A stretch of 58,931 nucleotides of DNA from a virus, in IMG/VR virus record IMGVR_UViG_3300042466_000346, positions 1 to 58,931 of that record; one strand, given 5' to 3'. Within the stretch, counting starts at the first letter, position 1; the number at the start of each line of letters is the position of its first letter. The notes below the pieces were generated by a model. It saw nothing but the letters and a program-made list of their open reading frames with translations. It was not told the origin of the DNA and did no database searches. Made by a program: the position numbers and the translations under genes. Shown in pieces: positions 1 to 58,931 of the stretch.

Positions 1-1095
1 TTAGGCAAGGAGGAGTCTTCAGAACTAGATAATATTACTATCTGGGTAAGTGACGAGGAGAAGGGCAAGGAGATGATTCTCAAGAACCGTGAGAACGTCA
101 AGAAGGCATCTGGACTTGAAGCTTACCTGAAGGAAATAATGTACTACCCTCTAACACACGAGGAGTGCTTTATGGAGATGTCTCAGAACATCTTCCCAGT
201 AGACTTACTTCAAGAACAATTACAGAAGCTAGTCAATAACGACATCAAGGGAGATAACGTAGAACTCTACTTCAAGCAAGATGGTAAAGTTGCACACAAA
301 TTCACTGACAAAAAGCCAGTAGTAAACTTTCCAGTTAAACCGGCAGATGACATTGAGGGTTGCGTAGTTATTTGGGAATACCCAATATCAGACGCACCTT
401 ACGGTCTTTATACTGGTGGAACGGATCCATACAAACAATCACAAGCCCATTACTCAACTTCTTTGGGTTCCACCTACATTTACAAGAGAGTGCATAACCT
501 CTCAGGTGAAGGTTGGCAAAACATAGTAGTAGCTGCATACACAGGTCGCCCTAAGAAGATTGAGCAATGGTATGAGACTACCAAGATGCTCTTAATGTAC
601 TACAACGCAAAGACTCTGTGTGAAAACATGGACTATGGTTTTATCCAGCATTGCGTAGAAAAGAACATTGGACCTAGAGTACTAGAGAGAACTCCTTCCT
701 TCCTAACAGATATTCACCCTAACTCTACAGTTAATCGTGACTATGGAATTCACATGACAAGGGAAATTAAATCTCACTTGCTAGGATTAATTATTGAATA
801 TCTTACGGAAGAGATTGATATTGAGAGAGATGCGGACGGTAATGTTGTAAAAACTAGGTTAGGTGTATCTAGAATTTTAGATCCTCTCTTGTTAAAAGAA
901 TTACTAAAATTTACACCAAAACTTAACGTTGACCGTATTATTGCATTTGGATTGACATTAGCTATGTCTAGAACTCTTGCTAACAAGATTACAGTGCATA
1001 GTAATTCTGAGGATGACCGACTCAAAGAATACTTTAGGAGTCGTAAACCTTATTCACCTTTTAGAAGTAGCACCTCATCACCATTTAGATTATAA
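1..1095 (+). CDS. terL: Large terminase subunit (TerL), C-terminal part, 5'-truncated by the window edge
   Basis: The frame is open from base 1 with no stop, so the ATG at 73 is internal and this is the last 364 residues of a longer protein. TerL cuts and pumps phage DNA into the prohead through the portal. The part present is the RNase H-like nuclease half: an acidic residue in a GGTDPY segment (D142 of the fragment) fits the first metal ligand, followed by an AAYTGRPKKIEQW strand-helix and a CENMDYG segment, as in other crAss-like TerL proteins. The ATPase domain with its Walker motifs lies upstream of the window. The C-terminus is a short Ser/Arg/Pro-rich tail. The portal gene follows after 6 bases, the usual order for this order of phages. 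The family call is firm; the exact nuclease residues are inferred. Confidence 0.92.
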   Translation, partial: LGKEESSELDNITIWVSDEEKGKEMILKNRENVKKASGLEAYLKEIMYYPLTHEECFMEMSQNIFPVDLLQEQLQKLVNNDIKGDNVELYFKQDGKVAHKFTDKKPVVNFPVKPADDIEGCVVIWEYPISDAPYGLYTGGTDPYKQSQAHYSTSLGSTYIYKRVHNLSGEGWQNIVVAAYTGRPKKIEQWYETTKMLLMYYNAKTLCENMDYGFIQHCVEKNIGPRVLERTPSFLTDIHPNSTVNRDYGIHMTREIKSHLLGLIIEYLTEEIDIERDADGNVVKTRLGVSRILDPLLLKELLKFTPKLNVDRIIAFGLTLAMSRTLANKITVHSNSEDDRLKEYFRSRKPYSPFRSSTSSPFRL

Positions 1096-1101
1096 CAAGC
1101 C

Positions 1102-3546
1102 ATGATTATAGAAGTTTTAAAGGAATTCAATGACCCATTAAACAATGCGTACATTTATCCTAAGCAATTTGTAACCAAAAAAGAGAAGGAGACGGAGTCC
1201 TTCATAAAGTCCACTATGGACTACTTTGCAAATATTGCATTTGCTCAGTATAAGCAGAACGTCAAGTTCCGAAAAAACTACAGACTGTATAACGGAGAGT
1301 TTAACTTTAACGATTACGTTAACCAGCCAGAGTATAAAGAACTGATTGACTACTTGTCTGACGTACCTGACCAAGAGCCAGAAGTACCTCAGTACTTGAA
1401 GCACTACTCCATCGTGACTTCTCCGCTTAACCAGCTTAAGGGTGAGTTGATTAACAGACCTCACAAATACAAAGTAAAGGCTGTAGATGACGAGGCAATC
1501 AACGAGACCATTGACTTCCGTACCAACATCATCAAGGATTATTTCTTGGAGAACTTGGCTCGTGAATTAGAAGGTCAGCAGTTGAGTCCTGAAGAAAGAG
1601 CTGAGCGGGAACAAAAAATCCAGAATGATATTTTGGATTATACCTCTGTAGCTGAGGAGTGGGGTAACAAGGTATTGAATGCTTTGCGTTACCACTTTAA
1701 CTTTAAGGCCCAATCTCAAGAATCATTCCTGGATTTCCTTATTACCGGCCAAGAGTATCACCACTTCTATCCCGATAACTCTCGCATGGGTTTCAACTAC
1801 AAGGTAGAGAATCCATCTAACGTATGGTACTTGGCAAACCGGAATGCTCACTACACTTCCGATTGTTGGGCAGTAGGAACTATCGAGGTTCTTTCTTTGA
1901 CAGAAATTGTAGATAGATACTCTTTGACTGCTAAAGAAATTGACCACTTGGAAGAAAGAGCTGTGCAGAACTTGCGTAACAACGAGTACTCACCGATGTC
2001 TCCTGCCCTTCCTAACCCAAATGATCCTTTGTGGCAGTTGACTTTTGAGAACGTAGGTGACTTTGCCAATGGAGGTATTGACCACAACGTATTCTCATTT
2101 AACTCTCAACATGCTTTCACAGTAGTTACTGCTTACTGGCAGTCTAAGAAACTAATCTACAAGAGAACTTACCTAGATGAGGAAGGATTTCAGCAAGAGA
2201 TGTTTGTATCTGAAGATTACAAGTTTGACAAAAAACTTGGTGACGTAAGCTTGGAAGAAATCTGGGTAAACGAGTGGTGGAGAGGTATCAAGATTGGTGC
2301 CGATATCTACATCAACATCGAACCTTTAGAGTTCTCACAAACTGTACCTATCGTAGGTATTGTCAATACTACCCGTAACACTCAAGGTAAATCACTTTTG
2401 GATTTGATTAAGCCTTACCAGATTCTTTACAACATCTGTATGAACCAGCTTTGGGAATTGCTAGAAAAAGAAGTGGGTGTGGTATTCTTGGGTGACCTTA
2501 AGGTTGTGCCTAAGAAAGACTCTCAAGATCCAATCGAGATGATGCTTTGGAACGCTAAGAACCGAGGAGCATTGTTTATCGATACTTCAATTGAGAATAC
2601 CGGAGGAGCTGTACAGTTCAACCAGATGTCTCGTGTTGACTTGAGTCGTAGTGCCGAGATACAAACTCGTATTCAATTAGCTCAGACACTCCGTATGGAA
2701 GCCTACGAGTTGATTGGTATCACTCGCCAACGTTTAGGTAGCACTACTCCTTCGGAAACAGCAACTGCAGCTAACAACTCTCTGCAGCAATCATTCTCTC
2801 AAACAGAAACCTGGTTTGCTTTCCACGATATTGTTCTTCAGAAAGTATACCAGACAATGCTAGACGTTGTTCAGTACATTGAGTTGCAGAAGCCAACCTC
2901 TACTTTGAACTATCTTAACTCTGAGTTAGAGTCTGTGTTCTTGAAAGTAAACAAGAATGAGTTGCTTCACGAGTTGTTCGTGTTCGTATCCTCTTATGCA
3001 GAAGACAAAGTTACCTTGGAACAGATGAAACAGTTGGCTCAACCTGCTATGCAGAACGGAGCAGAGTTGGCAGAGATGCTCGACTTGTTTACTGCTGCCT
3101 CTGAAAGAAGTCTTCGTAAGACCTTGAACGATGTACAGAAACGTAAGGAAGCTGTTCGTCAACAAGAACAAGCTATGAAGCAGCAAGAGTTGCAACAACA
3201 GCAACAACAGTTCCAGCAGAAGATGGAATTTGAAGCACAGTTGAAGCAGCAAGAAGCTGAGCGTGAGGACTTGAACAAGGAACTTGATCGTCAGAACAGA
3301 CTTGAGGTTGAGAAACTGAAAGGTATTGCTAACGAAGGTTCTTATAACCCAGAAGTAGACACTACTCAACTTCTGATTGAACAGACCAAGTTATCACAAG
3401 CTGCTTCTAAAGACAGTTTTGCTAAGAGTGCCAAGTCCCGTGAAATCAATATCAAGGAGAAAGAACTTCAGTTGAAAGAGAAGGACATCGACACCAAGTT
3501 AAAAATTGCTGAGATTAACAAAAACCGCTTCGACAGAAAGAAATAA
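1102..3546 (+). CDS. Portal protein
   Basis: 814 residues. The portal is the dodecameric ring at the special capsid vertex through which DNA enters and leaves and on which the tail ring proteins stack. Size, position right after TerL and sequence style (long helical core, then NTTRNTQGKSLLDLIKPYQ-type segment) match crAss-like portals. The last 160 or so residues are a long charged coiled coil with a Gln-rich run (residues about 690-715) and heptad-like KEKELQLKEKDID pattern, which is a typical extension in this group. No promoter is seen before it, so it is presumably co-transcribed with TerL. An intrinsic terminator follows 4 bases after the stop. Not seen: any protease or scaffold fusion. 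Confidence 0.9.
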   Translation: MIIEVLKEFNDPLNNAYIYPKQFVTKKEKETESFIKSTMDYFANIAFAQYKQNVKFRKNYRLYNGEFNFNDYVNQPEYKELIDYLSDVPDQEPEVPQYLKHYSIVTSPLNQLKGELINRPHKYKVKAVDDEAINETIDFRTNIIKDYFLENLARELEGQQLSPEERAEREQKIQNDILDYTSVAEEWGNKVLNALRYHFNFKAQSQESFLDFLITGQEYHHFYPDNSRMGFNYKVENPSNVWYLANRNAHYTSDCWAVGTIEVLSLTEIVDRYSLTAKEIDHLEERAVQNLRNNEYSPMSPALPNPNDPLWQLTFENVGDFANGGIDHNVFSFNSQHAFTVVTAYWQSKKLIYKRTYLDEEGFQQEMFVSEDYKFDKKLGDVSLEEIWVNEWWRGIKIGADIYINIEPLEFSQTVPIVGIVNTTRNTQGKSLLDLIKPYQILYNICMNQLWELLEKEVGVVFLGDLKVVPKKDSQDPIEMMLWNAKNRGALFIDTSIENTGGAVQFNQMSRVDLSRSAEIQTRIQLAQTLRMEAYELIGITRQRLGSTTPSETATAANNSLQQSFSQTETWFAFHDIVLQKVYQTMLDVVQYIELQKPTSTLNYLNSELESVFLKVNKNELLHELFVFVSSYAEDKVTLEQMKQLAQPAMQNGAELAEMLDLFTAASERSLRKTLNDVQKRKEAVRQQEQAMKQQELQQQQQQFQQKMEFEAQLKQQEAEREDLNKELDRQNRLEVEKLKGIANEGSYNPEVDTTQLLIEQTKLSQAASKDSFAKSAKSREINIKEKELQLKEKDIDTKLKIAEINKNRFDRKK

Positions 3547-3550
3547 AATA

Positions 3551-3590
3551 AAGGCCGTCAACTATTTCTATAATAATAACGGCCTTTTTT
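3551..3590 (+). terminator. Intrinsic terminator after portal
   Basis: Perfect 8-bp stem AAGGCCGT (3551-3558) / ACGGCCTT (3579-3586) with a 20-base loop, running into a T tract (TTTTTT, 3585-3590). It separates the terL-portal unit from the capsid unit; promoter P1 begins 7 bases further on. Confidence 0.85.
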
Positions 3591-3596
3591 AACTTC

Positions 3597-3626
3597 TTGC
3601 GTTAATTTTTTAATATATTACTTTTG
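3597..3626 (+). promoter_or_regulatory. Promoter P1 (Bacteroidota type) for the capsid unit
   Basis: TTG at 3597-3599, exactly 19 bases, then TACTTTTG at 3619-3626. This matches the TTTG / TAnnTTTG consensus of the primary sigma factor of Bacteroidota. Transcription should begin a few bases downstream, leaving a leader of about 15 bases before the ATG at 3648. Confidence 0.75.
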
Positions 3627-3647
3627 AACCTAACCAAACCAACCAAC

Positions 3648-4823
3648 ATGAGTACTAATGAAAACCCATTAGAGAATTTAGAGTTCTTTGAAACATTCTC
3701 CAGTGACGATCCAATTGATGCAGCGCCTCAATATGATCCCAACAAAAACGTTGCACCTGATATTTTAGGTGCAGATGGTAAAATTAAAGACCCCATCCTA
3801 GAACCAGATGACGAGGAGGAAGAGGAGGAAGAAAATCCAACTCCAGTTCCTGCTCCGAAGTCTACTCCAAAACCTCCTGCTAATCCTCTTAATGAGGACG
3901 AAGAAGAAGAGGAAGAAGAGTCTACTGGTCTAGAGGACAATGAAGATGATGAAGTTAACTACTTTGAAGTTTTCGGAAAAGGACTGGTAAAAGCAGGTAT
4001 GCTTGAACTAGAAGAAAACGAAGAAGTAGAGTGGACTGAAGAAACCTTCTTGTCTAAGATGGACGAGACCATTGAAAAGAAAGCTTGGGACACATTAGAA
4101 GGACTTGCAATGGAAACTTACGGAGAAGCCGGAGTTAAACTTGTTGAAGATATCTTCATTAATAAAGCACCTATCCAACAATACCTTCAGATGTTTGCTA
4201 ACCAGCAAGTAGTAGCAGATGTTGACTTGGATGACGTAGTTAACCAAGAAAGAGTTGTTCGTCTTTACCTAGCTAAAACAGGAATGGACGAGGACGAAAT
4301 TGAGGACCAAGTTACGTTTGCTGTTAACAATGATAAATTGGGAGCCTATGCACAGAAGTATCATGGTAAACTAGTTGAAAGACTGAACCAAGAGAAAGAT
4401 GCATTAGCCCAACAAAGCCGTGAGCAGGTTATGATGCAGAAGCAACGTGACCAAGAACGTGAAGAGTCTTACGCAGCTGTTCTAGAAAAATCTATCAAAT
4501 CTGGTGATATCGAAGGGTATCCCATTAATGAGAGATCAGCTAGCGACCTTTTCCAATTCGTTCTTGCCAAGCCTCACCAGTTACCCAATGGACAACGCAT
4601 TACTGAGTTTGAATACAAACTTGCTCGTATGCGCCAAGAAGACCCTTCAAAATTTTTAGCACTGGCACGTTTAGTTCAAAATGATTTGGACTTAACTCCC
4701 GTAAAGAAAAAGGGAGTTACAGAAGAAACTAACTCCATCTTTAATGAGTTGAAGACCAAAACAAAAAAGACAACTAAGAGTTCAAAGTCTGACCAAGACG
4801 TTTTCTCTAGGTACTTTAAATAA
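3648..4823 (+). CDS. Acidic scaffold-like protein upstream of the capsid gene
   Basis: 391 residues from the ATG at 3648. A longer frame opens at a TTG at 3624, but that codon is part of the -7 element of promoter P1, so it cannot be the start. Residues about 45-110 are a low-complexity run of Glu/Asp blocks separated by a Pro-rich stretch. The middle and C-terminal half is predicted helical, with coiled-coil character around LNQEKDALAQQSREQVMMQKQ, and ends in a Lys/Thr/Ser-rich basic tail. An acidic, helical, basic-tailed protein directly before the major capsid gene fits an internal scaffold. No enzyme motif is visible, and I do not recognise a prohead protease site. Role inferred from position and composition; the family is conserved in crAss-like phages. 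Confidence 0.7.
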   Translation: MSTNENPLENLEFFETFSSDDPIDAAPQYDPNKNVAPDILGADGKIKDPILEPDDEEEEEEENPTPVPAPKSTPKPPANPLNEDEEEEEEESTGLEDNEDDEVNYFEVFGKGLVKAGMLELEENEEVEWTEETFLSKMDETIEKKAWDTLEGLAMETYGEAGVKLVEDIFINKAPIQQYLQMFANQQVVADVDLDDVVNQERVVRLYLAKTGMDEDEIEDQVTFAVNNDKLGAYAQKYHGKLVERLNQEKDALAQQSREQVMMQKQRDQEREESYAAVLEKSIKSGDIEGYPINERSASDLFQFVLAKPHQLPNGQRITEFEYKLARMRQEDPSKFLALARLVQNDLDLTPVKKKGVTEETNSIFNELKTKTKKTTKSSKSDQDVFSRYFK

Positions 4824-4846
4824 AAAAATAAACACAAAATACTACT

Positions 4847-6391
4847 ATGCCAAATCTAAGTATGCCAAGGGTCAACGGGTCAGTTATAGCTAACGCCCAC
4901 ATGACCAGTTCTTACTATTCTAAGAATGGTTTGAACAAACTCACCGAAAAGAACTTCGTTGAGACAATGTTGAAGTCTAAGCCTGACCAGTATGACAAAA
5001 TGATGATTCGTTTGTTTACAGACACTCGTTTGTATTCTAACGATTTGATCGACCTTGTTATGAAGTCTGGTAAGCCTTTCTCTGTTAACGATCCTAATGG
5101 TGTTTTCACCTACAAGATCAAGAAGCGTGCTGAGTTGCCTAAAGTAATTGCTACTTACGCTGCCGGTTCTACTTCTGCTTTGCCTGCTAGACCAGGTATT
5201 GACGGACAAGAGTTTGACGTTGTTTTTGACAAGCAAGCTTTCAACGTGAACGACATTATCACTGCTCACCGCTACGAGCAAGAAACTCAAATCCAAATTG
5301 TTGCTGAGCCTGAGCGTTTCCAGAACGGTTTCAGATACCGTTGTCGTGCCGCTGGTTCAACTTCAGCTGACTTTGTTAACGTACGTTTCCTCGTTGTAGG
5401 AGTTGAGTACTTCAAAGTTGGTAACGTGTTGGGTGAGTACACTACCAGCTTCTCTGGTCTTGGCTTGTTCGACGGTAACTTGGAAGTAATGGCTGACGTT
5501 CTTAACCAATATGGTGTAGAGCACACTATTACTGACTGGGCTGATGCTACCAAATTGGGTGCACAAACTGATGCTACTGGTAATCCTTTGGATATCACTT
5601 ACTACTCTGTAACTGATGCTAATGCTGAAGGTGAAAAAACCAAGATTGTTGGTTGGGAGCCTACAGTATCTCGCTTGTTGCGTATGGAAATGTTGCGTAT
5701 GCGTGCCAACATGTTGATGTGGGGTCGTCAAGGTAACACTAAAGATGAAAAAGGTCGTCCAACTCGTTTGAAGCCAGGTTTGTGGCAGCAATTGCACTTG
5801 GGTAACGTTCTTTACTATGACCGTGGTCAGTTCTCTTTGAACCTTTTGCGTTCTGCTATCGGAGACTTGTTCTACAACCGTGTTAAATTGGCTGATCGTT
5901 ACGTAAAAGTATACACCAACCGTGCAGGTATGGAATTGGCTTCTACTGCTATCCGTAAAGATTTCAACAGCTCAAACATGACTTTGAATGCTGAGAAATT
6001 CATGGATGGTAAAGATCGCTTGAAGCAAGGTTATGCATTGCAGTTTGACCACTTCATGACTACTGAGACAGGTCCAGTAGAATTCATCGAATTGGAACAG
6101 TTGAACGAGCATGCTACTTTCTTGGAGTTGGGTCCTAACAAGAAGACTCCTCCAATCTTCATCATCATGGACGTAAGCAACGAAGGTGGTGCTAACATCC
6201 GTGAGGTGAAATTGTCTACTCGTCCTAACATGTACTACCAGTACATTGCCGGTTCAGTAGGATTCGGACAGTCACAAACTGTTATCGCCAACAAAGATCC
6301 ATACAGTACCTACATCATGAAGGACTTCTGTGGTATCTTCTTGGAAGATCCTACCCGTACCGTAATCATCAAAGAATACCCACGCTTGTAA
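4847..6391 (+). CDS. Major capsid protein (HK97 fold, crAss type)
   Basis: 514 residues, the main shell protein. The sequence is typical of the crAss-like family: N-terminal arm, an NGVFTYKI segment near residue 85, a large insertion, and a C-terminal part ending TRTVIIKEYPRL. The gene uses a very narrow codon set (TTG for Leu, CGT for Arg, GGT for Gly), unlike the cargo genes downstream, as expected for the most abundant virion protein. It sits 23 bases after the scaffold-like gene and shares promoter P1. A 7-bp G/C hairpin follows the stop. Fold assignment is from family knowledge. Confidence 0.94.
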   Translation: MPNLSMPRVNGSVIANAHMTSSYYSKNGLNKLTEKNFVETMLKSKPDQYDKMMIRLFTDTRLYSNDLIDLVMKSGKPFSVNDPNGVFTYKIKKRAELPKVIATYAAGSTSALPARPGIDGQEFDVVFDKQAFNVNDIITAHRYEQETQIQIVAEPERFQNGFRYRCRAAGSTSADFVNVRFLVVGVEYFKVGNVLGEYTTSFSGLGLFDGNLEVMADVLNQYGVEHTITDWADATKLGAQTDATGNPLDITYYSVTDANAEGEKTKIVGWEPTVSRLLRMEMLRMRANMLMWGRQGNTKDEKGRPTRLKPGLWQQLHLGNVLYYDRGQFSLNLLRSAIGDLFYNRVKLADRYVKVYTNRAGMELASTAIRKDFNSSNMTLNAEKFMDGKDRLKQGYALQFDHFMTTETGPVEFIELEQLNEHATFLELGPNKKTPPIFIIMDVSNEGGANIREVKLSTRPNMYYQYIAGSVGFGQSQTVIANKDPYSTYIMKDFCGIFLEDPTRTVIIKEYPRL

Positions 6392-6408
6392 TTTTAGCGG
6401 TCTATGAC

Positions 6409-6430
6409 GGGGGAGGTAACACTCCCCCTT
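6409..6430 (+). terminator. GC-rich hairpin after the capsid gene
   Basis: Perfect 7-bp stem GGGGGAG (6409-6415) / CTCCCCC (6422-6428), 6-base loop, followed only by TT. With almost no T tract it is more likely a partial terminator or an mRNA 3'-end stabiliser than a full stop, because no promoter is seen before the next gene. Confidence 0.6.
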
Positions 6431-6471
6431 AATAGATATAAAATTAACCAAAACCTAAACCAACCAAAATA

Positions 6472-7410
6472 ATGAAAGATATTGCCAGAGGGGTACGTAT
6501 TATTAAACCCTACAGAAAAGATCCCGGAACTAACTTGCGTACGTTAGAAGGATCATTGTACCAGAATGGTTACAATTTTATTCCAGGAACAGCTCGTAAG
6601 TTTTACCCTAGGGTAGATTCACGAGGAGTAATCAGAACCGGATTAGATGAGACTTCTCAAAAGTTGAAATCTATTTTGGATTTGAAAGTAAGAGAACAAG
6701 AAACTCAACGAGTAAAGCAACTTAAGGAATACTACGAAGCTTTATTGGATGAGTCCTTAGATCCTACTAGCACGTTCTATGACGAAATTAAAGATAATGG
6801 TATCGGCCTCGAAGATGGCGATAACATTTTTAACTTGGATAACCCAAGAGACGCTGTGAATTTTTACTGGCTCATGGAGACAGAAATGATTGCAGAGAAT
6901 CTTGATGCTATCGAGACCGGAACTGTAGACACCTCATTGGTAAAATTCTACGTGTTTGATGGTACAGTTGAATCTAAAGTTACGTTTGACCGTAAGAAGA
7001 AGATCAACAGTGCAATTGCATCTTTAGATAAGATGACAGCATCTAAGCGTAAGAAGATCCAAAAGTTGATCGGTTTAGGATTAGCTGCAGATTCTTCAGA
7101 AGAAGACATCTACATCTCCCTAGACGAGTACTTGCGTACTCCTGCATCATCTCTAGGAATGGACCCAATCGAGAACTTCTCTCGAATTACTGCATACAGC
7201 GATGATTTGTTAGACGTTAAAGCTTTGGTTAAGGACTTGTTAGATACAAACATTGTTAGAATTAAAGGTTCTATTATCTACGAAGGTGATAATGTTTGGG
7301 CCAAGTCACTTGAAGAGTTTGAACTTTTCTTGGCTGACCCTAAAAACACCGTAGAATATACTGCCTTTAAGGACAAACTGAAGAATAAATTAAAGATAAG
7401 CGCACTCTAA
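6472..7410 (+). CDS. Conserved crAss-like structural protein, function unknown
   Basis: 312 residues, no signal peptide or membrane segment. The N-terminus is basic (ARGVRIIKPYRKDPGT) and is followed by a charged helical region (residues 60-90), then a mixed alpha/beta middle and an acidic C-terminal half. The stop is 3 bases before the ring protein gene at 7414, so the two are translationally linked. Position between the capsid gene and the first ring protein suggests a head-completion or capsid-associated role, but no motif proves this. A 40-base A-rich leader with repeated ACCAAA-like stretches precedes the ATG, similar to the leader of the scaffold-like gene. Confidence 0.7.
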   Translation: MKDIARGVRIIKPYRKDPGTNLRTLEGSLYQNGYNFIPGTARKFYPRVDSRGVIRTGLDETSQKLKSILDLKVREQETQRVKQLKEYYEALLDESLDPTSTFYDEIKDNGIGLEDGDNIFNLDNPRDAVNFYWLMETEMIAENLDAIETGTVDTSLVKFYVFDGTVESKVTFDRKKKINSAIASLDKMTASKRKKIQKLIGLGLAADSSEEDIYISLDEYLRTPASSLGMDPIENFSRITAYSDDLLDVKALVKDLLDTNIVRIKGSIIYEGDNVWAKSLEEFELFLADPKNTVEYTAFKDKLKNKLKISAL

Positions 7411-7413
7411 TAA

Positions 7414-8130
7414 ATGATACCTGTAGAAGATCTGGTGTACGAGTTTAAGTTGATGATTAATAAAGTCAACAGACAGGATAACGTTGATATCCCTGTGGAG
7501 GACATTATTCTCTATTTGAACCGTGCCCAAATGTCTTGGATTAAAACAAGAATTAATCCTAACAACATCTACAAGACAGGGTATGAATCTATTAGAAAAC
7601 GCATTGATGACCTTCAAGTTCTGAAGATTAACAGTGCTAGCTTAAAACCCGTTAAAACTAACGACCTCTTTCATGTCGGATATGAATGTCCACTAGAAGA
7701 TGTTGCTAACTATATGTTTTACGTGTCGTCACATTGTGTGGGAAAGAAGCAAAACTGCTCCAAGAACATCTCAATTGACCTCGTAAGAGAAGGTGACTTA
7801 GATACTATGTATCTCGACGCAAACTTTAGCCCTTCATTTGAATGGAGAAGCACACTAGCTACCATAGGCAATAATAAGTTGTTCGTATACACAGCAGACG
7901 AGTTCGTTATTGAGAAAGTCTTTTTGACTTACTTAAGGTATCCAAAAAATATAGACATGGATGGCTATAGTAAGTTAGATGGAACTGACTCTATTAATCA
8001 GAACTGTGAGTTACCTGAATACGCTAAGGGAGACATTGTTGACCTGGCCGTTAAGTTTGCAGCACAATCTAATGATAATCAAATCCAAGCTGCATTTGCA
8101 GAGGATAGGTTAGTTAAAAACTCAGAATAA
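7414..8130 (+). CDS. Probable tail ring / adaptor protein
   Basis: 238 residues. The N-terminus (EDLVYEFKLMINKV, then ILYLNRAQMSWIKTR) has the layout of crAss-like ring proteins that stack on the portal to form the short tail: a helix ending in LNxAQ-W, then a beta-rich core. A Cys pair segment (CVGKKQNCSK) lies near residue 110. The C-terminal helix (GDIVDLAVKFAAQSNDNQIQAAFAEDRL) fits the terminal helix of these adaptors. Two other proteins of this general type occur at 13376 and 14466. Which ring layer it forms cannot be read from the sequence. Confidence 0.65.
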   Translation: MIPVEDLVYEFKLMINKVNRQDNVDIPVEDIILYLNRAQMSWIKTRINPNNIYKTGYESIRKRIDDLQVLKINSASLKPVKTNDLFHVGYECPLEDVANYMFYVSSHCVGKKQNCSKNISIDLVREGDLDTMYLDANFSPSFEWRSTLATIGNNKLFVYTADEFVIEKVFLTYLRYPKNIDMDGYSKLDGTDSINQNCELPEYAKGDIVDLAVKFAAQSNDNQIQAAFAEDRLVKNSE

Positions 8131-8141
8131 AACATAAAAAT

Positions 8142-9521
8142 ATGAATCACAAAATCACACAAGTGTTCGTAGTTGGTGGATCCGCTGCGACCGTAGACAC
8201 CTCCGCAGAAGCATTTCCAGGTACTGGTACTACAGATACCTTGAAGGCTCGCCAGTTGAACTTCTACAAGCCTGACTATTCTGTAATTGCTCGTGCAGCT
8301 GCAACTGCAACTATCGGTAACGATATCTTTGTTGCTGTAGGAACTTCAGATACTGTAGGTTCTAAGTTTGGTAGTTTCAAGTCTTCTGTAATCAAAAAGC
8401 AGAATTTGACTCGTGTTACTAAGAGTGTTTACAACAACACTACTAGACAGCAGATTACCTTCATTGGTTATGATGAAATCACTGCCAGCAAAACTCCTTC
8501 TTTTGCTTGTGACGAAGAGTACTTCGTAACTTTCAAAATTGATGAGTACTGGTCTAAGGGTATTTATCAGCCTTTGATTCAAGAGTCAGTTCGTGTTAAA
8601 ACTACTTCTTGCACAGAGTGCGGTGGTGGTTGCGATGCTTTGAACTGCTGGGCTTTCATGCAGGAATTGACCGACAAAATCAATGCTAACCCTATCTTGA
8701 GTAAGTACTTGAGTGCTACTCACTCTATTGTAGGTTCAGCACCAACTTACCGTTATGTATTGAACTTGCCTGACTCAGGTGATTCAACTGCAGAAGCAGC
8801 TACTTTAACTGCATTGCAGGCTTACTACCCATCTGGAACTTATGGTACCATCACTGAGACCAACACCGAAGATGCTGACTCTACTGGTCAAATTTTCTTC
8901 ATCATTGCTACTCCTTTGGTTGCAATTGAGAACATGCCTGTTTACAACGGTATTGCTTGGGAGAAACAGTTGGTATCTGCAGGTTCAGTAACTTCTTGCG
9001 GTATCAAAGTAACTGGTAAAGCAGTTGATGCTTTTGGTAACGCTTGCGTACCTGATGCAGTTCCTTACGTATTCAACTTGGTTAAGTTCCAAGCTAAAGT
9101 ACACAGAGGTCCTTTCAACTCTCAAGATTTTGATATCGATGATATGCAAACTCCTTGGGCTATCACCACTGTACAAAGCATCCAGTACCCAATTGGTGCC
9201 GTAAGTGCTTTGGCTGAGATGGAGCGTAACTACTTCACTAATAACTTGCCTGCAGTTGCAGAAGCTCGTTACTACTGGAACCCTATCTACAACGAAGCTG
9301 CTAACCCATTCTTCTTCGTAGATCAGACCCGTACTGCAAGTGGTTACACTATGTTCGAAATCTGCTACACAGATCCTTCTCCAGTTGGATTTGAGAAGAA
9401 AGACTTGAACGAGCATGCGGTTGTGTTGTTGGTAGATGCTGCAGTTTCCAGTTTGGTTGCTGACGTACAGATCTTCTTGAACAACTTCTTGAGCGGTTCT
9501 GCGTTGCCTCAATTGGTATAA
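8142..9521 (+). CDS. Abundant virion protein, candidate auxiliary capsid protein
   Basis: 459 residues, mostly beta-rich by composition (many Thr, Val, Ser, Gly), no signal peptide. A Cys cluster TTSCTECGGGCDALNCW lies near residues 155-171, followed by a helix (FMQELTDKINANPILSKYL) and long beta-type stretches. Codon choice is as narrow as in the capsid gene, pointing to a high copy number, and the gene is closed by a strong terminator-like hairpin. Those two points support an auxiliary or decoration role on the head. A tail tube-type protein is an alternative, less likely in a short-tailed phage. I recognise the protein as conserved in this group but not its exact role. Confidence 0.6.
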   Translation: MNHKITQVFVVGGSAATVDTSAEAFPGTGTTDTLKARQLNFYKPDYSVIARAAATATIGNDIFVAVGTSDTVGSKFGSFKSSVIKKQNLTRVTKSVYNNTTRQQITFIGYDEITASKTPSFACDEEYFVTFKIDEYWSKGIYQPLIQESVRVKTTSCTECGGGCDALNCWAFMQELTDKINANPILSKYLSATHSIVGSAPTYRYVLNLPDSGDSTAEAATLTALQAYYPSGTYGTITETNTEDADSTGQIFFIIATPLVAIENMPVYNGIAWEKQLVSAGSVTSCGIKVTGKAVDAFGNACVPDAVPYVFNLVKFQAKVHRGPFNSQDFDIDDMQTPWAITTVQSIQYPIGAVSALAEMERNYFTNNLPAVAEARYYWNPIYNEAANPFFFVDQTRTASGYTMFEICYTDPSPVGFEKKDLNEHAVVLLVDAAVSSLVADVQIFLNNFLSGSALPQLV

Positions 9522-9528
9522 TCTTAAC

Positions 9529-9555
9529 GGGGAGGATTAACCTCCTCCCCTTTTT
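9529..9555 (+). terminator. Intrinsic terminator after the 459-residue virion protein
   Basis: Perfect 8-bp stem GGGGAGGA (9529-9536) / TCCTCCCC (9543-9550), 6-base loop, followed directly by TTTTT (9551-9555). No promoter is visible before the next gene, so read-through must supply 9580 onwards. Confidence 0.8.
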
Positions 9556-9579
9556 ATCACCCTTTAATTTAAATAAAAA

Positions 9580-10041
9580 ATGAAAGATATTATTCTAAAA
9601 ACAGGCACCCATACCGTAGCTGTAACTAACAAGGATGTAGCTTCTGGAAAAATCCCAGGAACTTCTCTTGAGAAGTTTGTAGTTAACTTGCTGAAGAACC
9701 CTAGCTGTTGCGCTAAGTTTGTAGTATTGACCAAAGGAACTGTAACTCAAGGCACAAGTGTTACGACTGCAGTTACTTTGAATCAACCTGCTGGCGAACT
9801 TGTAACATTCTCTTTGGCTGCTATAGCTGCAGATACTACTGCAACCTTTACTGTAAACAACTCCTTCGTTAAGGCAGATTCATTGATTCTTGCTAACGTA
9901 GTTGATTGGACAGGCAGTACCGGTTTCCCTCTAATCATCGTAGATGATGTTGTTGCTGGTTCATTTAAGATTAGCATCAGAAACGTGTCAGCATCTGCTG
10001 CACTTGATGGTGTTCTAACTGTTGGATTTGCAATCATGTAA
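9580..10041 (+). CDS. Small beta-rich head protein, candidate capsid decoration protein
   Basis: 153 residues, dominated by Val, Thr, Ala and Ser, with alternating hydrophobic patterns typical of an all-beta fold. A short helix-like part with adjacent Cys residues (KNPSCCAKF) lies near residue 46. There is no signal peptide, although the C-terminal strand (LTVGFAIM) is hydrophobic. It uses the same narrow codon set as the capsid gene and has its own terminator hairpin, both pointing to a high-copy structural protein. The call as a decoration or head-fibre base protein rests on size, composition and location between head genes; no catalytic motif is present. Confidence 0.55.
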   Translation: MKDIILKTGTHTVAVTNKDVASGKIPGTSLEKFVVNLLKNPSCCAKFVVLTKGTVTQGTSVTTAVTLNQPAGELVTFSLAAIAADTTATFTVNNSFVKADSLILANVVDWTGSTGFPLIIVDDVVAGSFKISIRNVSASAALDGVLTVGFAIM

Positions 10042-10047
10042 TTTAAC

Positions 10048-10073
10048 GGGGTGGGAAACCACCCCTTATTTTT
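10048..10073 (+). terminator. Intrinsic terminator with GAAA tetraloop
   Basis: Perfect 7-bp stem GGGGTGG (10048-10054) / CCACCCC (10059-10065) closed by a GAAA tetraloop and followed by TTATTTTT. It lies 6 bases after a stop and 5 bases before the next ATG. Confidence 0.75.
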
Positions 10074-10078
10074 AAACT

Positions 10079-10585
10079 ATGCCAAACGTAAAATTAAACC
10101 TCGAAGTATACAAAGCCAAAGACTGTGGATTTATCTCAGTACTTGACACATCTTTTTACCCTATTGCTCCTGACACTGCTAACCTACAGGTAGATGTCCC
10201 CGGATACGACACTCCTTTTGAGTTTGAGTTTGTTCTGGGAGAAGTAAACATTCTAAATGCATATACTTTTGGATGGGTAGCATCAGAAGATACTGTTGGT
10301 GAGTTGCCTGATGGGGTTTATAATTTCGTATTGACAACATGCCCTGATTTAGGCATTAATAGCAGATTCCATTTGCGGACCTGCAAAATCGATTGCCGTC
10401 TTGCAGTACAGTGGGCAAAGTATGTTGACTGCTGTGATGACGAGAAAATGCTTTACTACTTAGATAAAGTGGATTTCTTACTCAGAGGAGCTGAGGCTCA
10501 GGCTGATTTGTGTAACCCTGTAAAAGCTACCGAGCTTTATCGTAAAGCTGATGACTTACTCAGAAGAATTGAACTTGACTGTTAA
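10079..10585 (+). CDS. Conserved virion-region protein with C-terminal helical Cys segment
   Basis: 168 residues. The first 100 are beta-like (KLNLEVYKAKDCGFISVLDTS, later FEFEFVLGEVNIL). The last 65 are helical and charged, with Cys residues in CRLAVQWAKYVDCCDDEK and in the final ELDC. This two-part layout recurs in crAss-like head or fibre regions, but I cannot name a function. It is the first of four closely spaced genes (10079-13244) that all encode Cys-rich proteins and precede a fibre-like protein, so a role in assembling or anchoring head fibres is plausible. Its last 35 bases overlap the start of the next small gene in another frame. Confidence 0.65.
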   Translation: MPNVKLNLEVYKAKDCGFISVLDTSFYPIAPDTANLQVDVPGYDTPFEFEFVLGEVNILNAYTFGWVASEDTVGELPDGVYNFVLTTCPDLGINSRFHLRTCKIDCRLAVQWAKYVDCCDDEKMLYYLDKVDFLLRGAEAQADLCNPVKATELYRKADDLLRRIELDC

Positions 10586-10739
10586 GAAAAAACTTGCCAA
10601 TGCTGCTTACAAAGAGTTGCAGCATATCAAGTACTTAACAAAACCATACCATAGAAAGTCTAGAAAGTATGCTAGTTTCCTTAGATACCAGCATTGCCTA
10701 GACTGCGACACAACTTTAAACTTTAAAACAAAACACTAA
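10551..10739 (+). CDS. Small basic protein, unknown function
   Basis: 62 residues, rich in Lys, Arg, Tyr and His, with a CxxC-like pair near the end (CLDCDT). The ATG at 10551 overlaps the preceding gene by 35 bases; no other ATG exists in this frame, although a near-cognate start closer to 10585 cannot be excluded. The frame fills the gap between 10585 and 10741 exactly, ending 1 base before the next ATG, which supports it being a real gene. No domain is recognised. Confidence 0.55.
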   Translation: MTYSEELNLTVKKKLANAAYKELQHIKYLTKPYHRKSRKYASFLRYQHCLDCDTTLNFKTKH

Positions 10740-10740
10740 A

Positions 10741-11307
10741 ATGGCTAAATGTTGTCAAACTAATAACTGTGTAGAGATAGAACCTTCTGGTTGTGTCAAG
10801 TACACTGGCACGCCTACTGCTGGCGGGCTGATTGATAAGCAGGATTACTGCGACCCCTATCTTAATGATATTATCAAGTTGTTTGATGACAACTTGACCT
10901 CTTTAGATGTACGAGTAGGTATTGATAAAACTGCTTTAGATGCAGTCAATACTTCTTGTGGAATTACTCCTGTAATCAACACAACTACTATTACTGTAAA
11001 AGACGAGAAGTATTATTCTTCTCAGGTTGTTCTTAAGTTGTTGGAGGTTGTATGTGAACTAAGGTCTCGCTTAAATTACCTTACTAGCGAAAATACTAAC
11101 ACTAACTTAGGCAACCTTCATTGGGAAGAAATGCCTTTGAGTACAGGATTTATTGCTTGGCTTAATAGTGTTAATCCAGAAACAGGTGTAACGTATGCCC
11201 AGTGTCTTGGAAACAACGTATGCGACCCTAATACAGGCTTGCTTACTTTAGGAGATTTATTGAAAGCAATCATTAACAAACTGTGCGACTGCTGCACTAT
11301 TCAATAA
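10741..11307 (+). CDS. Cys-rich fibre-base-like virion protein
   Basis: 188 residues. The N-terminus is Cys-rich (MAKCCQTNNC, then SGCVKYTG), and a helical middle (VVLKLLEVVCELRSRLNYL) has leucine spacing compatible with a trimeric coiled coil. The C-terminus ends in a Cys cluster (LCDCCTIQ). The next gene starts with a related Cys-rich N-terminus (GKCITYSG), so the two probably share an anchoring element. A helical trimer with Cys-rich ends suits a stalk or adaptor for a head or tail fibre. No enzyme motif is seen; function inferred. Confidence 0.55.
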   Translation: MAKCCQTNNCVEIEPSGCVKYTGTPTAGGLIDKQDYCDPYLNDIIKLFDDNLTSLDVRVGIDKTALDAVNTSCGITPVINTTTITVKDEKYYSSQVVLKLLEVVCELRSRLNYLTSENTNTNLGNLHWEEMPLSTGFIAWLNSVNPETGVTYAQCLGNNVCDPNTGLLTLGDLLKAIINKLCDCCTIQ

Positions 11308-11315
11308 TATAAGAA

Positions 11316-13244
11316 ATGGGACATTGCGTTGATTGTTACGGAACCTCTACAATAGCACCATGTGCTACAGTAGGGTGCATATCTACTAACTACGGTAAGT
11401 GTATCACTTACTCTGGCGTAGATTTATATTGCTCTCTAGGAGCTGTTGGAACATTTACTACTGCAGGTACTGCGGTTGTTCCCGGAACTACTACAGTTTA
11501 CACTTTAGGTGGAACTAACGTAAGTGGTACTGGAACAGGTGCTACCTTTGAAGTAACTCGTACAGTAGGTACTAATACCTACACAGTAAAAATTGCTAAC
11601 CGTGGTTCTGGGTATGCAGTAGGAAACCAAGTTAAAATCTTGGGTACATCATTAGGTGGTGCTACTCCTGCGAATGACGTGGTATTCACTATTACTGCTT
11701 TGAATCCAGTAATTGCTTCTGGTGCAGTTCTAGATGATATTATCACTAGTTTCCACAATGCTTTGTGTAGTGGATTAGCTGGTGGTGGTTTGGATTACTC
11801 TTCCTTAAACTACTCATGCCTTCGTCAGTCAGGTGTATTGACCGGTATTGGTACTGCAATTACAACTGAAGCTCAGTTTGTTACTTCTGCATCCGCTGCT
11901 TTGTGTTCTTTGTACACAACTTTGAATGCTTACGATACTACTGTAAATATTAGCTCATTCACTAACGTAGGTTCTTTGCCTGGAGTAACTGCTCCTTACA
12001 ACCTTAATGAAGTATTAGGCGGAGTTGCAACTGCAATCACTACTATTAATAGTGGCTTGAACTACGCTTCTATTACTTCTAATCCTTGTGTAGCTTACGC
12101 ATTCACCACTAAACCTAGTACTAGTGTAGTAGCTGACTACTTTAACTGGATTACTACTAACATGTGTGGTATGTTCCAGAGTCTTACTACAAGCATTGGT
12201 ACCGTAAGCACACTTGCTACTTCACTGAAGACTTATATTTCTGGTGTTTCTGCAGTTCCAGCTAACGTTGATACTTCTGTATTGGTGGGAGGTTCTGCAA
12301 CTAGTACAGCTTCTGCTGCTTTGATTCTTTTGATTTCTCAAGTAGATTCTTTGAACAGTTCTGTATCTACTCTTACCACAAATAATCTAAGTCTTACTTG
12401 GGCATCTTGTTTTGGTGGTACTTATCCTAGTAACTCTGTATTTAAAACTCAGACCTGGAACTGGTCTAATGCCTCTGTAAGTCTTCAAACTCAGTTGGAT
12501 AGAATTGTTTCAGTTCTTGCTACACTGAATATAAAGTTTGATGCAACTCAATTCACAATTACTACTGGTGCTTGTGGTCCTACTATTGCTTTGGCAGCAG
12601 GTGTTGCTTTCAGTGCTGCTAGTTTGAACGTTTGTTTATTGGATAACCTAGGTGACGTAACTGCGCCTACGCCTGCAGGTGGAGACTTCCTAGTAAGAGA
12701 CTCTTCTATCAGCCCTAATCACTGGAGAAACAAAACCTTCACCATTAAACTAAACGGTGCTACTGCTAATGTAACTCGTACAGATACCTCTACTAATGTT
12801 GAGTTTGACCTCGCAGTACTTGATAGTACTCCTGTGGCTCATCCTTTGGCAGGTGTAAGTGCTGCTACATTTAACGTAACAAATGCTGTTCGTTTTCCTG
12901 CCGGTAGCGTTGGTTTTCCTCACGGATATAAACATGGCCAAGTAGTTGCATTGCATGGGGTACTTCAGATGAACATTACTGCCCCCTTCTCATTAGCTCA
13001 CTTGGGTGTGTTAAACATAGCAACTATTCCCACAGCAATTAGACCTGCAGACCCAGTATACTTTAACGTAGAACTTTATGTTAAGGTGGGTGCTAGTTAT
13101 TCTAACGTCTACACCAGAGCAACTGCTCAATTGGACACTGCCGGTAACTTTGCTATCGTATTAATGAACCCAGCGGGATCACTTGCTCTTACATCAGGCG
13201 ACTTAATTGAAGTTGTCATCGGAGGTAATAGCTACGCTTTATAA
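11316..13244 (+). CDS. Fibre-like virion protein (642 residues)
   Basis: The N-terminus has six Cys in the first 37 residues (HCVDCYG, APCATVGC, GKCITYSG), likely the virion-attachment end. A long repetitive Thr/Ser/Ala/Gly-rich shaft follows, with spaced hydrophobic residues and heptad-like helices (residues 150-400). The C-terminal 130 residues form a distinct beta-rich domain (starting near FPAGSVGFPHGYKHG, ending VVIGGNSYAL), as in receptor-contact or trimerisation tips. It is the last gene of the P1 unit; two hairpins follow. Whether it is a head fibre or a tail fibre cannot be settled here, but its grouping with capsid genes rather than tail genes favours a head fibre. Confidence 0.6.
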   Translation: MGHCVDCYGTSTIAPCATVGCISTNYGKCITYSGVDLYCSLGAVGTFTTAGTAVVPGTTTVYTLGGTNVSGTGTGATFEVTRTVGTNTYTVKIANRGSGYAVGNQVKILGTSLGGATPANDVVFTITALNPVIASGAVLDDIITSFHNALCSGLAGGGLDYSSLNYSCLRQSGVLTGIGTAITTEAQFVTSASAALCSLYTTLNAYDTTVNISSFTNVGSLPGVTAPYNLNEVLGGVATAITTINSGLNYASITSNPCVAYAFTTKPSTSVVADYFNWITTNMCGMFQSLTTSIGTVSTLATSLKTYISGVSAVPANVDTSVLVGGSATSTASAALILLISQVDSLNSSVSTLTTNNLSLTWASCFGGTYPSNSVFKTQTWNWSNASVSLQTQLDRIVSVLATLNIKFDATQFTITTGACGPTIALAAGVAFSAASLNVCLLDNLGDVTAPTPAGGDFLVRDSSISPNHWRNKTFTIKLNGATANVTRTDTSTNVEFDLAVLDSTPVAHPLAGVSAATFNVTNAVRFPAGSVGFPHGYKHGQVVALHGVLQMNITAPFSLAHLGVLNIATIPTAIRPADPVYFNVELYVKVGASYSNVYTRATAQLDTAGNFAIVLMNPAGSLALTSGDLIEVVIGGNSYAL

Positions 13245-13250
13245 GATATT

Positions 13251-13313
13251 GACAGGATTTTTTGGTTGGTTACCCCTGTCTAATTACTAGTCGGAGCCTA
13301 GGAAACTAGGCTC
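13251..13313 (+). terminator. Two hairpins closing the P1 unit
   Basis: First: GACAGG (13251-13256) / CCTGTC (13275-13280), 18-base loop containing a T6 run. Second: GAGCCTAG (13294-13301) / CTAGGCTC (13306-13313) with a GAAA tetraloop, an 8-bp perfect stem. Neither has a T tract after it, so they may act as 3'-end protectors or as a non-canonical terminator ahead of P2. No tRNA-like fold was found in the 131-base gap. Confidence 0.5.
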
Positions 13314-13331
13314 TACTGGTTTAAGTAAAAC

Positions 13332-13361
13332 TTGACTAAAATTGAAATTTAATTATATTTG
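13332..13361 (+). promoter_or_regulatory. Promoter P2 for the tail and cargo unit
   Basis: TTG at 13332-13334, exactly 19 bases, TATATTTG at 13354-13361, followed by TAATAACG. The ATG of the next gene is at 13376, so the leader should be under 12 bases. Confidence 0.8.
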
Positions 13362-13375
13362 TAATAACGAGTGTT

Positions 13376-14017
13376 ATGTTAACTAATGGAGATTTAATCG
13401 CAAGAGTGAAAAGTGCTAATAAATTCATTACTAGCGATGACCTTATTAGTGACCGTTTCATTTATAATCTACTTAAATCAAAGGCATCTGTCTTGATTAA
13501 AAGGGAGATTAACTTGAAAAAATTATTAATGTCTGATAGTATTTATCAGGCATACGAGTGTATTTGTTTGATAGAAGCACCTGGTGCGGAATGTGATTTA
13601 GGTTGCCCTATTCGCAGAACAGCTAAAAAATTACCTAAGATTGAAGAAGGATTATATTCCTACTTTATTCAAGGTGTATTTAATACCTCAAACTCTGAGG
13701 AGTTGTTTCCTACCAGTATCCGTGACTTTATCAATCACAGTCGGCTTAGAGTAAAAACCAACCGTTCCTATTATACTATCCGTAATGGATACCTCTATGT
13801 TTTGAATCCAGACGTTGAGTCTGTAAACATGTATGCCTACTTTACTGAAAGCATCGAAGACATGGATGGTACCCAATGTTTAAGCATGTACGATAAGGAG
13901 TTCAAGATAGCTGCTTATTTGGTAGATGGTTTATTGCAACTTGTTAACCAAGATCTAATTAACTACCATAAGATGCCTGTTGAACAAGAGGATAACAATA
14001 GGGATGAACAAATGTAA
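13376..14017 (+). CDS. Probable tail ring / adaptor protein
   Basis: 213 residues; first gene of the P2 unit. It has an N-terminal helical part (LKSKASVLIKREINLKKLL), a middle with two Cys (AECDLGCPIRR, residues about 74-84), a beta-type region (SYYTIRNGYLYVLNP) and a C-terminal helix (KIAAYLVDGLLQLVNQDLIN). The IRNGYLYV / YAYFTE strands and the terminal helix recur in crAss-like ring proteins that form the tail barrel between portal and muzzle. It is placed 2 bases before the HTDGY-type gene and close to another ring protein. The exact layer in the tail is not readable. Confidence 0.6.
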   Translation: MLTNGDLIARVKSANKFITSDDLISDRFIYNLLKSKASVLIKREINLKKLLMSDSIYQAYECICLIEAPGAECDLGCPIRRTAKKLPKIEEGLYSYFIQGVFNTSNSEELFPTSIRDFINHSRLRVKTNRSYYTIRNGYLYVLNPDVESVNMYAYFTESIEDMDGTQCLSMYDKEFKIAAYLVDGLLQLVNQDLINYHKMPVEQEDNNRDEQM

Positions 14018-14019
14018 TT

Positions 14020-14469
14020 ATGGAAGTTAGCCCAAAGAAGTACAAGACCTACCGATCCGACGTAAACTACTCTAACAAAAAAGCTTACAATCAGTTTCTA
14101 AAAGAAACAAAACGTTCTGATATTACCTACGAAATGTTTAGTAAGATTCCTCAAATGGTGCATGAGAGGATGATTAGTAAAATGTATTCAGGTGCTTACT
14201 CTGTTCGCATCCCTAAGCTAGGGTTGTTCCGTTTACTTAAGGTAGCTCCCTTTGGTGAACCACATGCAACCATTGACTGGGGTAGATATCGTAAGACAGG
14301 CATCTGGGCACCATATCGTAACACCCACACTGACGGGTATATCTATAAGGTTCACCTTTATAGTTATTCCAAGAAGTTCCCTGAGTTAGGATTCTTTAGA
14401 TTCAGACTCGCAATAAAGCACCAAAGACATTTAGCCCAATTGATAAAAAATAACGAAATACACCGATGA
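14020..14469 (+). CDS. Small conserved HTDGY-type protein, possible HU/IHF-like
   Basis: 149 residues, strongly basic. The core reads SGAYSVRIPKLGLFRLLK, then IDWGRYRKTG, then a conserved NTHTDGYIYK. The family with this IDW...HTDGY signature is common next to tail genes of Bacteroidota phages. The first part (helical N-terminus, then G-x-x-V-x-x-P-x-L-G-x-F-x-x) resembles the layout of HU/IHF DNA-bending proteins, and IHF-like proteins have been proposed in crAss-like tail regions, but the match is weak by eye. The stop overlaps the next start by 4 bases (ATGA). A basic protein between ring genes could bind DNA in the tail or assist assembly. Confidence 0.5.
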   Translation: MEVSPKKYKTYRSDVNYSNKKAYNQFLKETKRSDITYEMFSKIPQMVHERMISKMYSGAYSVRIPKLGLFRLLKVAPFGEPHATIDWGRYRKTGIWAPYRNTHTDGYIYKVHLYSYSKKFPELGFFRFRLAIKHQRHLAQLIKNNEIHR

Positions 14470-15302
14470 AGTACGAAAATATAAACTTCATATCTTCTGA
14501 GCCAATTGTGGCGGAAGTTAAACAAGAACTTAAGTCTTACTTCGAGGCAGGTGCTATTAGTGAAGTTTTGATTCCTACTTTCATTGACCAGTCCTTGCGT
14601 AAGCTTAAGGTAATGGTTCTTCAACCTGAAGAGACTGTAGCTCACTTTGTAAACTATAAGTCAGAGCTTCCTTGTGATTTTGCACTTCTAGATAGAGCTG
14701 CTTTGTATGATTCTCAGATAGAGTTTAGTTCTGGTATCACTACTATGAATGGGTACTTCTACATGTCTTCAGACTGTTCCTTCAGTGGAGAGTGTTGCAA
14801 TGATAAAACAGAGTACTTCGAACAAATCTTTGTATCTAATCCAGGCTTTAAGATTAGCATGAAGATGCCTAGGCCTATCCGTGTTTACCATGGATCTAAG
14901 GCATTATGTACAGAACAGTGTGCTAACTTGTATGCACCCGGCCCAGACATTATCCAGATTAATAACAACAGGACTATGTCTGCTTCTTTTGAGGAGGGCT
15001 GTATTTATGTAAGATACTTTGCTAGACCTACGGATGAATTTGGTATTCCTAAGATTCCTGAAATACTAGAAGTCGAAGAGTACATTAAGGCTTATCTTAA
15101 GTTTAAATTCTTTGAGATGCTTTGGCATTCTCAGTTAGATGAATCTGCTGCTCAGATTGAGCGTAAGTTTCAATACTACAAACAAGACCAGCTTGCTAAA
15201 CTACAGGCAGCATTTGGGTACTTGTTGACTAAGACTAAACAACAGAGTGCTGATAGCGTTGTGAAGGCACGTAATAAGTTTGTTAAATACCATATCATTT
15301 AA
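14466..15302 (+). CDS. Probable tail ring / adaptor protein
   Basis: 278 residues, start overlapping the previous stop by ATGA. It has an N-terminal helix pair (VAEVKQELKSYFEAG, SLRKLKVMV), a beta core with Cys clusters (CSFSGECC near residue 105; CTEQC near residue 150), and a C-terminal helical hairpin (AAQIERKFQYYKQDQLAKLQ) seen in crAss-like ring proteins. The gene ends at TAATG, sharing one base with the start of the muzzle gene, which suggests the two products assemble next to each other at the end of the tail. Good family-level match, exact layer unknown. Confidence 0.65.
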   Translation: MKYENINFISSEPIVAEVKQELKSYFEAGAISEVLIPTFIDQSLRKLKVMVLQPEETVAHFVNYKSELPCDFALLDRAALYDSQIEFSSGITTMNGYFYMSSDCSFSGECCNDKTEYFEQIFVSNPGFKISMKMPRPIRVYHGSKALCTEQCANLYAPGPDIIQINNNRTMSASFEEGCIYVRYFARPTDEFGIPKIPEILEVEEYIKAYLKFKFFEMLWHSQLDESAAQIERKFQYYKQDQLAKLQAAFGYLLTKTKQQSADSVVKARNKFVKYHII

Positions 15303-18300
15303 TGGAAAATAAAGTAAATCAGAATATCATTGGTCTTAACCTGGACTCTATTAACTGGCAAGTTAAGGAGAACCAGATTACATGGGCTTTAAATGCTAAT
15401 GTGCAAGCTCATGACGGTGACTCTGTTACTTACACAAATGAACCCAGCAACACAGAATGCTTTAGATTTGATCAAGGCACTTTGTCAGGATTTATTGTAG
15501 TAGGATTTACTAATATTATTGAGCAGTCTAAGGTTATTCTTTTCCTTACTCACCCAGACGGACGTTCTCGCATAGGTCAGATTACTGCTCTAGGCGATTC
15601 TTGTTTAGGTGTAGAAGTTACTGAAGAAGATTGTGGATGTAAGGCAGGTACCATCGTCACTACAGCTACTGTTGTAACAGACCTACCTGCAGATGAAGTT
15701 ACTTTACAGTGTCCAGATGGCTACTTCTATGATGCAGTTACTAACCTCTGTAAGAAGGTTCAATACGTTCCTATCGACGAAAGCTCTCAAACACTACCTG
15801 TAATTGCTACTTGCGTTAACGGAAGTGGTTGTGGTGTATTCTCTACCCACGGTTCTTTCTTACCTAACGTCTATACTAGCGCATACTCTACGTTAACACC
15901 TTCAGACTACTACACAATCAAAACTGAGTTACCTACACCTACTGGTACCAACTTTTGGAATCCTAATGGTATAGGTGTATTTAACGTAGCTACTTACTTA
16001 AAGAGTATTGCAGTACAAGCGGATTTAAATCCAGGAGGCGGACTATGTCGGGAGTGTCACACAATTAGTACTGTAACTCCTGAGAATCCTTCGGGGTATA
16101 TTGGTTTTGCTGAGACTGTTTGTATTGATCAAACCAAGGAGTATTATATGTCTTTGGCTGGAGACGAAGCTCTTCGTGTCTATATTGACAACGTTTTAAT
16201 TTTTGACTTTGATCCTGTAACCCCTTCTAAGATTCTAGGAGGAGCAGCATCTAATCTTTGGTCAAGACTTCACTTCTTTCCAATTACTTTAACTGCTGGT
16301 AGACACGTATTCAGGTTTGAGTACAAAAACACTGCAGGTATTGGTATGTTTGCTTATGAGGTATATGATATCTCATTGGCTCAGTTGCTTGACCCAAATC
16401 TTACTCAAGCAATCTTAACTGCATCTATTGCTCGTAGTAATGGTGAGCAGATTAGTTCTTTGCCTAAGAGAGGTTCTTACTTCACAGAGACGGAGAATGC
16501 TTGTCCAGACGGGTACATACTAACTGTAGACGAAAACTGCGTAGCATCTTGTAGTACTGTAATTACCGCAGAGAGAGAAGAGGTTACTGTTTCTTCTACT
16601 TGTTGTAAGTATGAGGATATAATCATTGACAATTGTTTAGACGAATGTGAACAGTCTTGTTACGAGTATGTAGTAGGATTAACAATAGACTTAAGTATTG
16701 AAAATACCGCTCTTGAAAAAGATTTTACTTACGAAGACTGTGCAGGCAATATTGTTCGTGACTTTATTCTAGGTGAACCTAAACGATTTACAGCTAGAAA
16801 AGGTACACTACTTTTAGAAGGGCCGTACATAGAAATACTTCAAGAAGTTCAAGTAGAGGATACTACCCCTGGAGTATTTTCTAAAGGCAACTGCTGTTTA
16901 AATTTTGATCCTGCCTTCCCAGTGAATGCGGAGTATCGTATAGATGACTGTGAAACCAAAGTTTATTATATTAGTAGGAATAATCCACCTCGCTATTTTT
17001 CTGATTTGTATCCTTATGGAAAAGACGCCTGTGGGAAGAATCGTACGTGCATTAGAGAAAGCTGTGAGGATTCTAAGCTATTTCCTAATTTCTGCATCCC
17101 AGAAGTTCACGCTACCTCTGTAGATAGTGGAGGTATGCTGGCAGCAGGTGCCTACTCGTTTGCTATAGCATACTGTGATGAGAACGGAGATGAGTTTGTA
17201 GATTATACAGACTACACCAACCCTATTCCAATTTTTGAAAGGACTATTACTGAACAGACAGAGTATGTAACCTCTAAGTCTATCACAGTTAATGTTAAAC
17301 ATAAGACTCGCATATTTGAGTACTTCAGTTTAGTAGTAGCAGAAACAGTAAACACAACTAACACATATCACCTAGTAGGTGTATACCGGGTAAATCAGGT
17401 CACAGACCAAGACACTGTAATCTATACAGGTGATTATAAAACTACTTTCTCTACAGTTGCTCCTGTAGTTAGAAGCCCTAGATACGATACTGCTAACATC
17501 ATTGAGAAGCAGAATGATATCTTGATGCTTGCTGACTTAGAAGAAGCTCCTAGATACAACTTCCAGCGTTTTGCTAGTAGATTGAAACTACTTTGGGAAA
17601 CTGTGAATATGCCGGCTGATGGACAGTTTGATTACTCATCCCCTGAAGTTGCTTACTTCTTTAGAACCTACCAGAGGGATGAGGTTTATCCTTTCGGTAT
17701 TAAATTCCGAATGAGTAATGGTAAGTACACTGATGTATTCCATATTCCTGGAAGAACTACGTTTACTGTTTTACCTCAGAATATAAATTTTGGAGATACT
17801 ACCTTACTAGATGGATCAAGTAACTTAGATGTATTTGTAGCGCAGACCGATTGTACTATCCCTGATCAACTGCCAGTTTGGAAAACATACAATACGGCTT
17901 CTCCTGGAACTAGTGTTGACTATGATGAGGACTTAGCATCGGATATTGAGAAACAATACAACTGTGCTATCACTAATGGTCTTCAAGGTGAGTTTGCTTA
18001 TTGGGAATCTACTGAGTTGTATCCTTGTTATGATGAGATATGGGAACAGTCTACTGACCCTAATGCTCCTTACTACAACCCAGAAGCATTAGCAGGCAAA
18101 CCTATTCGTCACCACAAGTTTCCCGACTCAGCTATTACCCACATTCATGACCATGACATTGCTTCTGGATCTACAGCGGATTCAGGAATTGGTGTAGAGA
18201 GTCCAAGTATATTGCATCCTATTGGAGTTCGTCTAGATGAAGCATCTTTGCTTAGTCTATTAAACCAAAAAAATCCAGACGGAACCTACGCTTACACTGT

Positions 18301-21300
18301 ATACGATCCTATCAAACGCAAGGAGATACCCATCAAAGATGTTATCTGCGGATATGAACTTGTACGAGGTAACCGTGTAGGTAATAAGTCTGTAATTGCT
18401 AAAGGATTACTTTATGATGTAGGAGAGTACTTTGATACTACTAATGATAAGAAGTATTACTACTCTAACTATCCCTACAATGACTTACGTGTAGATCCTT
18501 ACTTGATGAATGCTTCTCGTTGGTATGATGAGTCTAGAGAAATATTCCTTACCGACTCAGCTTTTATTGACGGTATCGGACGTGTAGGTGGATTCAGAAC
18601 TTACGACTTTAATGGAGGTAACAACAGATTTACTTTCTACTCCCCTGACACAAGTTTCCAGTTTCCTAAAATTGGTACAGAATTAAAACTTGAGACTGTA
18701 GAGTTTGGTAGAGTACTCGGACACTTTGTTCCCGTAGCTGAACATCCTCAGTATAGATTTTTGCAGGAAGGTGCGTTCAGAGATGCGGGACGTTTGTCTG
18801 CTATCTTATCAGCAAACGTTTCAGGATCTACTGAAGTGAGTGCAACAGTAACTGGTGGATTTGCTAATGGTTCTCGTTTTGATGTTCGCTACGATAAGCT
18901 TCTTGCTAACGAGCAGGTAATGCTTGATTTAATAGGTAAACTGATTCCGTTTGTAAATTTTGCTTATCAGTATAATTCTATTGCAAACTATAATCAGTAC
19001 GTACCTATCAATCCGTTGGCTACAGTTCCACACTTCGGTAGTAGTCGTAGATTTATTGAATTAGGTTATTACGCTAATGAAAGAATCGTTCAGGTATTTG
19101 ACGATGCTCCATTACATAATCGTTTAAGAGAAACTTCTGTTTACCTCAAGGTAAAAGACTTTATTAAAAACATTGAGTCTCAATTACTAGATAACTCTAG
19201 ATACGTTACATCTGCTACAACCTTAGTAGATGAAACAGGCGCTACTGTTAGTGACGAGGGTCATACATTAAACGCAACTACTGAACATCAAAGACGTACT
19301 ACCCGTGCTTACTATGGTTCTGTTAAACGTCAGTTTCCAAATCAGTATGGTCAGGTAGAAAACATTAAGTATGTTTCTACTGGGTATGCAGTTGATTTGT
19401 ACAGAACTGCTGGAGGTGGTGTGAGTCTTGAGTATAAGTATTATCCTGCTTTTGGTGGAGACACATTCATTACTCCTTTCTCCTTTAAGCGTAAACATTC
19501 TTTCTTTACAAGAAACTTAGTTAATCTTCCTGCCAAGGTAGATGAAGTACCATTTGATTACTGGTTATTCCCTAACATGGCATACCCAACCTACTACATT
19601 GGTACCGCTAGTAATGTTAATGCTATCAGTGGTTCAGAGATTGCAGTTGCTTTTGCTTTCGTAGCTGCAGGAGTTGGTGCTGGTATTGCTGGTATATCAT
19701 TAGGCGGAGCATTGGCTGTTGTGGGCGTGTATGCGCTTAACTTAGGAATCATGGAAGGCTTGAATGAACTCTGGAGTAAGTTTACTAAAAAGACTACTCT
19801 CGATGGTTCTAGTGACCACAGATACTATCAGGATGGTCACTTCTATACAGCCTCTTACGGGCTACCTATATTCTTTGTAGAGTCTGATGTTAATACTCAT
19901 TTTCGTCACGGTAGGGATACTGATAAAGAAAACTTCTACCCCAACGTAGGTGGGGGTATTCCTGATGATTGGTTGCAAGAAGCTACGGTACCTATCAAGT
20001 ACGATAACTTCTACCACTATAACGCTACTTACTCTGCCCAGAACTTAAGTCCTAACATGCCTTACAGGTTGAAGTATCCTTCCTTGGAGTGTTTAGTGAA
20101 TCACCAGAATCGTGTGATCTACTCAGACCAAGCAAGTAAATCTAATCTGTTGACAGACAAGTGGCTTAACTTCCGTCCAGGGAACTTCTATGATTTCCCT
20201 AAGCAAGGTGGTCGTTTAATTGATTTGAATGCCGGTGAAAGCGAAAGAGTATATGCTCGTTTTGAAAACACTACCAAAGTATACAATGCACGTATTGTAC
20301 TTACCTCTACTTCTCCTTATCAGTTGGAGATAGGTAACGCAGATATGTTCAAGCAAAAGCCTGTTGACTTGGCCGCTACTGACTTAGGTTATATCGGAAG
20401 CCAACACAAAGCTTATGTACGTTGTGAGTATGGAACCTTCTGGGTAGATGCTAAACGTGGACACGTGTATCAAATCACAGGAGACGGATTCAACGAAATC
20501 AAATCAGAGTTGAACTACAACTGGTTCAAAGAAAATCTACCATTCCAGATAATCAAAGATTTGCCTGAGGCAGATGTTGACGTGCCTTCTTTAGGTATTG
20601 GTATTACTATGGGATGGGATGAAAGATTCGAGCGTGTATTTATTACCAAGTTAGACTACAGAGTTAGACCTGAGTTTAGGAAGGGAAATACATCAGAGAT
20701 ACTTTACATTAACGATAGACTAGATCCTAACTACAAATACTATGTATTGAAGACCGGAACCACTGTCACTAGAGTTTCTTTATTCAACGGTACTTACTTT
20801 GAGAATAAGTCTTGGACAGTTGCTTATGCACCCAAGTTGAAAAACTTTATCTCCTTCTATTCTTTCTTGCCAAATTTCTATGTAGCTCAGTTGGGTCACT
20901 TCCAAACAATCACAACCACCGCTGCAGGAAGTTCACTTTGGAACCACAACCTACACCCGTACTTGTATCAGACTTACTATGGTAAGTTATATCCATACAT
21001 CATCGAGTATGCGGTTAACAGTCTTCCAATTAACTCTATCTTGACTTCAGTTTCTTTGATTGCAGAGATCCAAGAATACTACAGCAAGACCGAGTACTAC
21101 TCTCTGGGTACTGCGAACAATAAAAATATTGCCAACTTTAACAAGGCTATCATCTACAACAGAGAACAGTCTTCAGGTATTATTAACTTGATACCGGAAG
21201 TGTTTGGTAATACTAGACAGAAGCTTCTGTATCCTAGAATGGGAACTACTGGCATCGAGACTTTGTTATCTCGTAGGGAGAACAAGTATACCTTTAATGG

Positions 21301-21547
21301 TTTCTGGAACATTGCTGCTCAAGCAAATGGTCAGCCTCTGTGGACAACCAAGTGGACAGACTTATTAGCAAGTTACCCAATAGATAAGTTGCCTAATATG
21401 AAGGCGATAAGAAACGTAGGTTTGTCTTATCAAAAGAATAAGATTAAGTCTGACTTCACCAGAGTACGATTAATTCAAGACAAGTACAATAGATATAAAT
21501 TTGTGAACAGTTTGCAAATTAATCAAATCAACCAAACTGCCTTATAA
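15302..21547 (+). CDS. Muzzle / tail-end stabilisation protein
   Basis: 2,081 residues, largest tail gene. The N-terminus (GLNLDSINWQVKENQITWALNANVQ) is typical of crAss-like muzzle proteins, which form the gate at the distal end of the tail. Residues about 100-420 are Cys-rich and contain an inserted domain (about 245-365) that resembles PA14-type carbohydrate-binding modules (SLAGDEALRVYIDN, then PITLTAGRHVFRFEY). Later parts are long beta-rich stretches rich in Tyr, Asn and Pro. Residues about 1447-1485 are a Gly/Ala-rich hydrophobic stretch long enough to cross a membrane. The gene follows the ring protein by a TAATG overlap. The muzzle call rests on order, size and N-terminus; the PA14 call is by eye. 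Confidence 0.82.
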   Translation: MENKVNQNIIGLNLDSINWQVKENQITWALNANVQAHDGDSVTYTNEPSNTECFRFDQGTLSGFIVVGFTNIIEQSKVILFLTHPDGRSRIGQITALGDSCLGVEVTEEDCGCKAGTIVTTATVVTDLPADEVTLQCPDGYFYDAVTNLCKKVQYVPIDESSQTLPVIATCVNGSGCGVFSTHGSFLPNVYTSAYSTLTPSDYYTIKTELPTPTGTNFWNPNGIGVFNVATYLKSIAVQADLNPGGGLCRECHTISTVTPENPSGYIGFAETVCIDQTKEYYMSLAGDEALRVYIDNVLIFDFDPVTPSKILGGAASNLWSRLHFFPITLTAGRHVFRFEYKNTAGIGMFAYEVYDISLAQLLDPNLTQAILTASIARSNGEQISSLPKRGSYFTETENACPDGYILTVDENCVASCSTVITAEREEVTVSSTCCKYEDIIIDNCLDECEQSCYEYVVGLTIDLSIENTALEKDFTYEDCAGNIVRDFILGEPKRFTARKGTLLLEGPYIEILQEVQVEDTTPGVFSKGNCCLNFDPAFPVNAEYRIDDCETKVYYISRNNPPRYFSDLYPYGKDACGKNRTCIRESCEDSKLFPNFCIPEVHATSVDSGGMLAAGAYSFAIAYCDENGDEFVDYTDYTNPIPIFERTITEQTEYVTSKSITVNVKHKTRIFEYFSLVVAETVNTTNTYHLVGVYRVNQVTDQDTVIYTGDYKTTFSTVAPVVRSPRYDTANIIEKQNDILMLADLEEAPRYNFQRFASRLKLLWETVNMPADGQFDYSSPEVAYFFRTYQRDEVYPFGIKFRMSNGKYTDVFHIPGRTTFTVLPQNINFGDTTLLDGSSNLDVFVAQTDCTIPDQLPVWKTYNTASPGTSVDYDEDLASDIEKQYNCAITNGLQGEFAYWESTELYPCYDEIWEQSTDPNAPYYNPEALAGKPIRHHKFPDSAITHIHDHDIASGSTADSGIGVESPSILHPIGVRLDEASLLSLLNQKNPDGTYAYTVYDPIKRKEIPIKDVICGYELVRGNRVGNKSVIAKGLLYDVGEYFDTTNDKKYYYSNYPYNDLRVDPYLMNASRWYDESREIFLTDSAFIDGIGRVGGFRTYDFNGGNNRFTFYSPDTSFQFPKIGTELKLETVEFGRVLGHFVPVAEHPQYRFLQEGAFRDAGRLSAILSANVSGSTEVSATVTGGFANGSRFDVRYDKLLANEQVMLDLIGKLIPFVNFAYQYNSIANYNQYVPINPLATVPHFGSSRRFIELGYYANERIVQVFDDAPLHNRLRETSVYLKVKDFIKNIESQLLDNSRYVTSATTLVDETGATVSDEGHTLNATTEHQRRTTRAYYGSVKRQFPNQYGQVENIKYVSTGYAVDLYRTAGGGVSLEYKYYPAFGGDTFITPFSFKRKHSFFTRNLVNLPAKVDEVPFDYWLFPNMAYPTYYIGTASNVNAISGSEIAVAFAFVAAGVGAGIAGISLGGALAVVGVYALNLGIMEGLNELWSKFTKKTTLDGSSDHRYYQDGHFYTASYGLPIFFVESDVNTHFRHGRDTDKENFYPNVGGGIPDDWLQEATVPIKYDNFYHYNATYSAQNLSPNMPYRLKYPSLECLVNHQNRVIYSDQASKSNLLTDKWLNFRPGNFYDFPKQGGRLIDLNAGESERVYARFENTTKVYNARIVLTSTSPYQLEIGNADMFKQKPVDLAATDLGYIGSQHKAYVRCEYGTFWVDAKRGHVYQITGDGFNEIKSELNYNWFKENLPFQIIKDLPEADVDVPSLGIGITMGWDERFERVFITKLDYRVRPEFRKGNTSEILYINDRLDPNYKYYVLKTGTTVTRVSLFNGTYFENKSWTVAYAPKLKNFISFYSFLPNFYVAQLGHFQTITTTAAGSSLWNHNLHPYLYQTYYGKLYPYIIEYAVNSLPINSILTSVSLIAEIQEYYSKTEYYSLGTANNKNIANFNKAIIYNREQSSGIINLIPEVFGNTRQKLLYPRMGTTGIETLLSRRENKYTFNGFWNIAAQANGQPLWTTKWTDLLASYPIDKLPNMKAIRNVGLSYQKNKIKSDFTRVRLIQDKYNRYKFVNSLQINQINQTAL

Positions 21548-21549
21548 TC

Positions 21550-21933
21550 ATGAAAGACAAAGAAATTTTTACAACTGTTAAACCCGAGGTAATCTTCGGA
21601 CAGTTGTTTCAATCTAGGGATACAATGCACATTGTTCACCTTCAGACACTTAATTATTCCGAGCACAAAGCATTGGACTCCTACTACAGCGGACTCCTAG
21701 AACTAATTGATGATTTAATCGAAGCCTACTTTGGAACGTTAGGTGGGAAACGAATTAACTTTAAGATTCCTGCCTCTGAGTATGTAAACGCTAATCAGCA
21801 CTTAACTCAGATGCTTGACTACCTTAAAAAACACCGTGGTGTTTTTGGAGCAGACAACACGCACATTCAGAATATCTTGGATGAAATCTTAGCTCTAATC
21901 TCCAGTACTATCTACCAATTAACTCTTACATAA
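21550..21933 (+). CDS. Small helical protein, Dps/ferritin-like layout (DUF5856-type)
   Basis: 127 residues, almost entirely helical. The segment MHIVHLQTLNYSEHKALDSYY followed by LIDDLIEAYFG places His, His and Glu residues with spacing that recalls a four-helix bundle of the Dps/ferritin type, and similar small proteins are widespread in crAss-like phages. A metal-binding or ferroxidase role is not shown, since a full set of ligands is not evident. The gene sits 2 bases after the muzzle gene and 1 base before the next cargo-like gene. The DUF name is from memory and should be treated as tentative. Confidence 0.55.
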   Translation: MKDKEIFTTVKPEVIFGQLFQSRDTMHIVHLQTLNYSEHKALDSYYSGLLELIDDLIEAYFGTLGGKRINFKIPASEYVNANQHLTQMLDYLKKHRGVFGADNTHIQNILDEILALISSTIYQLTLT

Positions 21934-21934
21934 A

Positions 21935-23758
21935 ATGAATCGCTTAAAGAAATCTTACTCAACCTGCTTAGAATGTGGTGGCAAAACAAGAATGAAGTCC
22001 GGAGGTAACTGGATTCAATCTGCCATTAAAAAGCCAGGTTCATTTACAGCTCAAGCTAAAGGTGCAGGTATGAGTGTTCCTGCGTTCCGTGATAAAGTAC
22101 TTGCTAACAAAGGAGACTTCTCCTCTACTACTGTAAAGAGAGCTAACCTCGCTAATACTCTTTCTAAGATGCGTAAGGGAGAAATGGGAATGATGACTAG
22201 GTCATCTCCTGTATCTACTAAGACTACCAAGAACTTTGCAATAAAAAGCAATAAAGGCCAGGCAAAGGTAGCACCTAAGATGTCTACTATAAGATCAAAG
22301 GATAGATACGGTGAAGACGGCATGGAGATGGAAATGGGAAGCACCAACCCTACTCAAATTAATTTGATGGACTCTAATACTATGCGTAGGAAAGAGATGC
22401 TAGGTGAGAGAGAGGCACAGTTGCAGGAGAAGAAGAACGGAGTTCCTGAGAATCAGATGGCACCTTTGTCTATGATGCGTGGTGGCAGACTCTATGCTCA
22501 GTTAGGTATGTTGAATGGCAAAGCTATTCAAGGACCTAAGCCAGCACCAGTTGCAGCCGCTCCTGCTAAACCAGCAGTTAAAGCTATGTCTAATGAAGAG
22601 GGCATGGACGAGGTTCCAAGAATCGAAGCAATCGATCCAAAGTTAACTCAAGCTAAAGCTATGTTGAAAGAAGACAACAAAGCTCTTGAAATGGCTAAGG
22701 TGAGAGATTACCAGATGATGCTTAATAAAAAGTACGGTGCAGGATTAGCTACTGACGGTGCATGGGGACCAAAGACACAGGCTGCTTATGAAAAGTACAT
22801 GCTGAAGCCTGCTGCTACTGTTGCTAAGTCTAGTGGTGATATGAGACCATCAAGAGCTGATCTGCCAGGTAACTTCAAGATGAATTTTAACACGCCTGTT
22901 GCTAAAGGTACTATGGGTCCTTCTAGAGCTGACATGCCTGGTAATTTCAGAATGAACTTTAATACTCCTGCAGCCCCAACTGCTACTGCTTCATCTTCTT
23001 ATAAAGGCACTAGTCAACCTTTGTGGCAAACTGCTAAAGAAAGACAAAGTTTTATTCCTGGTAAGGCTGGAGATATGGTAGTTAATCCTAACTATTCTTT
23101 TCTAAATAAACCTGCCAATAAAACTAATGCAACTAAAGCTGGAACTAAATCTACAACTGGTGGCAAAGCTCCTATACAAATCCCAGGCAGTCCTGAAAAA
23201 AAAAAAACAGCCGTGGTAGATAATCGTCAGTTACCTCTGACAGGAGTATTGGTTGATAGGGGTACAAATGAAACTTTTGTTTTTGGTAAGGATAACAACT
23301 TTCAATTCCCTGTCTTGACTGGTCAAAACCGCAACATGTATGCAGATGCTAATACCTTCACTGTTGATCAATTAGAAAAAGATAAATCAGGTAGAGTTAC
23401 TCCTCGAGGTTATTATATATTTGACCAAAACAATGTAACTGCTTCTGATAAAAAGTCTTACAATAATAATATCCGACACCTAGAGCCTATTACTGCTTTT
23501 GGTACTCCGGAACCTCAAGCTACTAATATTGCTGTACATCAGACTTATGATCCTGCTCGTAGAGCACCGTTCTATGATAAGTCGGGGGATCAAAGAGGCA
23601 AGTCTTATGGTTGCGTTAATGGACGTTGTGGTGATGTAGCTACAATGTTTAATCAAGTAGCAGATAGAGATACTGTGATGGTTATCGATTCTCGTAGACC
23701 TGAAGACCAACAGTTCCTTAAACAAGCACAAAAAAGAGTTGCAAAAAAGCAAAAATAA
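21935..23758 (+). CDS. Cargo-like protein with peptidoglycan-binding and L,D-transpeptidase-like domains
   Basis: 607 residues, in order: a CLECGGK Cys pair near the N-terminus; a basic, Met-rich, low-complexity part (about 20-240) with GG motifs; a PG_binding_1-type module at 253-291 (YQMMLNKKYGAGLATDGAWG, then PKTQAAYEKY); two 24-residue repeats from residue 303; a Pro/Lys linker; and from about 425 a domain resembling YkuD L,D-transpeptidases. Its signature is H535 (IAVHQTYD) and SYGCVNGRCGD with C560 as the presumed nucleophile. The usual [ST]HGCxN motif has Tyr in place of the second His. In bacteria such enzymes form peptidoglycan cross-links or attach proteins to peptidoglycan. No signal peptide, so it would act after ejection from the virion or after lysis. 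A 12-A run encodes the linker just before the enzyme domain. Confidence 0.68.
   Translation: MNRLKKSYSTCLECGGKTRMKSGGNWIQSAIKKPGSFTAQAKGAGMSVPAFRDKVLANKGDFSSTTVKRANLANTLSKMRKGEMGMMTRSSPVSTKTTKNFAIKSNKGQAKVAPKMSTIRSKDRYGEDGMEMEMGSTNPTQINLMDSNTMRRKEMLGEREAQLQEKKNGVPENQMAPLSMMRGGRLYAQLGMLNGKAIQGPKPAPVAAAPAKPAVKAMSNEEGMDEVPRIEAIDPKLTQAKAMLKEDNKALEMAKVRDYQMMLNKKYGAGLATDGAWGPKTQAAYEKYMLKPAATVAKSSGDMRPSRADLPGNFKMNFNTPVAKGTMGPSRADMPGNFRMNFNTPAAPTATASSSYKGTSQPLWQTAKERQSFIPGKAGDMVVNPNYSFLNKPANKTNATKAGTKSTTGGKAPIQIPGSPEKKKTAVVDNRQLPLTGVLVDRGTNETFVFGKDNNFQFPVLTGQNRNMYADANTFTVDQLEKDKSGRVTPRGYYIFDQNNVTASDKKSYNNNIRHLEPITAFGTPEPQATNIAVHQTYDPARRAPFYDKSGDQRGKSYGCVNGRCGDVATMFNQVADRDTVMVIDSRRPEDQQFLKQAQKRVAKKQK
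22841..22984 (+). repeat. Two tandem 72-base repeats (24 residues each)
   Basis: Units start at 22841 and 22913. Each encodes M-x-P-S-R-A-D-[LM]-P-G-N-F-[KR]-M-N-F-N-T-P. The two DNA copies differ at many third positions while the protein is nearly the same, so the duplication is not recent and the peptide appears to be conserved by selection. It lies between the wall-binding module and the enzyme domain. Confidence 0.85.
23196..23207 (+). other. A12 homopolymer at a domain junction (possible slippage site)
   Basis: Twelve consecutive A encode the Lys run after E421 of the 607-residue protein. Gain of one A leads to TAA, and loss of one A leads to TAG, each within six codons downstream. Slippage in either direction would therefore yield a protein of about 430 residues that keeps the wall-binding module and lacks the transpeptidase-like domain. 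Confidence 0.5.
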
Positions 23759-23761
23759 TTT

Positions 23762-25981
23762 ATGTCAGTAAATAGTTTTCTTGAGAAGTTAAAACAGCGA
23801 GTATCTCCTACACCTGTAGATGAGACAGGGATGTGGTATCAAAATGATGATGTCATTGTTCCGTCTAATAAGATTACTATGAAAGGTCCTAATGGTGAGG
23901 ACGATTACTTTGAAAAGCCTATACTCGGTGTGGGTATGCAGTCAGGTAAGCAAGTAATGATGCAACCTGGTGAGGAGTATGAGTTTCCTGAAGATAAGGA
24001 AGTCTACGAAACTCAAATGCAGTTAGGTGGAAGAATTGATAACGTCTCCCCTAGAGGTGATGTAGATTTTTCTGTAGGCAACAAGAATAAACTTTCAGGT
24101 CAAGTAGTGGGGTCAATCAATGCTCCTTCATTACAGATGAATTCCTTGACTCCGAGATTAGCTTACTCTAATAAAGGATTTAACGCTAACGTATCTCCAG
24201 GTGGTTTTGGTGCCGGCTATGAGGGTGAGAAGGGTTATATAGACTACAATCAATCTACTGCAGGAAAGGATACTTACAGAACAGCTAGTGCTGGTTACAA
24301 CACAGAGAGAGTTAACTTAAATGCCAATGCTACTATGCGTAACAATATGCTAGAGAATGCAGGCATTGAGGGTTCATACCAAGTCACTCCTAACTTATCT
24401 TTATCTGGTAACTACAACATCAACAAAGGTGAGCAAGGAACTGATAAGAATTACTTTGCAGGATTTAGATACACTAAGTCTTTTGAGGATGGCGGTGAGG
24501 TTGAGGATGAAAATGACGATGACAAAGAGATGGTAGATGGGATTGCTAGCATCTTAACAAGAGTTAAAGATAAGAACAACAGAAAGCAAATTGCGAATGA
24601 AATGATACTTGATTTTAAAAAAGAAGGTGTTAAGTATAACCTCAAAGATTTTAAAAAATCTGCTAAAATAATGCAGATGGGGGGAATGTCTATTCCTGGA
24701 GTTAACGGTACTGTAGTTGCTTCTAGTAATACTTCTAGACTAAAGAAAGCATACATGCAACAAGCGGGCTATGTTAAGTACGTACCGCCTAGTCAAAGAC
24801 CTTTAACGTTTCGTAGTGATAACCCAAGTACTTCAGATAATACAAGGGTTAATACGGTTATGTCCAATAAACCTATTACACCTGTAGCAATCCCTAGTAA
24901 GCCTGTAACTAGGTCAAAGTCTAATTCTAGTCTTAATAATAGACTAGCAGCTATGTCTGAAGTAGAGGATAGGATTTATGCAGATAATACTGCTGTGTAT
25001 TCTATTCCCCCTATGAACCTAACAAAGAAGGCAAACTATGATGTTGAGGAAGACTACAGACAATCTGTAGAGTCTGGATTAGCAGGAAGACTATTGAACG
25101 TGCTTCCTACCCCATTGGCTTCCTACATTAGAGGATTAGCAGATGAGGACAATACAACTGCTGATTTTACGGAGAGTCAGAAACAAGCTGCAGCTTACGC
25201 AATAGCTAAAGCAGAAGCAAGAAAATCAAAGGCAGGTGATGAGGGCTACACAGGAAGTTTTGACTATGCAGATTATCCTGCAGGGTATAGAGACGAGCAA
25301 GGGGTTGCACATAACCCTGCACTATCTAACTTATTTAACTTACCTTCTTTGGATGGAAAAACCGGTAAACGTTTAGATAACGTAACTAAGTATTGGGGAT
25401 CAGCAATGATGCAGCCTACACTAGGTAAGGCCAATTTTAAGAAGTATAATGATGAAGAGTACCTAATACATGATAGGTATAACTTTGATTCCTATAATCC
25501 AAATAGTAAGTCTATAGTTGATAGGGCAGAGAAATTTGCAAATGAGTGGGGCGTAGAAACTGAAACTAATTTAAGAGTTCCTGTGAAGTACGTAGAGGAT
25601 GCTAGAAAACAAATAGCTGAGGAAGACGCTCAACCAAAGGTAAAGCAACCTGAGGAACAAGCAAAACCTACAGTTAAACCTACTGTAGAGAAAGCACCTG
25701 CAAACGTATCAAAACCCGTTGTAGAGAAGTCTAAACTTCAACAGAGTTATGAGCAAGCTAAGCCTTCTTTTAAAAAGACTTTAACCATTACTACGACTCA
25801 ACCAAAACAAACAACTCCTGCTAAACAAGCACCTTCACGTAATCAAATAAATAGTGAAGAGAGTAAAGTGCAGAACTACCAAAAGATGTTGAATAGTAAA
25901 TACAATGCAGGTCTAGAAGCTGATGGAGCTTGGGGTCCTAAAACTCAAGCAGCTTACGAAAAATATATACTCAAGAAATGA
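23762..25981 (+). CDS. Cargo-like protein with C-terminal peptidoglycan-binding module
   Basis: 739 residues. The N-terminal 90 residues include DETGMWYQNDDVIVPSNKIT and an acidic loop. Residues 95-240 show alternating, Asn/Gly-rich beta-strand patterns (SPGGFGAGYEGEKGYIDYNQ, YQVTPNLSLSGNYNINKG) that look like outer-membrane-barrel strands. Then come a strongly acidic segment, several GG motifs, a helical middle, a Pro/Lys/Gln-rich linker (about 620-695) and a C-terminal PG_binding_1-type module (700-739, NYQKMLNSKYNAGLEADGAW). The last module is nearly the same as that of the preceding gene. The stop overlaps the next start (ATGA). No catalytic motif is seen, so a wall-binding structural or ejected protein is inferred. 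Confidence 0.55.
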   Translation: MSVNSFLEKLKQRVSPTPVDETGMWYQNDDVIVPSNKITMKGPNGEDDYFEKPILGVGMQSGKQVMMQPGEEYEFPEDKEVYETQMQLGGRIDNVSPRGDVDFSVGNKNKLSGQVVGSINAPSLQMNSLTPRLAYSNKGFNANVSPGGFGAGYEGEKGYIDYNQSTAGKDTYRTASAGYNTERVNLNANATMRNNMLENAGIEGSYQVTPNLSLSGNYNINKGEQGTDKNYFAGFRYTKSFEDGGEVEDENDDDKEMVDGIASILTRVKDKNNRKQIANEMILDFKKEGVKYNLKDFKKSAKIMQMGGMSIPGVNGTVVASSNTSRLKKAYMQQAGYVKYVPPSQRPLTFRSDNPSTSDNTRVNTVMSNKPITPVAIPSKPVTRSKSNSSLNNRLAAMSEVEDRIYADNTAVYSIPPMNLTKKANYDVEEDYRQSVESGLAGRLLNVLPTPLASYIRGLADEDNTTADFTESQKQAAAYAIAKAEARKSKAGDEGYTGSFDYADYPAGYRDEQGVAHNPALSNLFNLPSLDGKTGKRLDNVTKYWGSAMMQPTLGKANFKKYNDEEYLIHDRYNFDSYNPNSKSIVDRAEKFANEWGVETETNLRVPVKYVEDARKQIAEEDAQPKVKQPEEQAKPTVKPTVEKAPANVSKPVVEKSKLQQSYEQAKPSFKKTLTITTTQPKQTTPAKQAPSRNQINSEESKVQNYQKMLNSKYNAGLEADGAWGPKTQAAYEKYILKK

Positions 25982-26436
25982 AACAGATGATCAAACGTAA
26001 AGATGGTTCTTATTCCCAGAGAGGTCTTTGGGATAACATCCGTGCTAATAAAGGTAGTGGCAAAAAGCCTACACCTGAAATGCTTAAGCAAGAGAAGAAG
26101 ATTAAATCTATGGGCAGCGGAGGAAGTCTTTACCAGTCTTACATGGCTAAGGGAGGAACTATCCGTCATACTACTAAAGGTCCCGGTGCTAATTACCGCC
26201 CTACTAAATCAGGTGCAGGTATGACAGCTAAGGGTGTGGCAGCTTATAGAAGAGCTAACCCCGGATCTAAATTACAAACCGCAGTTACTGGCAAGGTAAA
26301 GCCTGGCAGTAAAGCAGCTGGTCGTAGAAAATCTTATTGCGCTCGTTCACTAGGACAGTTAAAAAGATCTTCTCAAGCTACTAAAAATGATCCCAACTCA
26401 AGAATACGTCAAGCACGTAGACGTTGGAAATGCTAA
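25978..26436 (+). CDS. Basic protein with KPGSK...RRKSYCAR / RRWKC motif (DUF6321-like)
   Basis: 152 residues, very rich in Lys, Arg, Gly and Ser. The C-terminal half carries KVKPGSKAAGRRKSYCARSL and ends SRIRQARRRWKC, a signature I know from small proteins in many unrelated phages (tentatively DUF6321). Two double-glycine motifs (SGGSLYQSY and AKGGTIRHT) precede it. The strong positive charge suggests nucleic acid binding, either in the packed head or after ejection. ATGA overlap with the gene before it, and 23 bases to the next small gene. The biochemical role is not established. Confidence 0.6.
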   Translation: MKQMIKRKDGSYSQRGLWDNIRANKGSGKKPTPEMLKQEKKIKSMGSGGSLYQSYMAKGGTIRHTTKGPGANYRPTKSGAGMTAKGVAAYRRANPGSKLQTAVTGKVKPGSKAAGRRKSYCARSLGQLKRSSQATKNDPNSRIRQARRRWKC

Positions 26437-26459
26437 TCACTAAACTAAACTAACTATAA

Positions 26460-26615
26460 ATGGCAACCGCAGCAAAATCAAAATCAAGCTCCATCTCTCT
26501 TAAGTTTAAAGTTAAACCTAAGGTTCGTAGAAAGGGAGTCGTAGCAAAGACAAGGGCTTCTAAACTCAAGTCGAGTAAAAATTATCTAAAGAAAAAAGTT
26601 GGGCAAGGAAAGTAA
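26460..26615 (+). CDS. Very small Lys/Arg-rich protein (51 residues)
   Basis: ATG at 26460, TAA at 26613-26615. The product begins MATAAKSKSSSISLKFKVKP and ends LKKKVGQGK; about one residue in three is Lys or Arg and there are no Asp or Glu residues. The gene fills the gap between the preceding basic protein and the GIY-YIG gene, sharing the last base of its stop with the next ATG (TAATG). Composition is protamine- or histone-tail-like, which would suit DNA neutralisation in the capsid. No domain is recognised. Confidence 0.7.
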   Translation: MATAAKSKSSSISLKFKVKPKVRRKGVVAKTRASKLKSSKNYLKKKVGQGK

Positions 26616-27334
26616 TGATTGTATACAAAGTTACTAACTCAGTAAATGGCAAGGTATATATTGGGTATACCACTAAAACACTTGATCAAAGGATTAAGGC
26701 TCATTTAAGGAAAGCAAACTGTCTTACTCAGAAACACCATACTCAAGCTTTTAAGTTGGCTTTAAGGAAGTATGGTAAGGAGTGTTTTCTTTGGGAAGAG
26801 TTAGTAACTTGTAGTACAAAAGAAGAAGCTTGTGAAAAAGAAAAACACTTCATAGCAGAGTATAACTGCGTTGTTCCTTTAGGTTATAATATGACTTTGG
26901 GAGGAGAAGGGGGAATATTTTCAGAAGATGTCAAAATTAAGATCTCTAATTCTGTAAAAGATTATCATAAAAACAATCCTGAAATCTGGCTTAATAGTAC
27001 CCTAGCTAATGCTAGTACAGAACAGAGGAGTGAGTGGGGCAAAAAAGCAGCAAATACTAAAATTCAAAATGGGTTTAAGTACAAAACAGGATTCACAAGA
27101 CCACAGGAGTCTAGAGAAAAGATGAGTAAAACTAGACGAAAGAAATACTCCTGTACTTGGTACAATTTTAAAACAAAAACATTAGTGGAAGCATCTTCAA
27201 CAGATATGAGTGAATTTACAGGATTATCCGTAGGCACATTCAATCATTTAAAACATGAAAGACTTCGTATTACTAAGTGTGGTTGGGTTTATGTTCCTGC
27301 TGAGTCTAATTACATTGCACTAAATAGGGGGTAA
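26615..27334 (+). CDS. GIY-YIG homing endonuclease (free-standing)
   Basis: 239 residues. The GIY-YIG nuclease domain occupies residues 1-95: IVYKVTNSVNGKVYIGYT gives the two strand motifs, R27 in DQRIKAHLR is the expected catalytic Arg, and a conserved Glu lies in the KEKHFIAEYN helix. The domain ends with GYNMTLGGEGG. NUMOD3-like DNA-binding repeats follow (SEDVKIKISNSVKDYH; ESREKMSKTRRKK), then a C-terminal helix-turn-helix-like part. Such genes spread by cutting a cognate site in related phages. It sits at the end of the P2 unit, its stop codon lying inside the terminator hairpin. It does not interrupt a recognisable gene, so it is intergenic rather than intron-borne. Confidence 0.88.
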   Translation: MIVYKVTNSVNGKVYIGYTTKTLDQRIKAHLRKANCLTQKHHTQAFKLALRKYGKECFLWEELVTCSTKEEACEKEKHFIAEYNCVVPLGYNMTLGGEGGIFSEDVKIKISNSVKDYHKNNPEIWLNSTLANASTEQRSEWGKKAANTKIQNGFKYKTGFTRPQESREKMSKTRRKKYSCTWYNFKTKTLVEASSTDMSEFTGLSVGTFNHLKHERLRITKCGWVYVPAESNYIALNRG

Positions 27335-27355
27335 GCAATTACCCCTTGCTTTTTT
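27328..27355 (+). terminator. Intrinsic terminator of the P2 unit, overlapping a stop codon and P3
   Basis: Perfect 7-bp stem GGGGTAA (27328-27334) / TTACCCC (27339-27345) with a GCAA tetraloop, then TTGCTTTTTT. The TAA of the GIY-YIG gene is part of the left arm, and the -33 TTG of promoter P3 starts at the first base after the right arm. Confidence 0.8.
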
Positions 27356-27375
27356 ATGTTAATCTTGTATATTTG
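27346..27375 (+). promoter_or_regulatory. Promoter P3 for the cargo / RNA polymerase unit
   Basis: TTG at 27346-27348, exactly 19 bases, TATATTTG at 27368-27375. The leader to the ATG at 27440 is the longest of the five units (64 bases after the -7 element). Confidence 0.8.
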
Positions 27376-27378
27376 TAT

Positions 27379-27395
27379 AATAAGTATAACTTATT
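27379..27395. promoter_or_regulatory. Inverted repeat at the predicted P3 start site, possible operator
   Basis: AATAAGT (27379-27385), 3-base spacer, ACTTATT (27389-27395): a perfect 7-bp palindrome beginning 4 bases after the -7 element, so it covers the expected transcription start. In a very AT-rich stretch such repeats can arise by chance. Confidence 0.35.
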
Positions 27396-27439
27396 GAGTT
27401 ATTAATATTTAATATTATAACTTCTAAAATTAAAAACTA

Positions 27440-30400
27440 ATGCTTAGACATTCTCTCTATAAGAAATTTGGTAAGAAATTCTATAAGGAAGGAGGCAGCG
27501 ATGAGAATCCTTTTGGGATTCCTTCAATCAAACCGCCTGCACCTTTAGGGAATTACAGTACTAAAGAGCAACCTGAAGGCACCATTACATCTGGTGATGC
27601 TTCATATGCACCGGGAACATTCAATACTGACAAGGCTAGCAGTATGTTTACTCCCGATGCTTCACCATTTTTCAGTAACATTAATCCTGAAAATATCTAC
27701 GATGTAGACCAGAGCACTCCAGAGATGGAGCAAGGTCCCTTGACTAAGTCAGAGACTGAAAAGCGTGGTCTTATGTCGGATTATAAAATCCCCGAACCTT
27801 CTTTCAAGGATAAGTTAAAGAGTAACATAAAAAGCATTGGCAATGACATTAAAGAGAATTGGCAGGACTATGCTACTGTTGGATTAACAGGAGCACTAGG
27901 TGCTGCTAATTATATGGATGCACAGCGTAAAGAAACTGAACTAAATCAATCAATTCAATCTAGACAATCAAAACCTCTCTACGACTATAACTACATGTAT
28001 GGTCGTACTACGAGTGGAGGTACCGAGTACCAACCTATTGTTATGGCACAAAAAGGAGCAAAAATTACAAACCGTTACAATACTCCTGAAGGAGTAAATA
28101 ATAACGTAGAAATTGAAGACGGAGAGTTTTTGATTCTACCTGACGGTACTAGCGAAGTGGCTAAAGGACCTTCGCACTCACAGAGTTACAAAGCAGATGG
28201 CCAGTCTATGAGTGGCATCAATACCATCTTACCGAATAACACAAGAGTATTCTCTAATCATATGAAACCTTCTGACGGGGCTAAACTTAATCCCGAAGAA
28301 CAGTTTGCTAAGATAGGTGCATACTTACAAGCTGGTGGTGACTTTAGTCAACTAGACATGACTACTATGTTCCGTGCTAAAAAAGGTAAAGATAGTAACA
28401 AGACCTTTGCTGAGATTGCTAAGCGTTATGATAATACTGAGTATGACGAAGTTTTGAAGAATCCTTTTGCTAAGGAGGTAGACAAACAGACTGCTCGTAT
28501 TATGAAGGAGCGTAATGATAAAGTACTTGACCAATTGTTCAGAGATCAGCAGTTTCTTAACGGCAACTCTAATGGAGAACAGAAGCAAATGGCTAAAGGC
28601 GGTATTAATAATCCTGGCTTTGAAGCACTCCCTGGTTATGTTCAAGCAAAGATTACTGCTAACATGGCAGAAGGTGGCGATGTTGGTAGTGCACCTGTCA
28701 ATACATTTATGTCTCCAGGTGTAGGTAATGATCCTAAATTTGAACAATACTATAATCAACAACGTCAAAGTTTCACTCAGGCAGGTGTTAAAGAAGCACC
28801 CTCTCGTAATGATATCTACTCTTATTACCAATCTGCTAATCCTCAGTCAGCAGTAGATCAAACAGGACGTATGTTGTTTAGTAACCCTAAAGGAACTATT
28901 TCTTCAGGCACTACCTTTAGTCAAGCTGTAGATCCTAACACAGGTATGGCATTAAACCAAGGTACTAACTTAGAAAAATCTGCTTTTGATCAACAAGCAA
29001 AAAGATTTGCTTATGGTGGTAAACTATACATGCAAGATGGAGCTAAGAAATATAAACTTCCTGAAGGAACTGTTCTTAAGAAAGAAGGCGACAAGACAAT
29101 TAAGCCTGGTGATTATGTTCAACTAGCAGACGGTACAGTAAAGAAGTTGACTAAGATAGATACCAAGCGTGTACGTGAAGCTTCTAAATCTTCTGTAGCT
29201 TCTAACTACGATGAGGGTAAGACCTTTATTAAGTCTTGGGCAAGTCAATCCCCTGAGAACCAACAAAAACTAGAACTAGCTAATGCTGCATTCCAGCGTG
29301 GTATTAACGAAGGAAGTATCAAGGTAATCAAGGAAGGACCTAAGAAAGGTCAGTACGAGATTACAGGTAGCTTTAAACCTGCCAACATGAAAGAACGTTT
29401 GGCTATGTCTGACGTAATCAACAAGTCGGGTAAAGGTTTTGGTACGGATCAGTTTCAGATTGGATTACAGACAGGAACTGAAGGATACTCTCAAAGAGAT
29501 CCTAAGACTGGTACCATTAGAGGTACTGGTTCGTTTGTAGCTGGTTTTAGTCCTGCAGAATACGAACAGCGTTTTACTTACGCAAGAGCCAAGGCAGAAG
29601 GTATGTCAGAGGATGAAGCTATTGAGTTGGCAGAGTCTCAAGACCCTAAGGTTCGTGCAGAAAACCGTAAGACTTTCTTGAAGGATATCGGAATGAATAG
29701 TGAAGGAGTACCTGATGAAGCTTTGCTATCTGATGACTTCTACAAGAATAGGTACTCTGATATAACCAAGAACATTGAAAAGAGTTTTGGAGAAGGCGAC
29801 TTCCGTCCTTCTATGGGTAATGACTTGATGTCTGGTTGGGAGCATTACGATGCTATCAACTATCAAGGTAATCCAATGTACGAGGATGTACCTGAAGAAC
29901 CTGAAAATCCAGGAGGTATTCCTGACCCTAACTTCCCAGAAAGAGGTAAGTATACTAGAATGCCTTATGACACCATGCAGGCTATTCCCGGAGCTTATGG
30001 ATTAGCCCAAGCACAAGATATATTCCCTTATGCAATTCCTGAGGTTCAGTCTCCTTATATAAAGCCACAGACTTTAAACATTCAAAGTGAGTTGCAAGAC
30101 ATCGACAACATGCAGGCTTCTGCTTTACGTGCAGGTGCTGATCCAAACATGACCTATGCAATGTCCTTGGATGCTAAGAACAAAGCATTCCAAACCAAGC
30201 AGAACTATGATGCTGAAGGTCGTTGGAAAGCAGATGCTACTAACTTTGATGCTGAGTTGAAGACTAATGCTATGAACGCTGAACTCTTTAACAAGACCTA
30301 CAATGATATGTATGCTACTGCTAAGTCTAATCAATCTGAAGCTAAGTTAGCAGCAGTTACTGGTTTGGTAGGTAGTCGTGCTCAATACAATGCAGACGAA

Positions 30401-30847
30401 AACATGAAGGAGTTCTACCATAACAACTTCATGCCTTCTTACAATTGGGACCCTAAGACAAAGACTTGGTCTGTTGTTAATCCTGGTGATATAGTAGACT
30501 ACGCAAACAAAAAGCAAAGTACAGGTACTACAGGTACTACTGGAAAAACAACCACTACTGGAACCACAGGGACTACCAGCACTACTGCCAGCACTACTAC
30601 TACCGGTTCAGCGTCTGCTCAACCTACTACAGCTAAAGGCACACCTATGGTTAGAGGTATTGCAGAACCTTCTGCACCCGGTACGTTCCCCTTTATGTCT
30701 ACCCCTTCATTTGACGAGGTTGATGGGATGGCTACTGATCCAACACAGAATTTAGGTACTAAGTTCCAAAAGAAAAACGGAGGTCTTCAACATGCCTACT
30801 TAAAAGCAGGCGGAAAGATTTACCATTTCACATACCCTAAAAGTTAA
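27440..30847 (+). CDS. Large cargo / internal virion protein
   Basis: 1,135 residues, first gene of the P3 unit. The N-terminus is basic (LYKKFGKKFYKEGG) and Pro-rich. A segment at about 195-260 (IEDGEFLILPDGTSEVAKGPSH) resembles regulatory beta-domains seen in large phage virion proteins. Six GG motifs are spread along the chain, including GGKLYMQDG and AGGKIYHFTYPKS at the very end. Residues about 535-580 hold a KLPEGTVLKKEGDKTIKPGD motif. The region at 840-1000 is helical. A Thr/Gly low-complexity linker (about 1028-1056) precedes the end. No enzyme motif is recognised. Its place before the next cargo-type gene and the RNA polymerase supports packaging inside the virion. Confidence 0.55.
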   Translation: MLRHSLYKKFGKKFYKEGGSDENPFGIPSIKPPAPLGNYSTKEQPEGTITSGDASYAPGTFNTDKASSMFTPDASPFFSNINPENIYDVDQSTPEMEQGPLTKSETEKRGLMSDYKIPEPSFKDKLKSNIKSIGNDIKENWQDYATVGLTGALGAANYMDAQRKETELNQSIQSRQSKPLYDYNYMYGRTTSGGTEYQPIVMAQKGAKITNRYNTPEGVNNNVEIEDGEFLILPDGTSEVAKGPSHSQSYKADGQSMSGINTILPNNTRVFSNHMKPSDGAKLNPEEQFAKIGAYLQAGGDFSQLDMTTMFRAKKGKDSNKTFAEIAKRYDNTEYDEVLKNPFAKEVDKQTARIMKERNDKVLDQLFRDQQFLNGNSNGEQKQMAKGGINNPGFEALPGYVQAKITANMAEGGDVGSAPVNTFMSPGVGNDPKFEQYYNQQRQSFTQAGVKEAPSRNDIYSYYQSANPQSAVDQTGRMLFSNPKGTISSGTTFSQAVDPNTGMALNQGTNLEKSAFDQQAKRFAYGGKLYMQDGAKKYKLPEGTVLKKEGDKTIKPGDYVQLADGTVKKLTKIDTKRVREASKSSVASNYDEGKTFIKSWASQSPENQQKLELANAAFQRGINEGSIKVIKEGPKKGQYEITGSFKPANMKERLAMSDVINKSGKGFGTDQFQIGLQTGTEGYSQRDPKTGTIRGTGSFVAGFSPAEYEQRFTYARAKAEGMSEDEAIELAESQDPKVRAENRKTFLKDIGMNSEGVPDEALLSDDFYKNRYSDITKNIEKSFGEGDFRPSMGNDLMSGWEHYDAINYQGNPMYEDVPEEPENPGGIPDPNFPERGKYTRMPYDTMQAIPGAYGLAQAQDIFPYAIPEVQSPYIKPQTLNIQSELQDIDNMQASALRAGADPNMTYAMSLDAKNKAFQTKQNYDAEGRWKADATNFDAELKTNAMNAELFNKTYNDMYATAKSNQSEAKLAAVTGLVGSRAQYNADENMKEFYHNNFMPSYNWDPKTKTWSVVNPGDIVDYANKKQSTGTTGTTGKTTTTGTTGTTSTTASTTTTGSASAQPTTAKGTPMVRGIAEPSAPGTFPFMSTPSFDEVDGMATDPTQNLGTKFQKKNGGLQHAYLKAGGKIYHFTYPKS
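30519..30609 (+). repeat. Thr/Gly-coding low-complexity repeat
   Basis: Irregular repeats of ACAGGTACTACTG-like units encode a run of T, G, S and A residues near the C-terminus of the 1,135-residue protein. It looks like a flexible linker that separates the last 75 residues. Confidence 0.75.
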
Positions 30848-30854
30848 CTAACTC

Positions 30855-32750
30855 ATGATTTCGCATAATTCCAAAACCTTCAAGTACCCAGACTATATCT
30901 CTCCTCTACCATCTGATGAGTACATCAAGTATGCAGAGAAGAAACAGTCAATGTATGATGAAGGCTTAGCCCAAGTTAAACAGACTGTAGATAACTATGC
31001 AAGTCTAAGACAGAATATCTTAACTGATGTAGAGAAAGAGTACTACGACAAAGCAATGACCAACCTTGTACAAGGTATCAATAAAAATGCTGGTGTAGAC
31101 TTCTCATTCAAAGGAAACGTAAATGCTGTTCTTGGCATGGGTAAGACACTCGAAAGAGATAGTAATATCCTAACTGCCATAGGTAACGGTAAAGAAGTTC
31201 AGCGTAGACAAGAAGCCTTAGCTAAAGTAGATGGTTCTAAACGATCTGCTGCTAATGATCACCTCTACATGAAGGACGTTCAAGAATACTTGAAGTCAAA
31301 CAAGCTAGGTCAGAAACTTTCATACGGTAAAACCTATGAAGAGTACTATGACATCAGTAAGGATTGGAAAGACTTCTGGGGTACCATCAAAGGTTCTAAC
31401 CAAACAGAAGAGATAAACATGCAGTCTAAGTTTGGACCTGCTTACATGGAAAAGGTAACTAAGGAAGGATTTACAAAGTCAGAGATTGCTCAAAAGTTTG
31501 AAGCTTATCTTGCTAACAATCCTAAAGCACTTCGTCAATTACAGATTGACGTAGGGTATAACCTAGACAATCTTGGTAAGGAGAATGCTTACACAGGTTA
31601 CGTACAGAACATGCGTCAGACAGCTGATGCAGCTTCATCTACAGTTAACAATTTGGATAGAGCTATTGGTGAGTTGGAACAATCGTATACAAAGACCAAG
31701 TCACCTATCATCAAAGAACAAATAGACCAGTACAAGTCTATGCGTGACTATCAGAATCAGGTAAGGGTTATGGCTATTCAGAAATCAGAAACTCCTTTTG
31801 AAGAGTTTGATGTTAATGATTACGCAGGTATCTATAAGTCTGAGTTTATCAGCAACATGTCTAACATGTATGCAGGTCAGAAAGTATCTAGAGACTTAAT
31901 TAAAAATGAGTACTGGGTACAACAGAAAGAGGATAACCGTATCTTGATGCGCCACAATCTTTCTATGCAGAGAGATAAGGCTAAGTTCCAGATGGAAGTA
32001 CAAGACCGTTACATCACTACCAAGAAAGACGTTGAGTTGGATGTTCCTCAGATGACCGCTGTTATTAAGAACGTGCCTCATGCTATTAATCAGCTTGACA
32101 AGGTAATTGGTAAGGCAGTAAATCAAATGGGTATTCCTAGAAACTCAGGAGCTGCTATGAATATTGAGAGAGCACAGAAGGCCCTTAGACAAGCACAAGG
32201 ATTAACTGGTGTTGCTCAGTTGAGTAAAATCAAGGAAGCATTTAATTACCTTGGTCCATCTAAAATAAATGCAAGACTAAAACAAGATATTGCTAGTATC
32301 TTTGGTCTTACTAACGTGAACACTGCGGCTGAGTATGATGACTTTGTAACACAGGTTAGTCAACAATTGAATACAACAGCTTCAATGCTTTCTGCTGAAG
32401 TAGCTAAAGGTAAGAGACCTGGCGTAGAAGGAGACATGGCTCGTTCAAGACAAATCAGTTACAACGATGCATTTGACTACTCTGTTGGTAGCATTGAGAA
32501 TATGAACTTCATTCTTAATGGGGATGCCTTGACAGGAAGACTTGCTATTGCTTCTCCTGAATCTACTGGCTACAGTAGTGAAGAAACTATACAAGTGCCT
32601 AAGTTAGATGCACAAGGAAGACCTGTCATGAGTGAGAAGGGAAAACCTATAATGGTAGACAAGGTAATCAAGACTACCACCAAGGCAAGCAACAAGGTAA
32701 ACAGACCTGAAAAATACAAAGTGAGTGCTAGTACAGAAAGTGAAGATTAA
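30855..32750 (+). CDS. Helical cargo / internal virion protein
   Basis: 631 residues, almost wholly alpha-helical and charged, no membrane segment. The N-terminus (FKYPDYISPLPSDEYIKYAEKKQSMYDEGLAQVKQTVDNY) is a conserved style of opening in crAss-like cargo proteins stored in the head and tail. Coiled-coil-like stretches lie at 250-310 and 345-400. The C-terminus becomes Lys/Pro-rich (KLDAQGRPVMSEKGKPIMVD). It lies 11 bases before the RNA polymerase gene and is presumably ejected with it. No catalytic motif. Confidence is good for the cargo class and low for any specific task. Confidence 0.6.
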   Translation: MISHNSKTFKYPDYISPLPSDEYIKYAEKKQSMYDEGLAQVKQTVDNYASLRQNILTDVEKEYYDKAMTNLVQGINKNAGVDFSFKGNVNAVLGMGKTLERDSNILTAIGNGKEVQRRQEALAKVDGSKRSAANDHLYMKDVQEYLKSNKLGQKLSYGKTYEEYYDISKDWKDFWGTIKGSNQTEEINMQSKFGPAYMEKVTKEGFTKSEIAQKFEAYLANNPKALRQLQIDVGYNLDNLGKENAYTGYVQNMRQTADAASSTVNNLDRAIGELEQSYTKTKSPIIKEQIDQYKSMRDYQNQVRVMAIQKSETPFEEFDVNDYAGIYKSEFISNMSNMYAGQKVSRDLIKNEYWVQQKEDNRILMRHNLSMQRDKAKFQMEVQDRYITTKKDVELDVPQMTAVIKNVPHAINQLDKVIGKAVNQMGIPRNSGAAMNIERAQKALRQAQGLTGVAQLSKIKEAFNYLGPSKINARLKQDIASIFGLTNVNTAAEYDDFVTQVSQQLNTTASMLSAEVAKGKRPGVEGDMARSRQISYNDAFDYSVGSIENMNFILNGDALTGRLAIASPESTGYSSEETIQVPKLDAQGRPVMSEKGKPIMVDKVIKTTTKASNKVNRPEKYKVSASTESED

Positions 32751-32761
32751 AGTTAAAAACA

Positions 32762-35700
32762 ATGCCAAACGATCCATATAAAATTATTCCAGGTAAACCA
32801 CTTAACACACCTGAATTTAGAAAGGCCCAAGACATTATTGATACTGCTGATGCAGGTATTCGTGCAACTAAGTTTGTCGATGCCGTAGATCAGATACAAA
32901 AGTTTGAGGCAGATAAAGCTAAGTTAGAGCAGTCAGTTAGTAGTGGTATCACTGATATCTTAGCTACTAAGGCTGCTATTGATGTAGCACCTGCTCCATC
33001 TTTTGGTGATTTAATTACTGCTGGTGCTGAATTGGATAACATGGGTGGCTTAGGAGGTACGCCAGAATCTGTTCTTAAGAAGAAAAAAGATCTAGCTGAC
33101 TTTACTAAGGATCCGGACATTGTTAGAGCTGCAACTATTTACAAGGATAAAATCCAGAATGGTACGCCTAGTGAAATTTACAAAGCAATCAATGATTTGC
33201 GTAGTAGTTACAGTGCGGCTAATTACAATCTCAGTAAGGATGATCGTGCTGGGTTTACTAAGTCTTACCAAGACCTAGTAAACTACGGTAAGAGTGTTGC
33301 TATGTACAAGTATGCCCAAGACAACGTAAACAAGTGGATGTCTGAGGGTAGCGCACTCCCAAAGAATGTAACACCTAAAGGACTTAAGAGTCAGAAGACT
33401 ACTGACAAAGAAATCCTAGACATGGTTGCTGGTTTTGATGGATTGAATATTGGTTCTAAACTTTACAACAATGCTGACTTACAGGTATTCCGTAATACCT
33501 CTGATCAAGAGTTACGTAGTACTACAGGTAGTCGTGCACTTATAGCTGGGTTAGAGACTCAGTACAATCGTGCTGTATCTGATGTACTCCGTGATAAGAG
33601 CGGTGAGTTATCTCAAAAACTTAATGGATTGAACAATGAAATTAAGCGAGCAAGTACAGACGAGCAGAGACAAGCATTAATTAATCAAAGAATACAAGTA
33701 CAACAAGCTGCTGCTAACATAGAAGGTTTAAGTAAAAAGATGAGTCTTTTTGCTAATGAAGACAACTTTCTTAAAGCAAACTACAAAGACCTTTACGAAG
33801 AAAAGCAGAATCTTAAGCGTAGGGAATATTACAAAAACGAAGTAGACCCTAACGAAACTGTAATCTTTGGGGAGAATAGTGACCCAGGCGAGTTCTTCAG
33901 TCGTACCGCTGAGATGGTAGGTGCCAACCTTGCTAGAACTTGGTCTGGTTTACAGTCTCTTACAGGTTTTGAGAAGTCTGCTTTCTTTACAGGATTAGCT
34001 GCTGATAGATTAGCTCCTTTGAGCTATCGTATGGGTAAGGACTTGAATAAAAATTACCAGATTGATGAGAGTGAATTGACTAGGGATATTAACGGTAATA
34101 TTGTTACTCATGATATGCCTGTCTACACTGACGCTAGTGGTGAAAGACAATGGAGCGGTGAGGCTATCTTTGAGCAAGTACTACCTATTGTTACAGACAT
34201 AGCAGTTACTACTTTAGTGAGTAGGGCTACAGGTGGTCTTGCTAGACTCGCACCTATGGGTGCTTTGCGTTGGTCTAACATAGGAAAAACTGTAGGACTA
34301 ACTGCAGAAGGAATGAATGCTGTAAGACCTTACGTGTCTACTTTTGGTTCTGTTACTGCTAGTACATTCCCCAGATTCTATGCGGAAGAAAGACGTAACT
34401 TTAAAGAAGGTGGAGCTGCAGGTACTGCATTCTTAAGGGCTGCTGCAGAAGGTTTGACTGAATCTATTTTACCTGATACAGATTTGTTTTTAGGTTCTAG
34501 AGGAAGTGTCGGATTGCTTGACAATGCTTTCAAGCGTGGTGCCGGTTATGTAGGAGGCAAAGTAGATGACCTTACAGGTGGTTCTTTGGGTAGATTAAAT
34601 ACCAAACTTACTGCTCAGACAGATTTAATGTTAAGCATGCTTCCTAAAGGTATGGTAGATCGTAAGGTAATGGCTGCATTGCTTGCTCCTGGTTTACGTA
34701 AAACTCTATCTGCAGGTACTCAAGAATCTATAGAAGAAGTAGGTTCTTTGGTTGCTAACTACTTTATTGATAAATATGCTGCCACTCAAAACTTTGAGTA
34801 CGAGCAAAACAACGAACTTACATGGGGTTCTGTTTGGGAAACCTTTGTTACCTCCCTAGGTCCCTCTGCTATTATTGGTGCAGGAACAGCGTTTGGTCGT
34901 CGTAGTATGAAGGAAGCTAAAGACTCTGATGGTAACACTATCCGTAACAGTGATGGTACTATTAAGTATGTAACCGATTGGAGTACAAGTGCTTTGGCAC
35001 ACGAACGAGCAAATACCGCACGTTGGAACGTAGCCAATAACCCTGAAATTTATAAGAAGTTAATCTCGCAGAAAAAAGAATCTGGGGAGTATACTGCAGA
35101 AGAAGCAATTAGGCAGACAGCAGTTGTAGAGCGTATGTCTCAGAAGTTAAATGAGATGCTACCTTCTATCAAGAGCATTAAGAACTTGAACACTATGTTG
35201 GATGACCCCAACACTATGGTTGAGTACTTCAATGATAAGATGTTTGCAGAAGAGTTGCTTAATGTAAACATAGACGAACTATCTGATGAGGATAGAAAGG
35301 CTTATGAGGCCTCTGTAAACAATACGGCTAACAAGTTACAAAAGACTGAGCGTATCATTGACCAGTACTCTAACATGACTGAGATTGAGAAACGTGCTGT
35401 TATTAAGAAATTGTATGATGATAAGGTAGCCGAGGCTCAGTCTGATAACAGTACTATAGCAGAATTGCTTACTGCTAGCTTTATGCTAGATCCAACTGAT
35501 TTGGAAAGACGTAAGAAGGATGAGAGATTCCAATTCATTGCTGACTTGAATGACCGTTATCAAGGTGCTTTAGTAAACACTCTAGCTAGACGTGTTGCTA
35601 ACTTCAAAGACACTCTTCTGAATAACCCAGAGAATCTTACAGTACGTGAGCTTCTTACTATGGCAGAAGTTTTTGCTCCTGCTCTTGATAAATTAGAGCA

Positions 35701-38700
35701 AGCAAATATGGAGGTACCATTCTCTCCGCTTGCACAGACACAACAGAATGCAGAGTTAACAAACATTCCAGGACCTCAGCCTTTATTTGCTGCTCCTGAA
35801 CTTGCTCAGTTAATTCGTAATGAGTTGGCTAATAGATCTACACTTACAGAACTCCAAGCTATTGAACAAGGTGCTATGAACCTTAACATTCCAGATGTTA
35901 AGAGAGAGCAAGAGTTCGACATGGCTTTGGCAGAACTTAGTGAGGATGAATTGTCAAAAGGTTTTATTGAAGAAGACGCTCATCCTGAGTGGTCACCTGC
36001 AGTACGTGCAGTAATTACTGGTATGTTGGAAGCCCACATGGCTGAAAAAACCAACACTGGTAATGAGACTAGCCTAGAGAAAAAAAGAAAAGCAACTCTT
36101 ACTAACTTCTATGGAGTAACTTTAAAGGAAACTGATCCGTCTGCTAAGATTGCTCAGATAAACAAAGCAATAAGAGAAAAGGCTGCGTTGACTCCTGCTC
36201 GCCAAGACTTTGGTGGCCGTAGACAACCTGCTCCAGTGCCTCAAAGAGATGATAACTTCCGAGGTTTGGCTGCTGTAAACCCAATAGTATTTGATGAGTT
36301 CACAGGATACCGTAATAGCTTTGAAGCAATTATTAGGAATACTGACCTAGACGAGTCTACTATAAAAGAAGAGACGGCAGCATTCTCAGTGGCAGTTGTA
36401 CAGGTATTGTCTGGCTTAACTACTTTTGAGGATTTGTATAGTGCCTTGTCTGGACTTTACCCTTCTGCAAACTTGGCGTTTAGTAAGTTCTTCCAAGAAG
36501 CAGCTGAAGGTAACTTCGATGTATCTACTATAGATGGTTTAGGTTTATCGCCTTCAATGGTTAGTAGAATTTTCTACTTAGCAAAAGTTGCTACTGTTGC
36601 ATTGACTCCATACCAGAAGGTTGAAAATTACATACAGTCTTTCTACGCAATTGAAAGCATTGAGGAACTAGAAGCATTTGACAATGCTGTACACCCTGAA
36701 GATCCAGACAGACGCTTAATCAACAATAAGATGGTTAGAGCCAAGCGTAAGGAGATTCAGACTCGCTTGTCATTTGACATGAAGAAGAATCAAGGGTTTA
36801 CTTCCACAAAAGTAGGGAATAAGACATACTTGTTTCAGATTATTCCTCAGCCTAACAACAAGAAAGAACTGCGTATTGTAGACCCTAACACAGGTAAGTC
36901 CCTTAAACGTGGTAAGGTAGTAGATACAATCGTTAGTCAGTTGATTACTTCTGGCCAGTTGTTTGATTCGCATGACTTTAGGTATGCCATGACTGAATCT
37001 GAGAGCATCCGGTATGTCACTGAAGATGCTCAAATTGATTTCTTGATTGACCAGTTCTTAGGTCAGATAGGTGGAGTGTATTTGAACAAAGCCTCTTTAG
37101 ATATGCTAGCATCTGCAGATAGACCTACTGCGTTTAACTTCTCTCCTTACACATCTAATAAGAGAAAAGATGGTGGTATGTCGGTTATGTCTTTGGAAGA
37201 TTTAGCTAGCAATGCAGAACTTTTGGATTCAGCAGGATTGACTATTGATGACATTGTTGATTTCTTGCAACGTCATAAAACTCAGAAATATGTATCAAGA
37301 GTAGGAAAAGCTGTTGCTGATAGAATAATTAAGAATGAAGTTATTGATGGCTTCGGTGTATCTATTAGTGATGATGTGGTACGTCAGTTAGTTTCTGCAT
37401 ACACATCTCGCTTTACAGTAGACCCTGTATCTAATGCAACTATTGACTTGAACAACTTACCTTTTGAGTTACGCAATGATCTAGTAGAAGTGATGCGTGA
37501 GCGTAACAGAGGTACTATGTTTGAAGAACTTATTCCTTCTACTGACTCAGCGCTTAACTTCTATGACCCAATCATGCTTGGAATGATTGGAGATGTACTT
37601 GATACTCCAGCATTTAGAAATACTTTAGACCCACAATACTTACAATATTTAGATGAATTTTATGAAGACGCAACCAACACAATCTACCCCCTCAACACCT
37701 ACGAAGACATTAGCGGACTTTTTTCGGAGGAAACTACTGATGTCAGCACAGACCAAGAAATAGAGAATCCCTACGATGAGGTTATAGATGCTGCTCAAAA
37801 AACCTTCCAGGTACAAGTAGACAATGACTATCAGATTAGTTTATCAATAATTGATACTGATATATTTGACGAGTCTTTACTAGGTGACCCTGCAGTAAGT
37901 TTTGCTTACCGAGTTCTTCACCAATACCGTGAGACTGGTATGGTCGGACAAGACTACAATGTGTTGGTAGGTTCTATGATGGACATCTACAAACTAGTCT
38001 TAAATGCCGAAGATTATCAGTACCTAGTTAATGTTAAGAACAGTCCTAAAGGTACTCCTGTAGACGGTGCTAGAATCAGACAGATTCTTAGTACTGAAGG
38101 ACTCCCTATGCATAACAAAGGATTCTTTAACTACATTATCACAAATCCTTCAACAATTGGTAGCGGCCTAGGTTCTGTATTTGTAGACAGCGATAAACAG
38201 ATTCTTAAGTTTAACCAAGCAGGTGTAGTATCTAGTGAAGGTTCTCCTTTGATTAGTACTTTGAAGAAGAAGACTCCTGCAGAATTAGCTCTTAGAGAAA
38301 AGATTACTAGTTCTCCTGGACAGATACTATTTACTAAAGTAGTAGGGCTTAGGTCAGGTAAAGAAGCAGTAGTAGATGCAAGTAAAACTGTAGGTACTAT
38401 TGTTTTGAACACAGATGAAAGTAATCGTGTTATTACTAGTGCTTTCGGTGAGTACACTTTGTTCAAAGGAGGCGTATACATTCAAAACAATGACTCTGTC
38501 TATCCATTCCAAGCGGTGATTTTGCCTAGTGCTCCTGATGGATTTGTATCTGCCTTAGTAGATGCATTTAACAACGGAACATTACCTGCTGGTTTGCCTA
38601 CTGAATTATCTGAAAACCCTAAAGCATTTGTAGAGTATGTTAACGCTTTACTTTATCTGTCTCCTAAGAATAACGGAGGTTTGATTCTAGGTACTAACTC

Positions 38701-41700
38701 TAAAGGTAAGATCACATACAAAGCTAAAAACAAAGCAGGTAAGTACCAGCACATTACAGGTAAACCAGAGGTTCAAGCAAAACGAGTAGCAGAAGCTTTT
38801 ACTAACATCCGCTACAACGTAAATAAGGATAACCTAGACTTAAATGGTCCATTCTCTTTGATCAAGATGCTGGGAAACCAGTTGGCTGTAATACCTTTTA
38901 ACACTTACGAAGGTATGCTTAAGAGCGATGAGTTTGGTGCCAAAGTTAGTACAACCGTAAACCAAACCTTTGCTTTAGATAGTGAGTACACTATCCATAC
39001 AGAAGACACACTTCTTCCAGAACAAGCAGGTGTTGAGGTAACTGTGCATCCAACTGCAGATACTGTCTCTACTCAACCTACAGATGCTGTAGCTGATATA
39101 GAAAGAAGAAGACAAGAAGAGTTAGCAGAATTTGATGTTTTTGTAAAACGAGAAGATGGTAGACGACAAAAACCTCTTAGTAAAGATTTTATAGAAGATA
39201 CAATTTCTAAAGTAAATGCTAAGTATGATGCCGAACTAGCTGCTTTAAGTGACGTCGACGATTTGGATGATGACATCGACTACGACTCTATCTTTGGTGA
39301 TATTGCACCTGATGATGTACTAGAGCGTTCTTTACTTTTACAGAACACTATCTCTGAGCAAGAGAACAATGCTGCTCAAGTTTGGGTAGAGAACAGCCCT
39401 ATCTTCAAAGGCACTAGATTTATCTTTGACAAGACCATAGCACACCCCACTGCTTATGCAGTTTGGTCTAAGGCTGGTGTGTTCTTGTTTGAAGGAGCAA
39501 ACTATGCAGAAGGTTATCACGAAGCATGGCATGAATTCTCTCAGTACTACTTGACTAAAGAACAGAAAGATTCTTTGTATGCACAGGCTAGAAAAATCTA
39601 CGGAGACTTAAGTCTAGTAGAACTTGAAGAAAAACTTGCAGAAGACTTCAGACAATTTGCTTTATCTAACGGTAAAGTATTCCCTGAAGGAATCAAAGCC
39701 AACAAAGAAGCTAAGAGTGTGTTCCAGAAAATCTGGGACTTCATTACCAACTTTGTTTCTGACAAGAAGACAGTTGATTTCTACTTTGGTCAGTTGTACA
39801 AAGGTCAAATCAGTAGTTACACTCGTAACGAAGACCAAGCCTACTTCAAGGAACTTAACAGTAGCAAACTTGTAGTTAACCTTGCTGACGGAACTAAGAA
39901 AGCCTTTAGCTTTAAAGAGGGTGATGAGATTCTAAATCAGTTTGACTCTCTCTTCGTTAGCATGGCTAACCGTTTGGTTTCTCAACTTAATGGTTCTGTG
40001 GTTAACGTACTTGACAATAAAGCTTACATAGTTCGTACTTATAAAGCAGTAGATGGTGCTTTACAATTAGCCCAGGCTAAATACAATCAATTGGTTGCAG
40101 AAAATCCAACACCACTACGAGTTGCTCGTAAAGAGTACCTTGATATGTTGGTAGGTAATCGTCAGACATTGTTCTTGTTCCACAAGACAGCTTCTACTTT
40201 GTTCTCAGATAAAGTTAAGCAAGCACTTAACGAAGAGGTGGTAGATGCTACGTTGATGGATGACATGCCTGCATTTGGTCAGTTTGAGAGTGCAGTTAAC
40301 GAGCAGTCTCAAAAACTTAAGGCAGCCCCATTGATTATCACCGCTATCAAGAGTTTGCCTCAATATAAAAACAACCTCCCTGTAAAGGACAAGGTGTTTG
40401 GGGTGAACAAGATTGGTGACTTTGATACTAACTGGAACATCTTACAGAGAACTTTATCTGGTACTAACAGTTACGCAGATATGTATAGAAGGATTCAAGA
40501 CTTGACTACTCGTTATGGTCAGTTCCGACAACTCCTTTCTTACCTGCCTAAACCCTCTGAGACTGATGTAAAGCAGAGTACGCTAAACTTTAAGAACGCT
40601 TTCTTCAATACCTTCTCTATGCCATACATAGATGGGTATACAAATGAAATCACAACCACTACTGAAAAGGATGGTCAAACTAAAGTAACCCACGCTATCT
40701 ACAAAGCACAGTCACTAGACTCTAAAAACTTGCGTCGTGCCTGGGATAACGATTTTTATGTTACTGATGGATTCTATAAGAGTATTGATGGAGAGACTGG
40801 TAGTTACTATCTGAACGCAGATAAATACTTTGAGGATTACCCAACTGTACCGGATGAGCCTATCTTCACCTCAGAAGAGGATAAACTCAACTACCAAGAG
40901 TCTCTGTATGCTATGCTTACTCCACTAGGATTTAACTTTAGTGAGTTTGGTAAGGAGGCTTTGTTTACTATGCCCGTTAAGGATTTCCGTAGACAAGTAG
41001 AACGTATCCATAAAAAGATCATTTCTCTAAGTGAAACACAGCGATACATCTTTACTCCTTTAACTAGTATTTCTTCTGAGCACATTAACTCTGAGGACGA
41101 AGTTGTTTTCTCTGAGCAAACTGCTTTACTTGAACTTATTCAGTTCGAGGTACAAGCTAACGTAGAGTATGTGAACGACATGCAATACAATGCTTTGGGT
41201 AAGAAAGTATGGTCTGTAAATCCACATACTTACATGACAAGAGTTCTTTCTATTATGAATGACTCTACCCTGTATCCTACCTTGGACGATGTATACAGAG
41301 AGTTGCCTCAGTTAGATCCTGCTAAGAACCCTGCTGCTTCTTTCTCTGCTGTAATTAAGTACATGTTTACACCAGCCGGTAACAGAAGACTGAATCCTGA
41401 TAACTCTACTAGAACTCTTGATATTGCTAACTTGTTGGGTGTTAAAGAAGGTTTTGATGGAGAGAAGACCATTGATGTTGTAACCCCTGTAAAACATTAC
41501 ACAGATGTTATGGGCTTACTAGCTTCTGGTGTTGAAGAGGTTAACCGTTTCTCAGGTAAGAGCACTACACGTGGTTTGGTACTTGATGACAGATTCCGCT
41601 ATGAGTTAGGGATGAAGTCTGCTTTTACCTACAACAATAGTTTGGTGATTCCCGATGCAGTATTTGCGAATAGTATTTTGCCAATACTCTTTGGTGAGAT

Positions 41701-44700
41701 TTACACAACCCTAAACCCTTCTAGTAAGTTCCGAGTATCTGTAATGGAGAATGAAACTACTCCTATCTTATCTTATTTTCAGCAGATTCTTGAGCCAGCT
41801 GTTCGTGCCCAGTTGTTTGCTAGCTTTAAGGAAGAGTCTAACCTAGCTAACTATACTCTAGTATATGACAAGTTACCTACTGACTTGAAAAATAAAGTAA
41901 TCAAACAATTCAGTGCGTATATCTACGACAACATTCAGGCAAGTAATGCTTTCTTCCAGGGTGTTTATTCTGTTCCTTTTGAAGACTTGGCAAAGTACCA
42001 TGTACTAAGCTTTATCTCTCGTGTAGAACAACACAAATTATTCTATGGCCATCCTTACTACTACAAGAATGATAAAGAGATTGAAAAGCGTATCAGTGCT
42101 TGGAATGCTTACGGTAGTTATGCAGTAATAGATCAACAAAACTTAGAGTCTGTTAAGGACGCATACACACAACGTGATGCTTTCTTACATCATAACTCAA
42201 AGAGCAATGCCCCTGTGGATGTTGCTACTGGTATGAGCAGAGACTTATCTAAGATTTCTTACATAGTCCTCAAGGATACCGCTGTGTCTTCTGATACGGC
42301 TAACAACAGTGATGCTTACAACAAAGTAGGCGGCACTAAGAACGGTAAGAAAGTTACCTTAAAACAGTACTACAATGATAAGGATTCTAAGCGTCATGAT
42401 GCAGCTGCGTTCTGTACCATGGACTTCTACAAACGCTTCTACAAGTTGTCTACAGGTGTTAGCGAGGCAATGCGTAAAGAGTTTGATAGACAGGATAGAA
42501 TCTATGCTCTACTTCTTCAGAAACAATCTGGTGTAGATAATCAAGAAGAGTTAGATAAAGTATTGAACGAAGGTCCTTACTATGCATTTAACATTAAGAA
42601 ACTTCAGTATGCAGGTCACGCAGCCATAGAATCAGGTGAAAGTATTCCTGTATTCCACAAGTACTCTGTTAAGCCTATCCTACCTTCTGAATTAGTTACT
42701 AGTCCAGAGTTGGCTCAGATACTTGCTAAAATGCATGCATCAGGTGCTGACTACGCTGTGGTTTCTTCAGGTACTAAGATTGCCGAGACTATTGAGCCAG
42801 TTAACTTGTTTAATGAGGATGGTAGTGTAGATACTAATTTTGTTCCTACAGGTTCTATCGACATGAGATACCTTAAAGAACAGGTGTTGGTAGAGAACAA
42901 GGAAACCTTCATGAGTATTTTTAGTACTCAGTTCAGAAAACTTGCTTACAAAGATTCTGAGAAGAGCGAACTCTACGAGGCTTATAGAAAGTACATCGAT
43001 GAGTTGGTATCTCTAGATAAGATTAGTTTTGTTTCTAAACTAGAAGACCAAGAAAAACTTGTAGAATACTTGCTAAAGGAACTTTCTAAGAAGAACGTAG
43101 CTGAAGCAACTAAAGACTTAATTAAACTTAAAGAGAACGGTGAACTCCAGCATACACTTGATGCTATGATTGACCGTACTGTTATGGAGAGTGCTATTGT
43201 AGCCTCTGTAACGAACGATATCTTAAAACAAAAAGTACCAGGTGCTCAACGAGTTCAGTACCCTGCGTCATTGATTAGGCCCGGAAGAAAGCTTGGTTAC
43301 TACGACCTAGTTACAAATGCTGAGAACAAGAAAGTAATCAAGCAAGCCGAAGCCATGATTTCTTTCTCAAAGGGTTACTATCCTTTGTTAAATTTAATGT
43401 ACAACGGACAGACTATCGGTGAGTTTGATGCAAAAGGTAAGCCAGTAAACATGTCTAGTGCCGTAAGAAGACTTAACGAAGCATTGACTAATCCTATTTT
43501 CGTAGAAGCCAATTCAGCTATCCTAGATAAAGCTTTGACCATTGCAGCGATTCGTGTACCTGGTCAAGATTACAACTCTATGGAAAGCTTCCGTGTTGTT
43601 GAGTTCTTACCCGAAGAGTCAGGAGAAATCATCTTGGTACCTGATGAAATGGTTATCAAGTCTGGTTCGGATTATGATATTGATAAGTTGTTCTGCTATG
43701 ACCCATTCATTGAGTTGGACGGTAGTGTGTTGACTAATAACATTACACCACAACAAGCCTTTGAAGCAAGAGAAGCAGCTAAGCAAGAACTAGAAGCTAT
43801 TAGAGAAACTAAGAAATCTCTATCTAAAGGTATCAATGCTATTCGTAAGCGTATCCAAGAGGTAGTGACTATCGCAGGATTCGATGCAAGCAACACAAGG
43901 CTTAAAGACCTGTACAAAATGTACACAGACTTTAATGCTGAGCAAGAGGAAGAAGACAGACCTATTAGTCAAGAAGATGTAGCTAGGCTTGCTAACTTCT
44001 TTAAGGAACCCTACGAGACTAAAAAGAAGAAAGCTACCACAGAGATTAAAAAGATTCTAACTGCTCTTAGAACAGCTAATAACGAAGGTCTGAGTGATTC
44101 TTTGTTTGCTTTGAATGAAGAGTTGTCTGCTTTATTGGAGCGTGAGAGATTCCTAACTCACGAGGTTAAGGCTATCCGTGGTCGTTTCTCAAACAACTTA
44201 CTCTTTAACTTGGCAGAACGTTTGACTGATGAATCATTGTTTACTTTGTTACTTCGTCCTAACAGTTCAGATACTGTGACTGAGATGGCAAAGTTGTTTG
44301 GTGAGTCTAACAAGTACACTACGGCTTCTTACACAAACATTGTTAATCCTTTGTACCAATTATATGTGCATCAGTTGAATGCATTCAAAAAGTCTTTGGG
44401 TGTTGATGCAAAATCTAACGTATTGCATGCAATCCTCCAAAAGGCTGGCTTGGTTGTAATTGATAAACAAGCTGTAGAAGATTATCCTCTAGATGCTAAT
44501 GGTAAGTCAACAGGTTTTCTCGATTTCAGTTCTAATTTTGACGTAGAGTACAATAAAACTAAAGGCAAGAAAGGAACTCGTATCGGAGACATCAGTGGTC
44601 AGTTGATTACTGCTCACGTAGATATCGAACGAGACGATAACATTGCTAAGATTTTCCTTAACAATAAACTTACTCCGACTGCTAACTATATGAACATGCT

Positions 44701-46873
44701 TGGCAGCAGGTTTGAGGATATCGTAAAGATGATCAACCTATCTTACAAGAACGTTGATGGTGTTAAGAAGGATTCTTCGATCATCCGATACGCAAGAGGT
44801 AGTGCTAAGTACTTATCTAAACGTGACTTTGTACAAGCTATTCTAAATGAAAAACTAGATAAAGCTTTTGCTTGGTCTAAGAAAACAGGAGAGCCTCTTC
44901 CAGAGTATGCTCAGTTCTTAAATGCTTCTTTGAATCAGTTTGGTACTGAGATTATGGTAAATGCCCTTAAGAAGAGACTGAATGCTTATCGTATCAGTAA
45001 CCCTGACGCATTGCTCAGCGATCAGACTGAGATGGGTGACTTGCTTCGTTTTGTAGGATGGATTGCAACTGAAGAACAGCAAGATAAACTATTCATACTT
45101 TCATCTAATACAGACTTCGATACCTTTACTCCTCAGAACTTTGAGTCGTTCCGTAAAGGTGGTCAAGAATTGGCTGATTTGATGAAGTCTAACTTCTTTA
45201 ATAAAAAGGGTGTTCAGAATGTAATTTTTGAATCTGTAGTATCGCCTTTCCAACTTCAACAAGACATCTTTGATAAGTTGGAAACTATATTCCCAGTATC
45301 TGCAAACAAAACATTAACTAGTCTTATCATCAGACTTCACAGAAGTATGAAGGCTCTTAACTACAGGTTGGATTATGATACCTTCTCAAGAGTATTTAAG
45401 AATGACTTGCTATACTCTTTGTTCAGAAACAACGTACCTCAAGTAGCCGAGTACGAGAAACTTCTAGATAAGCGTAACCTCGGTCACATCAGTACCTTGT
45501 ACAACAACCTTAAGGTTAGATTGGGACAAAGAGGTATTCAGTCTGATAACTTAATCTTTGACGGGGTAGTGTTTACTACCAATGAAGATAGTCAGTTTAT
45601 CAGGGCCGGTTATGTGCAATCAGAGATTGACTACTCAGTAGATATGCTTCGTGAAGACTTCAGTAATGGATTCAACTGGTCTCATCCTAGCCTAGACCCG
45701 ACTAACGAGGATGACCAAAGATTGATTCAAGATATGCAATCGTTCTTCAAGGCTTATGCTTATGCAGGTATCATCGGTACCAACTTGAACAAACGCTATG
45801 ATTCATACTTGCCTTTGATTCCTGAACAGGTTTACACGTTGCCGATGTCTTCTATCATTTCAGAGTTTACTGTTGGCTTGGCTGAAAACATCAAAACCAT
45901 TACAGATGCTTTGGTTGCAGACTATAACGCCAAAGAGAACAAGGAACTATCTGATGTTCTTAAGGAAACTATGACGACCACTAGCGAAGAACGTGGTACT
46001 GTTATCAATAACGTATTGTCTGAACAGATGGATACCTTGCTAGATTCTTTGGGAGATTCACACATAGCTAAGTTTGTTCGTAGGTTCAAGGAAGTACATC
46101 CAGAGTTTAGCCGTACTAAAGACCCTAACATTGACTTGTTCTACTTTAAGGACTACGACTTGACTAGAGAGTCTATCACCCCTAGCAGTAAGGTACTTCA
46201 GTCTAGCTTGACTACCCGTAACGATAATCCAAACCGTGAGTATACGCCTAAAGAAGTACTAGAACTTCAGCCTAATGAAGTTTTTGTATTCGGTGCTAAC
46301 ACACTCGGCCACCACGGATCAGGCTCTGCCGGTTATGCTCAATACAAAAACGGTAAGGCTAACTACAATGTACTAGAACCAGGAACCAAAGGCTACTGGT
46401 CTGAGTACGGAGTTACTGACCGTATTATGCAAGGTACGAACGGTATGTCTTACGGAGTTGTTACGAAGTTCGCATCAATGAAGAACGGTAAACTTAAGAT
46501 AGGTGCTAAGAATAGTATTCCTTTGAGTGCTGTGGAGGAGTCAGTAGTAGGTATGTTAAAGACTGCTGCCGACAATCCTAACTTGAAGTTCTTGGTTACT
46601 GCTATCGGAGTTAAGCAGGCTGGTTGGAACACTCCTCAGATACGTTCAATCTTTGCTAAGCACAATGCTATCATACCTGACAACGTAATTCTTCCTAAGA
46701 TTTTTGAAGTTAGAGACAGTATTGTTCCTACTACAACCACCGATGAATCTGGTAACATTGTACCGCTTGTGCCTGAGAACTTCGAAGCAATCAAAAGAGA
46801 TGCTATCAAGGATACTTTCCAAGAGTTAGCAGACATCAGTAATAACCATGAAAACTTCTGTGGCGGGGCTTAA
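32762..46873 (+). CDS. Giant virion RNA polymerase polypeptide with zincin and macro-like domains
   Basis: 4,703 residues. Residues 1-370 are helical; about 385-700 include hydrophobic helices (TDIAVTTLVSRATGGLARLAPM) that might help membrane passage. H2253-E2254-x-x-H2257, with E2294 as a possible third ligand, is a zincin-type metalloprotease motif. The RNA polymerase core lies at about 2900-4350: K3339 in SSGTKIAE is a candidate for the first double-psi barrel, R3598-x-P in AIRVPGQDYNSMESF and the metal loop DYDID (D3637, D3639, D3641; SGSDYDIDKLF) mark the second. The loop matches the crAss-like enzyme characterised in phage phi14:2, which transcribes early genes after ejection. Residues 4500-4650 form a macro-like domain (EVFVFGANTLGHHGSGSAGY). 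Single-chain polymerases of this group are known; the fused ends are less described. Confidence 0.87.
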   Translation: MPNDPYKIIPGKPLNTPEFRKAQDIIDTADAGIRATKFVDAVDQIQKFEADKAKLEQSVSSGITDILATKAAIDVAPAPSFGDLITAGAELDNMGGLGGTPESVLKKKKDLADFTKDPDIVRAATIYKDKIQNGTPSEIYKAINDLRSSYSAANYNLSKDDRAGFTKSYQDLVNYGKSVAMYKYAQDNVNKWMSEGSALPKNVTPKGLKSQKTTDKEILDMVAGFDGLNIGSKLYNNADLQVFRNTSDQELRSTTGSRALIAGLETQYNRAVSDVLRDKSGELSQKLNGLNNEIKRASTDEQRQALINQRIQVQQAAANIEGLSKKMSLFANEDNFLKANYKDLYEEKQNLKRREYYKNEVDPNETVIFGENSDPGEFFSRTAEMVGANLARTWSGLQSLTGFEKSAFFTGLAADRLAPLSYRMGKDLNKNYQIDESELTRDINGNIVTHDMPVYTDASGERQWSGEAIFEQVLPIVTDIAVTTLVSRATGGLARLAPMGALRWSNIGKTVGLTAEGMNAVRPYVSTFGSVTASTFPRFYAEERRNFKEGGAAGTAFLRAAAEGLTESILPDTDLFLGSRGSVGLLDNAFKRGAGYVGGKVDDLTGGSLGRLNTKLTAQTDLMLSMLPKGMVDRKVMAALLAPGLRKTLSAGTQESIEEVGSLVANYFIDKYAATQNFEYEQNNELTWGSVWETFVTSLGPSAIIGAGTAFGRRSMKEAKDSDGNTIRNSDGTIKYVTDWSTSALAHERANTARWNVANNPEIYKKLISQKKESGEYTAEEAIRQTAVVERMSQKLNEMLPSIKSIKNLNTMLDDPNTMVEYFNDKMFAEELLNVNIDELSDEDRKAYEASVNNTANKLQKTERIIDQYSNMTEIEKRAVIKKLYDDKVAEAQSDNSTIAELLTASFMLDPTDLERRKKDERFQFIADLNDRYQGALVNTLARRVANFKDTLLNNPENLTVRELLTMAEVFAPALDKLEQANMEVPFSPLAQTQQNAELTNIPGPQPLFAAPELAQLIRNELANRSTLTELQAIEQGAMNLNIPDVKREQEFDMALAELSEDELSKGFIEEDAHPEWSPAVRAVITGMLEAHMAEKTNTGNETSLEKKRKATLTNFYGVTLKETDPSAKIAQINKAIREKAALTPARQDFGGRRQPAPVPQRDDNFRGLAAVNPIVFDEFTGYRNSFEAIIRNTDLDESTIKEETAAFSVAVVQVLSGLTTFEDLYSALSGLYPSANLAFSKFFQEAAEGNFDVSTIDGLGLSPSMVSRIFYLAKVATVALTPYQKVENYIQSFYAIESIEELEAFDNAVHPEDPDRRLINNKMVRAKRKEIQTRLSFDMKKNQGFTSTKVGNKTYLFQIIPQPNNKKELRIVDPNTGKSLKRGKVVDTIVSQLITSGQLFDSHDFRYAMTESESIRYVTEDAQIDFLIDQFLGQIGGVYLNKASLDMLASADRPTAFNFSPYTSNKRKDGGMSVMSLEDLASNAELLDSAGLTIDDIVDFLQRHKTQKYVSRVGKAVADRIIKNEVIDGFGVSISDDVVRQLVSAYTSRFTVDPVSNATIDLNNLPFELRNDLVEVMRERNRGTMFEELIPSTDSALNFYDPIMLGMIGDVLDTPAFRNTLDPQYLQYLDEFYEDATNTIYPLNTYEDISGLFSEETTDVSTDQEIENPYDEVIDAAQKTFQVQVDNDYQISLSIIDTDIFDESLLGDPAVSFAYRVLHQYRETGMVGQDYNVLVGSMMDIYKLVLNAEDYQYLVNVKNSPKGTPVDGARIRQILSTEGLPMHNKGFFNYIITNPSTIGSGLGSVFVDSDKQILKFNQAGVVSSEGSPLISTLKKKTPAELALREKITSSPGQILFTKVVGLRSGKEAVVDASKTVGTIVLNTDESNRVITSAFGEYTLFKGGVYIQNNDSVYPFQAVILPSAPDGFVSALVDAFNNGTLPAGLPTELSENPKAFVEYVNALLYLSPKNNGGLILGTNSKGKITYKAKNKAGKYQHITGKPEVQAKRVAEAFTNIRYNVNKDNLDLNGPFSLIKMLGNQLAVIPFNTYEGMLKSDEFGAKVSTTVNQTFALDSEYTIHTEDTLLPEQAGVEVTVHPTADTVSTQPTDAVADIERRRQEELAEFDVFVKREDGRRQKPLSKDFIEDTISKVNAKYDAELAALSDVDDLDDDIDYDSIFGDIAPDDVLERSLLLQNTISEQENNAAQVWVENSPIFKGTRFIFDKTIAHPTAYAVWSKAGVFLFEGANYAEGYHEAWHEFSQYYLTKEQKDSLYAQARKIYGDLSLVELEEKLAEDFRQFALSNGKVFPEGIKANKEAKSVFQKIWDFITNFVSDKKTVDFYFGQLYKGQISSYTRNEDQAYFKELNSSKLVVNLADGTKKAFSFKEGDEILNQFDSLFVSMANRLVSQLNGSVVNVLDNKAYIVRTYKAVDGALQLAQAKYNQLVAENPTPLRVARKEYLDMLVGNRQTLFLFHKTASTLFSDKVKQALNEEVVDATLMDDMPAFGQFESAVNEQSQKLKAAPLIITAIKSLPQYKNNLPVKDKVFGVNKIGDFDTNWNILQRTLSGTNSYADMYRRIQDLTTRYGQFRQLLSYLPKPSETDVKQSTLNFKNAFFNTFSMPYIDGYTNEITTTTEKDGQTKVTHAIYKAQSLDSKNLRRAWDNDFYVTDGFYKSIDGETGSYYLNADKYFEDYPTVPDEPIFTSEEDKLNYQESLYAMLTPLGFNFSEFGKEALFTMPVKDFRRQVERIHKKIISLSETQRYIFTPLTSISSEHINSEDEVVFSEQTALLELIQFEVQANVEYVNDMQYNALGKKVWSVNPHTYMTRVLSIMNDSTLYPTLDDVYRELPQLDPAKNPAASFSAVIKYMFTPAGNRRLNPDNSTRTLDIANLLGVKEGFDGEKTIDVVTPVKHYTDVMGLLASGVEEVNRFSGKSTTRGLVLDDRFRYELGMKSAFTYNNSLVIPDAVFANSILPILFGEIYTTLNPSSKFRVSVMENETTPILSYFQQILEPAVRAQLFASFKEESNLANYTLVYDKLPTDLKNKVIKQFSAYIYDNIQASNAFFQGVYSVPFEDLAKYHVLSFISRVEQHKLFYGHPYYYKNDKEIEKRISAWNAYGSYAVIDQQNLESVKDAYTQRDAFLHHNSKSNAPVDVATGMSRDLSKISYIVLKDTAVSSDTANNSDAYNKVGGTKNGKKVTLKQYYNDKDSKRHDAAAFCTMDFYKRFYKLSTGVSEAMRKEFDRQDRIYALLLQKQSGVDNQEELDKVLNEGPYYAFNIKKLQYAGHAAIESGESIPVFHKYSVKPILPSELVTSPELAQILAKMHASGADYAVVSSGTKIAETIEPVNLFNEDGSVDTNFVPTGSIDMRYLKEQVLVENKETFMSIFSTQFRKLAYKDSEKSELYEAYRKYIDELVSLDKISFVSKLEDQEKLVEYLLKELSKKNVAEATKDLIKLKENGELQHTLDAMIDRTVMESAIVASVTNDILKQKVPGAQRVQYPASLIRPGRKLGYYDLVTNAENKKVIKQAEAMISFSKGYYPLLNLMYNGQTIGEFDAKGKPVNMSSAVRRLNEALTNPIFVEANSAILDKALTIAAIRVPGQDYNSMESFRVVEFLPEESGEIILVPDEMVIKSGSDYDIDKLFCYDPFIELDGSVLTNNITPQQAFEAREAAKQELEAIRETKKSLSKGINAIRKRIQEVVTIAGFDASNTRLKDLYKMYTDFNAEQEEEDRPISQEDVARLANFFKEPYETKKKKATTEIKKILTALRTANNEGLSDSLFALNEELSALLERERFLTHEVKAIRGRFSNNLLFNLAERLTDESLFTLLLRPNSSDTVTEMAKLFGESNKYTTASYTNIVNPLYQLYVHQLNAFKKSLGVDAKSNVLHAILQKAGLVVIDKQAVEDYPLDANGKSTGFLDFSSNFDVEYNKTKGKKGTRIGDISGQLITAHVDIERDDNIAKIFLNNKLTPTANYMNMLGSRFEDIVKMINLSYKNVDGVKKDSSIIRYARGSAKYLSKRDFVQAILNEKLDKAFAWSKKTGEPLPEYAQFLNASLNQFGTEIMVNALKKRLNAYRISNPDALLSDQTEMGDLLRFVGWIATEEQQDKLFILSSNTDFDTFTPQNFESFRKGGQELADLMKSNFFNKKGVQNVIFESVVSPFQLQQDIFDKLETIFPVSANKTLTSLIIRLHRSMKALNYRLDYDTFSRVFKNDLLYSLFRNNVPQVAEYEKLLDKRNLGHISTLYNNLKVRLGQRGIQSDNLIFDGVVFTTNEDSQFIRAGYVQSEIDYSVDMLREDFSNGFNWSHPSLDPTNEDDQRLIQDMQSFFKAYAYAGIIGTNLNKRYDSYLPLIPEQVYTLPMSSIISEFTVGLAENIKTITDALVADYNAKENKELSDVLKETMTTTSEERGTVINNVLSEQMDTLLDSLGDSHIAKFVRRFKEVHPEFSRTKDPNIDLFYFKDYDLTRESITPSSKVLQSSLTTRNDNPNREYTPKEVLELQPNEVFVFGANTLGHHGSGSAGYAQYKNGKANYNVLEPGTKGYWSEYGVTDRIMQGTNGMSYGVVTKFASMKNGKLKIGAKNSIPLSAVEESVVGMLKTAADNPNLKFLVTAIGVKQAGWNTPQIRSIFAKHNAIIPDNVILPKIFEVRDSIVPTTTTDESGNIVPLVPENFEAIKRDAIKDTFQELADISNNHENFCGGA

Positions 46874-46877
46874 TTGA

Positions 46878-46907
46878 TTGTGTAATTTTATTATTAAACT
46901 ATATTTG
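46878..46907 (+). promoter_or_regulatory. Promoter P4, only 5 bases before the start codon
   Basis: TTG at 46878-46880, exactly 19 bases, TATATTTG at 46900-46907. The ATG is at 46913, so transcription should start at or within a few bases of the start codon, giving a leaderless or nearly leaderless message. Confidence 0.78.
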
Positions 46908-46912
46908 TAAAG

Positions 46913-49900
46913 ATGATTTGTCCTAATTTAAATGATCCAGAGGTAAAAGCTAAGTTTGATCAACTGCTTAGTGTAGTACCTGAATATGCTTATTACCTCT
47001 GGGATAAGTATGAGGGAGAAGTTCCTGCTAAATACTACAACCTAAGTACAGTAGCCCCTGGACTAGGAACATCCGTTACTACTGTTGAGAATGCTATTAA
47101 AAGTAACCTACCAAAAGAAATTAGTAATGCTGTTAGTGTAGTGGACCTTGTTCCCTTAGATATACTTGGTAGAGAGGATCTATTCCTTTCTATGAAGGAG
47201 ATCCTGAACGAGAATGGAATTACAGATGAACTTTTAATTAACTGGGCTGGTAAGAACAAAGCAGTAATTGGAAATATAAAAAAGTTTAGGTCTACAGAAC
47301 AACTTGAGAAAGTAGTTGATACTATATATAACAACAAAGCTAAGGTAGAGAACCACGTTGAACTTAAGTCAAATGAGTTAGCTTTAAATAGTTTTAAAAA
47401 GTGGGTAGAAGCCTTAGAGAAGTACCCAGTACCTTTTAGAGACTTAATGTTAACTCACGCTATTAAGTACTTGAATCCACAAAGAAGGTCTAAGTATGTT
47501 TTACAGTTAAGCAAGGTAGCACTTCAGAAAGCGTATGGCATAGTTGTAAACAAACCTCACGAAGCTAATAGGATAGGTAAACTATATGATGAAGAGGTTC
47601 TAGCTACTTTATCAGATTCTGTAGATCATGAACCTTCTGCTAGTGGTAAGGGATATTGGGTGCATGTGCCTAGAACAGCTAAAACTGATGAAAAATTATC
47701 AGATAGAGAACAATACAAAACAAATGTAGAAACTCTTAGAAAACTGTCTCCCTCTACTTGGTGTACTTCTGGTTCTATGACAGAATATTACGTACAAAAC
47801 TATGATAATTACTTACTGATTGTAGATGGTATTACTGTTGCAGGGATTGAGGTAGGAATAAATAACACAAGCTCTAGACAATTACATGGTACTAAAGTAT
47901 TTTATCTTTTTAAATCTGATGGTTATTTAAAAGATGGGTATGCTATTTATTCTGATAGAAAAGAAGAACTTGATGATAAAAATTTATTAACTTCTGAAAC
48001 AACTAAAAACCCAAGTGGAGTAGAATTTACTTATATAAACCTAAAGGAAGAAGATAAAGAAAAAAGACCAGTAAAAGAAGTTACATCAAGAGCTAACAAT
48101 GGGGTAGCACCAATAGATCATTTAGATGATATAATAGCATTTTTTGAAAAGCATAACTTAGACTTAAACAATAATTCTGTTAAAAGAGCTCAACAATTAA
48201 AGTCTGAAGGAAAAGTAGATTCTGAGTATAAAGAAGAATTTCAAGGTTATATAGATCCATTTGACTACGAAGGACAGCCAGATTTTTATGATCCAGATTA
48301 TGATTTTGATGTAGACCAGTACGAAGAATTAAGAGCAGAGGAGAGAAATAGAAGGCAATTAATTGCAGCACAATTGATTTCTGTAGAAGAAACTCTAGAC
48401 AATCTTGAATTACTAGCATTACAAAACGAGAACAATGTTTTTCAGCAAATTCCCCAAGAACTTAGAGATGACGAAACTGTAGCAAGAAGGGCAGTTCTTT
48501 TAGACCCCCATAACATAAGACACATAAGTACTAACGTTCCTTTTTACAGAGAACTTGCAACTGAGGTTGTTACTAATACTCCTTATATCTGGAGTTACCT
48601 ACCAGAAGAAGGTAGAAATATACCTGGATTAGAGGAAATATACCGACAGTATAATCTAGAAGATGACCTTCCTTTCTCTAAAACTAGTTCAAAACAAATA
48701 CAAGGGTACTATGATCCTAAGAATGATAAAGTCGTAGTAGTAGCATCTAATGTATCTCCAGAAGAAGCCCCTAAGGTTGCTATTCACGAAGTAGCCCACA
48801 GAGGTATGCTTAGGATGGCTAAAGAGTTGAAAGGAACGAAGGAACTTTATCAAGTATTGTTTAACTCTGAGAAGGAGTTAATGAAAAAACTTCCTGAGTT
48901 ACTTAAGAGAACTGGACATACAAACATAGAAAGTTTGTTACAAGACTATGGATTTAGTACAGAGTCAGAAGAAGGTAAAGCAAAACTCCTAATGGAGTTG
49001 GCAGCAAGATGGGCAGAGACTTTAGTAGATAAACCTAAACCTACTTGGTGGAAACAATTCTTGTCAGGTATTCAACAGTGGGTAAAAAACTTTACAGGTA
49101 AGACCTTAAATGAGGCTGAAGTAAACGAGTTGGTAGGTGGATTTGTTAGATATGGTACTGCACCTGTATCTAACGTCATGTATAGTAAGGCTACTCTAGA
49201 TGACATTAAGAATCATTACTTAAGACTAGAGGTAAATTTAAAGCTTGCACAGGACCTACTGAAAAACCCTGAGTACGTTAGTCTAGATAGCTACAGTAAG
49301 AAGATTGCCTACATATCTAACAAAGTATGGCAGTCTGAAACTCAGAAGATTAAAGACAGGCCTTCTGTGACCTTGATTGGTAATAGAATCTACCACACTA
49401 GTACCGAGTACGTAAAGCCACACCAGATTCTTGGCTATGCTGATACTACCGCTTTAAAGATTAACAGTAAATACATCATCAACGGAGGCAAGAAGATCGC
49501 TTGGGCAAGGTACGATGACTCTGGAGTATACGTAGAGATTGACCCTCGATACAACTTTGCTGCTGATATAGTTGACCTAGTAGAAACCGTAGAAGAGGAA
49601 GAGATACGTGCTGAGATTGAAATGATGGGTTTGCAGGAAGCATTAGATGCTGAGAAGCATGCATTGATGGAGAAGTTAATCCAGTCAAATGAATTGTTAA
49701 TTGACGGAGAAGTATTGCCGCTAAGTAATGTTATGTTCCAAAAGACCATGGAGTTATCTAATGTTCTTAAGAGAGGTAACGTACGTAAGTTTGGGCAAAT
49801 CTTTGACAAGTTGGTAGCTAAGTTCCCAGGTGTAACCTGGGCATGGGATACTAGTATTGATGGTGCTGCTCGTGTAGATCTAGCAACCGGACAGATACTT

Positions 49901-52900
49901 GTTAATCCTTACTTGGTAAAAGAAGATACTGCTTGGCATGAGTTCTCACACTTTATTATCAGAGGTCTAAGGACTTCTAATCCAGAAGCGTTTAGTAAAC
50001 TTGTCGCTCAAGTAGAAAAATTGCATGCAGAGAATCCTACAGGATCATCTCAAGCTTATGTAGAGGCTAACTACCCTGAGTTAAAAGGTACTGCAGAGTT
50101 CTGGGAGGAAGTAATTGCTACTGAGGTTGGTTCCCAAGCAACCGAGTACACTCCAAAGACAGGTCTTTACAATACCATTGTACAGTTCTTTACAGATATC
50201 TTAACTGATTTAGGATTTGTAACTCCTAAGTTTGATACATTGGGAGACATCGTAACAGCGTTATATAATCCTAACTTTGAGTTTGAGTTCTACCCAACTA
50301 ACTCTGAAGTATCCGATTACATGTTCAGTAGGGTTATGCCTAAGGATATAGATGCGTTCACTGAGCATTTGATGCGTGACCCAAATAATCCAGATGACTT
50401 TAGTCCTGCCATTAAGCAGATTCAGTTAATATCTGATGCAATCACTGACCAAGAGTTTGCACGTTTGATGGACACCAACAAGTACTTTACTAGTGAAGAG
50501 ATTAGAAAGTCAACTTCTCTAAGACAAGCAGGTGCCGTATTCGAGTCTTCTAAAGGTCGGATAAAGGCCATGGCTACCAAAGAGGATGTAGCAGAGGCTG
50601 TACTAGATTTGGCAAACTACATGCAGTACATGTCAATCTACTTTCAAGGATTGATTGACCACTTGCAGACACTTAGCCAAGACCCTAACATACCTCCTGG
50701 AAAAAAGCTAGGCGATATTCACAGGGCTTTCAAACAAGCATTAGTTGTACAGAGACACATAGAAGAAATCACTGGAGATAGATTTAACAATCAAGGAGCG
50801 TTAGCTAGAAGTGTATTCAAGCCTAACACAGTTTCATCTATCGTACAGTTGGCTCAGACTTCTGCTAAGCAAGAGGTAAACACTAATCCTTTCTTGAAGA
50901 ACTTGTTCTGGTTGAAACAGTCGCTTAACTCTATTGTTGAGAAGCACAACCAATACATTCAAGAGCCTATTCTAGATGAACTTTCTGAGTACTACGAAGA
51001 GGCTACCAAAGGATTGATTGAAACTATTAACCAAGACATTCAACAACTAGATTCTCAGTTGTCTAAGAAGTCTTTTGATGTAGTAGGTCAAGCTAATAAA
51101 AACAATGCAGACCGTACTTACCGAAACCGTGTTGTACGTGCTATCAGTAAGGTGGGTAACGGGGTAGATTCTAAATTTGTAGTAACCTATACAGACGGAG
51201 CTATTCAAGAGTTTACAAACTTTAGGCAGTTTAAGCTGTCATTTGAGTTGCCTGTATCTGTAGGTAATATCTTAAATAGAATCCAAGACAGTAAAGACGA
51301 CTACACCAATAAGCTTCCTACACGAGAGAACTTGTCTAAGTTACTTATGGATACTAATAGTGAGTTGTTTGCTGCGTTTGACACAGCCACTACCACTAAG
51401 AACCCAGGAATACAACTTGTAGCCAGTTACTTGAAAGGCATGGATATCTCGCATAGAGGTTCTTTGACTACCCTACGTAGTGAGATGGAGAACTTAATGC
51501 AAGATATCATCGCTGAGGAGGGTGCACAGTTTGGCGGATCTATCGTAGACGTTAAGAGTTTCTACAAGCCTTACTACAGGGAGACTTTCTTGTACGAGGT
51601 AGTTGATGGAGTACTTAACAAAGACAAGCGTATCTTAGTTTTAAATACTGCTACCAAGACAGTAGAGATGCGTAACTACATGACTGAGCAGAACTACAAC
51701 ATTCAACATGGTATGGATGATGTGGCTGACTTAGACCCGACTGACATGAGTGCCGAGGCAGTTGCTAGGCGCAGTGCTGCGGAACAGAAAGTACAGGAGG
51801 CAATTGAGAACCTTGAGAAGTTCAAAGAACAGTATACTGAACGTCCGTTCACTGATAAATACTATGAGATTCAAGCCAAGCTACCTGTAGAGATTCGTAA
51901 CAAGCGTAACAGCATCTACCAAGAGATGGCTGCTGTTAGAGAAGCTTTCGTAGGTGGTGAGATTACAGAAGAAGCGTTTGAATTACTCCGCTTAAACCAA
52001 GCAGAGTTGGATGACATGGAATCTCTTTACGATTCTTTAGGTAATCTTAAACAGGGAGAAGCCTATGATGTAGCAAAAGCAATCATCGATTGGAAGACTG
52101 CTAAGTCAAATACCGAGATTCCTCAGTTGGATGCCAATGGTATGCCGTTGCTGGATGCCAAAGGTCAGCCTATCGTGAAGATAGTACCAACTACTGTTTA
52201 TCCTAAACTATCCGATGAGACCTTAAACGTATTCACCAGGACACTTTCTTCACGTAAACAGAAGTTACAGTCAGCTATTGCTGCTGCTGAGAGTCAATAC
52301 AAGGCTGCACAGAATGATTCTGCTAGACAGTTGGCTCTTAGATTAAAACAAGATGCTTACGATGAGTATAATCGTTGGGCTTCTATCTACACACGTACTA
52401 CTTACTCTCAGGCTTTCTATGACGAGCGTGCTTTAATTACTAGTGAGATTCAACAGTTGTTGGGTGACAGAGGTGATAACCTAACTGAGTTGTATGAGAA
52501 TCTATTTAACTTGCTTAAGGGTAAGAAAGATAGAAATGGTGAGTACATGCCTAACGAAGTTAGTGATGGTCAACGTCAGACTGCTAAAGAACTAGAAGAA
52601 CGTATCGAGGAGATTAAAGGTCTTACTCGTCAGAACTCTCCCTTAGATAAAGACACTAAGGAAAAGTTAGTAGTACTTGTCCAAAAACTTCAAGACTTAC
52701 AGAGTAACGTTAACTCAAAAGCCTACGAGAAAACTGTAGAGGACATCAAAGCAAGTTTGCGTACTCAGATAGCTACAGCTAATCCTACATTAGATAGTTC
52801 TTCTATTGAGAGACTTGTAAGCCAGGCATTTAAACAGTCTGCTTGGTACGCAGATAACCACATTAAAAAAGTAAGATACGATTCTCAGAGAGAGGAAACT

Positions 52901-55345
52901 GTTCTTGTAGAGGAGCCTATCTTTATGTGGAGAGTAACTAGGCCTAATGATGAGTCTTATATTGAGGAAGAAGCTCCTTCATTCCTGTGGTTTAGTCCTA
53001 AAGTAAGTACAGAGTTTCAGAACCCTAACCACGTGTTGGGAGAAACTACCTTCAAGGAGACTACCTCAGGTCCTTACTATAACGCTAACTATGATAGTTT
53101 AAGAAGCAATCAGAAAGTTCTGCTTGGTCGTATGCGTGATGCACTGAACGGTGCACAGTCTGAACTTTACAAAAAGGATAAGTTAGGTGATATTATCCCC
53201 GGAATCTATAAGACAGGAGGTGAATTATTCATTGACTTGATTACAGGTAGATCTAATCCGTTAAAACGTTGGTGGAATCAACAAAAGGAATGGTTGTTAG
53301 GTGAAACACGTCAGGCATTGGGTGATGAGGATGAAACTTTTGGTATTGCAGAACAAACAGATGCTTTTGGAGAACCTATTACTAGAGAGTCTCGTAAGTT
53401 ATTCGTAAGATATAGCCGTCCTATGGCTGCAGAAGAACAGTCTTATGATATTATGACTGCCATTGCTTCTTACTCAGCATCTGCTGCTAGGTTTAGAACT
53501 CATCGTAAGTACCAATCTACTATTCTGGCAATGGAAGAATTGCTTAGTGGTAGAAAGGCACCTGCTTCTTTGTTAAATAAACAGGGTTCTTCAAGCAATA
53601 AAGTAATTGGTGATTTGATTGACCGTCAGTTGTATGGTAAAGGAGTAAATAATCCTAAGAACGTTTTTGCTAAAGTAGCCAATGGTATTCTACATGGTGC
53701 AGGTAGACTTGCCGGTGCTAAGAGTTTGGGTTTTAACGCCATCTCTTTGTTCCCTAACTACTTTAACGGTTACAAGAACAACTTGGCAGACCGTAGATTC
53801 TATGACTTGAGTTACAGCGATTACTTGGCTGCCTACAAAGAGACTATGGGATTGTCTTTAGACTTTATCACTGGTCATGCTCAGACAGGTAATAAGCCTC
53901 TACGTATGCAGATCATTGATTTCTTTGGGGGAACTCAATCTAACTACGAGCAAGAGTTTAAGGAGTTGTCTAACAAAGGAGTCTTTAAGTATTCTAAGTT
54001 CCATAAGTTTGTCTCTAACTTAAGGGAGTACACTGAATATGATATTGCTGCGCAGACAACGTTTGCCATGCTTAATAAATATCGTGTACCTCTAACTACT
54101 GGTGGAGAGATTAAGCTTAAAGATGCTTTCCACATAGTAAACGGGGCACTTGCTATCAAACCTGACGTAGTAGTTTCTCCTCAGTTGCTTAGAAAGATTA
54201 AGGATGAGATATCTACCGCTAACTATCGTGCACAGGGTGTATACGATAGTATCGGACAACCTACTGTAGCCAAGTACGCTTTGGTACGCCAACTTCTGTT
54301 TTTGAAGAAGTGGGTTCCTATGCATGCTAAGACAGAGTGGGGAGTAGGAAACATTCACTATGGTGCCGGTGTTAAGACTGTAGGTGCCAACTTAGCAATG
54401 ATGCGTTTTCTTCAACAGACTTTCTTTGAGTATGGAAGATTCTGGGAAGCAAGTAAAAACTTGACTAAGGCAGAGAAGGCAGCATTGGCTAAATTTAGAT
54501 TTAACTTCTTTGCTTACTTGACTCTAGGTAATGTTATCAGTCAGATGGCTTTGTCTCTTGAGTGTGAAGATGACGGAGAGGCTGACTGGAAGGACTACGT
54601 TTGTTTCTTGTCAAAGAAAATAGCTAACGAAGCTGAAGGTGTATTCACTCTTTGGGGCATGAACGAAATGTTGTTTACTTATGTACAAGAGCAAGCAAAC
54701 GGTACAGGATTCTTCGAGAAGTTAGGTTGGTCTGTTTTTGGTCCGTTCAGTGTATTTAGAAAGTTTGTAGATTGGGACAATGGTTTGTATAGCACAGACC
54801 CTTACTACAAGTATCGACCTAACTCTGATAAGATTGATTGGGATAAAACGCACCCAACCCAAGCAGGTAAGCCTGGTTTAGGTGTACTTGCAATGGAGAT
54901 ACTAGGAACTAAAGGTGCTATGTTAGGATTAGATGCTAAGTCTATCGAGTTCCAGAACAGAGCATTTAACAGTTACACTCCTAAGACGTACACGAAAGAG
55001 TTGCGTACTCGTTACCTTGAAAATCATGATGGTCTTGAGACTATGAAGACTCGTACAGAAGAAGCTCAAGCTAAAAAGCAGTACAAGAAACAGCTTAAGC
55101 AACTACAGAAAAGAGTATCTGCATTTGAAGCCGCTGGTGAAGATGTGCCTCAGGAAATCTACGATGAGATGGAAGTATTAAACTCTAACTACTCTGTAAG
55201 ATTAAGTGAGATTCAGGCAGGACGTGAACCCAACAAAGTATTTACAGGAGTGAAACCATTCTATATGTCAAGGCCAGGATTAGACTTAGAGGAAGAAGAA
55301 ATTTCTCAAGCAGTTGAAGCTCCAAGTTCTGATGAGTTTGATTAA
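46913..55345 (+). CDS. Second giant virion polypeptide (WCT domain, two zincin motifs, long helical C-terminal half)
   Basis: 2,810 residues. Residues about 170-350 resemble the WCT or PcfJ-like domain of large phage and conjugative-element proteins (STWCTSGSMTEYYVQNYDNY, then VAGIEVG). Residues about 515-580 look like DUF4116-type repeats. Two metalloprotease-like motifs follow: H625-E-V-A-H629 with possible ligand E695, and H1009-E-F-S-H1013 with possible ligand E1065. From about 1200 the chain is mostly helical, with coiled coils, to a region (about 2250-2700) conserved in crAss-like giant proteins. Large phage proteins combining such domains have been grouped as polyvalent proteins, thought to be delivered into the host. 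The first 620 codons are visibly more AT-rich than the rest. It probably travels with the RNA polymerase. Enzyme activity is not proven. Confidence 0.75.
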   Translation: MICPNLNDPEVKAKFDQLLSVVPEYAYYLWDKYEGEVPAKYYNLSTVAPGLGTSVTTVENAIKSNLPKEISNAVSVVDLVPLDILGREDLFLSMKEILNENGITDELLINWAGKNKAVIGNIKKFRSTEQLEKVVDTIYNNKAKVENHVELKSNELALNSFKKWVEALEKYPVPFRDLMLTHAIKYLNPQRRSKYVLQLSKVALQKAYGIVVNKPHEANRIGKLYDEEVLATLSDSVDHEPSASGKGYWVHVPRTAKTDEKLSDREQYKTNVETLRKLSPSTWCTSGSMTEYYVQNYDNYLLIVDGITVAGIEVGINNTSSRQLHGTKVFYLFKSDGYLKDGYAIYSDRKEELDDKNLLTSETTKNPSGVEFTYINLKEEDKEKRPVKEVTSRANNGVAPIDHLDDIIAFFEKHNLDLNNNSVKRAQQLKSEGKVDSEYKEEFQGYIDPFDYEGQPDFYDPDYDFDVDQYEELRAEERNRRQLIAAQLISVEETLDNLELLALQNENNVFQQIPQELRDDETVARRAVLLDPHNIRHISTNVPFYRELATEVVTNTPYIWSYLPEEGRNIPGLEEIYRQYNLEDDLPFSKTSSKQIQGYYDPKNDKVVVVASNVSPEEAPKVAIHEVAHRGMLRMAKELKGTKELYQVLFNSEKELMKKLPELLKRTGHTNIESLLQDYGFSTESEEGKAKLLMELAARWAETLVDKPKPTWWKQFLSGIQQWVKNFTGKTLNEAEVNELVGGFVRYGTAPVSNVMYSKATLDDIKNHYLRLEVNLKLAQDLLKNPEYVSLDSYSKKIAYISNKVWQSETQKIKDRPSVTLIGNRIYHTSTEYVKPHQILGYADTTALKINSKYIINGGKKIAWARYDDSGVYVEIDPRYNFAADIVDLVETVEEEEIRAEIEMMGLQEALDAEKHALMEKLIQSNELLIDGEVLPLSNVMFQKTMELSNVLKRGNVRKFGQIFDKLVAKFPGVTWAWDTSIDGAARVDLATGQILVNPYLVKEDTAWHEFSHFIIRGLRTSNPEAFSKLVAQVEKLHAENPTGSSQAYVEANYPELKGTAEFWEEVIATEVGSQATEYTPKTGLYNTIVQFFTDILTDLGFVTPKFDTLGDIVTALYNPNFEFEFYPTNSEVSDYMFSRVMPKDIDAFTEHLMRDPNNPDDFSPAIKQIQLISDAITDQEFARLMDTNKYFTSEEIRKSTSLRQAGAVFESSKGRIKAMATKEDVAEAVLDLANYMQYMSIYFQGLIDHLQTLSQDPNIPPGKKLGDIHRAFKQALVVQRHIEEITGDRFNNQGALARSVFKPNTVSSIVQLAQTSAKQEVNTNPFLKNLFWLKQSLNSIVEKHNQYIQEPILDELSEYYEEATKGLIETINQDIQQLDSQLSKKSFDVVGQANKNNADRTYRNRVVRAISKVGNGVDSKFVVTYTDGAIQEFTNFRQFKLSFELPVSVGNILNRIQDSKDDYTNKLPTRENLSKLLMDTNSELFAAFDTATTTKNPGIQLVASYLKGMDISHRGSLTTLRSEMENLMQDIIAEEGAQFGGSIVDVKSFYKPYYRETFLYEVVDGVLNKDKRILVLNTATKTVEMRNYMTEQNYNIQHGMDDVADLDPTDMSAEAVARRSAAEQKVQEAIENLEKFKEQYTERPFTDKYYEIQAKLPVEIRNKRNSIYQEMAAVREAFVGGEITEEAFELLRLNQAELDDMESLYDSLGNLKQGEAYDVAKAIIDWKTAKSNTEIPQLDANGMPLLDAKGQPIVKIVPTTVYPKLSDETLNVFTRTLSSRKQKLQSAIAAAESQYKAAQNDSARQLALRLKQDAYDEYNRWASIYTRTTYSQAFYDERALITSEIQQLLGDRGDNLTELYENLFNLLKGKKDRNGEYMPNEVSDGQRQTAKELEERIEEIKGLTRQNSPLDKDTKEKLVVLVQKLQDLQSNVNSKAYEKTVEDIKASLRTQIATANPTLDSSSIERLVSQAFKQSAWYADNHIKKVRYDSQREETVLVEEPIFMWRVTRPNDESYIEEEAPSFLWFSPKVSTEFQNPNHVLGETTFKETTSGPYYNANYDSLRSNQKVLLGRMRDALNGAQSELYKKDKLGDIIPGIYKTGGELFIDLITGRSNPLKRWWNQQKEWLLGETRQALGDEDETFGIAEQTDAFGEPITRESRKLFVRYSRPMAAEEQSYDIMTAIASYSASAARFRTHRKYQSTILAMEELLSGRKAPASLLNKQGSSSNKVIGDLIDRQLYGKGVNNPKNVFAKVANGILHGAGRLAGAKSLGFNAISLFPNYFNGYKNNLADRRFYDLSYSDYLAAYKETMGLSLDFITGHAQTGNKPLRMQIIDFFGGTQSNYEQEFKELSNKGVFKYSKFHKFVSNLREYTEYDIAAQTTFAMLNKYRVPLTTGGEIKLKDAFHIVNGALAIKPDVVVSPQLLRKIKDEISTANYRAQGVYDSIGQPTVAKYALVRQLLFLKKWVPMHAKTEWGVGNIHYGAGVKTVGANLAMMRFLQQTFFEYGRFWEASKNLTKAEKAALAKFRFNFFAYLTLGNVISQMALSLECEDDGEADWKDYVCFLSKKIANEAEGVFTLWGMNEMLFTYVQEQANGTGFFEKLGWSVFGPFSVFRKFVDWDNGLYSTDPYYKYRPNSDKIDWDKTHPTQAGKPGLGVLAMEILGTKGAMLGLDAKSIEFQNRAFNSYTPKTYTKELRTRYLENHDGLETMKTRTEEAQAKKQYKKQLKQLQKRVSAFEAAGEDVPQEIYDEMEVLNSNYSVRLSEIQAGREPNKVFTGVKPFYMSRPGLDLEEEEISQAVEAPSSDEFD

Positions 55346-55349
55346 CCTC

Positions 55350-55379
55350 TTGACTTATTTATAAATAAACTTAACTTTG
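55350..55379 (+). promoter_or_regulatory. Promoter P5 for the fibre and lysis unit
   Basis: TTG at 55350-55352, exactly 19 bases, TAACTTTG at 55372-55379. The start codon lies 38 bases after the -7 element, and a seven-codon ATG frame (55382-55405) lies in the leader. Confidence 0.75.
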
Positions 55380-55417
55380 TAATGTCGGACGCAAGTCGGT
55401 TTTAATAACGAAAGAAA

Positions 55418-55720
55418 ATGGATAATTATCAACAAGTAAACGAACAAGGAAAACGCTTGAGAGCGATTTCAGCACACACTGGACTTTCTGTAGGCTCTGG
55501 AGGCTTTAAACGCCACGGCACAGGTACTGTATCAAACGTACGCTACAATGCACTAGTAGTACAAGAAGATACTGTATTCACAGAATTTCTTGTCAATGGT
55601 GCTTCTGAGTTGTCTAACAATGGTATGAGTACTATCACCTTCAAGCAAGGAGCATTTCTTCCTGGAGGAGTGATTACAGGATTTGCTATCTCTTCAGGTA
55701 GTGTAATTGCCTATAAGTAA
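55418..55720 (+). CDS. Small tail / fibre-base protein
   Basis: 100 residues, soluble, beta-rich with many Gly, Ser and Asn (NEQGKRLRAISAHTGLSVGS, then ITFKQGAFLPGGVITGFAIS). It resembles the small trimeric proteins that open fibre cassettes in Bacteroidota phages, where they may join a fibre to the tail. The stop and the next start share a base (TAATG). Codon style matches the phage backbone, unlike the two genes that follow. Function inferred from place and fold style only. Confidence 0.5.
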   Translation: MDNYQQVNEQGKRLRAISAHTGLSVGSGGFKRHGTGTVSNVRYNALVVQEDTVFTEFLVNGASELSNNGMSTITFKQGAFLPGGVITGFAISSGSVIAYK

Positions 55721-57453
55721 TGATACAAGGCATTGGATTGGGCATTGGAATCAATCGTTCCAACTATGCCCAAGGGATTTTTTCGGCTTATCAGAGTCGG
55801 GTTGTTGCCGATGGTGGAGTAACTGAGGCGGGTGCTTGTGTAAATGCAGTAAGTTCGTTATTGCAGTCAGCATCATTGTTGCTCATTCCATCGGGCTACA
55901 AGTCGGGCAAAGCATATGCCGAAATTCCCACCAACGGAAACGGTGATTTAACTTGGACACGGGCGAGTGATGCTTGGCGTACAAATGCCGATGGGTTGAT
56001 TCAACGAGTTCCGTGGAATTTGTTGTCAAACACAAATACTTTTAGCAGTTGGAGTTTAGAAGGTGGAGCATTGACAAGCGGTTTTGCTGACCCAGAAGGC
56101 GGATTAACTGCATATAGATATGTCCAAACAACTGGTGGACTTTATTCGGGTAGTTCTACGGCAACATCAGGTAATAAAACTGCATCTATATGGTTGAGAA
56201 GTGTTTCGGGTACATCAATCACTTGTAATCTTCAAGATGGCGGAAGTGGAAATAATACAGTTGTTACTGTTACGGGCGATTGGCAATTATTTACCGCTAC
56301 ATATACAACATCTACATCAAGACCATCTTTATATGTATGGGGAATTTCAAACGCATCAGGGATTTTTGTTTGGCATCCACAATTAGTAGAAGGCAGTTCA
56401 GCCCAAACCTATTTCCCCACAACCGATAGGTTGAATGTACCCCGTCTATCCTATATGTACGGCAGTTGTCCTGCGTTGTTGTTAGAACCGCAGAGGACAA
56501 ATGTATTTCAAAATAGTGGATGGACTGGGGGAGGTGCTACACCTACTGGGTGGACATCTTTTATTAGTGGTAGCACAACTGCACTTGCATCAATAAAAAA
56601 TTTAAGTGTTACTGCGTATCGTTTTAGCGGAACATCACAAAGGACTTTTTTTGTTAATTCAATATCCGTTACAAGCGGAACAACCTACACAATTAGTTTT
56701 TATGTTGAAAGCGTAACAACTGCCGCAGAAATACAACAATGCGTTTCTTTTGGTTCGTCAACATCTTCAACATACTACAAAAATGGCGTTGCGATTACAT
56801 CATTAACATTGGTTGAAGCGGGGAATTTATATTCCGTTACTTGGGTTGCAGGTACGACAGCAACTGCCGACATGAGAATTGGAATCGGAACGCAATCAAA
56901 TGTAACTGCGAACATCGTTATATCTATGCCCCAAATGGAACAAGGGGCGTATCCCACAACATTCATTTTGTCACCCGTTGGTGCATCAGCCACCCGTATT
57001 GCCGATTCATTCTCACGCAATAACATCTACACCAATGGTTTGATTACATCAAGTGGGGGTACTTGGTTTGTGGAGTTGAGGGGGAATTTGAGTTATACAA
57101 GGGATAACACGCAAAATCAATTACTTTTTTCGGACACAGGTTTGACAAATTTTTTCCGTTTAAGAAATGACGGAACACCAAATACAAGGTTGAGAATTCA
57201 AAAAAATGTTTCGGGTACAACAAGCGACCTTTTCTTAACAAATACCGACACCGTAAAATTTGCGATTAAATGGAATGGCAGTACTGCGGATGTGTTTGTG
57301 AATGGTACAAAGGAAGTAAGTGCAACATCATTTACCGCTACTCAATTACAAGATTTAACAGTAAATCCACAAGTTCCAATTTTTGTTCAAGCAATGGGAT
57401 TTTATACAACCCCGTTGAGTGACACTCAATGTCAAACCCTTACCACCTTATGA
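55720..57453 (+). CDS. Tail fibre / spike protein with carbohydrate-binding-type domains
   Basis: 577 residues. After a short N-terminal segment, SGKAYAEIPTNGNGDLTWTR, with ADGLIQRVPWNLL soon after, is a motif I know from fibre and spike proteins of Bacteroidota phages. Two similar jelly-roll-like modules follow (about 110-225, WSLEGGALTSG; about 265-410, ending in a YPTTFILSPVGASATR segment). A C-terminal LamG-like part spans about 430-577 (GTWFVELRGNLSY, VKFAIKWNGSTADVFVNG). Codon use (ACA Thr, CGG/AGG Arg, GCG Ala, runs of TTT) differs sharply from the upstream genes. It is probably the receptor-contact protein and probably acquired. The stop overlaps the next start. Confidence 0.65.
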   Translation: MIQGIGLGIGINRSNYAQGIFSAYQSRVVADGGVTEAGACVNAVSSLLQSASLLLIPSGYKSGKAYAEIPTNGNGDLTWTRASDAWRTNADGLIQRVPWNLLSNTNTFSSWSLEGGALTSGFADPEGGLTAYRYVQTTGGLYSGSSTATSGNKTASIWLRSVSGTSITCNLQDGGSGNNTVVTVTGDWQLFTATYTTSTSRPSLYVWGISNASGIFVWHPQLVEGSSAQTYFPTTDRLNVPRLSYMYGSCPALLLEPQRTNVFQNSGWTGGGATPTGWTSFISGSTTALASIKNLSVTAYRFSGTSQRTFFVNSISVTSGTTYTISFYVESVTTAAEIQQCVSFGSSTSSTYYKNGVAITSLTLVEAGNLYSVTWVAGTTATADMRIGIGTQSNVTANIVISMPQMEQGAYPTTFILSPVGASATRIADSFSRNNIYTNGLITSSGGTWFVELRGNLSYTRDNTQNQLLFSDTGLTNFFRLRNDGTPNTRLRIQKNVSGTTSDLFLTNTDTVKFAIKWNGSTADVFVNGTKEVSATSFTATQLQDLTVNPQVPIFVQAMGFYTTPLSDTQCQTLTTL

Positions 57454-57791
57454 CCTTCGCAAAATACTCATTCCTAAACCAAGCCGAATGGCTAACATAC
57501 CAAGCCCAAATCAGCACAACGGTTGAAGGTAGCGTAACCTACACGAATTGTGCAGTCCACGAAATAGGGCAAATCTGTTTAGCAACAGACAACGAAGGTA
57601 ACTGCACCGACCTTTCCCCGTTGTATGCCGTGGACATCCTTTGGAATGGTGAGCCGTTGGAATCGTTCAGCACAAAAGAGGTGTTCCCAAATCCCGTGGG
57701 CGTTCATACTTTTAGTGGGTGTGAGTCGCTTTACTTTGCCCGTTTCTGTGAATTTAATCCGTCATCACCCTTTTGCAATATCCCTGAATAA
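57450..57791 (+). CDS. Small fibre-associated protein
   Basis: 113 residues from the ATG at 57450, which overlaps the fibre stop as ATGA. A longer frame opens at 57429, but it would overlap the fibre gene more, and the protein from 57450 (MTFAKYSFLNQAEWLTYQAQ) begins in the manner of this kind of protein. It has several Cys (NCAVHEIGQICLA, GNCTD, FSGCESLYFARFC, FCNIPE) and shares the foreign codon style of the fibre gene, so the two were likely gained together. It may be a fibre chaperone or an accessory subunit; no known domain is recognised. Confidence 0.6.
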   Translation: MTFAKYSFLNQAEWLTYQAQISTTVEGSVTYTNCAVHEIGQICLATDNEGNCTDLSPLYAVDILWNGEPLESFSTKEVFPNPVGVHTFSGCESLYFARFCEFNPSSPFCNIPE

Positions 57792-58210
57792 TGAAGACCT
57801 CTTTCCTCTTATACACAGGTACAACTCTCTTAGCTTTTTTAGGAACTTACTTCCTTAATCTAGGAGCAGATAATGCTGAACAGTACTTAGCTGTAGTTGC
57901 TGTTGTGTTTATAGATGGATTCTTTGGGGTATGGGCAGGAACTAAGATGGAAGGCTTTAAGACGCATAAAGCTCTTAGCGTGCTTAAAACTTTAATGGTG
58001 TGGGTATTTATGCTTACAGGTATCTTAATGATTGAGAAGGGCTTTGAAGGCACTTTCTGGCTAAGTGAGACTATCTGTGCTCCTTTTATTCTCTTTCAGC
58101 TTATAAGTGCACTCAAGAACGCAGCTAGGGCTGGCTTGATAAAGAATGAGTTACTGCAGTTAATCTTAGATAAAATCGACCAACATAAAGTAAATGAAAA
58201 ACAAGATTGA
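57791..58210 (+). CDS. Holin-like protein
   Basis: 139 residues with four hydrophobic segments: about 5-22 (FLLYTGTTLLAFLGTYFL), 30-50 (YLAVVAVVFIDGFFGVWAG), 64-82 (VLKTLMVWVFMLTGILMI) and 88-110. The short loops, charged C-terminal tail (LILDKIDQHKVNEKQD) and the FIDGFFGVWAG motif match the phage_holin_4-type family found in phages of Bacteroidota. Holins form holes in the inner membrane to time lysis. The start overlaps the previous stop (TAATG) and the end overlaps the next gene by 17 bases. No endolysin is visible in the window. Confidence 0.75.
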   Translation: MKTSFLLYTGTTLLAFLGTYFLNLGADNAEQYLAVVAVVFIDGFFGVWAGTKMEGFKTHKALSVLKTLMVWVFMLTGILMIEKGFEGTFWLSETICAPFILFQLISALKNAARAGLIKNELLQLILDKIDQHKVNEKQD

Positions 58211-58514
58211 AGTTATTGTTATAGGGCTACTACTAATCACAGTAGCTTTTTTGTTATGGGAAAGACAAAGCTTAAGTAGCGGTAGTGAAGAGAAATTTAT
58301 GTCTTACATGGACTCTATGGAGAAACGCAACGAAAGTTTCCTCAGTAGGGTAGATTCTTTATCTACACTTAAACATGAACAATTTAGTTACTATGAAAAA
58401 ATCAACCTCAAGTATGACACTATTCAGATTGCTCTTGATACTATGCCTGACATTGACGGCACCAAGTATCTACTCACAATCTCTAGACAGCTTACCGCTA
58501 AAGGAGTTGAATAA
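58194..58514 (+). CDS. Inner-membrane spanin-like protein
   Basis: 106 residues: an N-terminal membrane helix (VIVIGLLLITVAFLLW) followed by a charged helical periplasmic part with coiled-coil character (SYMDSMEKRNESFLSRVDSL). This is the layout of an i-spanin, which links the inner to the outer membrane at lysis. The gene overlaps the holin by 17 bases and the next gene by about 120 bases in a different frame, as in many Rz/Rz1 pairs. The assignment rests on topology and position, not on sequence match. Confidence 0.5.
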   Translation: MKNKIEVIVIGLLLITVAFLLWERQSLSSGSEEKFMSYMDSMEKRNESFLSRVDSLSTLKHEQFSYYEKINLKYDTIQIALDTMPDIDGTKYLLTISRQLTAKGVE

Positions 58515-58764
58515 CGAATTCCTTAAGGGAATCAAAGCCAGAGAACGTGTAGTTGTTCTTAAGACTGTTATTCACTTGGACAGTCAGCAAATCAGTCTCT
58601 ACAAGGATTCTATTGTACCTAGTTATCAACAGATGATTGAGGTGTCTAAAAAAGAAGTCTATGACCTTAATAGAACCATTGACCGTAAGGATGCAGAGAT
58701 GAAGCTTTACAAGTATGGTTTTGTAGGTATGTCTATCCTAGCAATCCTTGGATTTATCTTATGA
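58393..58764 (+). CDS. Signal-peptide protein overlapping the spanin-like gene
   Basis: 123 residues from the ATG at 58393, chosen because it begins a clean signal peptide (MKKSTSSMTLFRLLLILCLT, cleavage near YSQ). An upstream in-frame ATG at 58375 adds six residues without a better signal. The mature part is a charged helix with coiled-coil pattern and ends in a second hydrophobic helix (YGFVGMSILAILGFIL), so it would be anchored by its C-terminus. It could be the partner of the upstream protein in a spanin-type complex, although an o-spanin is normally a lipoprotein and no clear lipobox is present (LILC is the closest match). Confidence 0.5.
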   Translation: MKKSTSSMTLFRLLLILCLTLTAPSIYSQSLDSLPLKELNNEFLKGIKARERVVVLKTVIHLDSQQISLYKDSIVPSYQQMIEVSKKEVYDLNRTIDRKDAEMKLYKYGFVGMSILAILGFIL

Positions 58765-58931
58765 AAAACTTATTATTAACTCTAGTTGTTCTTTTGTCTG
58801 GTCAGTTATTTGCCCAGAGAGATAGCGTTCTAATCAAGACCCCAATATACTCTTGTGTATACTCAGAGGTTCTCCAACAACCTAAACGTGTGTGGTACAC
58901 AGTACAATGCCCTACAGGTTCTTATCCTCGT
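58761..58931 (+). CDS. Secreted protein, start only; possibly a DNA/RNA non-specific endonuclease
   Basis: 57 residues visible, cut by the window end. ATGA overlap with the previous gene. A clear signal peptide (MKNLLLTLVVLLSGQLFAQ) is followed by LIKTPIYSCVYSEVLQQPKR and VWYTVQCPTGSYPR. The YSEVLQQP...YTVxCP segment recalls the opening of secreted nucleases of the DNA/RNA non-specific endonuclease type seen near lysis genes of related phages, but the catalytic DRGH-type motif would lie beyond the window. Secretion is well supported; the nuclease call is a guess. Confidence 0.4.
   Translation, partial: MKNLLLTLVVLLSGQLFAQRDSVLIKTPIYSCVYSEVLQQPKRVWYTVQCPTGSYPR

Follow-up and report, generated by a model that had tools for sequence, protein, structure and literature searches.

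By domain, the closest described relatives of the protein considered here, the product of gene T, are the YkuD-family L,D-transpeptidases (PF03734), especially the [ST]YGCIN subclass of Proteobacteria, with which T has in common the profile, the fold, the TPxG motif, the His and Cys residues and the GCxN motif. The motif of the family is given in a review as HG(S/T)-X10-(S/T)XGC, the second residue of the Cys motif being free (PMC12729407). Unlike these bacterial enzymes, T is phage-encoded, lacks a signal peptide, is fused to phage modules and possesses a second conserved cysteine, C565. In its cargo-region position, and in having a wall-active domain that comes and goes, T resembles the ejection proteins of podoviruses, such as T7 gp16 with its transglycosylase (PMC8954989); T is a predicted virion protein only, and its predicted chemistry is that of peptide bonds (YkuD) rather than glycan cleavage. 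Polyvalent proteins (PMC5512222) are likewise multidomain late phage proteins with peptidoglycan-active parts and are predicted to be injected. They are defined by several disparate enzymatic domains, whereas T contains one enzyme domain plus modules, and the text of the polyvalent protein survey mentions neither YkuD nor transpeptidase (PMC5512222). Among crassviruses, the cargo proteins C1 and C2 of phicrAss001 (gp45 and gp46) are encoded in the same region as T, and the N-terminal module of T is common to the C1-position protein of cr128_1; T and its neighbour X are, in contrast, extra genes between the muzzle and C1, absent there in phicrAss001. Peptidoglycan is not mentioned at all in the structure paper on phicrAss001 (PMC10172136).

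The window analysed here, the whole 58,931-nucleotide stretch of IMG/VR virus record IMGVR_UViG_3300042466_000346, is by its gene content a fragment of a crassvirus related to the gut crAss phages. The portal and the major head protein were identified with PHROG profiles, the tail ring protein is present (Pfam CrAss_Ring_1), two giant genes occupy the RNA-polymerase (RNAP) position, and a holin gene is predicted at 57791-58210. Genes are ordered muzzle - DUF5856 - T - X - DUF6321 - C1 - C2 - RNAP, and the features relevant to gene T are as follows.

15302..21547, + strand: muzzle/tail protein homologue, 2081 amino acids, matching phage structural proteins including those of csAssE-Sib and phi4:1
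21550..21933, + strand: DUF5856 gene, 127 amino acids, conserved upstream boundary of the variable locus
21935..23758, + strand: gene T, modular cargo-region protein, 607 amino acids, with orthologs in the corresponding position of 41 neighbourhoods
21935..22219, + strand: conserved N-terminal module of T, amino acids 1-95, with phrog_20603 at amino acids 25-81
22688..22807, + strand: half-length PG_binding_1-like module of T, amino acids 252-291, recognised from a PHROG profile and from orthologs
23246..23683, + strand: predicted YkuD (L,D-transpeptidase-type) catalytic domain of T, amino acids 438-583, from Pfam and fold
23537..23539, + strand: H535, predicted catalytic His, invariant in orthologs
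23603..23614, + strand: S557-Y558-G559-C560, predicted nucleophile motif, invariant in orthologs
23762..25981, + strand: gene X, mosaic cargo-region protein, 739 amino acids, adjoining gene T
25978..26436, + strand: DUF6321 basic protein, 152 amino acids, conserved downstream boundary of the variable locus
27440-30847 and 30855-32750, + strand: C1- and C2-position cargo genes, so named because they precede the giant RNA polymerase genes

Gene T is located two genes behind the muzzle, 1-4 bp from the genes on either side, and thus within the muzzle-to-RNAP cargo region, the location expected of a cargo protein of the Crassvirales. Its neighbours were identified by crassvirus profiles and synteny, in agreement with the first-pass annotation, which had placed it between the muzzle and the cargo genes. 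A sequence match of the C1- and C2-position genes of the window to gp45 and gp46 was looked for and not found, and their assignment is one of synteny. A GIY-YIG-like endonuclease ORF, recognised by eye, occupies 26615-27334 between the DUF6321 gene and C1, and L098 and L099 have an ORF of equal length in the corresponding position.

The ORF of gene T is real, with an ATG start, and encodes the N-module (amino acids 1-95), a linker, the PG-binding-like half-module (252-291), a further linker, the YkuD domain (438-583) and a basic tail. The protein has no signal peptide and no membrane helix (highest 19-residue Kyte-Doolittle mean 0.51) and so needs another route to the periplasm. Near its start lies a CxxCGG motif (21965-21982), found in 31 of the 41 T orthologs, which might serve in metal binding or redox chemistry.

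Both a profile match above the cut-off and a predicted fold support the L,D-transpeptidase-like domain proposed earlier for this gene. PF03734 matches amino acids 438-583 over profile positions 4-146 of 146 (E 8.2e-7, 30.1 bits; curated cut-off 23.4 bits), and the Pfam scores for YkuD are 38.9 bits in ortholog L004 (78% identical) and 48.0 bits (E 2.5e-12) in ortholog L127 (63% identical). An AlphaFold model of the domain built with 60 aligned sequences reached a pLDDT of 85.6 and a pTM of 0.83; that alignment was assembled via motif searches, and homology is therefore already assumed in the model, though not in the Pfam scores. Foldseek returned 29 PDB matches at E<=1e-3, all of YkuD type and nearly all L,D-transpeptidases, as are the best matches (probabilities of 0.99-1.00 and TM-scores of 0.42-0.56 against YkuD structures). 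The comparison with YkuD structures that had been proposed as a check thus recovers the YkuD beta-sandwich, in a model that rests on the supplied alignment; with two sequences only, AlphaFold gave a pLDDT of 34.9 and no usable fold. The domain was detected by profile and fold searches alone, as phmmer and hmmsearch against PDB sequences found no YkuD. A tblastn search with the domain returned nothing in phage or plasmid records, a search of genome contigs gave no close cellular relative, and when viral contigs were scanned for the catalytic core, no phages beyond the three already known (the window, L004 and L127) came up. T ends in a real, apparently intact YkuD domain that is probably catalytic.

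The wall-binding module of T is weaker than first described. A short PG-binding-like module is present, but what had been called a PG_binding_1-type module is only half-length. Pfam does not list PG_binding_1 on the T protein of the window at E<=1, and the sole profile on the module there is a PHROG endolysin profile covering amino acids 218-292 (E 2.9e-4). T orthologs match PG_binding_1 over the first ~31 of 57 positions only, one of them passing the cut-off at 25.4 bits. The match being short of a full domain, the segment is referred to here as a PG-binding-like half-module. A second copy, 75% identical over 40 amino acids, ends gene X at 25856-25975.

The N-module suggests a link to virion cargo. 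It is found inside gp049 of cr128_1 (Steigviridae), with an hmmsearch E of 5.5e-13 among 1,524 sequences including shuffles. This protein is in the C1 position, its gene lying directly behind the muzzle, and over two long stretches it shares 45-49% identity with phicrAss001 gp45. Mass spectrometry and cryo-EM place gp45, the cargo protein C1, in the tail and capsid of phicrAss001 (PMC10172136). The N-module matches gp45 itself weakly, at amino acids 370-424 (13.5 bits), just ahead of the portal-bound domain (425-552), and has no direct match in the window's own C1. It also occurs as a stand-alone gene (P23p111; L128:5998-6177) near the holin and peptidoglycan hydrolase genes of Thermus phage P23-45 and, lying there beside lysis genes, is not exclusive to cargo. 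The N-module is a candidate packaging or docking module, and its presence in a C1-position protein makes it likely that T is packaged in the virion. That xxGG motifs might be sites of protease cleavage in the cargo proteins was also considered and dropped, since GG counts match chance.

Comparison with relatives reveals a point missed by the first-pass annotation, namely that YkuD forms just one of the variable ends at a locus that is both modular and hypervariable. A related major head protein was found on 48 contigs, and of 45 records searched, 40 preserve the first ~80-95 residues of T. Wherever the contigs are readable, 41 neighbourhoods show the gene order muzzle - DUF5856 - T - X - DUF6321 - C1 - C2, except that X is missing in one (L116) and small insertions occur in some. 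T ends after the N-module in 10 of these, carries a short extension in 7, the PG-binding-like half-module in 21, and both the half-module and YkuD in 3; the counts include near-identical contigs and are not independent events. Missing in 38 of the 41, YkuD is dispensable in general. Among the 45 records searched, two pass the YkuD profile cut-off, L003 (identical to the window) and L004, and L127 is a YkuD-bearing ortholog found separately from that search; a match in G031 (11.8 bits) is below the cut-off and was taken as chance. As these contigs compare, YkuD belongs to a set of interchangeable ends at a modular locus that swaps fast, much like the transglycosylase or lysozyme domains of T7-type ejection proteins, and gene X is a mosaic still more variable than T. 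The length of X ranges from 92 to 1054 amino acids across relatives, X genes share a median of 28% of their length (138 pairs with DUF5856 >=80% identical), and in some pairs with identical DUF5856 the common portion falls to ~20% for X and ~30% for T. Recurring segments of the mosaic X orthologs (L086-L124) include ITMKGP, EMVDGxAxIL and PGVNG, and between the window and L004 an internal segment of X has been exchanged. In one relative, gene X (L089:2315-3844) encodes a conventional wall enzyme with LysM (2.7e-11) and SLT transglycosylase (3.6e-15) domains. SLT was rejected as a general alternative wall enzyme, being present in only 1 of 46 records. Segments of other X genes resemble HExxH motifs, ADP-ribosyltransferase (ART)-like folds or beta-barrels in by-eye reading only; Pfam gives no support for HExxH/protease, ART-like or beta-barrel-like readings of X.

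H535, the motif S557-Y558-G559-C560 and the His-to-Ser spacing of 22 are all as originally described. The Tyr in place of the motif His and the long spacing had raised the possibility of a binding-only relic, and the modest Pfam score in the window might be added in its favour; both features, however, are common among bacterial YkuD proteins. Among 17 Pfam YkuD proteins, drawn almost entirely from one bacterial class, the second motif residue is His in only 6, and the spacing in these 17 is mostly 10 to 19, the few larger values reflecting a permissive automatic assignment of the His. When bacterial genomes were searched with a DNA pattern, R[IV][ST]YGCINV was identified in at least 75 proteins, whose upstream His precedes the Ser by 20-29 residues and mostly by 26; this set was selected for Tyr, and establishes that the combination is common without giving its frequency. 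When aligned, the phage domain and the bacterial [ST]YGCIN proteins have in common D, LxG, TPxG, H, YGC and N, and H535, S557 and C560 align with 57 viral and bacterial YkuD-type sequences. All three distinct orthologs retain H535 and C560 unchanged, and a dN/dS of 0.21-0.30 across these three shows the domain to be under purifying selection. A catalytically dead or binding-only YkuD domain is therefore very improbable. A second conserved cysteine, C565 (in NGRCGD, 23627-23629), lies five residues past the predicted nucleophile in all three orthologs and is absent from the bacterial relatives inspected; redox control is possible.

With no signal peptide, the YkuD domain would reach peptidoglycan only by ejection or at lysis, and gene position together with the sharing of the N-module favours ejection. 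The preferred reading, to which we give roughly an even chance, is that T is an internal crassvirus ejection protein. The conserved N-module would recruit it into the particle, the PG-binding-like half-module would hold it at the wall, and the C-terminal YkuD domain, as an intact Cys-His enzyme, would act where the phage enters, on the stem peptides of peptidoglycan, as cargo and DNA cross the envelope. YkuD chemistry could trim, exchange or form bonds of the stem peptides, and its most likely use would be local wall remodelling, in which such bonds are cleaved or exchanged so that the ejection channel passes or seats. We infer packaging, delivery and activity of T, as well as the direction of the reaction (cleavage or transpeptidation). 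Ejection proteins of other podoviruses carry wall-cutting domains swapped between proteins (PMC8954989), which fits the swapping at the T/X locus.

Other uses of the domain are also conceivable. Bacterial YkuD enzymes attach proteins to peptidoglycan (PMC12729407), and a true transpeptidase might link T, or the lysine-ended X, covalently to the wall and so anchor the channel or reseal the wall: T ends in K in two of the three orthologs and X of the window in KK. This is unlikely, as lysine-rich ends are found also on X genes of phages without YkuD and a transient channel requires no covalent anchor. We consider it distinctly unlikely that T acts outside the virion as a late wall enzyme for lysis or superinfection control, released once the holin opens the membrane. 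The predicted holin, the N-module near the lysis genes of P23-45 and a YkuD domain reported in a gut phage endolysin (PMC13284279) would agree with such a role, but gene T belongs to the run of genes from muzzle to cargo, distant from the holin, and its N-module is common to a C1-position protein. YkuD-type effectors occur in type VI secretion, and an effector role after injection, in which the domain would not aid entry but upset synthesis of the host wall or keep rivals out, would suit a locus that varies like an arms-race locus and the HExxH motifs and ART-like segments seen by eye in gene X of other phages; since no immunity gene was seen and the ART and protease readings are without Pfam support, only a slim chance is given to it. 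In a broader proposal, in our view quite unlikely, T/X would be a polymorphic ejected-effector locus whose shared N-module loads exchangeable envelope-active domains, here an L,D-transpeptidase linking cargo to the host wall, or re-cross-linking that wall, at entry. If so, the phage would build or anchor wall bonds rather than only cut them.

Under the preferred reading of T as an ejection protein, T is a concrete candidate for how crassviruses get protein and DNA across the wall of Bacteroidota. The swapping locus, in turn, is a natural set of modules possibly loaded into virions by a common N-terminal part, and may help in working out the packaging signal. Searches of an open-access library turned up no account of YkuD in the role of crassvirus cargo. 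What is new is the cargo-region setting of YkuD and the exchangeable-module locus around it, a variant of the known mosaic ejection and polyvalent proteins. YkuD in phage proteins as such is already known, from short viral YkuD genes, from BFVD folds and from a gut phage endolysin (PMC13284279). In BFVD, YkuD-like folds occur in phage proteins of 920-1232 amino acids. Short YkuD ORFs (~135-150 amino acids), several with signal-peptide-like starts, are found on viral contigs L255, L256, L262, L265 and L266.
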